NCBI GenBank assembly: GCA_028554795.2 | Contig: CM068838.1 | Coordinates: 128,995,428-129,059,427, forward strand | Direction: 5' to 3' | Source of the DNA: Sinohyriopsis cumingii | Taxonomy: Eukaryota; Mollusca; Bivalvia; Unionida; Unionidae | Length of the DNA: 64,000 nucleotides | The notes under the pieces: model-generated | Told to the model about the DNA's origin: nothing | What the model saw: only the letters and a program-made list of their open reading frames with translations | Databases searched by the model: none | Translations under genes and position numbers: made by a program | In this document: positions 1 through 64,000 of the stretch, piece by piece | How the letters are laid out: each line of letters begins with the position of its first letter | Position numbering within the stretch: position 1 is the stretch's first letter

Positions 1-620
1 AGACAGCACACAGTTCTCCTGAATTGGGTTGGCTCACACTTGCATTGGAAACACCCACCCTCCATGGATCCACCATGCGGACAGATATACGTATAGGCAT
101 ACGTACAGACAGCTACAATAAAACAAAACTGGTCTTAATAACAGGTACGGAATTAAAATATATAGATACATGCTACTAAATTAAACCCATAATAGCAACT
201 TGTAACGATTCAAAAGTTCACAACGTTTCAAATATACGTAGTAACGGCATCATTTCACGTTACGACATTAACAACTGCATATGCTTCACATATCAAATGG
301 CTGTATGACAAAAAATGGAGAGCGTTCACTCCTTGACAAGATCCAAAAGACCAGTGTGACAGTTAGAAAAGTAACTTGCCTTAAATCCAGAGGAGAGTGA
401 ATATTAGTAACAGTAAAATACCCGTGCATATCGTGCTTTTAGTGTCTCTCGCGCAAGTAATCTACGACGAGATACATGCTAGTTCAGTCGCTTACCTAGA
501 AAAACAATTATCCACCTTATGTAACATTGTACGCATGTACGACGAAAATGATCAAATCGTTGTAAGGCGAAACCAAATTATTTCTTGCCTTATTCTGTGA
601 CAGCCTCAACACACACACTG
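1..620. other. Unassigned non-coding DNA
   Basis: I see nothing recognisable. A 67-residue reading frame at 397-600 opens with GTG, has no resemblance I know, and is matched in copy B only because the whole block is duplicated. The first 80 bases resemble 40527-40610 as well as 40737-40805, so a diverged direct repeat of about 210 bp lies at the copy-B start. Confidence 0.5.
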
Positions 621-630
621 ACACCATATT

Positions 631-811
631 TTGCATGCGTCTCACCTCTGTGTTCATGATTCTAGCCTCAGTTCGATCATATTGGGTATGTGAGAAACCT
701 TCGTTAGTTTCTCATAGAGTCTGTGTCTTCCTGTGTTCATCCTCCATCAAATATACTGGCCACCATGTACGACCTATCATGTTCTGAACAACTAACGTTA
801 AACCACAAAAT
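631..811 (+). mobile_element. Degenerate SINE-1 copy
   Basis: This is the body and tail of the tRNA-headed SINE seen better at 8708-8965. It shares the stretch around 'ctcacctctgtg', the middle 'ttagtttctc', and the tail 'atactggccaccatgta' running into 'gttaaaccac'. The tRNA-like head is missing or unrecognisable. It is old, with many substitutions relative to the other copies. The duplicate lies at 41357-41540. Confidence 0.65.
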
Positions 812-819
812 GTTACTGG

Positions 820-3800
820 GTCCGCCAGTAAACACACCGCATGATTTTGTTTATCATAGTGTAGTTTATTTTTTGGGATAGTTTAGCATCGTATATGAAG
901 GCAAGGTTGAATAATATTTCAGGTACACAGCATTGTTGTAACAAATGTAAGACACAGTAATAGAGGCAGGATATAGTTGAGTCCCCTCCCTAAAATATTC
1001 AAAGTTAACAAGTTTAGTTCAAAGTGAAAAACTAATATCCTATGTTCAGATAGAAGCAAACATGTTTACCTCCATTAATAATGATGTGAATATTTAATAT
1101 TAAATGATAGAGAAATATTACCTTTGTATTTTGTTGTATAGAAAATAAATGTCTCAAGTCAGGTACACCAATGACATGATATTGGACAAAGGTCAGGACA
1201 GCTTTTTCCTATATACTAATTATACGTCCAATTTTAGACTTTGTCTCTCAGATCCAGAGTAATTACTTTGTCGAAGATTAGGACAGATCAAATAAAGATT
1301 CACTTGGAAGATGCACCCAGTTATTGCTCAAGAGAGATTTTCATGCAGAAACTGGTTGGTAATCTCTTGCACACGGAAGGAGGGAGAAGTGATTATACAA
1401 ACTGCATTTGATTATAAATACTCAAGTACGAGCGACCGTCTTCCACAAAGGAGATAGGAGGCTTCCCATTATTGTACACGCGTCTCCAAAGCATCACATA
1501 TATATGTATCAGACTTACTTTTTTTCAGACTTTCTTTCTTAAGTGTACCAGTTGTCTTTGGGATTCTCCCCTGAAGATATCAGAAGGCTCCTAATATTTA
1601 TATCTTTCAAAAATTTGTTGTCTAATTCAGTTAACTGGCGTAGTAACGTATAACGATTTTGTCAAAAGTCGCCTTAATATATCATACACACTAAAACTTA
1701 GACACTCATGTAGTCCCTCAAATCCGATCTTTAGTTACCTCTCCAAGCATGTGTGTGGCTATGACAGTGAAGATGCTGATTACTTTTTTCTGCCTCCCCT
1801 TATTGATTATTTCGCTGTATAATTAAAGAAAAACATTGTGTAACTATGGCGTTAGTATTGAAATATTGACGACGAACTAAGAAAATAAACATAATCGGTG
1901 AAAGTCTTAAAAGTTCATAAATATATGCATGAAACTGAAAGTTTCAACTGCTTACAATTTTATTGTAAGTAACGAATTTGTAAATATACACAATGGACAA
2001 AGTGACTGTGAGCAGTAGTATATGTTGTCCCTCTAATTAATTGCTAGGTTAATTAACTACATGTGTATGTTTATTCCCTATACGTTTGAAATATTTTCTG
2101 TTTATTTTATTGGAAATACTTTATCTTGTTTATTCCATGTACTTGAACGCTTTAAAATGAATGTAATCTTTGGATTTTTTGTGTATGTTTTTGGAATGGA
2201 CAAGGTCGGTTATCCTTTAACAATACGTCAGCAGGATATCTTCAAAACAACTTTTATTATTTGGTCATTTTATAATGTTAACTATAGGAATAAAAGTTGA
2301 AAGAAACTGGGGGTAGTTATGTAATAAAAATGAGAAATATGGATAACGCACACGCGTGAAAGTGAGCATTACCCGCAATACCTTATCTCCTCTGCTTGAT
2401 TCGTAAAGGAAAAATGTTGCCTAGTGATGGTGAGTGTGCGTAATGAAAAAATGATAGTCTTCATGACTGTACAGTCGTAAATGTCAGAATTGACGCACAC
2501 GACTTTGATCCAAAAACGATACTTTTCATGACTCTACCTCCTGTTTTACCCTACCAAACCCTACCCCATAGACGTCTGTTTGTAGTTTTGTAGTTTATAG
2601 GTGTATGTTTTGAGAGTTAGGATAAGCCTTGGACACTCAAGATAGGTGCTGACAAAAGGAGTTTCAACGTTTTAAATGCAAATAAGGTCCACAAGATCAT
2701 GTTATTTATTAACTATAGAATCTTTCAATAGTACATCCTCCATCCTCCACATAACCCAAGCGGCATAAGGTCATATTTAATGTTAAAATCCCAGAGTTCA
2801 AATAGGGTCATGCTTAATTATAAATTCCCACTGATCCCCATTTATTTAAATAATTATTTTCCCAAGTTTTACTCGATATTTACCTGTAATCGATATATAT
2901 CGAGTTATAATGTGACTCAGATTAGATTGAAGAAAATAACAAATTGCTTTTTTACAATAGAATTTTCTTATGAACTAGCGTGCTTTATTTGCCTGTCATT
3001 TACTTATGTTATTTTTTTCCTTTATACGTAGTCTCAATATCACCTACAAGTAATTCTGCAATTGTGGTCTTAATCTATGTCCACATCTGAGTCTGACATT
3101 TAGAAGGATTTTTCATAGTTGGATGTAATGAGTGAGGAGGACAATTGATCCTGTGCATTACTCGCAATCCTTTTAATAAGGCATAATAACACATGCACTG
3201 TACAGGTGTTCTAGAAATATAATTAAAAGGGATGTGATGTTGATCCTTTAAAGGACACACCCACCCACTAAATGTTATGTTCTGACACAGCAATATTCCG
3301 TTGTTATGATAATCGTTCACATTGCCAGTTTCCCACGAACTAGAAAATGATACACAGAAATATGTAAATCCACTCTGTCTACTTTACATAATTCTTAGTC
3401 TACGTACTGAAAAATGCAAATACACATCCCAATTCAATGTTCTAATAGATTTCAACTATACACTGTGATGTTATATTCTCTAATATTTCTACGATATGTT
3501 ATGTTCCATGTCCTGATAAATTATACGTTATTATTCACAAACTATTACATTTCTATCTTCGGCTGAGATATTTCTAAGCTGCATAAGCTATCTATTTCTT
3601 TCCCAGTTCGATTCTTCTCCCCGTTTTTAAAAGTCTCGTTCGCCCAGAGTGGACTTTCCCCCATAATCTGTTTCTTGAATCCTTTGTATTACATCTACAC
3701 TCCGCCCTTCTCAAAGGTCAGGAAACAAATTATTAATTTGATCAATTGATCTTAAATTTAAGACGTCTGTGGCCATTCGACCATGTACGTCTACTTAAGG

Positions 3801-4090
3801 GATAGGAAAGAGGTCACCATCAAACAAGATTTGATTCTAATCTGAATGTAGAAATACTCATGGGGGTGGGGGTTTAAATGTGCATACCGCGCACTGCTTA
3901 TTTAATCGTTGGGTGGGAAAGAGAAGCCGCCACTCGACGATTTGCCGCATGCACCGCATGCTTGGGTTCCATGTCTGGTTGTTGCGCTGCGGTAAAGGAC
4001 TCAATTGATCCAAGTTTCTGATTTGTATATTTTTGTCATTTTGCTGCTAATAATTTTGAATCGATTTTAAAGAGAAAAACAACTCTGTGC
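820..4090. other. Unassigned AT-rich DNA including a copy-A-only 1.63-kb segment
   Basis: No gene is recognisable. Bases about 1810-3439 are absent from copy B, where the flanks join directly at 42538/42539. The joint shares only 'at' and no terminal inverted repeat is evident, so a deletion in copy B is at least as likely as an insertion here. The part from 3440 to 4090 may be the 3' region of the reverse-strand non-LTR element that follows. Confidence 0.45.
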
Positions 4091-4092
4091 CA

Positions 4093-4700
4093 TTAATAAC
4101 TACATGAGGATTTTGCTAGTTCAAATATATATATCATTCTCACCTTGTGCGATCGGGCCTGATGATTTGAGATTTGAAACTCTTTATTGAAGGGTTGTTG
4201 TTTGTTTCCTTCCGGTGTTTGAGGGATGCTATTTTGAGTCAAATTAGTAACCGCCTTGTACGAAGGGCCCTGATTGTCTGAGTTTATGACCACCTTTTAT
4301 ACTTAAATTGTTGGGGTGGTCATTTGGTTCGGGTCCAATTGCTAGTTGCTTTAGGTGCACTAAGCATTGACAACTTGTGTTTTCCCGATTAGAGGAGTTT
4401 CCTGATTCCAGGGATGGCATAAAACTGAGGGAGTCGCTAATGATAATCGCTTTTTGGGTGTTGGAATGTTTCACCCACTGGATAGCTAGTCTGATTGCCC
4501 AAATTTCTGCTGTATAGATCGAGCAGTTAACATGTATTGTGTCCTCCATCGTAATGCCCTCTCATGAATCACCGCCGCTGCTGTAGTTATTTTGGTTTTA
4601 GATCCGGTGTATTCCTTGTAATTTACGTCAATTTCTGAGAGAACTTTGGTCTTTAGTTGTAGAGGGTTGGTCCTGCTTATTGCCCTATTTGAGGGCATTG
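4093..4700 (-). pseudogene. RNase H domain relic of a non-LTR retrotransposon
   Basis: Two overlapping reverse-strand frames together show the RNase HI signature: a YTGSK-type first strand (the first catalytic Asp position reads Gly), then IYTAEIWAIRLAI with the conserved Glu, then IIISDSLSFMPSL with the conserved Asp. RNase H closes the ORF2 polyprotein of several LINE clades (I, R1, LOA, Jockey-related), so this is probably an ORF2 C-terminus. I see no reverse transcriptase or endonuclease upstream on the reverse strand, and the frame is broken near 4550. It is a dead fragment; the clade is not assignable by eye. The duplicate lies at 43212-43817. Confidence 0.6.
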
Positions 4701-4887
4701 AAATTTATTTTTAGAATATTACACTTCCATGGTCCTTGTTCCGGGTTTCGTATAATATCTGCTTGGTGATCTGGTAGTTGGATTTGCCTTTGAAGCAAGA
4801 TTGGTTTCTGTATTTTTGTAGAATGAGATTTTTTAAATTTTCTAATTTGATCAGTGTTTTGGTTGGCAGTTGCTGAAATTGTAGTAG

Positions 4888-5134
4888 GAGTTGTTGTTGT
4901 TGGTGTTGTAGGTTTTAACGCCATTTTTCGGCACACGACAGGCTATACATGGCGGCCAGTATTAATGGTGGAGGAAGAACCCGAGAAAACCCCGGAAAGA
5001 ACCAATGACCCACGAGAAGCTACTGGCAAGCTTTCTCACATACCCACATTGGCTGAATCCGAGACTCGAACCCACGCAGACAGAGGTGAAATGACAGTGA
5101 TCCGTAACGGGACCACTCGACCACTCGGGGCCCC
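4888..5134 (-). mobile_element. SINE-1 (tRNA-headed) with clear target-site duplication
   Basis: On the reverse strand it begins ccccgagtgg with a box-A/box-B type pol III head, contains the B-box-like GGTTCGAGTCTC (seen here as gagactcgaaccc on the forward strand), and ends GGCGTTAAAA plus a CAACAAC-type tail. It is flanked by the 13-bp direct repeat gaaattgtagtag (4875-4887 and 5135-5147), which marks it as a genuine insertion. This copy has lost about 10 bases in the A-box region that the duplicate at 44006-44272 keeps. It sits next to the RNase H relic. Confidence 0.85.
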
Positions 5135-8100
5135 GAAATTGTAGTAGTATTATGTGTAAGTTCTCCCCCCTTTTGTTTTTAAGCCTACTGGCGTCAGGTA
5201 CATGTTGATAATTTTTTCCAAGATTGATTAGATGTTTCAACTGCATAATTGCTAGTTGCGGAGAATGTGTCTGTATGGTGCTTTATTTGTGTTTAAGATG
5301 TTTTGATCTGTAACCAATCAGGTGGCATTGTGAATTATTTTCTCTCAGTATGGTCCAGCTGTTGTATTTCCAAGTATTTTGCTACTTGCTTTGATTTGTC
5401 CTTGTGTTTACGATTTTAAAGTGTCCTCATTGTTTGGCTAACAGTGTTGATGTTATGCTTCTGTTGCTGATGATATTGATTTTCCACCCTATGTGTTTGA
5501 CGAAACGGTGTGAGTTCTTTGGGGTTGTACGTGTACAGGGGGTTGCAACGGTGATGGTTTGGTTGTTGATTCTTTGGGTACATTTGTTTGTGGCCTGTGT
5601 TTACATCCTGTTTGTAGTGGTCCTGGGTTTTCCTTGGTGTTAATTTGAATTTACCTTTTGTGTGATCGCAGACTGGTTATGAGTTTCATAATTCCCCCCT
5701 AGATTGTGTTGGTGTTGTATTTTTCCTTTTGAGTGGGCCATACTGCGGTTGGTTTCATTTGCCTTTGCAAATGGTTGGAGCTGGTTTTTGTTTGGTATGG
5801 ATTTGTGTTGACTTGCTAAGCACAAAATTGTGTTGGTTGGGAAGAGGTATTTTCCATGGTTCTGCTTCCTCACTGTATGAATAGATGCGGTTTTTGTTGT
5901 TGTGGTGGTTATGTGATTTTGAGGTTGTGTCTGTCCTTGCTTAAAGTGTACCAGGTTTGTTCAGTCTTGGGGTTATCGATTGTTTCCTTTGTGTTGTTTG
6001 GGTCTCTCCTATCCCGGTAATGTCTGCATAAATTGAATGAGGAGGGGGTGGGTCATTTGGAATTCATTCCCTGATTAGGATGTGTGGGAGGGGATTTCTA
6101 AAGGTTTCTATGCCCTTATATATTTTTTGAACTTCTGTCATTTTTGGTCTAAGCGTTGAGTGTTCGAAACTTACTCTTTCTTTCTATGCTTTGTTTGTGG
6201 GTTCTCGTAATGGTGTTAACATTTGGAGGGTGTCGCTCATGTTATATAAAACATCCCCCGTAATTTGCTTAAGATTCCCGAATATTACTTCGGGGTCAGA
6301 GGTGTTGACCCGGCCTGTGTAATTTGGTGTGAACGTTATGGGTATTCTATCTTCTAAGTTTGGAGTAGTGTCGCGTAGTGAGTGATTTCATACGAAAAGT
6401 TACTTCTGAGTCGCTTGGGGCCGATGATGAGATTGAAGAATCAAATGTTTGACTGTTTGTTTGCACTAAGTTTAATTTTCCTGTGTTAATAGTGCAGCGA
6501 TTTAACTGGATTGTAGATTTCCCTATGCATTTGTATTTTTGTTGGCCTTTTCTGCATAGTCATCTAAATCTTGGGCATTTTGTAGCTATTGCGGATTGAA
6601 ATGGTGGGTCACTAGGGTACCTGTATGCTTGGATTAGTTTAAACAATTAATCAACGGTTTTTCTTTTCCTAACTGAACGTTTATTGCTTTTGCAAGGAGT
6701 TTGCCCTGGTAAATCTCTCTGTGTGTGTACCAGACCCCAGACCTAAATATAAAATTAAATCTTGCAGTGATTTCTATGTGCTAGAATTAATGTAAGGATT
6801 CTGTTCAGGTGTACGCTAGTATGAGTCCTAGCAGTTGTTTCTAATCGTGGAAGAAATCTCCCTATACGCTCAGATCCAAATTAGTAGAAACAAAGGAATT
6901 ATAGTGGAAAACAAAACGGCGTCCAAGTACGCTAACAAGGAAAATGGTACCTAAATGTAAGGAAGGGAATATGATTCTTGAAGATAAATTCATTGATCTA
7001 CAGTACAATAAGTCGTATAATATGTGTTTAGGAAACAGGAAAATGAGTAATTGTGTCGATGTTATGCTGCTGTTGCTGATGCTATTGATATTCCCCTCTA
7101 TGTTTTTGACGAAACGTGTCAGTATTTTAGGGTAGTACGTGTGCAGGTGGTTTCGACAGTGTGGGTTTTGTTGTTAATGGTTTGGGTACATGTGTTTGTG
7201 GCCTGTGTTTACATCCTCTTGGTAATGGTCCTGGTTTTTCCTGGGTCTTAGTTTGAATTTTCCTTTCGTGTGATCGCAGACTGGTTATGAGTTTCATAAT
7301 TCACCTCTAGATTGTGTTGGTGTTGTGTTGGTCATACTGCGGTTGGCTTCCTTTGCCTTTGTAAATGGGTGGAGCTGGTTGTGTTTGGTATGGATTTTGG
7401 TTGCCTTGCGAAGCACATATTTGTGCTGGGAGGATAGAGGTATTTTCGACGGCTTTGCTTTCTGACTGCCATGAATAGATGCGGTTTTGGATGCTGTTGT
7501 GGCTTTGTAATTTTTAGCTTGTGTTTGTCAGTCTTGGGGCTATTGATCGTTTGCTTTATGCTGCTCGAGTCTACCCCCTCACGGTAATGTCTGTATAAGT
7601 TAGACGAGGAGGGTTAGGGTCATTTTGGAATTCATTCCCTCAATAGTAAGTGTGGGAGGCGGGTTCTCATTTTTTTTTTTGTGCGCTTATATATTTCTTG
7701 AACTTCTCTTATTTTTGGTCATGGCGTTGAGTGTTATAAAGTTACTCTGTCTTTCTATCCTTTGATTTTGGTTTCCCGAAATCGTGTTAACGTTGGGATG
7801 ATGTTGCTGGGTTCAAAATCCATGATACTAGATGATAACTACATGTTGACTACACTCATAATTAGGGTCTATTAGAGAAAGACTTTAAGAAAATAAAGAT
7901 GCCTTTGCGTGTGCTAGCCTAAGTAATGTAATAATTTGACATTTTTAAATAAATGCCGATTCTTACTGTCTGAAGACCATGCATAGCCATCAGGAAGTCA
8001 AACTCTTTACCATCCAATGTACGACACAAAACGCACGCATATTCGAGGTCATTGTTTCCTCACATTATCAGTTCATCGTCTGAGATTTCTTGACATTTGG

Positions 8101-8287
8101 TTCTTTCATTGGTTTCATTCTTCAAATCGTCGACAAGGAGCACTTTTCGCTTGCTGTTTCTGTTCGGCTATTCCTCTCATTTCATTTTATGCGATCGGCA
8201 ACAATTTGTATGTTATTGTTCACATTCTCTGAAACTTATAACTAACTTCTGGCCTCGATTGTGCAAGGGCCGAGTTATCATTCAGGT

Positions 8288-8397
8288 ATTCAGCTCGTAT
8301 CAAGAAGTCATTATCCTATAATTGTCGGTAAAAGAAAACATTAAGGTTTCTTTTCACCGGCAATTATAGGATAATGACTTCTTGGTACGAGCTGAAT
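8288..8397. repeat. Long near-perfect hairpin (about 50-bp arms)
   Basis: The arms 8288-8337 and 8347-8397 are reverse complements except for a few positions, around a 9-base loop (acattaagg). The duplicate at 47411-47520 preserves the fold. It could be a foldback (MITE-like) element or the source of a hairpin RNA; nothing in the flanks decides this. Confidence 0.85.
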
Positions 8398-8707
8398 ATT
8401 CGAAACTTATGGGCTCATCAATTTATTTAACCTCTATAATTAATGGCTAGCCGTTGAGTGTTCTAAAGTTACTCCGTCTTTGAGTTTTTGTGGGTTCTGG
8501 GGATGGTGTTACCATTAGAAGGGTGTCGCTCATGTTAGATAATAAATCCCCCGTAGTTTGGTAAAGATTCCTGAATATTACGTCGGGGTCAGAGTTGTTG
8601 ACCCGGCCTGTGTAATTTGATGTGGACGTTGTGGGTATTGTATCGTCTGAGTTTAGAGTAGTGTCGCTCATTGAGTGATTTCATGCGCAAAGTTACTTCT
8701 TAGTTGG

Positions 8708-8965
8708 GGGCCCCGAGTGGCCAAGTGGTCTGAAGCGTTCACCGTTCCGGATCACTGCCATCTCACCTCTGTCTGCGTAGGTTCGAGTCTCAGGCTCAGC
8801 TAAGGTTCGTACATGACATAGCTTGCTAGTCGCTTCTCGTGGGTCGATGGTTCTTGTCGAGATTCTCCACGGTTAATCCTCCACCAGTTATACTGGCCGC
8901 CGTGTATAGCCTATCTTGAGTTGACAAATGGCGTTAAACCCTACAACAGCAACAACTGTTGAGTT
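8708..8965 (+). mobile_element. SINE-1 (tRNA-headed), nearly complete
   Basis: It begins ggggccccgagtggccaagt with an A-box-like gtggccaagtgg and a B-box-like ggttcgagtct, followed by a SINE body and the tail tggcgttaaaccctacaaca. The paralogous stretch near 6410-6440 (gagtcgcttggggccgatga) lacks the insertion and acts as an empty site within the same window. It is a tRNA-derived SINE, not a functional tRNA gene. The duplicate lies at 47831-48087. Confidence 0.85.
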
Positions 8966-9670
8966 GTTTGGGTCCGATAATGAGATTGAAGAATCAAATG
9001 TTTGACTGTTTTTATGCACTAATTTGAATTTTCCTGTGTTAATAGTGTTGCGGATTAACTGGATTGTGGATTGCCCTATGGATATGTAATTTTGTTGGCC
9101 TTTACTGCATTATCATTTAAATCTTCTGCATTTTAAAGCTATTTCGGATTGAAATGGTGGTTCATTAGGGTATTTGTATGCTTGGATTAGTATCAACAAT
9201 TGATCAATGATTTTTCATTTCCTTTTCTTGAGTTTAGACTTTCTAGCTACCTATCTCGAGGTTTTGTTCTCTAACTGAACGTTTATTGCTTTTGCAAGAA
9301 TGCTGTCCTGGTAAGTCTGTGTGTGTACCAGACCCGGAGCTCAATATAACAGGAAATCTTGCAGTGATTTCTGCGTGCTAGAATTAATGTTGAATGTAAG
9401 GATTCTGTTCGGGTGTACGCTAGTATGAGTCGTTGAAGTAGTTTCTAAGCGTGGCAGAAAATCTCACAATATTCTCCGATCCAAATTAATAAAAACAAAG
9501 GAATTATTTTGGAAAACTAAACGGCGTCCAGGTACGCTAACAAGAGAAATGGCGAGGTAACGTAAGAAAGGGAATTTGATGTTTGAAGAGAAATGCCTTG
9601 ATATACAGCACAATAAGTCGTATAACGTGTGGTTAGCAAACTGGAAAATGAGTTGTAGCGATGGAGTAGA

Positions 9671-10401
9671 ATAGTGCAGCGAAGAATTCGTACCCGTTTG
9701 TATGTTATCAGTCCTTCTTTAAAGTTCTTATTTGTCTTGCAGAGGGAATTTGTCAGGCTGTAAATTGGTTGGCTGCAGGCGGGAAAATCGTGGTTTACTG
9801 GATGGATGGCAGGCTGGTGAACTGAAATTGGCTGGCTGTTTGGATGCCTCGTTCGAATTTAGGCTGTAGTGGTTAATTCAGCTGATTCTAGGTGTACTGC
9901 TGATTAATATATATATCTAAAGGCAAAAAAGCGGTGTTGGGGAACCGCACAAAATCCTTAAGTTGAATATGCAAAGGATGTGTTCAAGGTATTACGGATC
10001 CTTTGCTTGTGAAACACATTTGCTCACTACGAACAATTTGCAAGGAATGATCGAGAAAGGTGATGCCCTAAATTTTACACATGTATGGCTAAATATTTTG
10101 TTGTCCATTTGTCTGTCGACGAGAGTAGCTCCGACTACTGGTGATTTTTAAATTCCTCTAATTATGATTGTCTGGTACGCCTCGTTTGATGTTCGGCTTT
10201 ACTTGGGAACAAATCTTTTCACATTTAACTGTGAGCGTGGAAATCTGGCCTTCTTAGAGACACGAAGAACTTTGATCTCTTTGAAGCAACACGTCGACTC
10301 AGCCGAACATCTGCTGTTGACATCACAACGCCTTTATACGACTCTCATCCACCTTACGTAACCATTTAGCCAGCAAGGAAGTTAAATCAGGTCCGTAAAG
10401 A
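9671..10401. other. Unassigned spacer before the ORF1 relic
   Basis: No coding potential that I can support. It contains tggatggcaggctggtgaac (from 9801), whose reverse complement reappears in copy B as part of a local rearrangement at 49145-49176, and a short hairpin gcggtgttggggaaccgc (9931-9948). Confidence 0.4.
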
Positions 10402-11880
10402 TTGAAATATATGAAGGATACTATGGAAAAAGGAAAAATCGACTGTCAACCAAGCGAGAGGAAAGCAAGTGGAGCACGTGGAAACATCAACAAAATCAAC
10501 CAAATAAACAAATTAATGAGAATAGTCAGCAGCAAGGGACTACATCCCCTAAACAAATGCAGAGAAACCAGAGACGCACAAGAAAGGAACCAACAACGAC
10601 AACAACAAAAACATCAACAAAACCAACAAGTAACTGAGGATAGGCAATCTCAACAGCAAGTCCCAAAACAAATACAGAGAAATCAACGGCAACAACAAGG
10701 ACCAAAGGAACAACAACAGCAACAAGAAATACAAGAGTACTGAGCCATTACAGCAAGAGAATACAACTCTAAAACACATGCTGGGAACTCAACAACAACA
10801 CCACCAACAACAAGAACTGGTACAGAAATCAACAAAAGAAATACATCCAACTGGACAAAGGAACAAGATTCAACAGAACACACAGATACTACAGACAAAA
10901 ACAGAGTAGATGCCCCGAATACCACAAAACAACGATCATAGAACCGACACCACAACTAAAAGAGAATAAAGAAGCAACAAAAAATACGGAAGAAAGGCGA
11001 TCTCAGCAGCATGAAAAACCAATTTCCAAACAAACTCTCAGAACTCAACAACACCAACAAGAACAACATCACCAGATCCAACAGACAACAAAACTACCAC
11101 AAACAACAACAGGAAAAACAGCAAACGCTCCCAATACGACCAACAATGATCCTAGAACCGGCAAAATTAACAAACCCACTGACTAACAAAGCAGAAACAA
11201 TGGGAAAAGAAACAACGATTATAGAAACGACACCACAACTAAAAGAGAATAAAGAAGCAACAAAAATCACGGAAGAAAGGCAATCTCAGCAACAAACGCT
11301 CCCAATACGACCATAAATGATCATAGAAACGGCAAAATTAACAAACCCACTGACTAACAAAGCAGAAAGAATGGGAAAACAAACAACAATCATAGAACCG
11401 ACACCACAACTAAAAGTGAATAAAGAAGCAACAATAAACACGGAAAAAGGCGATCTCAGCAGCAAGAAAATTCAATTTCCAAACAAACGCTCAGAACTCA
11501 ACAGCAATAGCAAGAACAACATCACCAGACCCAACAGATAACACAACTACTACAAATAACAACACGAAAAACAGAACAAACGCCCCCAATACGACCAACA
11601 ATGATCCTAGAACCGGCAAAACTAACAAACCCACCGACTAACAAAGCAGAAACAACAGGAAAACAAACAGCACAAGAGAACCAAGTAGCTAAAAAGATAC
11701 TGGAGAAAGGGAAAAACAAGATACCACTGAAAGAAACGAGCATCAATCAATAACTACAAATCCAGAAATACGAGAAGCAAACAGAGAAAGGAGGAGAGAA
11801 AAAAAGAAGACGACTAAAAAAAGAACAGAGAATGGCAGAAGAATGCTGGTTTGACACTGATGAATATTTAGAATGAGAAG
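10402..11880 (+). pseudogene. Gln-rich Gag-like ORF1 relic (copy A)
   Basis: The forward strand is dominated by CAA/CAG codons and gives broken Gln/Asn/Lys-rich frames (10402-10743, 11011-11316, 11317-11541). Compared with copy B, the N-terminal domain and zinc knuckle are deleted: the sequence passes from 'gtggaaacat' straight to 'caacaaaatcaacc'. A second gap of about 100 bases follows near 10560. Repeats of roughly 165 bp (starting near 11131, 11299 and 11581) make up the C-terminal part. An A-rich tract at 12127-12145, after a conserved 'ggagggcctccctaac' segment, looks like a retrotransposon 3' end. Non-functional. Confidence 0.6.
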
Positions 11881-12145
11881 AAAAAGAGAAGAAAGAGAGG
11901 AGAAATAATAAAAAAAATTTAATTAAAAAATATTAAATAATTAACAAATATAAAAAATTCATTTAAGAATACAAATAAAATAGAAAAACATATAAAAAAT
12001 TGAAAATTATAATATACAACAACACAATTATAACAACAGTTACAAATTAGCAATAATTAACATGCATAGCAGGAGGGCCTCCCTAACTGGTCTGAAAAGA
12101 TCAAACAGGAGAGAGTACCCGTCAAAAAAAAAAAATACAAAAAAA

Positions 12146-14224
12146 TCACATAACGATGCTTAAGGATATGTAGCTTTTTGACGCACTGCTCAAAATTGAA
12201 GATAAGTTTCATTTTCTTTTAAGCTATTCATTATTCACTGGGCTAAGATATATGTATTTTGAGAAGTATGAGGATACTAAAGACTGAAGTTTGAAATTTT
12301 TTCAACTATTTAATGCACACTATAAATATGTTCTGGTAGCGTTTGCCCGCATATATCTTTACAAATTAATATATTTTAGCATATACCCTCATATACCTGG
12401 ATCTAAATGTAATATATGAAGCCAAGAAATGTACTCAAATACTTACACATTGTACTTTATTCATTAATATTTTCGTGTATTTAATTATTGTTTCCTCGTT
12501 TAAGACGAATCTCACGTTCCAGTTATCCTAACACAGGTGAATTTAAGGTTTCCCTCTCTGACCTACTTATGACCATGTAGCATTTTTGTAGATCAAAATG
12601 TGACCATTTCATCTATTAGATATCAACATGATTTACCGTTCATTTAGATTTCAAGAATAACTGCGCATAGTGTACGATGCGTTCCGTTATTATTTTTTAT
12701 AAAATGACTTGCGCCCATCTAGATTCACGTTATCAGTAGCTACACATACTACAGGCAAATATAGAGCAAAACATCCGAAAATTATTACTGAAAAAAATGC
12801 CCGAAGTTGGAGTGATTCTTTTTATCGATGTCATATCTATTCCATTATGTCCCGAAAATATACTTTGTATATTTTAATCTTTCACGAATCTATAACATAA
12901 TGATCTCTGTTTTAGTGACATCAACTTTTCTCACCTCCGCCGAAATCTTATGAGACTTGTACACCTTCTGTGTCTTTAGAGACTGTCACGTTGCCTGGCC
13001 ACGATTACGTAAGTCAAGAACAAAGGAATTGGTTAGAAGCCATGTGTATATGTTAGACCCTGCGGCTATAGTGGTCCTGTTCGGAATTGTTACGAGAGTC
13101 CAGCTTGTTGGGTGTCAAAAATCACATGTGGACGTTGAAAGATGTGTTCAAGAACAAGGGACACTTAGGCGTCGTAAATCTCACCACGCTGACAGCATTG
13201 TCTGCTAAATTGAATAGAACAGGGTAGAATCGATATCCAATCGGAATTGAGAGAGGATGTGGTCACCATTTCAACTCGAATTTAACTGAGTACGGTAGAC
13301 AAGAAACCCCCAGTCATTGTGAAACATCGTGCTGAGAAGTTGTAGCAATAACTCCGGAAAGCCACTCGTGAAATGGCGGGAAAACTTAGGAAATTCGAAG
13401 GAAAGACAAAGGTTCGTAACGGAAGATTTTAGGGGACAGACTTCCGGTGATGGTTTAGTCCCGAGTCTCTAGGAGAGAGATGGATTAGAGACTAATGGAG
13501 AAGTCGATTGTGAATCGAAGGCCAGTTGGAAAGCAGAGTCAAGGAGGAGGAGGAAAAGGAGTTGAGGAGGAGAAATTGGAAAAGAGCAGTGAAGGAGAAG
13601 GAGTTAGGAGGGAAGTCGTAAGGAGAGAAGGAATTGGCGGGATAGGAGAGATACAGATGAGTAGAAAACAAGGACAGGTGGAAAAGCGATCTCACACTAT
13701 AAATCACAGGATGCAATAGGCTATCACTTGGTCAAGAGGGAAAAGAGTGATTGTTAAATTATTATCATTTGAATATTGGATGGTATTAAATTGTTATTCT
13801 TTAGAATGTCACCTTTGTGTTCTTAATAATTTAACTGTCGGCATTGCTGACTGTGGGCTCGGAGCTTTACCTCTCTCTATCACTAAATTCACTTCCTACA
13901 ACATCGATCATGGGTGGGAATTCCATAGGAATTTAAATAATATATTGGGAGCACCTCACCCCAACCCTACCAAACCCCACGGTGGGCGCTTCGTCGGGGA
14001 TATGAATTAGACATAAATATTATCTTTACGACCTAAAGTTTTATTTGTTAGGAAGTATTAGTGAAATAGTTGTGACCTATTTTTCATTCTGTGTATTTTG
14101 AATTTTTATGATTTTTCATCTTGCGTATGTTATATTTGATATTTACATGCTTGGTAGATCTTTAGTTACTTGCAGTAATTGTGAAGCAAATATCGGGGAA
14201 ATTATCTTACCTGAGCGAAGTTAA
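12146..14224. other. Unassigned DNA, possibly containing the gypsy 5' LTR and leader
   Basis: No gene is supported. Short frames at 12957-13208 and 13747-14010 are matched in copy B with some changes but have no recognisable family. The purine-rich stretch 13440-13720 could be leader sequence. If the tggtgtcaaaagg motif at 14225 is the primer-binding site, the preceding bases would be the 3' end of a 5' LTR. I cannot identify a matching downstream LTR. Confidence 0.35.
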
Positions 14225-14323
14225 TGGTGTCAAAAGGTAAATATTTGGTTAGGAACGTGTAACATCTGTCAATTGTTTAGTTAGTCGAGACAAGGTATCA
14301 CTTACTGTTAGTATCATAATAAA

Positions 14324-15654
14324 ATGGCTACAGAAAGACATTTGATTAAGGAGTACCGTGCCATAGGCTCGGAAGATTTCTGGAACGAGGGAGATCGCCT
14401 GGCAGCGTTTATAGAGGAAAGAATCAAGGAATGGAAGGCAGAAAAATCAGCGGACAGAGAGCAGTCCAAGATATCAGCGGACAGAGAAACACAGAAAGAG
14501 CTAGACCTGGCTAGACTCGCTCACGCTCTCGAAATGGAGAAGGTAAGGTTAGCAGCCAGGGACACCGATAGGGACGACCGCAGTAAGATTCCTGGAGGGA
14601 GCGTACGACCATTTATCGATCACCGAATGGTACAAATAAGTATGCCAGAGTTCAACGACAAAGAAGAGACCATCGACGATTTCCTCGTGCAATTTGAGAA
14701 GCTCGGGGGCGCTCATAAATTCCCTCGCAGCATTGGGCGAATTGCGTATCAGCCGTTTTGCAAGGTGCAGCTGGCGAAGTTTACCACAGCTTAGCTGCAG
14801 ACGACGCTGACGACTACGGCGCGCTCAAGAAGGCCCTCCTTTGCCATTATCGGCTGATTGCCGAAACGTGCCGTAAACGTTTTCGGGATTCGACGAAAAA
14901 GACAACGGAAAGCCACTCTCAATTCCACACCCTTGTTTGAGGGTTATTTGAGAAGTGGATGAAGATGTCCGACAGTCTTTCTAGCAGAGAGAGAACACCG
15001 AGTGCTCGAGGAGATTGCCAGCATGGCGGAGAGATACGAGAAGGAAACACTCGAAGAGTGGAGGTTCCGAGGGTGCGGACCCACCCCATCCCACTGAGTT
15101 GTGCCGGGTGGGTGAAGGGAGAGCCGGCTGTCCGTAACTGTCAGGGCGACGAGAAGGTCGGAGGGGAATTCGCAGGTAAGGATGCCACCCATAGACCAGG
15201 ACAGGCCTCACAAACGAGAACGAGCCTTGCAGGTCTTCGAGGGCCGCCGACGTGTTACAACTGCAAGCGCCCGGGGCATTTTGCCAGGGACTGTTCCAAG
15301 GGCAGGCAGACCCAGGTGAATGACGTCGCTAGGAAAGAGTGCGAGCCGGAGGTAAGCTGTAACCCAGCGAACCTCGCGACTGTAAATTTTAACGGAGAAG
15401 GTGTCACCATCTTGTATGACACTGGGTGTAGCGTTCCAGCCATTGTCGACAAGAAATACGTGAAACCTGAGGATTACACAGGGAAGGTAATTGAATTCCA
15501 GTACGCGAACAGCGCTCGTGACTCGTTGTCAATGGCAGTCATTGACCTCGATTCGCCGTACGTGAAGGGGAAAATTGAAGCTGCGTGCTTGGCTGGACTA
15601 TCACATGACGTCATACTGGGATGTCGTTGTGTGTTGCCACAACCGAACCCCTAA
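14324..15654 (+). pseudogene. gypsy gag and protease, broken (copy A)
   Basis: Gag opens at ATG 14324 (MATERHLIKEYRAIG) with a charged helical N-terminus. A frameshift lies near 14758, a TGA at 14938-14940 is shared with copy B, and about 86 bases kept in copy B (from 54940) are deleted here. After the breaks, one frame to 15654 carries the nucleocapsid knuckle CYNCKRPGHFARDC and then the protease motif ILYDTGCSVPAIVD with its catalytic DTG. Gag would form the particle and protease would cut the polyprotein. No intact protein could be made from this copy. Confidence 0.8.
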
Positions 15655-15667
15655 ACCTGCACACCGA

Positions 15668-17081
15668 TGCCGGTGAGTGCTGTGGAAACCAGGTCCAAGA
15701 GTCGACAGACGAAAGCGACGCCGATAGAAGTTACGTCGACACCGGTCAGTAACGTTCTTCCGGCCGAATTGAGGAAGCTTTAGCAGGAAGACGCAACTCT
15801 GGCGCAGTTGCACAAATACGCTGCAGAAGGAACAGAGAAGGAAACTCCGAATGGTGCAGTGAAGTTCGCATATAAGAAAGGAATCTTTTATCGCCACGCC
15901 AGGAAAGGCAACGAACACTTCAAGCAAGTCGTCGTGCCAAAATACAAGCGAGGTGAAGTGTTGAAACTCACGCATGAAAGTCTCATGGGAGGACACATGG
16001 GAATTGCCAAGACGAGTGACCGTCTTGTCAAAGAATTCTACTGGCCAGGGGTCCAGGGAGATGTTAAGCGGTTCTGTTTCTCCTGTGACAAGTATTAGAT
16101 AATGGCACCAAAAACGGATCATCGACCAGTCGCCTTGGGGAGTACACCCCTTATGATGAACCATTTAGACGCGTCGCGATGAACTTGATCGGACCGATAA
16201 AACCCGCGTCGTCGCACGGAAATCGGTATATTTTAACGGTCGTAGATTTCGCTAATATTGTTTCGGAAACCGTTGCTGAAGCGCTGTTTGGGATTTGGTC
16301 AAAAGCCGCAGTGCCCGACGTGATCCTGACCGATCAAGGGACACAATTCATGAGTCGCGTGATGGCAGAGGTGAACCGATTGATGTCGATTAAGCACCTC
16401 ACGACTACACCGTATCACCCCCAATGTAACGGACTGGTCGAACGGTTTAACGTGACGTTGAAAAACACGCTCAAGAAGCTCTGCGTAGGCCACCTAAAAG
16501 ATTGGGATCGGTATATTCCTACCACAAGTGAGTTTAGGGTTTACTCCCTTTGAACTCTTGTATGGGAGGACCGTACGTGGCCCAATCGCCGTACTGAGAC
16601 AGCTGTGGACGGACGATCACACTGTCGAAGAGGTACGTACTACCTATCAGTACGTCGCGGATTTGCGAAACAAACTGGAGGAAGTTTGTTTCCTCGCACA
16701 GAGAACCTCAAGCGAGTGTAGTCGAGTCAGGCGAAGAATAACAACAAGCGCGCAAAACCACACAAGTATGAAGTAGGGGACAAGGTGTTTTTGCTGTTGC
16801 CCCAAGAACACAACAAGCTGCAAGTTTCTTGGACAGGTCCGTACGTCATAACGGGGAAGGTCGAAGGTCAAACCTATCGGATACGACTACCGAATAAGGA
16901 GAAGTTTACCATGCCAATCTCCTTAAGAGATGCCGGGAAAAAGAGACCGCCAGCGATTTTCTCGTCGCCACTATCGTCACCGAGGACGCCGAAGTCGATA
17001 TGGAAGGCGCAAACACTGTCCCGGGCTGTCCGTTACCGAGGGCTGAGACACCCTCGGACGTGGAGAGTGACCCCATGTTGA
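15668..17081 (+). pseudogene. gypsy integrase, broken (copy A)
   Basis: From 15668 the frame resembles a protease-integrase linker, interrupted by TAG at about 15781 (CAG in copy B). Then comes the HHCC finger (HESLMGGHMG ... CFSC), another TAG near 16096 (CAG in copy B), and the catalytic core from 16179: VVDFAN (first Asp), ILTDQGTQF (second Asp), and CNGLVERFN (Glu). A deletion relative to copy B near 16530 breaks the frame. The GPY-type motif WTGPYVI (about 16829-16850) closes the integrase, as in Ty3/gypsy integrases. The order places it upstream of reverse transcriptase. Confidence 0.8.
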
Positions 17082-18153
17082 CTGTGGTACAGAGGTAAGA
17101 GATAGTGACGTTGCTGGCCGGGTATTCCGATGTGCTTACGGAAATACCCGGGAGAACGTCACTTGTCGCATTCGGGTTATAGCTGGTGTAAGACCGGCCA
17201 GTCAAGCGGAAACCCTACCCATTGCCCATCGCGAAGCGACAAGTCGTAAGGGAAGAGATCGAGCAGATGGTTACTCTGGGAATAATCGAGCCCGCCGACT
17301 CTCCGTACAGCTCTCCGGTAGTCCTAGTGCAGAACAAGGATGGCACACATCGGTTTTGTGTCGACTACCGGAAGCTGAATCAGATGACGAAATTTCAAGT
17401 TGAAATGCTACCTGACCCGAACATATATTCGCTTCTGTCTCGAAAGCGAAATATTTCTCGAAGTTGCATTTGTCCAAAGGCTATTGGCAAATTCCTGTAA
17501 GGAAGGAGGATAGGGCATAGTTCGCTTTTGATACCCCTGATGGGACCTACCAATGGTTGGTCATGCCGTTCGGAGTCCAGAATGCGCCCAGAGTCTTCAC
17601 TAGAATGATGCGGAAGTTGTTGGAGCCCATGCGCGATAGGGGTGTCCACAACTTCATGGATGATCTCTTGCTAGCCACAAAGACGTGGGGTGAACACCAC
17701 GCTCTGCTAGCTGACGTTTTGGAGCGGCTACGTCAGGCGGGATTGACAGCTCGCCCTTCCAAATGTCGCCTTGGGTTCCGGACATTGGACTATTTGGGAC
17801 ATACCCTGAGTCAAGGCGCGCTGTCCCCCGAAAGGTCGAAGGTGGATCAGCTGAGAAACGCCGCACGGCCCACCACGAAAACTGAGGTGAGATCATTTCT
17901 GGGATTGGCCGGGTATTACCGGAGGTATGTGGCCAATTTCAGTGCGATTGCGGGGCCGTTGTCTCACCTAACGAAGAAACAGGCCCCGAGTAAAGTTATT
18001 TTAACGGGTGCATGTGAGCACGCTTTCCAAACGCTAAAGGATAGGCTTACATCCGACGCGGATGTCCGTCTACCGGATCTGTCCAAAGACTTCGTGCTTC
18101 GCACTTACGCATGTGACACGGGAATGGGAGCAAGAGGGGACGCTTTTTCTTGA
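17082..18153 (+). pseudogene. gypsy reverse transcriptase with truncated RNase H (copy A)
   Basis: RT motifs are clear across frames: GIIEPADSPYSSPVVLVQNKDG, then RFCVDYRKLNQ, LSKGYWQIPV in another frame after a shift near 17420, MPFGVQNAPRVFTRMM, and the catalytic FMDDLLLAT (Phe replaces the usual Tyr of YxDD). The thumb and connection follow (LDYLGHTLS, SFLGLAGYYRRYV). The RNase H start DFVLRTYACD is cut off at 18153 before its catalytic residues. A TAG interrupts the palm at 17518. Only the 3' end and any downstream LTR are missing; the truncation is identical in copy B. Confidence 0.85.
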
Positions 18154-18765
<612 letters not shown>

Positions 18766-18862
18766 AACGCGCATTAGAAGGAATAGATAAATAAAGATGA
18801 CGTTTTAGTGAATAAATAAAATAAAGTCTTAAATATATGAATAAAAAGACCCTAAATCTTAC

Positions 18863-18943
18863 CTTGGCGAAAGTGACAATATTCTAAACTCTATGACTTG
18901 AAATGCAAATGTTCCTTGGAGATGTTCAATTGGACCTTTATAA
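18863..18943 (-). promoter_or_regulatory. Orphan TATA promoter and non-coding leader exon (copy A)
   Basis: Read on the reverse strand there is a TTATAAAGG box (18935-18943), about 30 bases to a likely start, a short exon similar to the leaders at 31258-31302 and 38810-38845, and a splice donor CCAAG|GTAAGA (exon end 18863). In the related genes the next exon encodes a secreted protein. Here the downstream sequence holds only a (TA)n tract and the gypsy relic. The promoter appears to have lost its coding exon or to drive an unknown transcript. The duplicate lies at 58930-59010. Confidence 0.6.
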
Positions 18944-20373
18944 TGATGCCGTCAAAATGATATTTGTGCATTGACATGGGTAAGGGCATCATTTATTACA
19001 ATAGCCTCTGGATAAATATAATCAATCACCCATAATATTAAACCCAGAGGAAGGGGAAATGCATGCTTAATTTGTTTTATACTTTACTTGAATTGCATCT
19101 TGTTATAGCACACTGTGTGGCAAAGCTGTGTGTCTTATGCCAATATACAGAATATTTATCATGTATGTCTTACATGTCCGAGAAACTAGCATTACGGAAC
19201 AAACACAGATTTCTATGCCAGGAGCGTAGAAAAGCTGTTGTTTGTTGGCGGTGGTGGTGTGGAGTTGGCAAACGGAGGTTTTGTCAAGCTGACTTGTGGC
19301 CTGATATCAACGTCTTATTGCATATCGATAACATGTGGTATTTCATCATGGTCCCATATTTAGGATCCATGATTCAAAATAGCCAAACTTTTGGATGAAT
19401 TTCACGACACTATATATACATATAATGAAAGTGAACTAGGATCTGTCAAATCAGCATGAACTTTTACTGCTGGATATGCGTTCGCTTTCTGACACATGTA
19501 ACCAAAATATGTTTGAATATATACATAGAGCCCAAGGATTTATAGTATATTTCAATTTAGTCCGAGAAAGAGATGCAAACCTTTACTGATAGTGGCTGAC
19601 CATTCAGAGGTCGATTTAGTCTATTCTTTAAAATGTGTAATCCGTGCCAACAGTTATTTCCTCACTCATTGATATACATTTTAGAGGCTAACTGGTATTT
19701 CTCGACCAGCTGAAGGGTCCATTGGGCAATATGTGCAGAATATTTCCAGATGAAATCCCATCTTTGACAAGTTGTAAATGTGCGTGGAAGAACACTAGCA
19801 AACACAATATGCGATCTCGAATTTCTTGTGTATATCGGACGAGAATTTGGGATACGCCTTTTGTTGAGAAAGTGACCACAACAACATGGAAATCCAAGTT
19901 ATTGCATTCCCGAGAAATAGCTTGGTGAAGTGTTCGGTGTATTTTGAAGTTAAATTTAATCAAATGAAATCTTTAAAGTTTTTCACCAATGTAGAGGAAT
20001 CCAGTAAACGTATAACACTCGAATGCATCAATATATTTATATTTTGTGGTGCGAGTGTAAGGCAAACTTTGGTCCGTTACTCAGAGTCAACATCCTCAGC
20101 GTGTTTTCAATATTGAATATCTGCATATTACAATTGAGTATTAAGGGAAATAAAGGCTATTTTCAAGAAATAATTTGTGTTTCATTGTTTCGTTTTCTAT
20201 TTTCTATTTCATAAGTTGGATTTAGTAACTTTCAATACTTTTGAGAATAAAGATGATATTATGAAGAAAAGGAAAGGCGTATAGTTACTGCAATTACTTA
20301 GACTTGTAACCACAGTTATGAAGCTCTGTATCAGTTGTTGCATGATTAAAACAATTCGTTATCACTTATTGCA
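18944..20373. other. Upstream region of the leader-exon family, otherwise unassigned
   Basis: The first 450 bases resemble 38880-39310, the upstream region of the reverse-strand secreted-protein gene (shared blocks around 'gaattgcatc', 'ggcggtggtggtg' and 'gcatatcgataac'). The two are therefore paralogous promoter regions. From about 19450 I recognise nothing. Confidence 0.55.
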
Positions 20374-20404
<31 letters not shown>

Positions 20405-20467
20405 TGTATGTATGTATGTATGTATGTATGCATGTATGTATGTATGGATGTATTATCACTTATCGCA

Positions 20468-20502
<35 letters not shown>

Positions 20503-20692
20503 TGTATGTATGTATGTATGCGTGCATGTATGTATGTATGTATGTATGTATTATCACTTATCGCAATATATATGTATGTATGTATGTATGTATATATGTT
20601 TGTATGTATGTATGCATGCATGCATGTATGTATGTATGTATGTATGTATGTATGTATGTATGTATGTATGTATGTATGTATGTATGTATACC
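20374..20692. repeat. (ATGT)n microsatellite with a recurring interruption
   Basis: Tetranucleotide ATGT repeats are broken twice by a 'ttatcacttatcgcaatata' segment, indicating that a larger unit was itself duplicated. A similar segment (ttatcacttattgcaatatg) precedes the array at 20357. The whole region is missing from copy B. Confidence 0.95.
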
Positions 20693-20807
20693 TAACAAAG
20701 CCATTTGTCCCAAGCAAACAGTCATAAACAGTTTAAAAATATAGTTGATGAAATAACCGTGCCCTTGCAAATATTAATAAATAGCATTATCCTCTGACGA
20801 TGTCTGC

Positions 20808-21045
20808 AGTGTGGCAGTTTATAGTGATGTCTAGCACTGATGCATCATGTCGCAGCTACGTAGCAAGATCTCCCAGTGAATCACATTATCCTGACACTAG
20901 GACTGACCAGTCCTAGCACTAAGCTGCTAATGCTGAGCGCCAGGCGAGAAAGATGCTAGTACCATTTTTATATGTCTATGGTATGACTCGGCGGGGGTTC
21001 GACCCCCGCGACATCCCGAGGTGAGATGTGAGTGAAATCTGATTA
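20808..21045 (-). mobile_element. SINE-2 copy, 5'-truncated
   Basis: It shares its 3' portion with the fuller SINE-2 at 31622-31882 (gtctgcagtgtggcagttta, cacattatcctgacac, tgagcgcc). A B-box-like ggggttcgaccccc is present at about 20994-21008, but the tRNA A-box end is not recognisable. Copy B keeps only its right part (60128-60330). Confidence 0.7.
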
Positions 21046-21541
21046 AGTTTATATGTTCAGACAATGGCCTCAGACCACTTATGGCCAATATTTATTATTT
21101 TTCTATTAGGAAGAAAGAACTAGAAACAACGTTCGACATATTCGAAGTATTAACCATATATTTGGGTGTTATTTATGCTATGTAGAAGATTCACAAAGCA
21201 AAGTTAAATCTTCAATTGAAGTTAGGTGATAATTGTAATTCATTGTTGTAAATGTCAAAAGAGATCTTAACAACATATTGATATTGGAAGGTTTGGATAC
21301 ATCAGGGTGACACTGATGAGCTATTGTGCATAAAAATGAAGTCAACGGTGTGGATATATTACATGTTTATAAATTTATTAAAGTAGTTTTGAACGATAGA
21401 AATACTTAGATAATTGGGGTGAGACTTATTTAGGTAATCTGATTTGCTGATTAAGGCGAATAAATACAGCACATATACATGAAGGTATCAATATAGTCGC
21501 CCTGAAGACATAATATGTCTGATATGTAATACTGAAATAGA
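21046..21541. other. Left flank of the Polinton insertion
   Basis: Non-coding. Bases 21285-21400 are the inverted counterpart of about 39900-40000, so this flank belongs to the old inverted duplication that includes the secreted-protein genes. Confidence 0.6.
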
Positions 21542-21547
21542 AACTAA
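21542..21547. repeat. Left target-site duplication AACTAA
   Basis: Six bases directly before the Polinton terminus, repeated at 30513-30518. The uninterrupted single copy is at 60839-60844 in copy B. A 6-bp duplication is the Polinton/Maverick hallmark. Confidence 0.93.
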
Positions 21548-21919
21548 AGTAGTCAATAGGGATACCGTTTGGACTATAGGGCATACCATTAAAAACACCC
21601 TTGGGCCAATATAGGAACAATGTAAATTTAACAGGGGAAATATGGCTGGGTCAATATAGGGACAATGTAAATTGAACATGGGAAAAATGGCTGGGTCAAT
21701 ATGGGGACAAGGGGAATTGAACATGGGAAAAAAATCTTGGGCAGGTTGAGTCTCAAGGGAAATGGAACAGGGTCGGGACCCTATTTTAATAAGGTCCCGA
21801 CCTGATGGGTCTCTATTTTTTTGTTTTTTTTAAAAATAAAAAAATAAAAAAATGGGGCTAGGCAATTGAAAGTCTCTTTTCGGGAGATTGGAGTGGCCCT
21901 GAAAAGGGCCTTTGGGTTT
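21548..21919 (+). repeat. Left terminal inverted repeat of the Polinton
   Basis: It matches the reverse complement of 30186-30512. It opens agtagtcaatagggatacc, contains about three 45-bp tandem units (gggtcaatatagggacaat...) at 21603-21738, then a palindrome ggtcgggacc/ggtcccgacc (21771-21802) that the right repeat lacks, an A/T tract, and the inner segment ggcaattgaaagtct leading into the histone-type stem-loop. Confidence 0.93.
21871..21914 (-). terminator. Histone-type 3' stem-loop and downstream element (left TIR)
   Basis: The transcript strand reads CCCAAA, then GGCCCTTTTCAGGGCC (21895-21910), then ACTCC. The stem and the TTTC loop fit the histone mRNA consensus GGCYCUUUUCAGRGCC. About 11-13 bases further lies a purine-rich CCGAAAAGAGACT (21871-21883), where the U7-pairing histone downstream element would sit. 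The stop codon of the reverse-strand gene at 21932 is 21 bases upstream. No AATAAA was seen. It probably closes the polymerase-BIR transcription unit. Confidence 0.85.
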
Positions 21920-21931
21920 CTTCTTCTTCTT

Positions 21932-22393
21932 CTAACTCCTCCACTTCTTCCACCAAGTCCTCACGTTTTCCATTATTCCTTTCTTCTTCTTCTTCTTCTC
22001 CTCCTCCTCTGGCATCCAGTCAGGATGACCCAAGGCTCTGAACTTTTCCTGGACTTTGATCCAATTCTGATTGAGTCTCTCAAACTCTGCCTGTTTCTTT
22101 TTGTTTTCCTGATCTTTTCTTTCTTTATTCCATCTCTCTTTTATCTTCTTTACCTCTACCTCCATCACTTTTCTCATTAACTCCTCTCCTTTCTTCAGTC
22201 TGTCCAAACAAATATGAACAACACGAAAGACAAAAATACATAAAAGCCAAATAGTTATGTACAGGAATAAAAAACACATCAAAACGATCAAAGTGGAATA
22301 TAAACAAGTCTCTGTACAACATGTTTTGGGTAAAGAAGATGTCCTAGGAACAGTATGTAATGTTCTTACAGTCTCTACATGAGGTATTGTCAC
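21932..22393 (-). CDS. Membrane-anchored coiled-coil protein of the Polinton (start uncertain)
   Basis: The protein has one strongly hydrophobic segment (CFLFLYITIWLLCIFVF, about residues 40-56) followed by a long Lys/Glu-rich helix that looks like a coiled coil, then a basic, Trp-rich end (TWWKKWRS). The annotated edge opens with GTG. The same frame stays open further upstream into the preceding small gene, so the two may be one gene with a frame break near 22500; the first in-frame ATG is otherwise inside the membrane segment. The stop lies 21 bases before a histone-type 3' stem-loop. I do not recognise a family. Position at the end of the polymerase gene string suggests co-expression. Role unknown. 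Confidence 0.55.
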   Translation of the reverse strand: MTIPHVETVRTLHTVPRTSSLPKTCCTETCLYSTLIVLMCFLFLYITIWLLCIFVFRVVHICLDRLKKGEELMRKVMEVEVKKIKERWNKERKDQENKKKQAEFERLNQNWIKVQEKFRALGHPDWMPEEEEKKKKKKGIMENVRTWWKKWRS

Positions 22394-22418
22394 ACAAGTG
22401 TCCTCCTGGAATGACCTT

Positions 22419-22622
22419 TCAGAAGCAATAAGACAGTCCTGTCCTGAAGCGAGGTAAACGAAATCCCAGAAAACAAGTCACTAAGACACACACTATGCGT
22501 CGTCCCAAATTGAATGGATACAGTTCTTGTAATAATTGATGGTAATGATCCACGGTTTGAATATGATCATTTAGTTCCTTCCACGGAATCTGTTCAATCA
22601 CTTGTGACATAAGCCATGGCAT
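22419..22622 (-). CDS. Small uncharacterised Polinton ORF, possibly the N-part of the next gene
   Basis: A 67-residue frame starting at ATG 22622 (MPWLMSQVIEQIPWKELND). The N-terminal half is helical with aromatic residues; the C-terminal half (CVLVTCFLGFRLPRFRTG) is different in character, and the neighbouring frame is open across the same bases, suggesting a frame break near 22500 that would join it to the membrane/coiled-coil protein. No family is recognised. It lies 64 bases after the preceding gene's stop, a larger gap than between the upstream cistrons. Confidence 0.4.
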   Translation of the reverse strand: MPWLMSQVIEQIPWKELNDHIQTVDHYHQLLQELYPFNLGRRIVCVLVTCFLGFRLPRFRTGLSYCF

Positions 22623-22686
22623 GGATTCCTGATTTTATAGTCTCTTTATTTCGGAAACAATAAAGGTACTTTCTAACTAGACATCT

Positions 22687-23085
22687 TCATTCTCCAGTAG
22701 GGAATCTAAATCTTGCATACTGTAACCTACACTTCAGAGTTTGTCTAGATGTTTCGTCTTCCGCTAAGCAGATTCCACGTAACATATGTTGGTAATCCTT
22801 TAACTCGTCTTCCTCAATGCGTTGCTCTAGGTGAATCTCGAAGTAATCAAAATTACGAACATTTAGTTCATTCACTAACTGAAAGTGTTGAACAAGGTCT
22901 GACCATTGAAACAATTTCTGACGAATCAGTCCTCTTATACCATTCAGGTACCAGTGGTTAAAGATCTGGTGACGTAACGGATGCAATTGTTCTTTACGTT
23001 TGACTTGTATTTTGACCAGCTCTCGGTAAATGCGTTCTCTCAACTCCACAGGCAAAGCACGAATGTTCTCTTGTAAAGTATCCAT
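22687..23085 (-). CDS. Uncharacterised 132-residue Polinton protein
   Basis: A complete frame from ATG 23085 to TGA 22687. The N-terminus (ALPVELRERIYRELVKIQVK) faintly recalls the F-box pattern LPxELxxxI, but the rest (HWYLNGIRGLIRQKLFQW, FDYFEIHLEQRIEEDELKDY) does not extend the match, so I do not assign it. It is soluble, helical and charged, with no signal peptide. Its ATG directly follows the TAA that ends the BIR reading frame of the upstream gene, giving a touching stop/start junction, and its own stop overlaps an ATG (ATGA) that opens only a five-codon frame. It is probably translated from a multicistronic message. Confidence 0.6.
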   Translation of the reverse strand: MDTLQENIRALPVELRERIYRELVKIQVKRKEQLHPLRHQIFNHWYLNGIRGLIRQKLFQWSDLVQHFQLVNELNVRNFDYFEIHLEQRIEEDELKDYQHMLRGICLAEDETSRQTLKCRLQYARFRFPTGE

Positions 23086-23762
23086 TTAAATATATTGTCC
23101 TACTAAGGGTAAGTAATGACAACTGGGAGACCATCGAGCATGTTCCAGGTAGGCTGAATCTTGCGGTTCCCAGTGGTGAAGTGACACACCGCAACTGAAG
23201 CACTTGACTTTATCCCCTTCGCCCAAGTAGCTAATTCTTCGGGGGTCGGTCCTCCCAGATATTTAGGCCATTTTCCTTTGAACGATTGAAAACGATTTCC
23301 AAAGTTGCAGTATTCCGACAAACGCACAGGGAACGAATATTCGTCTTTCACAGGTTCGTTTCGATCAGGGCTGGGTGACATGGACAGGAGTTTGCTCAAG
23401 GCTGGATGACATCCATAGGGAGGTAGACGTGAAGGTGAACATTCACCTTTAAAACGAAACCCAGTAAAGTGTCCAAGAGGACGAGCGGCATCGCTTTCGC
23501 ATCCCTCAGGTTTGACACGCACAACATCACTTTCCATGATAGGGGCAGTGAGAACAAAGTTCCCATGATGCTTTACGGCATCGCTAAGTTCACAGCGTAC
23601 AGCATCGTTCCCATCGCAAGGCTCACAATCGCATTCCACTTCAGAAGCCCCAAACTTGAATTGTGCCTGTCTGAACTTGTTTTGTGTTTCTCTGAAGGTA
23701 TTCATCTTGTTCGCTTGGTCTTGGTAGTCACAATGAACTATCGATCTTGACCATAGCCCCAT
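23086..23762 (-). pseudogene. Second BIR-domain (IAP-like) protein, frame broken
   Basis: It starts at ATG 23762, one base after the stop of the upstream BIR gene. About 150 residues of Ser/Asp/Cys-containing N-terminal extension precede a BIR domain. The beginning (SFPVRLSEYCNFGNRFQSF ... GKWP) is in the start frame. The zinc-binding half (CFSCG ... EHARWSPSCHYL, with the C-x2-C, His and Cys ligands) is in a second frame after a small deletion near 23225-23235, where the usual core residues before YLGEGDKVKC are missing. In the second frame the stop falls at 23086-23088. BIR proteins bind caspases or their regulators. There is no RING finger. As written, the product would lack the zinc site. 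Confidence 0.75.
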
Positions 23763-23763
23763 T

Positions 23764-24213
23764 TTATACTAGTCGCAATGCAGTCTCAAGCTTGTACATC
23801 GTTCCTTTTTTATGTCTTGTTTTGGAAGGTACCGTCTCTAAGGTGCCGTCATAATTGTACCGTAATGTAATGGGTGGAAAGGCCATAGAAAGGTAAGGGC
23901 AGTGCGGAGACCATCGAGTATGTTCCAGAATAGCTGAATCTTTATAGATACATAGATCCATTCGTAACTTTAGTCCACAAGCGAAACACTGTACTTCGTA
24001 TCCCAATCCTGACTCAGGTCCCAAGTAGACAAATCCTGTTCTAGCTAAAACATGCGAAGTAGGTAATCCTTTCCTATCCGTAGGCCATTTTTGAAACGTG
24101 TCCAATCGACGGGTACAATCACAATAGTCAGGCAAGAAAACCGGAAAATGGTAGGATTTGAACTTGGAGTTCTCATCGGGTTTCTCACTCGATTCTTGCT
24201 GTGGCGAAGTCAT
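23764..24213 (-). CDS. BIR-domain (IAP-like) protein, intact
   Basis: 149 residues from ATG 24213. One BIR domain spans about residues 34-107: RRLDTFQKWP, then LARTGFVYLG, VQCFACGLKL (C-x2-C), and LEHTRWSPHCPYL (His and last Cys of the zinc site). No RING or second BIR is present, so if it blocks apoptosis it would act by binding caspases or IAP antagonists, not as an E3 ligase. That role is an inference from family knowledge, as for baculovirus and other viral IAPs. Its ATG overlaps the polymerase stop codon (ATGA at 24210-24213). A related broken BIR gene follows after one base, so the pair arose by duplication. Confidence 0.85.
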   Translation of the reverse strand: MTSPQQESSEKPDENSKFKSYHFPVFLPDYCDCTRRLDTFQKWPTDRKGLPTSHVLARTGFVYLGPESGLGYEVQCFACGLKLRMDLCIYKDSAILEHTRWSPHCPYLSMAFPPITLRYNYDGTLETVPSKTRHKKGTMYKLETALRLV

Positions 24214-27200
24214 CCTTCTGGTGGGTGGCTATCCTCTAACAACCAATGTTTTATACTGACATGTCCATACGGCAAAGTAAAATGATTGGGAAGTCGCAGT
24301 CGCTTCTGGTACACGATTTGATAGACTTTTTCCAAGGGTCGACTGACGATGTGGTGAGTGGGTAAACGTACAATCTTGTTCGGTTGATAGGTGGTCACTT
24401 TAAAGTGTTCATCTTCTCTAGACTGTAAGGCTTCTTTCAATACCCCAAAGTTGACCACACGACTGGTACGATAATTCAGAGTCAATCCTTTCACTTTCCA
24501 CGTCGTGTGCACTTCTTCTTGTTTGTCCCGGTATTCGTAGCCGTAATTTTTGGGACCACCACTGACGAAACTTAGAATCTTGTCGTCGGGATGCTCGTCT
24601 GTCCAGGCTCCTAAACGGTCTCCTTCGATGTCAGGGTGCTGTTGACTCGGGTGATGGATGTAAATGCAACTGTCCGTGTCAAAGTACAGGACGCGTTCCC
24701 CTAACAGTTCTAAAGCTTCGTACAATTTTAAGTGAGCATGAGCTGTCACGTAAGCCGCAATGATGACATTTCCAAAAGGGTCGTCTTGTACAAAGTCCAG
24801 ATCTTCTTCGTAATTCACTAAGATCAAATTTTCGCGAACGACGTCCACATGTTTCATGAATTTGGTTTTGTCGTGAATCATCTGGAAGTAGCGGGAAGGT
24901 TCGGTCAAATATTCCGTCTTGGGTAAATACGGGCGTTGTGCCATTTTGCCCCACAAGCAATTTAACATCACTTTGGCAAACGATCGCCTGCCTTCGTATT
25001 TCTCGATGTGATCTAAAGTGATGCCTTCTTGTGCCCAGTATTTCTCTTTGAATGTCTTTTGGTCTTCGGGAGTGCGACACCGGGAAGGATAGCCGCTGAC
25101 TTCTTGCTTCAGTTTCAAAAAGGCATTCACGTAGTCTGCGAAAATGCCTTTCTGCGTGGGGTCACCCTTGTGGTATTGTTGTGTCTTGGGAAAGTGACAA
25201 AGTTCGTACACTTCTAACAGTTGGCATCCCATGTCCAAAGCTTTGAACAATTCTACGCTGACCCACGTACCCGTCAAGGCCCGTTCTTCCTGGGTGTGAT
25301 GACAAGGTTGATCTTGGTTGCACGTTTCGGCGCAAGTACGACACAAAGGAAACATCAGTTTGCCTTGGCAATGGTGAGGTAAGACGGGATGGTACAAGTC
25401 CGTGGGAGGCAAAACTTTGCACTTGATCGAGCCTTCGTATTGTCGAATGTTTTTCAGGTCGATGTGTTCGGTGAACAATTGTGGGCGCCCTGCAGGAAAG
25501 CGACAATATTTGCACAAGTAGGGAGACAGCGAACACACATCCAAGTATTTGATTTCTTCTCCTTTCTCTTCGTCGGCTTGGTAAAGCAAACAGGTGGCAT
25601 TGGTCCTTCCTCCGTACAAACTATCCCTCGGGTTCATGGGGTCCATGAACTGGTAACTTTCCACGAGGCGTTTAAACTCGGGATCGGTTTTCATACGGTG
25701 ATCGTATTCGTGTTCTCACATTTCCACCACTTGGTATCCTTGCTGTTCTAACTTTAGGCGTCGCTGACAAGTGACCTGGTACAAGTCTTCCATGGTTCGT
25801 TGTAAAAACTGATTTTTAGTGCCACGGTCAGGGTAACATACAGGACATCCGTGAAATAAGCAACCGTTAAACTCGTACACGATCTTGGGGTTTTCTAAGT
25901 CCCAGCCATCGACCGAATGCGTTGCAATGGTCTTTTCTCCTCCTCCGTTGCGGGCATGCTGAATCCACTTGTCTTCCTTGTCGCACAAGTAACGTAACCA
26001 GCGCAGGGCTTTGAACGAGTATTGACGTTTGACATAGTTGGTCGTTTGAGGACTGATGACAGAAACGGTGTTTTCAGGCATGAATCGTTTGTGGTACACT
26101 AAGGAACACGCTTTGGCAATGGTGCAAGCTTCTTTCAAAGGATCGACCCCTCCGTGTTCCATGAACAGTTCTCGAAATTTTCCACAGCAACGTCGTAAAA
26201 TGTCCACGTCGGAACGACAATACTTTAGCATTTCTTCCTGAAAGTCGAAAGGGTCGGAGGCGTGAGCCTGGTACCAAGCGTAGAAAGCTACTCGTTGTTC
26301 GGTACGCATTTTGTCGGGGTCGTAATAGTGTGCCTCGGGTAAATTGGGTAGAACGGTATATTGATTGGCTTCCGTATTGAAAAAGTGAGGAAAATAACCT
26401 TTAGCCGTTTCTGTCATTCCAAACGTTTTAGGCATTCGACTCAAAGGCATGGCCAAGTAACTCATCGAATCTTTAAACTGTACTTGTCCCACTTGCATGA
26501 AAATGATTTTGGCTCCGTTCAAAGTGACTTTAGGACGTTCGGTGCCATGTTCCGTATAGTACCTCAAAAGAAACTGTCCATCGTATCCGGAGAAATTGTG
26601 AACCATCACCGTGGCATGGCAATGACAATTTCCGTAACGTTCGATGTCCTCTTGGCTCCACGTCTTGTCGATGGGGTCTAAGACCCATCGAGCGAAATCG
26701 GCTAGCGTGTTCGGTCCCCGAAATATTTTTTCACGCCCTCAAGGAATCTTACTGCAGTAAGGGCAATGACTCACGATAGGTTCTTGAATGCACTTTTCGC
26801 ACGCTCGATGAGCCACGCAGAAATTAGGAATGTGAATACCAGTCTCTTGCATGCATTCGAAATCGAAAAAGATGAAATTGCCTTTCTTCTTGTGTTCAAC
26901 CTCTTTCTCTGGTTGGTATTTTTGCACGTAGCAATGGTGTTCCAAGTCCACGATGTGATGACAAATGTGACATTTTTTCTTTCCTAAACATAGTGTGCCT
27001 TGGCACTATTGGTACATATGTCTTGTCCACACGTAGGGCACAATCTCAGCAGTTGACAAGCGCATTTCTTCTGTGAACCTTGTGTTTTCAAATGCTGTTG
27101 GTAACAGGCAGGGCTGACAAACATGCGCAGACAAGTGAAACAATGCACTGGTTCTTGTCCTTCGCTCAGACAGGGTGGAGAGGCCAAACATTTTGAGCAT

Positions 27201-28281
27201 TTCGATCCACAATGCTTGTGTTGCTCTCGATTGTTATAGCCATAGCCACATTTCTCACAATAATAACCGTATCCCAGGAATCCGGTGATACTGGTAATGG
27301 TATCAAATTGTCATCGTGATGATAGACGTGAATGTATTTTCCATCCTTAAAGTCTTTCCCTCGAAACAACAGAGGCCCACGCATTTCTTGAGGGTGCACT
27401 TTCAAGGTGTAGCGTGGAGCTAGGACATCTTGCAATTTTTGCATTTCAGGAATGCCACAGGGTGTGTCTTTGGGCAAGTCGGCTTGTTGCAACAGGAGTT
27501 CTGCTTCACTTCGTTGTTTGGCTCGATCCGATTTTCGAATATTCTGCCAGGCTCTTTTCCATTCTACCGTGTCGTTTTTGTTGGCATAGGTTCGTCCCAC
27601 CATAATAGCCCTGGCTAAACACATCTGGTCTTGAGGGTTGTGAATTTGGACGAGGCTACGCTTAATGCTGCGAAGGTCGTTCACCAATAACATCTTTTTG
27701 CGTCCAGTCCCTTGAGGAGGAGACACGTGGGTCATAAACAGTGTGGCTTTTCCGTCGCTGATGTCAAACTGGTCATTGGATTGTTGTACGTGTTGAATTT
27801 TGTCCATGACTTTGGAAGGAGTCAATTCTGCAGGGCTACTAAACTCGATCCAAACAGGGGATTTCAAGCCGTCGTGTTGTATGGAAAGTCTCAAGCGATC
27901 GTCTTCTTTGGGTTGACATTGTCGCTTGAGTGTGGTAAGCAAAGAATCCCACATCTCAGTGATGAACCCTTTTGCTTTCTCTAACGGTACGTTGGACTTG
28001 AAATTTTTAAACTTCACCGTGTAGGTGTAAGCCGTGGTTCTAAATTTTCTAGAGGAGCGCTTTTCTGTCTCTCGAATGGAATAGCAATTTTCAGGGTTGA
28101 CTAAGGGTGGTGAACTTTGTTTAGAGGAAGACTCTCTGGGTTTGAATTCTGGTTCTCTCATGTCCTCTTCAGAATCACTGGCATGAATTTGTGCCAAGAC
28201 TTCAGCCCTGGTACGAGGCGATAGATCACGTTTCTGCCTCTTACTTTCTTCTTTCTTCTCGAATGAATTGAATCGTTTCAT
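24210..28281 (-). pseudogene. Polinton protein-primed family B DNA polymerase, interrupted
   Basis: It would replicate the element by protein priming. From ATG 28281 comes a basic N-terminus, then the Polinton-type region CLARAIMVGRTYANK ... CGIPEMQKLQ, a Cys/His-rich zone (27190-27300 and 26950-27180), exonuclease motifs I (FFDFEC, Asp near 26864), II (NFSGYD) and III (YCRSDVD), polymerase motif A (DVCSLSPYL), B (KVMLNCLWGK) and C (DTDS, 24669-24680), and the C-terminal LPYGHVSIKHW. All catalytic residues are present. The frame is broken near 27308 in a short T run and near 26990, and by in-frame TGA codons at 26739 and 25716 (a position where Trp is usual). Length is close to full for the family. 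Either recently inactivated or carrying assembly errors. Confidence 0.92.
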
Positions 28282-28323
28282 CTTGACTGCAAAAAGTCAA
28301 ATGACTAAAATTTAAACACCATG

Positions 28324-28362
28324 GACTAATTTATAGTCATGGCAGACCAGTGTATATAAAAG
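28324..28362. promoter_or_regulatory. Divergent promoter: polymerase (reverse) and zinc-knuckle gene (forward)
   Basis: A TATAAATT box lies on the reverse strand (within 28326-28335), about 45 bases before the polymerase ATG at 28281. TATATAAAAG lies on the forward strand at 28353-28362, about 54 bases before the zinc-knuckle ATG at 28416. The boxes are only about 20 bases apart, so the two genes share one bidirectional promoter. Confidence 0.7.
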
Positions 28363-28415
28363 GGTGTGTGTCTTGTCTTTTCACTATTCATTTCACTCTC
28401 AAACCAAGCACAACG

Positions 28416-28792
28416 ATGGAAGAGACTACCCAAATCGAACGTTTCGTCAGAGCTTTGCGAGGGGTCATTAGAAAATTCTCTTCAGAACAGCCGACAGACT
28501 ACTCTCCTTCCTTGCGAGATAAAAGTGAAGATACTTGCTATATCTGTCAGAAGAAAGGGCATTGGTCTTCAGAGTGTCGAGACCGTCAAAAAAAAATAAG
28601 GGGGATAGAAAAGACAAAAGTCAAGATACCTGTTATTATTGTCAAGAGAAAGGACATTGGTCCCCAGATTGCCCAAAAAAGAAACAAGAAGAGTCAGAAG
28701 AAGAGAGGGATTCTTCAGAGGAAGAAGAGGAAGAAGAGGAAGAAAACAAACAGGTGAAGAAAAAGAAACAGGAAAAGAAAAGAAGAAGGTAA
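28416..28792 (+). pseudogene. Zinc-knuckle (two CCHC) basic/acidic protein, frame shift in an A run
   Basis: It starts at ATG 28416 (MEETTQIERFVRALRG) behind a good TATA box. The first knuckle, CYICQKKGHWSSEC (28536-28577), is in the start frame. The second, CYYCQEKGHWSPDC (28631-28672), is in another frame, and the frames part at a run of nine A at 28588-28596. After the second knuckle come a Glu-rich stretch and a Lys-rich tail, ending at 28792. CCHC knuckles bind single-stranded nucleic acid, so a chaperone or packaging role is possible. The break may be an assembly slip, a mutation, or a slippery site. It is followed by a normal AATAAA at 28940-28945, unlike the other units. Convergent with the coiled-coil gene. 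Confidence 0.7.
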
Positions 28793-29040
28793 GAAAGTGA
28801 GGAGGAAGAGGAGGAAAAGACTGTGAAAGTGAAGAAATTTAAAAAACAGAGAGAGTGAAATATGAGACAGAAGAAGTGTATGAACTTTTTAAAGTGTTCT
28901 TTTGAGAATTGTGAATTGGATTGTAAATATTTATAAAAGAATAAATTAGGTATAAAAAGGTAAGTGTCTTTGAGTTTTGATTTTAAAATAAGAACGTACA
29001 CTCACACACTCATACACAGACACGTACTATAGGGGTAAAA
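28793..29040. other. 3' region of the zinc-knuckle gene
   Basis: AT-rich DNA with one AATAAA (28940-28945) on the forward strand, plausibly the poly(A) signal of the zinc-knuckle gene. It ends in a T run at 29042-29055 close to the third histone-type element. Nothing else is seen. Confidence 0.5.
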
Positions 29041-29074
29041 TGTTTTTTTTTTTTTGAGTTATTGGCAATTGAAA

Positions 29075-29121
29075 GTCTATCTCTTTTCGAGTGACGTGCG
29101 TGGCCCTGAAAAGGGCCTTTT
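29075..29121 (-). terminator. Histone-type 3' stem-loop and downstream element (internal)
   Basis: The transcript strand reads AAAAA, GGCCCTTTTCAGGGCC (29102-29117), ACGCA, and after 11 bases CGAAAAGAGATAGAC (29075-29089). Stem, loop and downstream purine box are the same as in the two TIR copies, although the spacer differs, so this is a third independent-looking placement. It lies 23 bases after the stop of the coiled-coil gene. No AATAAA follows. Confidence 0.87.
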
Positions 29122-29140
29122 TCTTGGTGTAGGAGTGAGT

Positions 29141-29713
29141 TTAAGCAATCAACTTTAACTGCCTTAAGTCTTTGCCACGGCCAAGGCCTACTTCTGAACT
29201 ACGTACTGTTGATGATGATGATGATTTGGTTGAAATCACTAAGGGTGGCACGGTAGGCTTAGTCACAGGGTTGGAGTGTTTAGCTCGGGAAGGTCGTATT
29301 CTCTTCGGTCGTAATAAAGAAGTCTGATATATTTGTTTCAGACTTCTTAACTCCGCTAAAATGTCTAACAGTACCGTGACCGTTTGATTTTCACACCCTT
29401 GTTTCTTTGCTGCTGCTTCTTCTTGTTGCTGTTTTTTTCTTACCTCTTCTTCTTGCTGTTTTTGCTGTAGGAGAAAAGCTTGTTCCGCTTCCTTTTGCTG
29501 TTGTATAAATTTCTCCAATTCTTCTTTCTGTCTCTGTCTAAAATTTTCCACGTGCGGTAATGAAGAAGGTGACGAAGGTTCCGGAACAAATTCTTGCGAG
29601 GTAAGAAAATCCACAAAATCCCAATTTACCTCTTCTGAAAGTAAGTCCGGGTTCCCTTGGGTGGTCTCCACTGCTGGTGCACCCCAATTGATCGTTTTCT
29701 GAGTTTCCGTCAT
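29141..29713 (-). CDS. Gln/Glu-rich coiled-coil protein of the Polinton
   Basis: The start chosen is ATG 29713 (MTETQKTINWGAPAVETT), the second ATG after the TATA box at 29759-29767; the frame itself extends a further 20 residues upstream past the expected transcription start. About residues 55-105 form a long Gln/Glu/Lys coiled coil (RQRQKEELEKFIQQQKEAEQ and onward), followed by a Leu-heptad segment (LLDILAELRSLKQIY) and a basic, Ser-rich tail (RPKRIRPSRAK). There is no signal peptide or membrane segment. I recognise no family. Its own TATA promoter and histone-type 3' end make it an independent transcription unit. A structural or DNA-end-binding role is possible but not shown. Confidence 0.7.
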   Translation of the reverse strand: MTETQKTINWGAPAVETTQGNPDLLSEEVNWDFVDFLTSQEFVPEPSSPSSLPHVENFRQRQKEELEKFIQQQKEAEQAFLLQQKQQEEEVRKKQQQEEAAAKKQGCENQTVTVLLDILAELRSLKQIYQTSLLRPKRIRPSRAKHSNPVTKPTVPPLVISTKSSSSSTVRSSEVGLGRGKDLRQLKLIA

Positions 29714-29756
29714 GTTGAATAACTGTCGCATGAATTGACTGCGCACAGGCGCTAGC

Positions 29757-29890
29757 AAATATATATAGACCACGTGACGTCACAGACGGCTCTGTTCTGA
29801 TTTGATGCGAGCTGATTGAATTTTGTAACGCGTGTTTGGATTGGTCAATGAACTCAATCCGTTTCAATCCTTCTTCTACCTATAAATAAG
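29757..29890. promoter_or_regulatory. Divergent promoter with a CRE palindrome
   Basis: Reverse-strand TATATATA (29759-29767) serves the coiled-coil gene. Forward-strand TATAAATAAG (29881-29890) lies 43 bases before the ATG at 29933. Just behind the first box, on its upstream side, is CACGTGACGTCAC (29771-29783), combining an E-box CACGTG with the CREB/ATF palindrome TGACGTCA (29775-29782). Confidence 0.65.
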
Positions 29891-29932
29891 CGCAGTTCAC
29901 TGCATTGATTCACCTGTTCTCGGTGCCTCAAG

Positions 29933-30166
29933 ATGTGGACCACAGTCGAATCATCAACCCTTGTTTCTTCGATGATGTTCCGGACGGACATACCCATGTA
30001 TGTCCGATCCAACTGGGCAGTTATCCATAGGACAGACACGAGTCTATGGATACGTAGGATCTATGTAGAACGTCAAGGATGTCTCAAAAGAGTGTTAATG
30101 TATGGTCCTACAGTGAGACGTAGCCTAAGGACAAGAAGAAGACCAATGCGGTGCCCTTTATGTTAA
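29933..30166 (+). CDS. Small basic protein of the Polinton
   Basis: 77 residues from ATG 29933 (MWTTVESSTLVSSMM), 43 bases after a TATAAATAAG box and ending 29 bases before a histone-type stem-loop, so the gene has its own promoter and 3' end. The C-terminal third is strongly Arg-rich (VRRSLRTRRRPMRCPLC), as in DNA-condensing peptides. No family is recognised and no membrane segment or signal peptide is convincing. A nucleic-acid-compacting role is an inference from composition and from the histone-like 3' processing signal; a chance frame inside a regulatory RNA is the alternative. Confidence 0.5.
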   Translation: MWTTVESSTLVSSMMFRTDIPMYVRSNWAVIHRTDTSLWIRRIYVERQGCLKRVLMYGPTVRRSLRTRRRPMRCPLC

Positions 30167-30185
30167 TATATCTTAATATTAACAT

Positions 30186-30512
30186 AAAACCCAAAGGCCC
30201 TTTTCAGGGCCACTCCAATCTCTCGAAAAGAGATAGACTTTCAATTGCCTAGCCCTATTTATTTTATTTATTTTTTTATATAAAAATCCCATGTTCAATT
30301 CCCCTTGTCCCTAGACAGACCCATACTCTATTCCCATGTTCAATTGCCCTTGTCCCCATATTGACCCAGCCATTTTTCCCATGTTCAATTCCCCTTGTCC
30401 CTATATTGACCCAGCCATTTTTCCCATGTTAAATTTACATTGTCCCTATATTGACCCAAGGGTGTTTTTAATGGTATGCCCTATAGTCCCTACGGTATCC
30501 CTATTCACTACT
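30186..30512 (-). repeat. Right terminal inverted repeat of the Polinton
   Basis: It is the reverse complement of the left repeat, ending ...ccctattcactact. It holds four 45-bp tandem units (about 30289-30466) against roughly three on the left, and lacks the left palindrome. Confidence 0.93.
30190..30238 (+). terminator. Histone-type 3' stem-loop and downstream element (right TIR)
   Basis: Forward strand: CCCAAA, GGCCCTTTTCAGGGCC (30196-30211), ACTCCAATCTCT, then CGAAAAGAGATAGAC (30224-30238). It lies 29 bases after the stop of the small basic gene. It is the same sequence as the left-TIR copy, but here it serves a gene reading toward the right end, so each terminal repeat processes the transcript that runs into it. 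Confidence 0.87.
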
Positions 30513-30518
30513 AACTAA
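30513..30518. repeat. Right target-site duplication AACTAA
   Basis: It is identical to 21542-21547 and immediately follows the element's terminal ACTACT. Confidence 0.93.
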
Positions 30519-31225
30519 GTATGGCTTTACTGTGGTTTGTACTTTTTAAGCTGGTGCAAGGGGAATGATTATACCTTCGAATATTTACATAAAACCTAAC
30601 ATTCAAAATATATGCACATCTATACATTTGAATCATACGAGACTTTCAATGACACACTTAGGTACATTCCTTTGTATTGCTATTTGTTTATAGAAAATGA
30701 TTTGATATTTATTGCAATCACTAATGATTTACTGCAGACATCTCGACGTCCCAGCCCTAGACAGAATCCTGCATTGAAGGGTCAGCGCGTGAATTCGATC
30801 CAGGTGGTTAAGGGTTATCGATATGCGGTAAGACGTCCATATCAGGGAATAAGTCACGTTGACAAACCTCCGCTACTTTCCACCACCACCAGAACCACCA
30901 ACAAGAACAACGATTCTCAGCTTCTGACATACAACTTTAGATTTGTTCCATAATCTAGTCTCTACGACTTTTAAGACAGCAAATGTGATGAAACATATTC
31001 CGTAATCAATACGAATACTTAATTTTGGAATACGACACATAGATATGTCCCAAATTGTGTAATATCATGATGCAATTCAAATAAAGTGCAAAACGACTTT
31101 AGCATTCATTTCCCAGCCCTCTAGGTGTAAGATTATGGGTGATTGATTTCATCTTGTCAGAGATACTTATTATAAATGGTGCCCGTGATCATGACGAATG
31201 CAGAAATATTATTTGACGGCATCAG
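30519..31225. other. Upstream region of the forward secreted-protein gene
   Basis: Non-coding. Bases 30519-30660 reappear inverted at about 39600-39760 (for example 'agtatggctttactgtggtttgta'-like sequence), so this is one arm of the inverted duplication. Its continuation on the far side of the Polinton is 21285-21541. Confidence 0.6.
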
Positions 31226-31302
31226 TGTAAAAGGTCCAAACTTAAGGAATAGTTGCATTTAAAGAGCCATAAAGAGTTTGGAAGATTGTAACTTTCAACA
31301 AG
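31226..31302 (+). promoter_or_regulatory. TATA-like box and leader exon of the secreted-protein gene
   Basis: TGTAAAAG (31226-31233) stands where TATAAAAG occurs in the reverse-strand paralogue. A leader exon follows from about 31258 (gcatttaaagagccataaag...) and ends CAACAAG|GTAGG, with the donor GT at 31303-31304. The leader has no ATG-initiated coding sequence. The acceptor for the coding exon is near 33891. An intron of about 2.6 kb would contain the SINE-2 and Penelope relics. Confidence 0.65.
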
Positions 31303-31621
31303 GTAGGATATGGGTTCTATTTGTTTATATATTTAAGAATTTCTTGTATTTAGTCATCTCATCACGTTTATTTTTATCTCTTTCTTCTTATGCTTACTCT
31401 TACTTTAATTGGGATAACAAATAACACAAACGCTGGTAGTTCTGTGCATTTATGTTTCTCCAGGCACGAAATGTTTCGAAAGAAACGGATGACGTCTTTT
31501 AAAAAAAATATGTTATTGCGTAACGTCATAAATGATATGCATCGTCATAACAATTATATATCTACATATATGTGTGATTAGGATTTTTAACGTAGCTTTA
31601 AGAATTTTTCAGTCATATCAC

Positions 31622-31882
31622 TACGATGTCTGCAGTGTGGCAGTTTATAGTGATGCCTAGCACTGGGGCATGATGCCTCAGACATGTAGCATGATGTCCC
31701 ACCTAGTCACATTATCCTGACACCAGGCCGACCAGTTCTAACACTAACCTCTTAATGCCGAGCGCCTAGCGAGGCAGCTGTTAGTACCATTTTTTGAAGT
31801 CCTTGGTATGACACGGCCGGGGTTCTAACCCACGAGCTCCCGCTTCCGAGGCGGACGCTCTAACCACTAGCCACCGGAAGAG
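31622..31882 (-). mobile_element. SINE-2 (tRNA-headed), nearly full length
   Basis: On the reverse strand it begins with a tRNA-like head: box A resembling TGGCTAGTGGTTAGAGCG, a CGGAAGCGGGAG anticodon-arm-like segment, and box B GGGTTAGAACC. The body follows and it ends ...cactataaactgccacactg. It is followed on the forward strand by (TA)n. The duplicate at 61988-62243 keeps two A-box bases lost here. Confidence 0.8.

Positions 31883-31883
<1 letters not shown>

Positions 31884-31953
<70 letters not shown>
31884..31953. repeat. (TA)n microsatellite
   Basis: A pure TA run between SINE-2 and the Penelope relic. It is almost absent from the same place in copy B (62250-62260). Confidence 0.95.
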
Positions 31954-31954
<1 letters not shown>

Positions 31955-32069
31955 CTATTTATATATATAGATAATAAAATAGAGACAAACAGTCATACAT
32001 ATAATTATATTGTTATAAAGGATATACACTATATATATCAATGTAAAAATGTAAAAAAAATTCTACAAT

Positions 32070-33340
32070 TTTATATAGTGCATTGGCATTAAGGCCATTA
32101 GGATACATAGCATTTAACTTATGAATTCAGTAAGTTTCTTTTATAAGTCTATTCATGTCACCATGTACAATATCTATTGGCATGAAAGAAAAATCGAGTA
32201 GAGAGTGATTATTGGTGTTAAAGTGTGTTGAAATATTAGAGGAAAACTGAGGATCCCTATAACTTTTTTATGTGAAAGGGATGATTATTCATTCTCTTAG
32301 AAACTTGCTGAAGTGTTTGTCTAACATAATGCATGCTACATGTTTTACAGGTTATCAAATAAATCACATCAGTTGATATGCAGTTAGTGTTATTACGTAG
32401 AGAAAATACCTCTTTTGCATTAGCGCTACTGAAAGACGTACTTACTCTTATGCCAACACATTTAGAGCACCGATGTCTGCTACAATTACATGACGAAAAT
32501 TGTCTTTTATTTTCTGTCTGTTTAGTTCTGGTTAGAATATATTGCAAATTCTTGATTCTTCCATAAGCGATAATTTACTTATAGAAAATGATTTTACGCT
32601 GGTTTTATTTAATAAATTTAGGAGACTATAATATTTATTAATGATACGACCTATATTAGGTAATAAAGGATTATACTGTAATTGTGAAAGGAATTGTATT
32701 TTTCTCTTTTTTACATTCTGCTGTGTTTGAAACCTCATGTTGATTAAGACTCAATTATACGTGTAGGATAATTTCTAGTTTGGAAATATTTTGTAATTTA
32801 TTCTACGAAATTTGTAATTGACAATCAACTGAAATAATGCGTCGGTATATTTTGGCCTGGTTATATGGGATACCGTTTTTACATGACATGGGATGACAGG
32901 AAGAACATTCCACATATTGGTGGATATTAGTTTCCTTGATATGAATATTTGTAGAGATAGTGTTATCAATATTTTTTTTAATTACATTTACATCTAAAAA
33001 TGAAACATGCGTACTAGATGCAGTATAAGTAAATTTAATCGTCGGGTGATGTTATTTAGGAAATCCATACATTTTTTCAGTTCTTCAGCTGAATGGTTCC
33101 AGATCAGAAATATGTCATCTAAAAATCTGAACCAAACAGATGGATTAAACGTTTCATTTTGAAGAAAATCTTTTTCTAATTTACCCATGAAAAGGGAAGC
33201 GTATGCATGAGCCAAAGAAATATTCATTACCGTACCCATTATTTGGATGTAATTCGCATTATTAAATTTAAAATAAATATTTTCTAACATAATTTTGTTT
33301 CATTTTGCAAATATCTTTGCTAGATAGTGTGCTAATATTA
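32070..33340 (-). mobile_element. Penelope-like retroelement relic (copy A)
   Basis: Reverse strand, 33290 to 32994: RT fragments QIMGTVMNISLAHAYASLFMG and the catalytic FRFLDDIFLIWN. Then, after a frame break, ISTNMWNVLPVIPCHVK (32969-32775), matching the PLE segment with the conserved HP.H-type motif. Last, at 32547-32257, a Cys-rich segment (SSCNCSRHRCSKCVGI) and the GIY-YIG-type endonuclease DVIYLITCKTCSMHYVRQT...KRMNNH. RT followed by a GIY-YIG domain is the canonical Penelope layout. The Gly of YVGQT reads Arg here. It is truncated at its 5' end near the (TA)n tract and broken in frame, so dead. Confidence 0.85.
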
Positions 33341-33428
33341 GGATTGCTATCAAGTAATTTTTATACGCTACAATACCATCTGCATGCGGAATCTTGGTAC
33401 ATAGTGATGATACATCACTATTTTCTTC

Positions 33429-33528
<100 letters not shown>

Positions 33529-33701
33529 CAAATTACAAATCTTTAAGTTAAACATTCTTAGATACAGAAATTTTCGTCGAGAGGATTAAGTAAAAAGTGA
33601 GAGTGACCGGTCACTCTTAGAGTAGCACTGTGGCAAGGGAGAATGACCATGTATATATCGAATAATCTGCACAATTATATATAAATCCAAAGCGACTCGT
33701 C

Positions 33702-33703
<2 letters not shown>

Positions 33704-33773
<70 letters not shown>
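33704..33773. repeat. (TA)n microsatellite
   Basis: A pure TA run 130 bases before the coding exon of the forward secreted-protein gene; copy B ends inside its equivalent. Confidence 0.95.
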
Positions 33774-33775
<2 letters not shown>

Positions 33776-33906
33776 CTGTATATGTGTGTGTGTTATACCT
33801 AGGAAACCATATATCTATGTTTTATCTCACTGTATATGCATGTATTGATGTTTCTAACATCCTAATCGTTCCTTCGCACTTCTCCTCTCGAGAACAGCAC
33901 ACAGAG

Positions 33907-34281
33907 ATGACACTCCTTGCAATTACATTGTTAATGGGCGTCGCAGTCTTAGTCAGCGGTTATCCAAGACCTCTTGGACACGGACCGGTCATTTTCAGAG
34001 ATGGATTCGGAGAAGTAGGCTTCGATGGTCCCAGAAACTTTGGAAACTCTGACTTCGGGCATATGGGTGGATACCGGGACAGCCCGTACGCTGATGGTAA
34101 CTTTGGCTCCGACGGGCCAGATGGCGTTATGAACAGTAGAGGAATTTCGGGTGAAAACGGGGCAGATATTTATGACGGTTACGGACCTGTCGACAATAAC
34201 TACGGAGGAAGATTTTCATACAATAATGTTGGAAATTATGATAGATACGGAGATGAGTACGGTGGACCCATGTCTTTTTAA
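33907..34281 (+). CDS. Small secreted Gly/Asp/Tyr-rich protein
   Basis: 124 residues from ATG 33907 to TAA 34279-34281. A clear signal peptide (MTLLAITLLMGVAVLVSG, cleavage probably before YPRP) is followed by a low-complexity region rich in Gly, Asp, Asn, Tyr and Phe with no cysteine (FGEVGFDGPRNFGNSDFG, YDGYGPVDNNYGG). It is the sole coding exon; the leader exon is at 31258-31302, and a pyrimidine-rich acceptor (ctcctctcgag, AG at 33891-33892) lies just upstream. AATAAA follows at 34345-34350. It is paralogous to the reverse gene at 37921-38301. Composition suggests an extracellular, perhaps matrix or mucus, protein, which is an inference; no known domain is present. Confidence 0.8.
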   Translation: MTLLAITLLMGVAVLVSGYPRPLGHGPVIFRDGFGEVGFDGPRNFGNSDFGHMGGYRDSPYADGNFGSDGPDGVMNSRGISGENGADIYDGYGPVDNNYGGRFSYNNVGNYDRYGDEYGGPMSF

Positions 34282-34344
34282 TTCAAAGATTTATACTAGA
34301 GAATAACAGGTCAAACTACGTTCTGGAAAATGTCAAATCCAGTA

Positions 34345-34350
34345 AATAAA
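34345..34350 (+). terminator. Poly(A) signal AATAAA of the forward secreted gene
   Basis: It lies 64 bases after the stop codon, in the AT-rich 3' UTR. Confidence 0.7.
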
Positions 34351-36102
34351 ATTACATTATAATATCATGTAATTGGAATATTATTTTAAAACTAACCAAC
34401 AAGCACTTAATTGAAATCAAATATAACTTAAATCAAATATACATAACATTATCAATCCAACAATATTTTGAGCTGGAAGAATGGGTTTGTTAAGACAACA
34501 TTCATTCTCTTTACACAAACCTATAATAAAGATTAATTTTTTACACTTTCGTATTGTTTTGTCTTTTAAGGTTTTACACGAATATATCCCTTCACCCATT
34601 TGTGCTTACATAGCTTCATACGCAAATCCCTCCTAAAACATTGTATACAGGTACATCCAGCCAATCATCCATCCATCCATCCACCCATCCACACACCCAT
34701 CCACCCACCCATGCATCCGTCCATCCGTCCGTCCGTCCCTCCATCTATGCATATATACATACATACAGTGGAACGTCCCCAGTCTAGGCACTGCTTGGAT
34801 ATTATAAGTTGTTACTATAAAGAGGGTGTGTGTTGATAGATAACGTCTCATTATTTCCAAAATGACCATCTGCAAAGAAAGACAGGATCTGGATTGTGTC
34901 GTTACTGATGGTGGGGAGCATACTTCTGGAAGTTTTGTGGTATATAAATGTCTATACTTAACACATAAATGGACATTATTATAGCAACACATGCGATGCA
35001 TTATGAATGTAAGCTAATAAAATAAATTTCGTTTCTCAAAATTTGCGACTTTTTCTGAAATATGTTCTACTTGATATGATACATCGTGCATTAATTTATG
35101 ATCTAATAATATTTTTCAAATTATCTGAACATTTCATTTTGCCTTTGACCTTATTCGCACGATTAACTTGGTTCTTGAAATGTCAACCTACTGATTCATT
35201 TAGCTCTTTAAAGTCTGTACATTGTGTGACTTAGTTCTTCCAAATCATTAATTTGTCTGATTGATCATGCAATATCGTTCATACGGACGTGTAAGACATG
35301 GGTTTTCCCTCATCATCATGTTTAACAGGATCATTTGTCAAAAGTCGTGGATTTTCTTTAAAATTGTCATAAAAATACGAGCTTGCTAAAATAGGGTGGT
35401 TGATTGGACTAAAGATATTGGTTTCTGCAATGCGTGTTTAACAAGATATTAGTAATTAGATGGCTTTTAATAATGAGATATTTCATTTTCCAAACATTTT
35501 GCGTGTATTTGGTTTTCTAAAAGCCCTGTCATTTTTATAAGTTATTGATCAGCTCTGTAACACTGACATATGAAACTTTTCACCATTGTGAAACGTCTTT
35601 CCGAACAAACTAAAAAGTCTATAATGACAAGCTTAATCGGAGTGCACATTCTCTTAGGTGAATCTTGTTATAGGAATATTTCAACCAAATTATACTCTTT
35701 TCATACGTCCGGAAGCACATCTTTCACCTATTTTGCAAAAGAAGTATAACATATATAATTTTTGAGTCATATTCTAGATCTGTGACTAAATTGGACACGC
35801 CTATAATAGTTACATGACCATTGCTCAGGCATTTTGTATCGTTCTTTTTCAGTAAAAATTTGAATTATCGTGGTTAGGACCATTATCAGGGTAAATCTAT
35901 TATTTTATTGCCAGTACTTTTTGTCATTATATGTGTGTATGTCTGGTGATCCGATAATCATGATTTACTAGAATAGCCACTTAAAGTAGATAAAACATTA
36001 TTGAATACACATCAATGGCCCCAAGTTGGCCACAAATTTATCTTCTGTAGTTCTCTAACTCATGAAAAGTCATATTAACAATCCTGTATGTATGTAAGTA
36101 TG

Positions 36103-36174
<72 letters not shown>

Positions 36175-37800
36175 GTATTCGGAGATCTCGGAAAAGCTTA
36201 ATTACGCGTATCTGGACGCCAATGTTTGAACTGGGACGCAGAAAATCACTGAGGCGGGACTCCTCTCTACGCATGTAATAGGTGTACGGCAAAATTCAAA
36301 GACTTGCCAGTAGTCCTGCTTCAGCCACCTGCTTTGTGGGAAAATGTGTTGATCAGTTAGCTGTGCTGATATTTACAATGACAGAATTCAGTGACTGAAA
36401 GACCCTTTGATGTATATACATGATGCCATTATAAGAGTACATCAAAAAGAACATAATGCAATAGCTGGGCGGCAAGTTCAAAGGCTTTGACTGGTGGCCG
36501 GGTGGTAAAATGTATTGATATTTACAGTGATTGAATTCAGAGTCAGAAAGACCCAGAGATGTACATGTGGTCATTTGCAAAAGTACATCAAATAAACAAC
36601 TTTAGCTTTCGTTATTGTGTTCATTTCCGAATGTAGCGCGATAAGTAGTGCACGAGAATCAAGACATGTTGAGACTTAGACAAAATGCCATTCGTAAATT
36701 TGTTGAAGTATTTTGGGGTTAAACGGCAAACTTAAGAAGATTGTAACGAGATTCAGGCGAGTGCTAAAGCTGCTAGAATTGATAGTTCGGATGGGACAGT
36801 AGCTAAGTGTAAGAAAGTGTGTGATGCCTAGCTTAGTGTTTGGAATAACTCCTTCCTTCGATTGACGGAATTCAGTATCACTCTGATGGATTAACAAGAG
36901 TTATTTAAGAGGTACATTGACTGACCATACTTTTTTTAAAATGCCCCTCGCCTTAGCCTGGTTAGTTCTAGTGTTGTAGAGAAATGTATTCTTCAATACA
37001 TCAGTAGCTAGGCCTAGTTTTGATATCAATTACGTTGACAAACAAACTCTTGCCCATTCACAAGCACATATTTTGATAGCTGATTGACCATTAACCCTTT
37101 TCCGAGTAAGGTAGCAACTATCAATTTCCTGCATGATATCCTTTGATGATAAAATATACAAAAATGTGTTTTAAGATCAGATCGATGATCTGGATATGTA
37201 TTAACTGCCTCTTGTACACTATTTCATCATAAATTAGTTTGAAACTGTAAGTGAAACAGTAGGCCTAACGTTAAATAATGGCGGACTTCGCTAAGTCTGG
37301 GATGTACCAGTTTATTATATGTCTGTTTACGTTAATCATATGGCAAATATTTTCAGAAAAATATACAAATCATTGAAAACAAAGCCAAGGTATTATTTTA
37401 TTAAAGATTTAACTTTAAAATGCAAATTATGTAGGTCAGAAACGTATGGGACAATGCTATGTTGTGGTATTCGCGAGATGCGCTTTAAGGTCTAAGCAGT
37501 TTTCCGACTTGACACATATCTGCGAAAATACGGGAAAAAACATATGTATGTATGTATGTATTTATATGTACAATGGTTTAGCAGAGATTTATAAATGAAG
37601 ATATGTATGTGCACAAGGGTTATATCAATGTTAAACCTTAAAAGCAAAAACAATACGAAAGTGTAAAAAAAAACAAATCTTAATTATAATTTGGTGTTAA
37701 TAGAATGAATACTGTCTTTACATACTGAACCTTCCAGTTCAAAATCGTGTTGGATTACTACATACATTTAGATCGACAATTTACATGATTAGCCATGACT
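34351..37800. other. Intergenic spacer at the centre of the inverted duplication
   Basis: No gene is recognised. It contains a CCAT/TCCA/CCGT-type array (about 34660-34745), a (TA)n run (36103-36171), and an imperfect direct repeat of about 150 bp (36357-36450 against 36505-36600). Bases 34530-34600 (ttttttacactttcgtattg...) match the reverse complement of about 37600-37680, marking the inner limits of the two inverted arms; the symmetric centre is between about 34620 and 37540. Confidence 0.6.
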
Positions 37801-37804
37801 ACGA

Positions 37805-38301
<497 letters not shown>

Positions 38302-38353
38302 CTCTGTGTGCTGTTCTCGACACAAGTGCGAAGGAACGATTATAATGTTAGAA

Positions 38354-38355
<2 letters not shown>

Positions 38356-38384
<29 letters not shown>

Positions 38385-38400
38385 GATAGATAGATAGATA
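38356..38400. repeat. (CATA)n and (GATA)n microsatellites
   Basis: A CATA run (about 38356-38382) is followed by ATAGATAGATAG (to 38400), in the intron of the reverse secreted gene. Confidence 0.9.
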
Positions 38401-38468
38401 AAAATAAGAGTCACCGATCACTCACAGTTATCTTAAATCTCTAAATGTATCTAAAACTGGTTATTTTT

Positions 38469-38700
38469 CAGAGATACAGAGAGAGAGAGATAGACACAGA
38501 GATACAGAGAGATATGTACAGTGATACAGAGAGAGCGAGAGATACAGAGAAAGATACAAAGAGAGAGACATACACAGAAAGAGAGACATAGACACAGAGA
38601 GGGCATAGACAGAAAGAGATAGAGACAGAGAGACACATAGAGACATACAGAGATAGAGGGAGAATGAGCTTTGGATATAGAGAGAGATAGAGAGAGAGAA
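38469..38700. repeat. Purine-rich (GAGA/ACAGAGA) imperfect minisatellite
   Basis: Degenerate GAGAGA, GATACAGA and GACATAGACACAGA units lie within the intron of the reverse secreted gene. Frames across it (Leu/Ser/Cys-rich on the reverse strand) are artefacts of the repeat. Confidence 0.9.
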
Positions 38701-38809
38701 CTTCGCGCGAGAGATTAAGCATGAGAAAGAAGAGATAAACAAACGTCCTTAATGAATGAATAAATAAATCCTTAAATAAATAAATAAATAAAATGACCCC
38801 AAATCGTAC

Positions 38810-38874
38810 CTTGTCTTTGAAACTCTTTATGACTCTTTAAATGCATTTGTTCCCTGTAGTTCGATCCTTTTATA
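38810..38874 (-). promoter_or_regulatory. TATA box and leader exon of the reverse secreted gene
   Basis: Reverse strand: TATAAAAGG (38866-38874), about 30 bases to a likely start, then a leader exon (atgcatttaaagagtcataa...) ending GACAAG|GTACG with the donor GT at 38808-38809. It closely resembles the forward leader at 31258-31302. The intron to the coding exon is about 0.45 kb, much shorter than in the forward gene because it lacks the SINE and Penelope insertions. Confidence 0.72.
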
Positions 38875-40284
38875 CGATGCAGTCAAATGATATTTATGCG
38901 TTCGACATACTACGCACATCATATATAAGAAGTGCCTCTGGCAAAATGTAACTAATCAACCATAATCTTATACCAAGAGGAAGAGGAAATGAATATTTAA
39001 TTTCTTGGACACTCTACTTGAATTGCATCATGTTATTGCACTTTTTATGACATAGTTATTTATCGTATGTCAAAATGAAGAATTCCTATTGATTATGGAA
39101 TATTTATCAGAACATTTGTTGTCTTAAAACAGGTCGGAGAAACTAGAATTACGCAACCAATCAAGATTTATATTCCAGAAGCGTTAAAAAGTTTTTTTTG
39201 GTGGCGGTGGTGGGGATTAAGCAAATGAAGTTTTGTCAGTCTGACGTGTTACCTGATATGGACTTCTTATTGCATATCAATAACCCATAACTACCTGGAT
39301 GGAATTCACGCGCTGAACCATCAATTCCGGATTCTGTCCAGGATTGGGATGTCGAGATGTCTGCAGTATAACCCATTATTTGCAAGAAATGAAGACTTTT
39401 TCAGTTAATGATTTGTTATAAGAAATGTAGACTTTTTCAGTTAATGACTTGTTATGTAAGTTAATGTTTATAAATGAAGTCTTGAGGTGGCATCACTTGC
39501 TGCAGCTGATTAATTTAATGCATATCTAACCTTTTAAGACAGGAGTCAAATCATTTTTTATAATTTCACAGTAATATAAAGAAACGTACCTAAATGTGAC
39601 AATGAAAGTCTCGTATTACTCATATGTATAGAAGAATATAGCTTTTGAGTGTTTGGTTTTATGTAAATATCCGAAGATATATAATTCCTCCTTAGTCCAG
39701 CATGAAAAAGACAAACCACAATAAAGCCATACTTGTTTTCAAGTTCAATATTACGTATCAGATCTACTGTGTCTTCAGAGCTACTATATCGATACCCTCA
39801 TGAATTTGTGCTCTATTTATTGGCGTTAATCAGCAAAACAAATTACCTAAGTAAGCCTCTCCTCAATTATTTAAATATTTATACCGTTTAAAGCTATTTT
39901 AATACTTTGATAAAACGAAATCTAATCTATCCACACCGTTCACCACCTTTTTATGCACAATCGCTCATCAGTGTTACCCCGATGTATCCAAACACTCAAA
40001 TATCGACAGTTGCTTAAGATGTTGGGGTTTGTTAAAATCCAAAATATGTAGTTTGTTTAAGGTGACTGCCTCTGTAACAGGATAGACCTGAATGGATGCT
40101 TGGATCAAATGAAAACACAACGCAATGAGATGAAAGATGGACATTTATGAAATGTATTAAAATATATGTACTACAAATACGGTGATTATTTCACGTTCTA
40201 AACATACGTCTCATTCAATTACTCTGTCCAAACATTCACAAATAGGAAAACAAAACATGACTCATATATTTAAGTGTATGACGG
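38875..40284. other. Upstream region of the reverse secreted gene
   Basis: Non-coding. It is the inverted partner of 30519-31200 and 21285-21541 (for example 39960-40000 against 21290-21345), and the part 38880-39310 is also similar to 18960-19400 in direct orientation. Confidence 0.6.
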
Positions 40285-40402
40285 TAAGATTCATATAATC
40301 TCATGTAATGAAAGTGAGATTCAAATAATCTCATGGAATGAAAAAAAGATTCAAATAATCTCATGGAAGAAAAATAAGATTCAAATAATCTCATAGAATC
40401 AA
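40285..40402. repeat. 30-bp minisatellite, about four units
   Basis: The unit is approximately agattcaaataatctcatgg followed by aatgaaaaaa, each with a short inverted repeat GATT...AATC. It lies just upstream of the copy-B start. Confidence 0.9.
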
Positions 40403-40728
40403 AATGGGTCAATCGTACTCAATTGAAACAACAATCAATTGAAAAACAATATATGACTCGGTCATCCGTACAGCCGTATGATTCATAAATATTTGTAAAA
40501 CTTGCAAATGTGTCCAATGACAAACTACACAGTTCTCCAGAATTCTTGTTTTGGTAAACACTTGTATCGGCCGCACACACCCTTCATGGATCCCACATGC
40601 TCACATACAGTTTACAAATTAGCGGTTTCGTCTTTGTATAGTCTTGATGGTTATATCATCTTTCATATACATATAGACACACAGACGGTCAGACAAACAG
40701 CCTGATATACCCGCACACACATATGCAC
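40403..40728. other. Unassigned spacer before copy B
   Basis: No gene. Bases 40527-40610 (acagttctccagaattcttg...) are a diverged repeat of 40737-40805. If the duplication is tandem, this corresponds to sequence lying left of the window in copy A. Confidence 0.5.
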
Positions 40729-41356
40729 AGACAGCACACAGTTCTCCTGAATTGGGTTGGCTCACACTTGCATTGGAAACACCCACCCTCCATGGATCCA
40801 CCATGCGGACAGATATACGTATAGGCATACGTACAGACAGCTACAATAAAACCAAACTGGTCATAATAACAGGTACGGAATTAAAATATATAGATACATG
40901 CTACTAAATTAAACCCATAATAGCAACTTGTAACGATTCAAAAGTTCACAACGTTTCAAATATACGTAGTAACGGCATCATTTCACGTTACGACATTAAC
41001 AACTGTATATGCTTCACATATCAAATGGCTGTATGACAAAAAATGGAGAGCGTTCACTCCTTGACAAGATCCAAAAGACCAGTGTGACAGTTAGAAAAGT
41101 AACTTGCCTTAAATCCAGAGGAGAGTGAATATTAGTAACAGTAAAATACCCGTGCATATCGTGCTTTTAGTGTCTCTCGCGCAAGTAATCTACGACGAGA
41201 TACATGCTAGTTCAGTCGCTTACCTAGAAAAACAATTATCCACCTTATGTAACGTTGTATGCATGTACGACGAAAATGATCAAATCGTTGTAAGGCGAAA
41301 CCAAATTATTTCTTGCCTTATTCTGTGACAGCCTCAACACACACACTGACACCATA

Positions 41357-41540
41357 TTTTGCATGCGTCTCACCTCTGTGTTCATGATTCTAGCCTCAGT
41401 TCGATCATATTGGGTATGTGAGAAACCTTCGTTAGTTTCTCATAGAGTCTGTGTCTTCCTGTGTTCATCCTCCATCAAATATACTGGCCACCATGTACGA
41501 CCTATCATGTTCTGAACAACTGACGTTAAACCACAAAATG
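41357..41540 (+). mobile_element. Degenerate SINE-1 copy (copy B)
   Basis: Counterpart of 631-811, with the same loss of the tRNA head. Confidence 0.65.
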
Positions 41541-43211
41541 TTACTTGGTCCGCCAGTAAACACACCGCATGATTTTGTTTATCATAGTGTAGTTTATTTT
41601 TTGGGATATTTTAGCATCGTATATGAAGGCAAGGTTGAATAATATTTCAGGTACACAGCATTGTTGTAACAAATGTAAGACACGGTAATAGAGGCAGGAT
41701 ATAGTTGAGTCCCCTGCCTAAAATATTCAAAGTTAACAAGTTTAGTTCAAAGTGAAAAACTAATATCCTATGTTCAGATAGAAGCAAACATGTTTACCTC
41801 CATTAATAATGATGTGAATATTTAATATTAAATGATAGAGAAATATTACCTTTGTATTTTGTTGTATAGAAAATAAATGTCTCAAGTCAGGTACACCAAT
41901 GACATGATATTGGACAAAGGTCAGGACAGCTTTTTCCTATATACTAATTATACGTCCAATTTTAGACTTTGTCTCTCAGATCCAGAGTAATTACTTTGTT
42001 GAAGATTAGGACAGATCAAATAAAGATTCACTTGGAAGATGCACGCATTTATTGCTCAAGAGAGATTTTCATGCAGAAACTGGTTGATAATCTCTTGCAC
42101 ACGGAAGGAGGGAGAAGTGATTATACAAACTACATTTGATTATAAATACTCAAGTACGAGCGACCGTCTTCCACAAAGGAGATAGGAGGCTTCCCATTAT
42201 TGTACATGCGTCTCCAAAGCATCACATATATATGTATCAGACTTAATTTTTTTCAGACTTTCTTTCTTAAGTGTACAAGTTGTCTTTGGGATTCTCCCTT
42301 GAAGATATCAGAAGGCTCCTAATATTTATATCTTTCAAAAATTTGTTGTCTAATTCAGTTAACTGACCTAGTAACGTATAACGATTTTGTCAAAAGTCGC
42401 CTTAATATATCATACACACTAAAACTTAGACACTCATGTAGTCCCTCAAATCCGATCTTTAGTTAACTCTCCAAGCATGTGTGTGGCTATGACAGTGAAG
42501 ATGCTGATTACTTTTTTCTGCCTCCCCTTATTGATTATGTTCTAATAGATTTCAACTATACACTGTGATGTTATATTCTCTAATATTTCTACGATATGTT
42601 ATGTTCCATGTCCTGATAAATTATACGTTATTATTCACAAACTATTACATTTCTATCTTCGGCTGAGATATTTCTAAGCTGCATAAGCTATCTATTTCTT
42701 TCCCAGTTCGATTCTTCTCCCCGTTTTTAAAAATCTCGTTCGCCCAGAGTGGACTTTCCCCCATAATCTGTTTCTTGAATCCTTTGTATTACATCTACAC
42801 TCCGCCCTTCTCAAAGGTCAGGAAACAAATTATTAATTTGATCAATTGATCTTAAATTTAAGACGTGTGTGGCCATTCGACCATGTATGTCTACTTAAGG
42901 GATGGGAAAGAGGTCACAATCAAACAAGATTTGATTCTAATCTGAGTGTAGAAATACTCATGGGGGGGGGGGGGGGTTAAATGTGCGTACCGCGCACTGC
43001 TTATTTAATCGTTGGGTGGGAAACAGAAGCCGCCACTCGACGATTTACTGCATGCACCGCATGCTTGGGTTCCATGTCTGGTTGTTGCAAGGGCGTGAGA
43101 CGGCGCTGCGGTAAAGGACTCAATTGATCCAAGTTTCTGAATTGTATATGTTTGTCATTTTGCTCCTAATAATTTTGAATCGATTTTAAAGAGAAAAACA
43201 ACTCTGTGCCA
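41541..43211. other. Unassigned AT-rich DNA (copy B)
   Basis: Counterpart of 812-1809 joined directly to 3440-4090 at 42538/42539. It includes a run of 14 G at about 42962-42976 where copy A has two short G runs. No gene. Confidence 0.5.
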
Positions 43212-43817
43212 TTAATAACTACATGAGAATTTTGCTAGTTCAAATATATATATCATTCTCACCTTGTGCGATCGGGCCTGATGATTTGAGATTTGAAACT
43301 CTTTATTGAATTGTTGTTGTTTGTTTCCTTCCGGTGTTTGAGGGATGATATTTTGAGTCAAATTAGTAACCGCCTTGTACGAAGGGCCCTGATTGTCTGA
43401 GTTTATGACCACCTTTTATACTTAAATTGTTGGGGTGGTCATTTGGTTCGGGTCCAATTGCTAGTTGCTTTAGGTGCACTAAGCATTGACAACTTGTGTT
43501 TTCCCGACTAGAGGATGTTGCTGATTCCAGGGATGGCATAAAGCTGGGGGAGTCACTAATGATAACCGCTTTTTGGGTGTTGGAATCTTTCACCCACTGG
43601 ATAGCTAGTCTGATTGCCCAAATTTCTGCTGTATAGATCGAGCAGTTAACATGTATTGTGTCCTCCATCTTAATGCCCTCTCTTGTATCACCGCCGCTGC
43701 TGTAGTTATTTTGGTTTTAGATCCGGTGTATTCCTTGTAATTTACGTCAATTTCTAAGAGGACTTTGGTCTTTAGTTCTAGAGGGTTGGTCCTGCTTATT
43801 GCAATATTTGAGGGCAT
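43212..43817 (-). pseudogene. RNase H relic of a non-LTR element (copy B)
   Basis: It shows the same broken frames and the same Asp-to-Gly reading at the YTGSK position as 4093-4700, with IYTAEIWAIRLAIQWV and IISDSPSFMPSLES preserved. The damage therefore predates the block duplication. Confidence 0.6.
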
Positions 43818-44005
43818 TGAAGTTTATTTTTGGAATATTACACTTCCATGGACCTGGTTCCGGGTTTCGTATAATATCTGCTTGGTGATCTGGTAGTTGG
43901 ATTTGCCTTTGAAGCAAGTTTGGTTTCTGTATTTTTGTAGAATGAGGTTTTTAAATTTTCTAATTTGATCAGTGTTTTGGTTGGCAGTTGCTGAAATTGT
44001 AGTAG

Positions 44006-44272
44006 CAGTTGTTATTGTTGTTGTTGTTGTTGCTGTAGGGTTTAACGCCATTTTTCAGCACACGATAGGCTATACATGGCGGCCAGTATTAATGGTGGAG
44101 GAAGAACCCGAGAAAACCCCGGAAAGAACCAATGACTCACGAGAAGCTACTGGCAACCTTTCTCACATACCCACATTGGCTGAGCCTGAGACTCGAACCC
44201 ACGCAGACAGAGGTGAAATGGCAGTGATCCGTAACGGAGAGCGCTTTAGACCACTCGACCACTCGGGGCCCC
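44006..44272 (-). mobile_element. SINE-1 with intact head (copy B)
   Basis: Same insertion as 4888-5134, bounded by gaaattgtagtag at 43993-44005 and 44273-44285. It keeps gagagcgctttagaccact in the A-box region, which copy A has lost. Confidence 0.85.
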
Positions 44273-47200
44273 GAAATTGTAGTAGTATTATGTGTAAGTT
44301 CTCCCCCCTTTTGTTTCTAAGCCTACTGGCGTCAGGTACATGTTGATCATTTTTTCCAAGATTGATTAGATTTTTTAATTGTATAATTGTTAGTTGCGGA
44401 GAATGTGTCTGTATGGTGCTTTATTTGTGGTTGAGAGGTTTTGATCTGTAACCAATCAGGTGGCATTGTAAGTTATTTTGTCTCGGTATGGTCCAACTGT
44501 TGTACTTCCAAGTATTTTGCTACTTGCTTTGATTTGTCCTTGTGTTTACGATTTTAAAGTGTCCTCATTGTTTGGCTAATAGTGTTGATGTTATGCTTCT
44601 GTTGCTGATGATATTGATTTTCCACCCTATGTGTTTGACGAAACGGTGTGAGTTCTTTGGGGTTGTACGTGTGCAGGGGGTCGCAACGGTGATGGTTTGG
44701 TTGTTGATTCTTTGGGTACATGTGTTTGTGGCCTGTGTTTACATCCTGTTTGTAGTGGTCCTGGGTTTTCCTTGGTGTTAATTTGAATTTACCTTTTGTG
44801 TGATCGCAGACTGGTTATGAGTTTCATAATTCCCCCCTAGATTGTGTTGGTGTTGTATTTTTCCTTTTGAGTGGGCCATACTGCGGTTGGTTTCATTTGC
44901 CTTTGCAAATGGTTGGAGCTGGTTTTTGTTTGGTATGGATTTGTGTTGACTTGCTAAGCACAAAATTGTGTTGGTTGGGAAGAGGTATTTTCCATGGTTC
45001 TGCTTCCTGACCGCATGAATAGATGCGGTTTTTGTTGTTGTGGTGGTTATTTGATTTTGAGGTTGTGTCTGTCCTTGTTTAAAGTGTACCAGGTTTGTTC
45101 AGTCTTGGGGGTTATCGATCGTTTCCTTTGTGTTGTTTGGGTCTCTCCTATCCCGGTAATGTCTGCATAAATTGAACGAGGAGGGGGTGGGTCATTTGGA
45201 ATTCATTCCCTGATTAGGATGTGTGGGAGGGGATTTCTAAAGTTTTCTATGCCCTTTTATATTTTTTGAACTTCTGTCATTTTTGGTCTAAGCGTTGAGT
45301 GTTCGAAACTTATTCTTTCTTTCTATCCTTTGTTTGTGGGTTCTCGTAATGGTGTTAACATTTGGAGGGTGTCGCTCATGTTATATAAAACATCCCCCGT
45401 AATTTGCTTAAGATTCCCGAATATTACTTCGGGGTCAGAGGTGTTGACCCGGTCTGTGTAATTTGGTGTGAACGTTATGGGTATTCTATCTTCTAAGTTT
45501 CGAGTAGTGTCGCTTAGTGAGTGATTTCATACGAAAAGTTACTTCTGAGTCGCTTGGGGCCGATGATCAGATTGAAGAATCAAATGTTTGACTGTTTGTT
45601 TGTACTAAGTTGAAATTTCCCGTGTTAATAGTGCAGCGATTTAACTGGATTGTGGATTGCCCTATGCATTTGTATTTTTGTTGGCCTTTTCTGCATAGTC
45701 ATCTAAATCTTGGGCATTTTGTAGCTATTGCGGATTGAAATGGTGGGTCACTAGGGTACCTGTATGCTTGGATTAGTTTAAACAATTAATCAACGGTTTT
45801 TCTTTTCCTAAATGAACGTTTATTGCTTTTGCAAGGAGTTTGCCCTAGTAAATCTCTGTGTGTGTACCAGACCCCAGACCTAAATATAAAATTAAATCTT
45901 GCAGTGATTTCTACGTGCTAGAATTAATGTAAGGATTCTGTTCAGGTGTACGCTAGTATGAGTCCTAGCAGTTGTTTCTAATCGTGGAAGAAATCTCACT
46001 ATACGCTCAGATCCAAATTAGTAGAAACAAAGGAATTATAGTGAAAAACAAAACGGCGTCCAAGTACGCTAACAAGGAAAATGGTACCTAAATGTAAGGA
46101 AGGGAATACGATTCTTGAAGATAAATTCATTGATCTACAGTACAATAAGTCGTATAATATGTGGTTAGGAAACAGGAAAATAAGTAATTGTGTCGATGTT
46201 ATGCTGCTGTTGCTGATGCTTTTGATATTCCCCTCTATGTTTTTGACGAAACGTCTCAGTTTTTTAGGGTAGTACGTGTGCAGGTGGTTGCGACAGTGTG
46301 GGTTTTGTTGTTAATGGTTTGCGTACATGTATTTGTGGCCTGTGTTTACATCCTCTTTGTAATGGTCCTGGTTTTTCCTGGGTCTTAATTTGAATTTACC
46401 TTTCGTGTGATCGCAAACTGGTTATGAATTTCATAATTCTCCTCTAGACTGTGTTGGTGTTGTGTTGGTCATAATGCGGTTGGTTTCCTTTGCCTTTGTA
46501 AATGGGTGGAGCTGGTTGTGTTTGGTATGGATTTTGGTTGGTTTGTGCTGGTTGGTGTGAGGTATTTTCGACGGCTTTGCTTCCTGAGTGCCATGAATAG
46601 ATGCGGCTTTTGTTGTTATTGTTGTGGCTTTGTGATTGTTAGCTTGTGTTTGTCAGTCTTGGGGCTATTGATCGTTTGCTTTATGCTGCTCGAGTCTACC
46701 CCCTCACGGTAATGTCTGTATAAGTTAGACGAGGAGGGGTAGGGTAATTTTGGAATTCATTCCCTCATTAGGAAGTGTGGGAGGCGGGTTCTCAGTCTTT
46801 TGTATGCTCTTACATATTTCTTGAACTTCTCTCATTTTTGGTCATGGCGTTGAGTGTTATAAAGTTAATCTGTCTTTCTATCCTTTGTTTTTGGTTTCCC
46901 GAAATCGTGTTAACATTGGGATGATGTCGCTGGGTTCAAAATCCATGATACTAGATGATAACTACATGTTGACTACACTGATCCTTTGGGTATATTAGAA
47001 AATGACTTTAAGAAAATAAAGATGCCTTTGCGTGTGCTAGCCTAAGTAATGTAATAATTTGACATTTTTAAATAAATGCCGATTCTTACAGTCTGAAGAG
47101 CATGCATAGCCATCAGGTAGTCAAACTCTTTACCATCCAATGTACGACACAAAACGCACGCATATTCGAGATCATTGTTTCCTCACATTATCAATTCATC

Positions 47201-47410
47201 GTCTGAGATTTCTTGACATTTGGTTCTTTCATTGGTTTCATTCTTCAAATCGTCGACAAGGAGCACTTGCCGCTTGCTGTTTCTGTTCGGCTATTCCTCT
47301 CATTTCATTTTATGCGATCGGCAACAATTTGTATGTTATTGTTCACATTTTCTGATCCTTATAACTAACTTCTGGCCTCGATTGTGCAAGGGCCGAGTTA
47401 TCATTCAGGT

Positions 47411-47520
47411 ATTCAGCTCGTATCAAGAAGTCATTATCCTATAACTGCCGGTAAAAGAAAACATTAAGGTTTCTTTTCAAGGGCAATTATAGGATAATGA
47501 CTTCTTGGTACGAGCTGAAT
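47411..47520. repeat. Long hairpin (copy B)
   Basis: Arms 47411-47460 and 47470-47520 around the same 9-base loop as 8288-8397. The few substitutions leave the fold intact. Confidence 0.85.
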
Positions 47521-47830
47521 ATTCGAAACTTATGGGCTCATATATTTATTTAACCTCTCTAATTTATGGGCTAGCCGTTGAGTGTTCTAAAGTTACTCCG
47601 TCTTTGAATTTTTTTGGGTTATGGGGATGGTGTTACCATTAGAAGGGTGTCGCTCATGTTAAATAATAAATCCCCCGTAGTTTGGTAAAAATTCCTGAAT
47701 ATTACGTCGGGGTCAGAGTTGTTGACCCGGCCTGTGTAATTTGGTGTGGACGTTATGGGTATTGTATCGTCTGAGTTTAGAGTAGTGTCGCTCATTGAGT
47801 GATTTCATGCGCAAAGTTACTTCTCAGTTG

Positions 47831-48087
47831 GGGGCCCCGAGTGGCCAAGTGGTCTGAAGCGTTCATCGTTCCGGATCACTGCCATCTCACTTCTGTCTGC
47901 GTAGGTTCGAGTCTCAGGCTCAGCTAAGGTTGGTACGTGTGATAGCTTGCTAGTCGCTTCTCGTGGGTCGATAGTTTTTTTCGGGATTCTCCAGGGTTCA
48001 TCCTCCACCAGTTATACTGGCCGCCGTGTATAGCGTATCTTGAGTTGAAAAATGGCGTTAAACCCTACAACAGCAACAACTGTTAAG
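47831..48087 (+). mobile_element. SINE-1 (copy B)
   Basis: Counterpart of 8708-8965: ggggccccgagtggccaagt head, ggttcgagtct B box, and tggcgttaaaccctacaaca tail. Confidence 0.85.
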
Positions 48088-49144
48088 TTGTTTGGGTCCG
48101 ATAATGAGATTGAAGAATCAAATGTCTGACTGTTTTTATGCACTAATTTGAATTTTCCTGTGTTAATAGTGATGCGGATTAACTGGATTGTGGATTGCCC
48201 TATGGATTTATAATTTTGTTGGCCTTTACTGCATTATTATTTAAATCTTGGGCATTTTAAAGCTATTTCGGATTGAAATGGTGGGTCATTAGGGTATTTG
48301 TATGCTTGGATTAGTATCAACAATTGATCAATGGTTTTTCATTTCCTTTTCTTGAGTTTAGACTTTCTAGCTAGCTATCCCGAGGTTTTGTTCTCTAATT
48401 GAACGTTTATTGCTTTTGCAAGAATGCTGCCCTGGTAAGTCTCTGTGTGTGTACCAGACCCAGAGCTCAATATAACAGGAAATCTTGCAGTGATTTCTGC
48501 GTGCTAGAATTAATGTTGAATGTAAGGATTCTGTTCGGGTGTACGCTAGTATGAGTCGTTGAAGTAGTTTCTAAGCGTGGCAGAAAATCTCACAATATTC
48601 TCCGATCCAAATTAATAAAAACAAAGGAATTATTTTGGAAAACTAAACGGCGTCCAGGTACGCTAACAAGAGAAATGGTGAGGTAACGTAAGAAAGGGCA
48701 TTTGATGTTTGAAGAGAAATGCCTTGATATACAGCACAATAAGTCGTATAACATGTGGTTAACAAACCGGAAAATGAGTTGTAGCGATGGAGTAGAATAG
48801 TGCAGCGAAGAATTCGTACCCGTTTGTATGTTATCAGTCCTTCTTTAAAGTTATTATTTGTCTTGCAGAGGGAATTTGTCATCTGTAAACTGGTTGGCTG
48901 CGGGCGGGAAAATCGTGGTTTACTGGCTGGATGGCAGGCTGGTGAACTGAAATTGGCTGGCTGTTTGGATGCCTCGCTCGAATTTAGGCTGTAGTGGTTA
49001 ATTCAGTTGATTCTAGGTGTACTGCTGATTAATATATATCTAAAGGCAAAAGAGCGGTGTTGGGGAACCGCACAAAGTCCTTAAGTTGAATATGCAAAGG
49101 ATGTGTTCAAGTTATTACGGATCCTTTGCTTGTGAAACACATTT

Positions 49145-49310
49145 CAGCCAATTTCAGTTCACCAGCCTGCCATCCACCATCTACCAGTAGTCGGAGCTAC
49201 TCTCGTCGACATACAAATGGACAATAAAATATTTAGCCATACAAATTTAGGGCATCACCTTTTTCGATGATTCCTTGCAAATTGTCGACGAGAGTAGCTC
49301 CGACTACTGG
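49145..49310. other. Local foldback inversion in copy B
   Basis: Bases 49145-49176 are the reverse complement of 48928-48960 (ggatggcaggctggtgaact...). Bases 49184-49211 are the reverse complement of 49284-49310 (gtcgacgagagtagctccga...), with the intervening bases reversed relative to copy A 10020-10140. It looks like two template switches during replication. Confidence 0.85.
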
Positions 49311-49655
49311 TAGATTTTTAAATTCCTCTAATTATGATTGTCTGGTACGCCTCGTTTTATGTTCGGCGGTACTTGGGAACAAATCTTTTCACATTTAACT
49401 GTGAGCGTGGAAATCTGGCCTTCTTAGAGACACGAAGAGCTTTGATCTCTTTGAATCAACACGTCGACTCAGCCGAACATCTGCTGTTGACATCACAACG
49501 CCTTTATACGACTCTCATCCACCTTACGTAACCATTTAGCCAGCAAGGAAGTTAAATCAGGTCCGAAAAGATTGAAATATATGAAAAATACTATGGAAAA
49601 AGGAAAAATCGACTGTCAATTAAGCGAAAGGAAAGCAAGTGGAGCACGTGGAAAC

Positions 49656-51880
49656 ATGGCGACTATAAACGAGCTGAAAAACCTGGAAAAGTTCTTTAGG
49701 TTTAAGATAATTGATAACCATGAACGGAGTTACATTGAATGTGAATATAAGGAAGAAACACAAGAGCTGGATATGTCGCATATACCCAGAGAAAAAATAC
49801 CCGGAACAACAACTGTGATGATTGCACTGAAAGTCTTAAACACGGATTGGACAAATAGAGTTTACTCAATAAATCCAAATGGATACAAAGGATACATCAT
49901 AAGACCCAAAGGAAAAACACCTGTACTACCATATGGGGAGATATATATAGGGAAAGTAAAAGCAATGGTTATGGAGCCAACGCCCATCTTAAGGAAAATA
50001 AAAACGCAAACAGGTGATCTACATGTGACTGATATTCCCCTGGAAATTCCTTTAGAAGAAATAGTGAAACGGTTTGAAGAAAAATTCAATATTTAAGTAA
50101 TTTCATCGAGACTGGGAACGATCCCTTTAACAACAATATACAATGGGACACGGATATTAGAAATTTAAAAAAGAAAACTGAAGGAAATAAAGAGAGCATT
50201 CTACAGTTTTGGATTTTTGGCAAAAAGTGGTATAAAGGATGTATCTTTGATCGCAAATGCAATATATGTGAAAAGACAGGGTATGCAATCTTTAAATGTT
50301 CAACAAACCAGGAGACACCAACCGAAAACGTAGGCATTCAAGAAAGGAACCAACAACGACAACAACAACAACAGAATCAACCAAATAAACAAATTAATGA
50401 GAATAGTCAGCAGCAAGGGACTACAGCCCCAAAACAAATGCAGAGAAGCCAACAGCAACAACAAGACCATAAGCAACAGCAATACCCACAGCAACAAGAC
50501 CAACATCACCAAAAAGCACTGGTCCAGAGACAAGCAGAAACCAGAGACGCACAAGAAAGGAACCAACAACGACAACAACAAAAACATCAACAAAACCAAC
50601 AAGTAACTGAGGATAGGCAATCTCAACAGCAAGTCCCAAAACAAATACAGAGAAATCAACAGCAACAACAAGGACAAAAGGAACAACAACAGCAACAAGA
50701 AATACAAGAGATTACTGAGTCATTACAGCAAGAGAATACAACTCTAAAACACATGCTGGGAACTCAACAACAACACCAACAACAACAAGAACTGGTACAG
50801 AAATCAACAAAAGAAATACATCCAACTGGACAAAGGAACAAGATTCAACAGAACACACAGATACTACAGACAAAAACAGAATCGATGCCCCGAACACCAC
50901 AAAATAACGATCATAGAACCGACACCACAACTAAAAGAGAATAAAGAAGCAACAAAAAATACGGAAGAATAGCGATCTGAGCAGCATGAAAAACCAATTT
51001 CCAAACAAACTCTCAGAATTCAACAGCACCAACAAGAACATCATCACCAGATCTAACAGACAACAAAACTACCACAAACAACAACAGGAAAAACAGCAAA
51101 CGCTCCCAATACGACCAACAATGATCCTAGAACCGGCAAAATTAACAAACCCACTGACTAACAAAGCAGAAACAATGGGAAAACAAACAACGATTACAGA
51201 ACCTACACCACAACTAAAAGAGAATAAAGAAGCAACAAAAATCACGGAAGAAAGGCAATCTCAGCAACAAACGCTCCCAATACGACCATAAATGATCCTA
51301 GAACCGGCAAAATTAACAAACCCACTGACTAACAAAGCAGAAAGAATGGGAAAACAAACAACAATCATAGAACCGACACCACAACTAAAAGTGAATAAAG
51401 AAGCAACAATAAACACGGAAAAAGGCGATCTCAGCAGCAAGAAAATTCAATTTCCAAACAAACGCTCAGAACTCAACAGCAATAGCAAGAACAACATCAC
51501 CAGACCCAACAGATAACACAACTACCACAAATAACAACAGGAAAAACAGAACAAACTCCCCAAGACGACTAACAATGATCCTAGAACCGGCAAAACTAAC
51601 AAACCCACCGACTAACAAAGCAGAAACAACAGGAAAACAAACAGCACAAGAGAACCAAGTAGCTAAAAAAAATACTGGAGAAAGGGAAAAAAAAGATACC
51701 ACTGAAAGAAACGAGCATCAATCAATAACAACAAATCCAGAAATACGAGAAGCAAACTGAGAAAGGAGGAGAGAAAAAAGAAGACGACTAAAAAAAAGAA
51801 CAGAGAATGGCAGAAGAATGCTGGTTTGACACTGATGAATATTTAGAATGAGAAGAAAAAGACAAAAAGAGGAAACATAA
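49656..51880 (+). pseudogene. Gag-like ORF1 with zinc knuckle and Gln-rich tail (copy B, fuller)
   Basis: ATG 49656 (MATINELKNLEKFFRFKIID) opens a 146-residue N-terminal domain of mixed alpha/beta character. One frame break near 50080 separates it from a segment ending in CNICEKTGYAIFKC (50258-50299), a CCHC knuckle in which Tyr replaces the His. A long Gln-rich tail runs to 50944, with further broken Gln/Asn/Thr-rich frames and about 165-bp repeats to 51760. Layout fits the Gag-like ORF1 of a non-LTR retrotransposon, with nucleic-acid binding as its role. No ORF2 follows. The element ends at an A-rich tract after 52090. Confidence 0.6.
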
Positions 51881-52099
51881 TAAAAAACATTTAATTAAAA
51901 ATATTAAATAATTAACAAATATAAAAAATTCATTTAAGAATACAAATAAAATAGAAAAAAATATAAAAAATTGAAAATTATAATATACAACAACACAATT
52001 ATAACAACAGTTACAAATTAGCAATAATTAACATGCATAGCAGGAGGGCCTCCCTAACTGGTCTGAAAAGATCAAACAGGAGAGAGTACCCGTCAAAAA

Positions 52100-54194
52100 A
52101 AAATGTACAAAAAATTACATAACGATGCTTAAGGATATGTAGCTTTTTGACGCACTGCTAGAAATTGAAGATAAGTTTCATTTTCTTTTAAGCTATTCAT
52201 TATTCACTGGGCTAAGATATATGTGTATTGAGAAGTATGAGGATACTAACGACTGAAGTTTGAAATTATTTCAGCTATTTAATACACACTATAAATATGT
52301 CAGGTAGCGTTTGCCCGCATATATCTTTACAAATTAATATATTTTAGCATATACCCTCATATACCTGGATCTAAATGTAATATATGAAGCCAAGAAATGT
52401 ACTCAAATACTTACACATTGTACTTTATTCATTAATATTTTCGTGTATTTAATTATTGTTTTCTCGTTTAAGACGAATCTCACGTTCCAGTTATCCTGAG
52501 ACAGGTGAATTTAAGGTTTACCTCTCTGACCTACTTAGCACCATGTAGCATTTGTGTAGATCAAGATGTGACCATTTCATCTATTAGATATGAACATGAT
52601 TTACCGTTCATTTAGATTTCAAGAATAACTGCGCATAGTGTACGATGCGTGCCGTTATTATTTTTTATAAAATGACTTGCGTACATCTAAATTCACGTTA
52701 TCAGTAGCTACACATACCCTACAGGCAAATATAGAGCAAAACATCCGAAAATTATTACTGAAAAAAATGCCCGAAGTTGGAGTGATTCTTTTCTTTGATG
52801 TCATATCTATTCCATTTTGTCCCGAAAAAATACTTTGTATATTTTAATCTTTCGCGAATCTATAACATAATGATCTCTGTTTTAGTGACATCATCTTTTC
52901 TCACTTCCGCCGAAATTTTATGAGACTTGTACACCTTCGGTGTCTTTAAAGACTGTCACGTTGCCTGGCCGCGATTACGTAAGTCAAGAACAAAGGAATT
53001 GGTTAGAAGCCATGTGTATATGTTAGACCCCGCGGCTATAGTGGTCCTGTTCGGAATTGTTACGAGATCCCAGATTATTGGGTGTCAAAAATCACATGTG
53101 GACGTTGAAAGCTTTGTTCAAGAACAAGGGACCCTTAGGCGTCGTAAATCTCACCACGCTGACAGCATTGTCTGCTAAATTGAATAGAACAGGGTAGAAT
53201 CGATATCCAATCGGAATTGAGAGAGAACGTGGTCACCATTTCAACTCGAATTTAACTGAGTACGGTAGACAAGAAACCCCCAGTCATTGTGAAACATCGT
53301 GCTGAGAAGTTGTAGCAATAAGTCCGGGAAGCCACTCGTGAAATGGCGGGAAAACTTAGGAAATTCGAAGGAAAGACAAAGGTTCGTAACGGAAGATTTT
53401 AGGGGACAGACTTCCGGTGTGGTTTAGTCCCGAGTCTCTAGGAGAGAGACGGATTAGAGACTAATGGAGAAGTTGATTGTGAATCGAAGGCTAGTCGGAG
53501 AGCAGAGTCAAGGAGGAGGAGGAAAAGGAGTTGAGAAGGAGAAATTGGAAAAGAGCAGTGAAGGAGAAGGAGTTAGGAGGGAAGTCGTAAGGAGAGAAGG
53601 AATTGGCGGGATAGGAGAGATACAGATGAGTAGAAAACAAGGACAGGGGGAAAAGCGATCTCACACTATAAATCACAGGATGCAATAGGCTATCACTTGG
53701 TCAAGAGGGAAAAGAGTGATTGTTAAATTATTATCATTTGAATATTGGATGGTATTAAATTGTTATTCTTTAGAATGTCACCTTTGTGTTCTTAATAATT
53801 TAACTGTCGGCATTGCTGACTGTGGGCTCGGAGCTTTACCTCTCTCTATCACTAAATTCACTTCCTACAACATCGAGCCTGGGTGGGACTTCCATAGTAA
53901 TTTAAATAATATATTGGGAGCACCCCACCCCAACCCTACCAAACCCCACAGTGGGCGCTTCGTCGGGGATATGAATTAGACATAAATATTATCTTTACGA
54001 CCTGAAGTTTTATTTGTTAGGAAGTATTAGTGAAATAGTTGTGACATATCTTTGATCTTGTGTATTTTGAATTTTTTTTTTATTTTTCATCTGTGTATGT
54101 TATATTTGATATTTGCATGCTTGGTAGATCTTTAGTTAATTGCAGTAATTGTGAAGCAAATATCGGGGAAATTATCTTACCTGAGCGAAGTTCA
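52100..54194. other. Unassigned DNA, possible gypsy 5' LTR/leader (copy B)
   Basis: Counterpart of 12146-14224. It ends '...gcgaagttca', followed by tggtatcaacagg (54195-54207), a reasonable LTR-end CA plus primer-binding-site pattern. The LTR start is not identifiable. Confidence 0.35.
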
Positions 54195-54293
54195 TGGTAT
54201 CAACAGGTAAATATTTGGTTAGGAACGTGTAACATCTGTCAGTTGTTTAGTTAGTCGAGACAAGGTATCACTTAGTGTTAGTATCATAATAAA

Positions 54294-55701
54294 ATGGCTA
54301 CAGAAAGACATTTGATTAAGGAGTACCGTGCCATAGGCTCGGAAGATCTCTGGTACGAGGGAGATCGCCTGGCAGCGTTTATAGAGGAAAGAATCAAGGA
54401 ATGGAAGGAAGAAAAATCAGCGAACAGAGAGCGGTCCAATATATCAGCGGACAGAGAAACACAGAAAGAGCTAGAGCTGGCTAGACTCGCTCACGCTCTC
54501 GAAATGGAGAAGGTAAGGTTAGCAGATAGGGACACCGATAGGTACGACCGCAGTATGATTCCTGGAGGGAGCGTACGACCATTTATCGATCACCGAATGG
54601 TACAAATAAGTATGCCACAGTTCAATGACAAAGAAGAGTCCATCGACGATTTCCTCGTGCAATTTGAGGAACTCGGGGGCGCTCATAAATTCCCTCGCAG
54701 CATTGGGCCAATTGCGTATCAGCCGTTTTACCAAGGTGCAGCTGGCGAAGTTTACCACAGCTTAGCTGCAGACGACGCTGACGACTACGGCGCGCTCAAG
54801 AAGGCCCTCCTTTGCCATTATCGGCTGATTGCCGAAACGTGCCGTAAACGTTTTCGGGATTTGACGAAAAAGACAACGGAAACCCATTCTCAATTCCACA
54901 CCCGTGTTTGAGGGTTATTTGAGAAATGGATGAAGATGGCCGACGTCGAACCATCGTACGACGGGCTACGCGAGTTCATGCTCAAGGAGCATATACTGAG
55001 TACTTGCCGTCGCAAGTTGACAGTCTTTCTAGCAGAGAGAGAACACCGAGCGCTCGAGGAGATTGCCAGCATGGCGGAGAGATACGAGAAGGAAACACTC
55101 GAAGAGTGGAGGTTCCGGGGTTGCGGACCTATCCCATCCCACTGAGTCGTGCCGGGTGGGTGAAGGGAGAGCCGGCTGTTCGTAACCGTCAGGGCGACGA
55201 GAAGGTCGGAGGGGAATTCGCAGGTAAGGATGCCACCCATAGACCAGGACAGGCCTCACCCACGAGAACGAGCCTTGCAGGTCTTCGAGGGCCGCCGACG
55301 TGCTACAACTGCAAGCGCCCGGGGCATTTTGCCAGGGACTGTCCCAAGGGTAGGCAGACCCAGGTGAATGACGTCGCTAGGAAAGAGTGCGAGCCGGAGG
55401 CAAGCTGTAACCCAGCAAGCCTCGCGACTGTAAATTTTAACGGAGAAGGTGTCACCATCTTGTATGACACTGGGTGTACGTTCCAGCCATTGTCGACAAG
55501 AAATACGTGAAACCTGAGGATTACACAGGGAAGGTAATTGAATTCCAGTACGCGAACAGCGCTCGTGACTCGTTGTCAATGGCAGTCATTGACCTCGATT
55601 CGCCGTACGTGAAGGGGAAAATTGAAGCTGCGTGCTTGGCTGGACTATCACATGACGTCATACTGGGATGTCGTTGTGTGTTGCCACAACCGAACCCCTA
55701 A
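54294..55701 (+). pseudogene. gypsy gag and protease (copy B)
   Basis: Gag is open from ATG 54294 for 205 codons to the shared TGA at 54909. The same frame then continues (MKMADVEPSYDGLREFML...) to about 55145, with a shift into the frame carrying CYNCKRPGHFARDC (55301-55342) and the protease ILYDTGC. A single-base loss after DTG moves the remainder of protease into another frame (to 55701). Better preserved in gag than copy A, worse in protease. Confidence 0.8.
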
Positions 55702-55713
55702 ACCTGCACACCG

Positions 55714-57000
55714 ATGCCGGTGAGTGCTGTGGAAACCAGGTCCAAGAGTCGACAGACGAAAGCGACGCCGATAGAAGTTACGTCGACACCGGTCAGTAAT
55801 GTTCTTCCGGCCGAATTGAGGAAGCTTCAGCAGGAAGACGCAGCTCTGGCGCAGTTGCACAAATACGCTGCAGAAGGAACGGAGAAGGAAACTCCGAATG
55901 GCGCAGTGAAGTTCGCATATAAGAAAGGAAACTTTTATCGCCACGCCAGTAAAGGCACCGAACACTTCAAGCAAGTCGTCGTGCCAAAAGAGAAGCGAGG
56001 TGAAGTGTTGAAACTCGCGCATGAAAGTCTCATGGGAGGACACATGGGAATTGCCAAGACGCGTGACCGTCTTGTCAAAGAATTCTACTGGCCAGGATTC
56101 CAGGGAGATGTTAAGCGGTTCTGTTTCTCCTGTGACAAGTATCAGATAATGGCACCAAAAACGGATCATCGACCCGTCGCCTTGAGGAGTACACCCCTTA
56201 TGATGAACCATTTAGAGGCGTCGCGATGGACTTGATCGGACCAATAAAACCCGCGTCGTATCACGGAAATCGGTATATTTTAACGGTCCTAGATTTCGCT
56301 AATATTGTTTCGGAAACCGTTGCTGAAGCGCTGTTTGGGATTTGGTCAAAAGTCGGAGTGCCCGACGTGATCCTGACCGATCAAGGGACACAATTCATGA
56401 GTCGCGTGATGGCAGAGGTGAACGGATTCATGTCGATTAAGCACCTCACGACTACACCGTATCACCTCCAATGTAACGGACTGGTCGAACGGTTTAACGT
56501 GACGTTGAAAACACGCTCAAGAAGCTCTGCGTAGGCCACCCAAAAGATTGGGATCGGTATATTCCTACCATGCTTTTCGCATACCGGGAAGTACCACAAG
56601 TGAGTTTAGGGTTTACTCCCTTTGAACTCTTGTATGGGAGGACCGTACGTGGCCCAATCGCCGTACTGAGACAGCTGTGGACGGACGATCACACTGTCGA
56701 AGAGGTACGTACTACCTATCAGTACGTCGCGGATTTGCGAAACAAACTGGAGGAAGTTTGTTTCCTCGCACAGAGAACCTCAAGCGAGCGTTGTCGCGTC
56801 AGGCGAAGAATAACAACAAGCCCGCAAAACGACGCTAGTATGAAGTAGGGGACAAGGTGTTTTTGCTGTTGCCCCAAGAACACAACAAGTTGCAAGTTTC
56901 TTGGACAGGTCCGTACGTCGCAACCGGGAAGGTCGAAGGTCAAACCTATCGGATACGACTACCGAATAAGGAGAAGCTTACCATTCCAATCTCCTTAAGA
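55714..57000 (+). pseudogene. gypsy integrase (copy B)
   Basis: One open frame from 55714 to 56235 contains the linker and the HHCC finger (HESLMGGHMG ... CFSCDKYQ). The core follows in another frame from 56226 (MDLIGPIKPASYHGNRY, VLDFAN, ILTDQGTQF, CNGLVERFN), so all three catalytic acidic residues are present. A base loss near 56508 and a frame change at 56840 precede the GPY motif (WTGPYVATGK, about 56911-56930). Confidence 0.8.
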
Positions 57001-58224
57001 CATGCCGGGAAAAGAGACCGTCAGCAATTTTGTCGTCGCCACTATCGTCACCGAGGACGCCGAAGTCGATATGGAAGGCGCAAACACTGTCCCGGGCTGT
57101 CCGTTATCGAGGGCTGAGACACCCTCGGACGTGGAGAGTGACCCCATGTTGACTGTGGTACAGAGGGAAGAGATAGTGACGTTGCTGGCCGGGTATTCCG
57201 ATGTGCTTACGGAAATACCCGGGAGAACGTCACTTGTCGCGTTCGGATTATAGCTGGTGGACGACCGGCCAGTCCAGCGGAAACCCTACCCATTGCCCCA
57301 CGCGAAGCGACAAGTCGTAAGGGAAGACATCGAGCAGATGGTTACTCTGGGAATAATCGAGCCCGCCGACTCTCCGTACAGCTCTCCGGTAGTCCTAGTG
57401 CAGAACAAGGATGGCACACATCGGTTTTGTGTCGACTATCGGAAGCTGAATCAGATGACGAAATTTCAAGTTGAAATGCTACCTGACCCGAACATATATT
57501 CGCTTCTGTCTCGAAAGCGAAATATTTCTCGAAGTTGGATTTGTCCAGAGGCTATTGGCAAATTCCTGTAAGGAAGGAGGATAGGGCATAGCTCGCTTTT
57601 TCTACTCCCGATGGGACCTACCAATGGTTGGTCATGCCGTTCGGAGTCCAGAATGCGCCCAGAGTCTTCACTAGAATGATGCGGAAGTTGTTGGAGCCCA
57701 TGCGCGATAGGGGTGTCCACAACTTCATGGATGATCTCTTGCTAGCCACAGAGACGTGGGATGAACACCACGCTCTGCTAGCTGACGTTTAGGAACGGCT
57801 ACGTCAGGCGGGATTGACAGCTCGCCCTTCCAAATGTCGCCTTGGGTTCCGGACATTGGACTATTTGGGACATACCCTGAGTCAAGGCGCGCTGTCCCCC
57901 GAAAGGTCGAAGGTGGATCAGCTGAGAAACGCAGCACGGCCCACCACGAAAACTAAGGTGAGATCATTCCTGGGATTGGCCGGGTATTACCGGAGGTATG
58001 TGGCCAATTTCAGTGCGATTGCGGGGCCGTTGTCTCACCTAACCAAGAAACAGGCCCCGAGTAAAGTTATTTGGACGGGTGCATGTGAGCACGCTTTCCA
58101 AACGCTAAAGGATAGGCTTACATCCGACGCGGTTGTCCGTCTACCGGATCTGTCCAAAGACTTCGTGCTTCGCACTTACGCATGTGACACGGGAATGGGA
58201 GCAAGAGGGGACGCTTTTTCTTGA
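57001..58224 (+). pseudogene. gypsy reverse transcriptase with truncated RNase H (copy B)
   Basis: RT motifs match copy A: EDIEQMVTLGIIEPADSPYS, RFCVDYRKLNQ, MPFGVQNAPRVFTRMM, and FMDDLLLAT. It includes the RT-proximal segment QREEIVTLLAGYSDVLTEIP (from about 57161), which is interrupted by TAA/TAG codons. RNase H is cut at the same base as in copy A, so the 3' loss happened before the duplication. Confidence 0.82.
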
Positions 58225-58755
58225 CGGTGTTTACGCGTAGAAAACTATATTGATTTGTCATGTGATCAATATATCTAATTTTAAATGCAGACGTTTGGCC
58301 ATGTTTAATTGCGATTTATTAGCCATATTAGATTTAACATGAACTTAATTTTAAAATATTTAGACATTTCGATTCAAGCAGAGAACTTAAAAACAGAGTA
58401 AATTTTGTAAAAATATATTCGATATAGCCATTTTAATGATTTTGCTGACAGTTCGATTTTGTAGCTCGTTTATATCACAGTGATAGTTTTACAAAAAAAT
58501 AGTGACGAAAGAATGGATATGCATTCGATATAATCAATTAAGGAGATTTGAAACGTTTAACAGAAGTATTCACGTGAACACAGCTGGCAGTAATACACAT
58601 ACTGTTTTATAATATAGGCAGATTACTCTATTTATACTATTTATACATAGTCATTATCCCTACCCACAGTGCCGCTCCTACACTTACTTAATACTCTCGG
58701 CGTAAAATTTTTGTAGCGAAATCCTTTTAACTTTCAGACAAATTTTGTAATGAAT

Positions 58756-58756
<1 letters not shown>
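58225..58756. other. Unassigned AT-rich DNA (copy B)
   Basis: Counterpart of 18154-18668; nothing recognised. Confidence 0.5.

Positions 58757-58828
<72 letters not shown>
58757..58828. repeat. (TA)n microsatellite (copy B)
   Basis: TA run with one TACATA interruption at its start. Confidence 0.95.
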
Positions 58829-58832
<4 letters not shown>

Positions 58833-58929
58833 AACGCGCATTAGAAGGAATAGATAAATAAAGATGACGTTTTAGTGAATAAATAAAATAAAGTCTTAAA
58901 TATATGAATAAAAAGACCCTAAATCTTAC

Positions 58930-59010
58930 CTTGGCGAAAGTGACAATATTCTAAACTCTGTGACTTGAAATGCAAATGTTCCTTGGAGATGTTCAATTGG
59001 ACCTTTATAA
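58930..59010 (-). promoter_or_regulatory. Orphan TATA promoter and leader exon (copy B)
   Basis: Counterpart of 18863-18943: TTATAAAGG at 59002-59010 and donor CCAAG|GTAAG (exon end 58930). The TATA box and donor are unchanged in both copies although no coding exon follows. Confidence 0.58.
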
Positions 59011-60127
59011 CGATGCCGTCAAAATGATATTTGTGCATTGGCATGGGTAAGGGGATCATTTATAACAATAGCCTCTGGATAAATATAATCAATCACCCAT
59101 AATATTAAACCCAGAGGAAGGGGAAATGCATGCTTAATTTGTTTTACACTTTACTTGAATTGCATCTTGTTATAGCACACTGTGTGGCAAAGCTGTGTGT
59201 CTTATGCCAATATACAGAATATTTATCATGTATGTCTTACATGTCCGAGAAACTAGCATTACGGAGCAAACACAGATTTCTATGCCGGGAGCGTAGAAAA
59301 GCTGTTGTTTGTTGGCGGTGTTGGTGTGGAGTTGGCAAACGGAGGTTTTGTCAAGCTGACTTGTGGCCTGATATCAACGTCTTATTGCATATCGATAACA
59401 TGTGGTATTTCATCATGGTCCCATATTTAGGATCCATGATTCAAAATAGCCAAACTTTTGGATGAATTTCACGACACTATATATACATATAATGAAAGTG
59501 AACTAGGATCTGCCAAATCAGCATGAACTTTTACTGCTGGATATGCGTTCGCTTTCTGACACATGTAACCAAAATGTGTTTGAATATATACATACAGCCC
59601 AAGGATTTATAGTATATTTCAATTTAGTCCGATAAAGAGATGCAAACCTTTACTGATAGTGGCTGACCATTCAGAGGTCGATTTAGTCTATTCTTTAAAA
59701 TGTGTAATCCGTGCCAACAATTATTTCCTCACTCACTGATATACATTTTAGAGGCTAACTGGTATTTCTCGACCAGCTGAAGGGTCCATTGGGCAATATG
59801 TGTAGAATATTTCTAGATGAAATCCCATCTTTGACAAGTTATAAATGTGCGTGGTAGAACACTAGCAAACACAATATGCTATCTCGAATTTTTTGTGTAT
59901 ATCGGACGAGAATTTGCGATACGCCTTTTGTTGAGAAAGTGACCACCCCAACATGGAAATCCAAATTATTGCATTCCCGAGAAATAGCTTGGTGAAGTGT
60001 TCGGCATATTTTGAAGTCAAATTTAATGAAATAAAATCTTTAAAGTTTTTCACCAATGTAGAGGAATCCAGTATGCCTCCTGCAACGTAAACGTGTAACA
60101 CTCGAATGCATCAATATATTTATATTT
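59011..60127. other. Unassigned region (copy B)
   Basis: Counterpart of 18944-20050. It ends at a deletion joint near 60120 that removes everything corresponding to 20055-20828, including the ATGT microsatellite. Confidence 0.5.
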
Positions 60128-60330
60128 ATAACACTGATGCATCATGTCGCAGCTACGTAGCAAGATCTCCCAGTGAATCACATTATCCTGGCACTAGGAC
60201 TGACCAGTCCTAGCATTAAGCTGCTAATGCTGAGCGCCAGGCGAGAAAGATGCTTGTACCATTTTTATATGTCTATGGCATGACTCGGCAGGGGTTCGAC
60301 CCCCGCGACATCCCGAGGTGAGATGTGAGT
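60128..60330 (-). mobile_element. SINE-2 fragment (copy B)
   Basis: It keeps the B-box-side part of the element at 20808-21045; its other end is removed by the adjacent deletion. Confidence 0.65.
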
Positions 60331-60838
60331 GAAATCTGATTAAGTTTATATGTTCAGACAATGGCCTCAGACCACTTATGGCCAATATTTATTATTTTTC
60401 TATTAAGAAGAAAGAACTAGAAACAACGTTCGACATATTCGAAGTATTAACCATATATTTGGGTATTATTTATGCTATGTAGAAGATTCACAAAACAAAG
60501 TTAAACCTTCAATTGAAGTTAGGTGAGAATTGTAATTCATTGTTGTAAATGTCAAAAGAGATCTTAACAACATATTGGGATTGCAAGGTTTGGATACATC
60601 AGGGTGACACTGATGAGCTATTGTGCATAAAAATGAAGTCAACGGTGTGGATATATTACATGTTTATAAATTTATTAAAGCAGTTTTGAACGGTAGGAAT
60701 ACTTAGATAATTGGGGTGAGACTTATTTAGGTAATTTGATTTGCTGATTAAGGCGAATAAATAGAGCACAATGACATGAAGGTATCAATATAGTCGCCCT
60801 GAAGACATAATATGTCTGATATGTAATACTGAAATAGA

Positions 60839-60844
60839 AACTAA
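60839..60844. other. Empty Polinton target site AACTAA
   Basis: Flanks gaaataga and gtatggcttt are continuous here with one AACTAA, exactly the two sides of the Polinton insertion in copy A. Confidence 0.95.
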
Positions 60845-61550
60845 GTATGGCTTTACTGTGGTTTGTACTTTTTAAGCTGGTGCAAGGGGAATGATTATAC
60901 CTTCGAATATTTACATAAAACCTAACATTCAAAATATATGCACATCTATACATTTGAATCATACGAGACTTTCAATGACACACTTAGGTACATTTCTTTG
61001 TATTGCTATTTGTTTGTAGAAAATGATTTGACATTTCTTGCAAACACTAATGTTTTACTGCAGACTTCTCGAAGTCCCAGCCCTAGACAGAATCCTGCAT
61101 TGATGGTTTAGCACGTGAATTCGATCCAGGTGGTTAAGGGTTATCGATATGCAGTAAGACGTTCATATCAGGGAATAAGTCACGTTGACAAACCTCCCCT
61201 ACTTTCCACCACCACTATCACCAACAACGAGAACAACGTTTCTCAGCTTCTGACATACAAATTTAGATTTGTTCCATAAGCTAGTCTCTACGACTTTGAA
61301 GACAGCAAATGTTATGATAAATATTCCGTGATCAATATGAATACTTAATTTTGGAATATGACACACAGATATGTTCTAAATTGTGTAATATCATGATGCA
61401 ATTCAAATAAAGTGCAAAACAAATTTAGCATTCAGTTCCCAGCCCTCTAGGTGTAAGATTATGGGTGATTGATTTCATTTTGTCAGAGGTATTTATTATA
61501 AATGGTGCCCGTGATCATAACGAATGCAGAAATATTTTTTGACGGCATCA

Positions 61551-61628
61551 GTGTAAAAGGTCCATACTTAAGGAATAATTGCATTTAAAGAGCCATAAAG
61601 AGTTTGGAAGATTGTCACTTTCAGCAAG
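61551..61628 (+). promoter_or_regulatory. Promoter and leader exon with mutated donor (copy B)
   Basis: Counterpart of 31226-31302: GTGTAAAAGG at 61551-61560 and a near-identical leader, but the exon is followed by AT (61629-61630) where copy A has the splice donor GT. The coding exon would lie beyond the window. Confidence 0.65.
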
Positions 61629-61891
61629 ATACGATATGGGTTCTATTTGTTTATATATTTAAGAATTGATTTTATTTAGTCATTTCATCACGTTTATTTT
61701 TATTTCTTCCTTCTTATGCTTACTCTTACTTTTATCGGGATTTAAAGAAAAAACAACACAAACGCCGATAGTTGAGTGCATTATGCTTCTTCAGGCACGA
61801 AATGTTTTGAAAGAAACTGATGACATCTTTTAGAAAAAAAACAATTATGTTATTGCGTCACGTCAAAAATGATATTCAACGTCATAACAAT

Positions 61892-61902
<11 letters not shown>

Positions 61903-61941
<39 letters not shown>
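61903..61941. repeat. (TG)n microsatellite
   Basis: A TG run not expanded at the equivalent place in copy A (about 31556-31576). Confidence 0.95.
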
Positions 61942-61942
<1 letters not shown>

Positions 61943-61987
61943 TTAGGATTTCTGACGTAGCTTTAACAATTTTTCAGTCATATCGGT

Positions 61988-62243
61988 ACGATGTAGGCAG
62001 TGTGGCAGTTTATAGTGATGCCTAGCACTGGGTCATGATGCCGCAGACATGTAGCATGATGTCCCACCTAGTCACATTATCCTGACACCAATCCGACCAG
62101 TTCTAACACTAACCTCTTAATGCCGAGCGCTTAACGAGGCAGCTGTTAGTACCATTTTTGGAAGTCTTTGGTATGACACGGCCGGGGTTCTAACCCACGA
62201 CCTCCCGGTTCCGAGGCGGACGCTCTAACCACTAGGCCACCGT
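61988..62243 (-). mobile_element. SINE-2, nearly full length (copy B)
   Basis: Counterpart of 31622-31882, with the A box complete on the reverse strand (GGTGGCCTAGTGGTTAGAGC). Confidence 0.8.
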
Positions 62244-62329
62244 AGCAGTCATATATATATAGAGACAAACAGTCATATAATTATACTGTTATAAAATATA
62301 TACAATATATCAATTTTAAAAAATACAAT

Positions 62330-63600
62330 TTTATTTAGTTCATTGGCATTAAGGCCATTAGGATACAAAGTATCTAACTTATGAATCCAATAAGTTTCTT
62401 TTATAATTATATTCATGTCACCATGTACAATATCTATTGGCATGAAAGAAAAATCGAGTAGAGAGTGATTATTGGTGTTAAAGTGTGTTGAAATATTAGA
62501 GGAAAACTGAGGATCTCTATAATATTTTGGTGAAAGGGATGATTATTCATTCTCTTAGAAACTTGTTGAAGTGTTTGTCCAACATAATGGATGCTACATG
62601 TTTTACATGTTATCAAATAAATCACATCAGTTGATATGCAGTTAGTGTTATTACGTAGAGAAAATGCCTCTTTTGCATTAGCGCTACTGAAAGACGTACT
62701 TGCTCTTATGCCAACACATTTAGAGCACCGATGTCTGTTACAATTACATGACGAAAATTGTCTTTTATTTTCTGTCTGTTTAGTTCTACCTAGAATATAT
62801 TGCAAATTCTTGATTCTTCCATAAGCGAGAATTGGTTTATTTTTAGAAAGTGATTTTACGCTGGTTTTATTTAATAAATTTAGGAGACTATACTATTTAT
62901 TAATGATACTACCTATATTAGATAATGAAGGATTATATTGTATTGTGAAAGGACTTGTATTTTTCTCTTTTTTAACATTCTGCTGTGTTTAAAGACTCAT
63001 GTTGATTAAGATTACTGGCTTTGTTCAGCGCAGACGCAATTATATGTGTAGGATAATTTCTAGTTTGAAAATATGTTTGTAATTTATTCGACGAATTTTG
63101 TTATTTACAATCATCTGAAATAATGCGTCGGTATATTTTGGCCTGGCTATATCGTATACCGTTTTTACATGACATGGGATGACAGGAAGAACACTCCACA
63201 TATTGGTAGATATTAGCTTCCTAGATATGAATATTTGTAGAGATAGTGTTATCAATATTTTTTTAATTACATTTACATCAAAAAATGAAACATGCGTACC
63301 ATATGCAGTATTAATAAATTTAATCTTCGGGTGAAAGTGATCTAGGCAATCAATAAATTTTTTCAGTTCTTCAGCTGAATGGTTCCAGATCAGAAATATG
63401 TCATCTAAAAATCTGAACCAAACAGATGGATTAAACGTTTCATTTTGAAGAAAATCTTTTTCTAATTTACCCATGAAAAGGGAAGCGTATGCATGAGCCA
63501 TAGAACTATTCATTACCGTACTCATTATTTGGATGCAATTCGCATTATTAAATTGAAAATAATTATTTTCTAAGATAAGTTTTATTATTTTGCAAATATC
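62330..63600 (-). mobile_element. Penelope-like retroelement relic (copy B)
   Basis: Better preserved than copy A. A single reverse-strand frame from 63525 to 63040 carries MAHAYASLFMGKLEKDF, FRFLDDIFLIWN, the downstream THVSFFDVNVIKK and ISTNMWSVLPVIPCHVK. The endonuclease part (62805-62434) has DVIYLITCKTCSIHYVGQT with the conserved Gly intact and KRMNNH following. A frame break and small deletion lie between the two near 62830-63030. RT plus GIY-YIG identifies a Penelope-like element; 5'-truncated. Confidence 0.87.
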
Positions 63601-63713
63601 TTTGCTAGATAGTGTGCTAATATTAGGATTGCTATCAAGTAATAATTATACGCTTCAATACCATCTGCAAGCGGAATCTTGGTACATAGTGATGATACAT
63701 CACTATTTTATTC

Positions 63714-63716
<3 letters not shown>

Positions 63717-63783
<67 letters not shown>
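63717..63783. repeat. (TA)n microsatellite
   Basis: A TA run at the right edge of the Penelope relic; counterpart of 33434-33526. A further TA run begins at about 63979 and is cut by the window end. Confidence 0.95.
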
Positions 63784-63787
<4 letters not shown>

Positions 63788-64000
63788 CAAATTACAAATC
63801 TTCAAGTTAAACATTCTTAGATACAAAAAATTTCGCCTAGAGGGTTAAGTAAAAAGTGAGAGTGACCGGTTACTCTTAGAGTAGCACTGTGGCAAGGGAG
63901 ACTGACCATGTATATATCGAATAATCTGCACAATTATATACAAATCCTGAAGCAAAGCGACTCGCCTGCACATATTGTATATATATATATATATATATAT

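Follow-up and report, generated by a model that had tools for sequence, protein, structure and literature searches.

Among animal protein-coding messages, those that end in a stem-loop and carry no tail are described as unique to the replication-dependent histones, with the main cleavage placed 5 nt past the stem (PMC6303110). The purine core of the HDE, AAAGAG, is reported to pair with CUCUUU of the mouse U7 (PMC7026596). Cell-cycle-coupled control of histone mRNA has been attributed to the stem-loop together with SLBP, in a source which also states that histone mRNA in oocytes can stay stable independently of the cell cycle (PMC12803260), and dual 3'-end processing has been reported for H2A.X mRNA (PMC7807067). 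Matches to the Rfam histone 3'UTR stem-loop have likewise been counted in Polinton-like viruses; in the portions of that article considered here, however, they form a bare count without position, gene, purine element or function, and the cryptophyte set has none (PMC12220804). For adintoviruses and Polintons, stem-loop 3' ends are without description in the searched literature.

The window analysed here, a stretch of 64,000 nt from the bivalve Sinohyriopsis cumingii (contig CM068838.1), holds a 9-kb element at 21548-30512 whose ends are flanked by a 6-bp target duplication. AACTAA was read directly at 21542..21547 and equals the bases at 30513..30518, in agreement with the bounds given in a preliminary description of this DNA. 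The left (21548..21919) and right (30187..30512) terminal inverted repeats are identical in 299 of 329 ungapped aligned columns. The same description called the element a Polinton; the label holds as far as the type B DNA polymerase (PolB), the terminal inverted repeats and the 6-bp duplication are concerned, traits shared with adintoviruses and Polintons (Mavericks), and the polymerase has a relative annotated as 'coral adintovirus' at 41%. Unlike those elements, the window copy is only about 9 kb long, and neither an integrase nor a capsid-like ORF was found in it: a Pfam scan of nine window ORFs gave no rve integrase with C-terminal chromodomain, and tblastn searches of the window gave zero matches for the capsid-like ORF of L069, a longer relative from this genome, and, for the L069 integrase, a sole match at 16218-16493, outside the element. 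L069 itself has an rve integrase (E 3.5e-14) with a C-terminal chromodomain (Chromo, E 1.5e-7) and a capsid-like ORF, which is 31% identical (E 5e-67) to that of a distant relative, L001. Pfam gave zero matches for the capsid-like ORF, and both ORFs are labelled capsid-like by their position, as candidates for the double jelly-roll major capsid protein of this group. The window copy is best explained as a decayed and shortened member of a family of adintovirus/Polinton-type proviruses present in very high numbers.

On the minus strand, the interior of the element has an ORF at 22687-23085, followed 36 nt past its end by an AATAAA (22645..22650, minus strand), in contrast to the stem-loop genes described below; a BIR-domain (inhibitor of apoptosis) ORF at 23764..24213 (PF00653, E 1.3e-14); the interrupted polymerase at 24210..26606, split into two ORFs (PF03175, E 1.2e-18 and 5.4e-15); and a 371-aa ORF at 27166..28281, with seven database relatives and no Pfam family, whose predicted model, built with an N-terminal OTU-like domain of PolB in question, reached a mean pLDDT of only 48. 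On the plus strand, a zinc-knuckle ORF at 28416..28757 (PF00098, E 6.9e-6) has an AATAAA downstream at 28940.

Three further genes lie near the ends, and none of their ORFs has a histone match in Pfam, which sets them apart from the replication-dependent histone genes. The leftmost, on the minus strand at 21932..22279, encodes a basic protein of 115 aa (pI 9.8; no Pfam family above cut-off), its 5' part being uncertain; a TATAAA stands upstream (22634..22639, minus strand), and of 30 sampled sites, the 12 that belong to the left class are preceded by ORFs of 31 to 198 aa. The second, at 29141..29731 on the minus strand, encodes 196 aa predicted as a single long helix (residues 59-138; model mean pLDDT 66.5), with 20 database relatives and 150 scored places across the host genome. 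The third, at 29933..30166 on the plus strand, encodes an arginine-rich protein of 77 aa (pI 11.5) without a Pfam family. The last two are divergent, with a palindromic TGACGTCA between them (29775..29782), a TATA-like box for the 196-aa gene (29760..29767, minus strand) and a TATAAA 52 nt upstream of the 77-aa gene (29881..29886, plus strand). In all five copies viewed, from eight right-class loci, TATAA recurs at -52 of the 77-aa gene and TGACGT or ACGTCA at -157/-158. The 77-aa gene is under purifying selection, with dN/dS of 0.07-0.16 between diverged copies (24 of 28 pairs, those with dS of at least 0.29).

Each of these three genes is followed by an exact copy of the 16-mer GGCCCTTTTCAGGGCC, a histone-type stem-loop with a 6-bp GC-rich stem and a 4-nt pyrimidine-rich loop, located at 21895..21910 (minus strand, inside the left repeat), 29102..29117 (minus strand, outside the terminal repeat) and 30196..30211 (plus strand, inside the right repeat), and the stems begin 21, 23 and 29 nt past the respective stop codons. 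A purine box, CGAAAAGAGA, starts 12 nt after each stem (21873..21882 and 29080..29089, minus strand; 30224..30233, plus strand), and its AAAGAG starts 15 nt past the stem at all three sites. The copies, their stop-to-stem distances, the box some 11-13 bases downstream and the lack of AATAAA after the three stops had all been put forward in the preliminary description and were recovered by measurement, no AATAAA being present within 100 nt downstream at any site; an ATTAAA does occur 104 nt downstream of the first. The Rfam Histone3 gathering score was reached by two of the three sites (RF00032; 36.2 bits over 21869-21915 and 35.9 bits over 30191-30236), the site at 29102 not being listed. Folding z-scores of the flanks were -0.32, -2.24 and -3.53 for sites 1, 2 and 3, so that the flank of stem-loop 1 folds no better than shuffles, and a CA ends at +5 or +6 from the stem in all four element sites examined.

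Nothing but the shortness of the motif speaks for hairpins that arose by chance, a reading that is vanishingly improbable. When up to three mismatches to the 16-mer were allowed, shuffled sequence gave a mean of 0.15 matches and three matches in none of 100 shuffles, and a joint motif (a perfect 6-bp stem, a histone-type loop and AAAGAG 8-22 nt later) matched three times in the window, against no match in 3.84 Mb generated at random by a Markov-1 model. In the 2.9-Gb host genome the 16-mer pattern has 35,021 matches and its reversed control 0. The shuffle, random-sequence and reversed-control counts thus refute chance. A more specific pattern, with a 14-base core, a fixed 14-nt gap and AAAAGA, has 32,083 matches and a control of 0; both genome counts take in some H2B genes.

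The stem-loop of the host's own H2B is the identical 16-mer, while those of H3, H4 and H2A differ from it solely in the last loop base and that of H1 in one stem pair; the GGCCCT...AGGGCC stem with its 4-nt loop is common to element and histones. The purine core also sits in the same register: AAAAG starts 14 nt past the stem in H3, H4, H2B and the six element sites aligned beside them, and 15 nt past it in H2A and H1. A CA ends at +5 after the stem in H3, H2A and H2B, only at +3 in H4 and nowhere near in H1; it ends at +5 in all 30 sampled element sites. Stop-to-stem distances are 27-38 nt in host histones and 19-34 nt in 26 of the 30 element sites, two others having 63 and 69 nt and two being without an ORF. 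The Rfam U7 model (RF00066) gave no host match among the 65 of 801,960 first-look candidates that were scored, a search in which the control was also silent.

The three window sites are not independent, a point missing from the preliminary description: stem-loops 1 and 3 sit in opposite arms of the terminal inverted repeat, whose inner end recurs around stem-loop 2 as an inverted duplicate of 57 nt at 91%. This arrangement would suit a hairpin that serves replication or packaging as a site for terminal protein, helicase or integrase, its likeness to histone ends being incidental, and conservation of stem-loops 1 and 3 within the repeat could indeed serve replication. The site of L001 may or may not lie in a repeat, the first ORF of its contig running off the other end. 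Such an origin is nevertheless unlikely, since stem-loop 2 is not part of the repeat and keeps 15-16 of the 16 bases in all 20 copies that were picked by protein with the motif ignored. Nor would a replication element need a purine core in the host histone register, a CA at +5/+6, or placement 19-34 nt past a stop. Among the protein-chosen copies, 13 of 20 have the exact stem-loop and seven one altered base, and GAAAAGA is complete and in register in 17, the box being altered in three. Where one site was exact by choice and its partner left free, 16 of 18 partners keep 16/16 bases and two keep 15/16, with a purine box at all 18. The preliminary description had set against its own reading the prospect that relatives would carry the motif away from stop codons, merely as terminal-repeat sequence; the result went the other way, because the central stem-loop falls beyond the repeat, downstream of a conserved gene.

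A captured histone 3' end that is carried as a functionless passenger, spread by copy number alone, would account for the identity with host H2B, and any passenger would be common to young copies. It is a very improbable account in view of the three in-register sites behind three different genes and of the persistence of the stem-loop unit between copies whose 77-aa genes reach dS 1.6 (copies chosen by the exact 16-mer, with the purine box left free). The unit is also present in L001, whose PolB is 39% identical: there it lies 28 nt past the stop of a zinc-finger ORF, with an Rfam score of 35.8 bits and a purine gap of 15, and an AATAAA follows 70 nt downstream of the site. Six of the seven related loci examined (L002-L007), all fragments, are without the stem-loop signal. 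In the read-through tail of a further relative (P0134) 29 of 33 informative bases match and the sixth stem pair cannot be kept, and viral_contigs yielded neither the motif nor a relative.

The shared stem, purine core and spacing of the host histones, the 20 of 20 protein-chosen copies and L001 strongly support the earlier claim that these genes end in histone-type 3' signals, and on this comparison of sequences the three window sites are very probably working histone-type 3' ends. Three small transcription units of the element, those of the 115-aa, 196-aa and arginine-rich 77-aa ORFs, end in a form of the host signal, in the order of stem-loop, CA 5-6 nt on and purine core 14-15 nt past the stem. 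In the proposed mechanism host SLBP would bind the stem-loop, the U7 snRNP would pair with the purine core, and cleavage behind the CA would yield a transcript that has no poly(A) tail. Such messages would be made, stabilised and translated for the most part during S phase, or in cells kept in a state like it, the time at which replication of the element itself is possible. The zinc-knuckle gene and the block that ends at 22687, each with an AATAAA downstream, would instead be polyadenylated, which would make two expression classes. Six of the 30 sampled sites have an AATAAA or ATTAAA no more than 200 nt away, and the L001 site has its AATAAA at 70 nt; polyadenylation could therefore be a fallback.

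S-phase timing is less certain than the working 3' ends. The signals may be real and yet be used otherwise, giving compact tail-less mRNAs that escape deadenylation or the surveillance that depends on poly(A), or that are exported and translated by the histone route; this is a tentative possibility, which the sequence evidence fits equally well and with which the dual processing of H2A.X (PMC7807067) and the cell-cycle-independent stability in oocytes (PMC12803260), as reported, are in keeping. It accepts the histone-type signal and disputes its use alone. Against it, the stem-loop and SLBP are said to couple histone mRNA to the cell cycle (PMC12803260), which makes coupling the default expectation. 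Ends of the host's histone kind on three of its own non-histone genes suggest that the element ties these genes to the host's DNA-copying phase.

There is about an even chance that animal adintoviruses and Polintons of a widespread class share this division, with poly(A)-ended replication genes and small, mostly basic near-terminal genes that are stem-loop-ended and tail-less in S phase. If so, virus-like elements would have taken over the sole mRNA 3'-end route thought private to histones, and the stem-loop and HDE in such elements would track each host's U7. Annotation would call for caution, since in such genomes the many copies of the element would swamp histone-gene motif searches, and its stem-loop messages would be lost from RNA-seq libraries selected for poly(A). 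Non-histone genes with the complete signal, some 30,000 in this one genome, would be natural tests of what the stem-loop alone confers, and would open a way to study how expression in virus-like elements is timed to DNA replication.

The element at 21548-30512 is bordered on both sides by a 6-bp target duplication (AACTAA), and its two ends are identical in 299 of 329 ungapped aligned columns. The minus strand carries a fragmented type B polymerase and an ORF with a BIR domain (23764-24213); since in-frame stops and a change of frame interrupt the polymerase, the element in the window is a decayed copy. Named relatives of the polymerase include proteins of oysters, where the nearest of them occur, and of other invertebrates, as well as one named as a coral adintovirus. 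No integrase or capsid family was matched among the nine window ORFs scanned with Pfam. In tblastn against the window, neither the integrase nor the capsid-like ORF of a relative was placed inside the element, the sole weak integrase match lying outside it at 16218-16493. The 77-aa product of the rightmost gene is arginine-rich (pI 11.5) and matched no Pfam family; that it might bind DNA is a guess. The structure model of the 371-aa ORF was of too poor quality for use.

By eye, the ORF adjoining the BIR ORF (23103-23762, minus strand) looks like a degenerate second copy of it; the two share a 50-nt repeat (78%, at 23113 and 23893), and the former had no Pfam match. Tandem repeats of 45 nt occur within the terminal inverted repeats (21602-21736 and 30287-30458), while a different short repeat was seen by eye near the end of L001, the contig of a distant relative. 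Retroelement-like ORFs, zinc-knuckle and integrase-like by eye, also flank the element in two sets (10411-19398 and 49581-59465) that are very similar and lie about 40 kb from each other.

The preliminary description had placed three histone-type stem-loops of 16 nt at 21895-21910, 29102-29117 and 30196-30211, lying 21, 23 and 29 nt past stop codons; all three matches (on the minus, minus and plus strand) proved exact, and the gaps were confirmed by remeasuring. The stop codons are those of a 115-aa, a 196-aa and the 77-aa ORF, respectively. At each of them the purine box AAAGAG starts 15 nt past the stem, and the gathering score of the Rfam Histone3 model was passed at two of the three. Chance hairpins were rejected as an explanation: none of 100 shuffles yielded three matches in the 16-mer scan of the window, even with 3 mismatches allowed, the joint motif of stem-loop and AAAGAG had no match in 3.84 Mb of Markov-1 sequence, and the reversed-pattern control gave 0. 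The first and third sites represent opposite arms of the terminal inverted repeat, a point left unmentioned previously, and the second duplicates the inner end of that repeat over 57 nt at 91%, so that all three belong to one sequence family. A passenger reading, namely a captured histone 3' end without function, was rejected as well, as the sites stand in register after three genes and the unit of stem-loop and purine box is also found in L001.

The signal resembles that of the host's own histone genes. In one five-gene histone repeat examined (L068), H3, H4, H2A, H2B and H1 each have a terminal stem-loop 27-38 nt past the stop. The 16-mer of H2B is identical to that of the element letter for letter, whereas those of H3, H4 and H2A differ in the last loop base alone and that of H1 in one stem pair. 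After the stem, AAAAG starts at 14 nt in host H3, H4 and H2B and at 15 nt in H2A and H1. For the six element sites compared with them, L001 included, the distance is 14 nt. The purine box, or HDE, reads CTAGAAAAGA in host H3, H4, H2B and H1, in contrast to CTCGAAAAGA in most element places listed for the 14-base core with AAAAGA. Thirty loci around H3 genes were compared: the H3 signal was identical in 29 and stood behind a cut ORF in the remaining one, and an H4 signal was seen in 29, in two forms one later base apart.

Searches of the host genome (a 2.90-Gb assembly of 1138 contigs, with the window part of contig C15) returned 17,286 + 17,735 matches to the 16-mer pattern GGCYCTTTTCAGRGCC and 15,897 + 16,186 matches to the 14-base core followed by AAAAGA at a fixed 14-nt gap, with 0 for both controls. 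Some of the counted matches are histone H2B genes: on contig C1, seven evenly spaced places with a common flank are present in both listings, and the three examined all follow H2B ORFs. One piece of C1 (5072000-5078500) is part of a tandem H2B array with a 1851-bp unit, three units of which lie in the piece examined; this array is separate from the five-gene repeats and has the identical 16-mer with a slightly different purine box. In four groups of 16-mer matches measured, a divergent pair of sites, spaced about 1.08 kb from each other, follows 15.4-18.4 kb after a first site; the window equivalents are 1.09 kb and 7.2 kb, and these relatives therefore exceed the window's copy in length. From one such longer relative, L069, a 9.9-kb piece was examined: its integrase, which has rve and chromodomain, shares 35% identity with the L001 integrase, and another of its ORFs is 31% identical to the capsid-like one in L001.

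Conservation of the unit was examined in a sample of 30 sites, the first places on C1, all selected by the 16-mer pattern. A CA ends at +5 in all 30, and the purine box is AAAGAG in register in 23, the GAAAAGAAA variant in six and decayed in one. Taking as the preceding gene the longest ORF ending within 90 nt, the sites fall into three gene classes, 12 left, 10 middle and 8 right, with stop-to-stem gaps of 19-34 nt in 26, gaps of 63 and 69 nt in two, and an ORF absent in two. Since these loci had been selected by the exact 16-mer, covariation and selection tests on the stem-loop itself were rejected, and a partner check and a protein-chosen sample were used instead. In the former, one site was required to be exact while its partner was left free and taken as the best-scoring place within a 550-nt span; across the 18 tests (8 element pairs, each viewed from either side, plus two single ones), the partner's stem-loop matched at 16/16 positions in 16 and 15/16 in two, and GAAAAGA was full in all 18. 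The latter comprised 20 stretches, taken at ranks 7, 14 ... 140 (rank 147 omitted) among the 150 top-scoring places for the 196-aa protein, and leans to window-like copies, because the 150 are those scored among 28,794 first-look candidates. Here the stem-loop was 16/16 in 13 copies and 15/16 in seven, GAAAAGA was intact in 17 copies, kept 6/7 bases in two others and 5/7 in the last, and AATAAA and ATTAAA were absent from the short stretch downstream of the unit in all 20. The 77-aa gene is under purifying selection: 28 pairs from 8 sequences were compared over the first 68 codons, and the 24 whose dS is at least 0.29 have dN/dS of 0.07-0.16; the four near-identical pairs, at 0.00 to 0.84, are scarcely informative.

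Outside the host genome, among seven polymerase-related loci of genome_contigs, the unit is present in one, L001, and absent from the six others, which are fragments of 3.6-12.7 kb. The L001 unit scores 35.8 bits with Rfam and lies 28 nt past the stop of an 89-aa C2H2 zinc-finger ORF; it differs in one loop base (TTAT for TTTT), its CA ends at +6, and AAAGAG follows at a 15-nt gap. This contig is filed under a bacterial bin, yet it has genes for PolB, TBP, zinc-finger proteins and an rve integrase whose chromodomain match falls short of the cut-off. The TATA-binding-protein relative (L001:7189-7695, minus strand; PF00352, E 1.2e-27) is divergent from the stem-looped zinc-finger gene. In P0134, a metagenomic relative of the 196-aa protein, the reading frame continues beyond the usual end; the resulting tail agrees with the window stem-loop and box at 29 of the 33 bases that are informative, and one stem pair is not kept. 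By eye, another database protein, P0147, begins like the 196-aa protein and continues with a segment similar to the 371-aa ORF, pointing to an element derived by deletion. Motif scans of viral_contigs gave no match, and no relative was confirmed there with the polymerase alignment, the L001 capsid-like ORF or the 196-aa alignment; phage and plasmid records gave remote polymerase matches only (2 and 3 records).

In the literature searched, which did not cover the founding adintovirus paper, no description joining Polintons, Mavericks or adintoviruses with the histone stem-loop was found. One trace of such signals is a count, uncommented in the non-coding RNA section of PMC12220804, of six Rfam 'histone 3'UTR stem-loop' matches in PLV and virophage genomes. 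Adintoviruses, some with zinc-finger genes, are described in PMC11071296, in whose text 'stem-loop' is absent; a paper on viral histones (PMC9145170) contains no stem-loop, SLBP, Polinton or adintovirus terms, and PMC12846552 mentions histone mRNAs only to illustrate how cells express genes independently of poly(A). For histone pre-mRNAs, the main cleavage lies 5 nt past the stem (PMC6303110), S-phase histone genes of a cnidarian combine stem-loops with purine-rich HDEs (PMC5011920), and the U7 gene carries the complement of the HDE beside a AAUUUGUCU-type Sm site (PMC7026596). A search for the host U7 snRNA with the Rfam model gave no match, and the control was equally silent.

As putative processing sites, those of the element conform to the published sequence requirements for histone-type 3' ends. 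Since other genes of the element are followed by AATAAA, at 22650 (-) and 28940 (+), its genes are likely split into a polyadenylated and a stem-loop set. Upstream of the stem-loop genes lie TATA-like boxes, and a TGACGTCA site is common to the divergent gene pair. Taken together, there is strong support for a real 3'-end signal of histone type that matches the host's, is widely kept and follows non-histone genes in an element of adintovirus/Polinton type. From this signal we infer that the element's stem-loop transcripts would undergo histone-type processing and timing, with S-phase expression of these genes predicted by analogy with the known cell-cycle control of histone mRNA.
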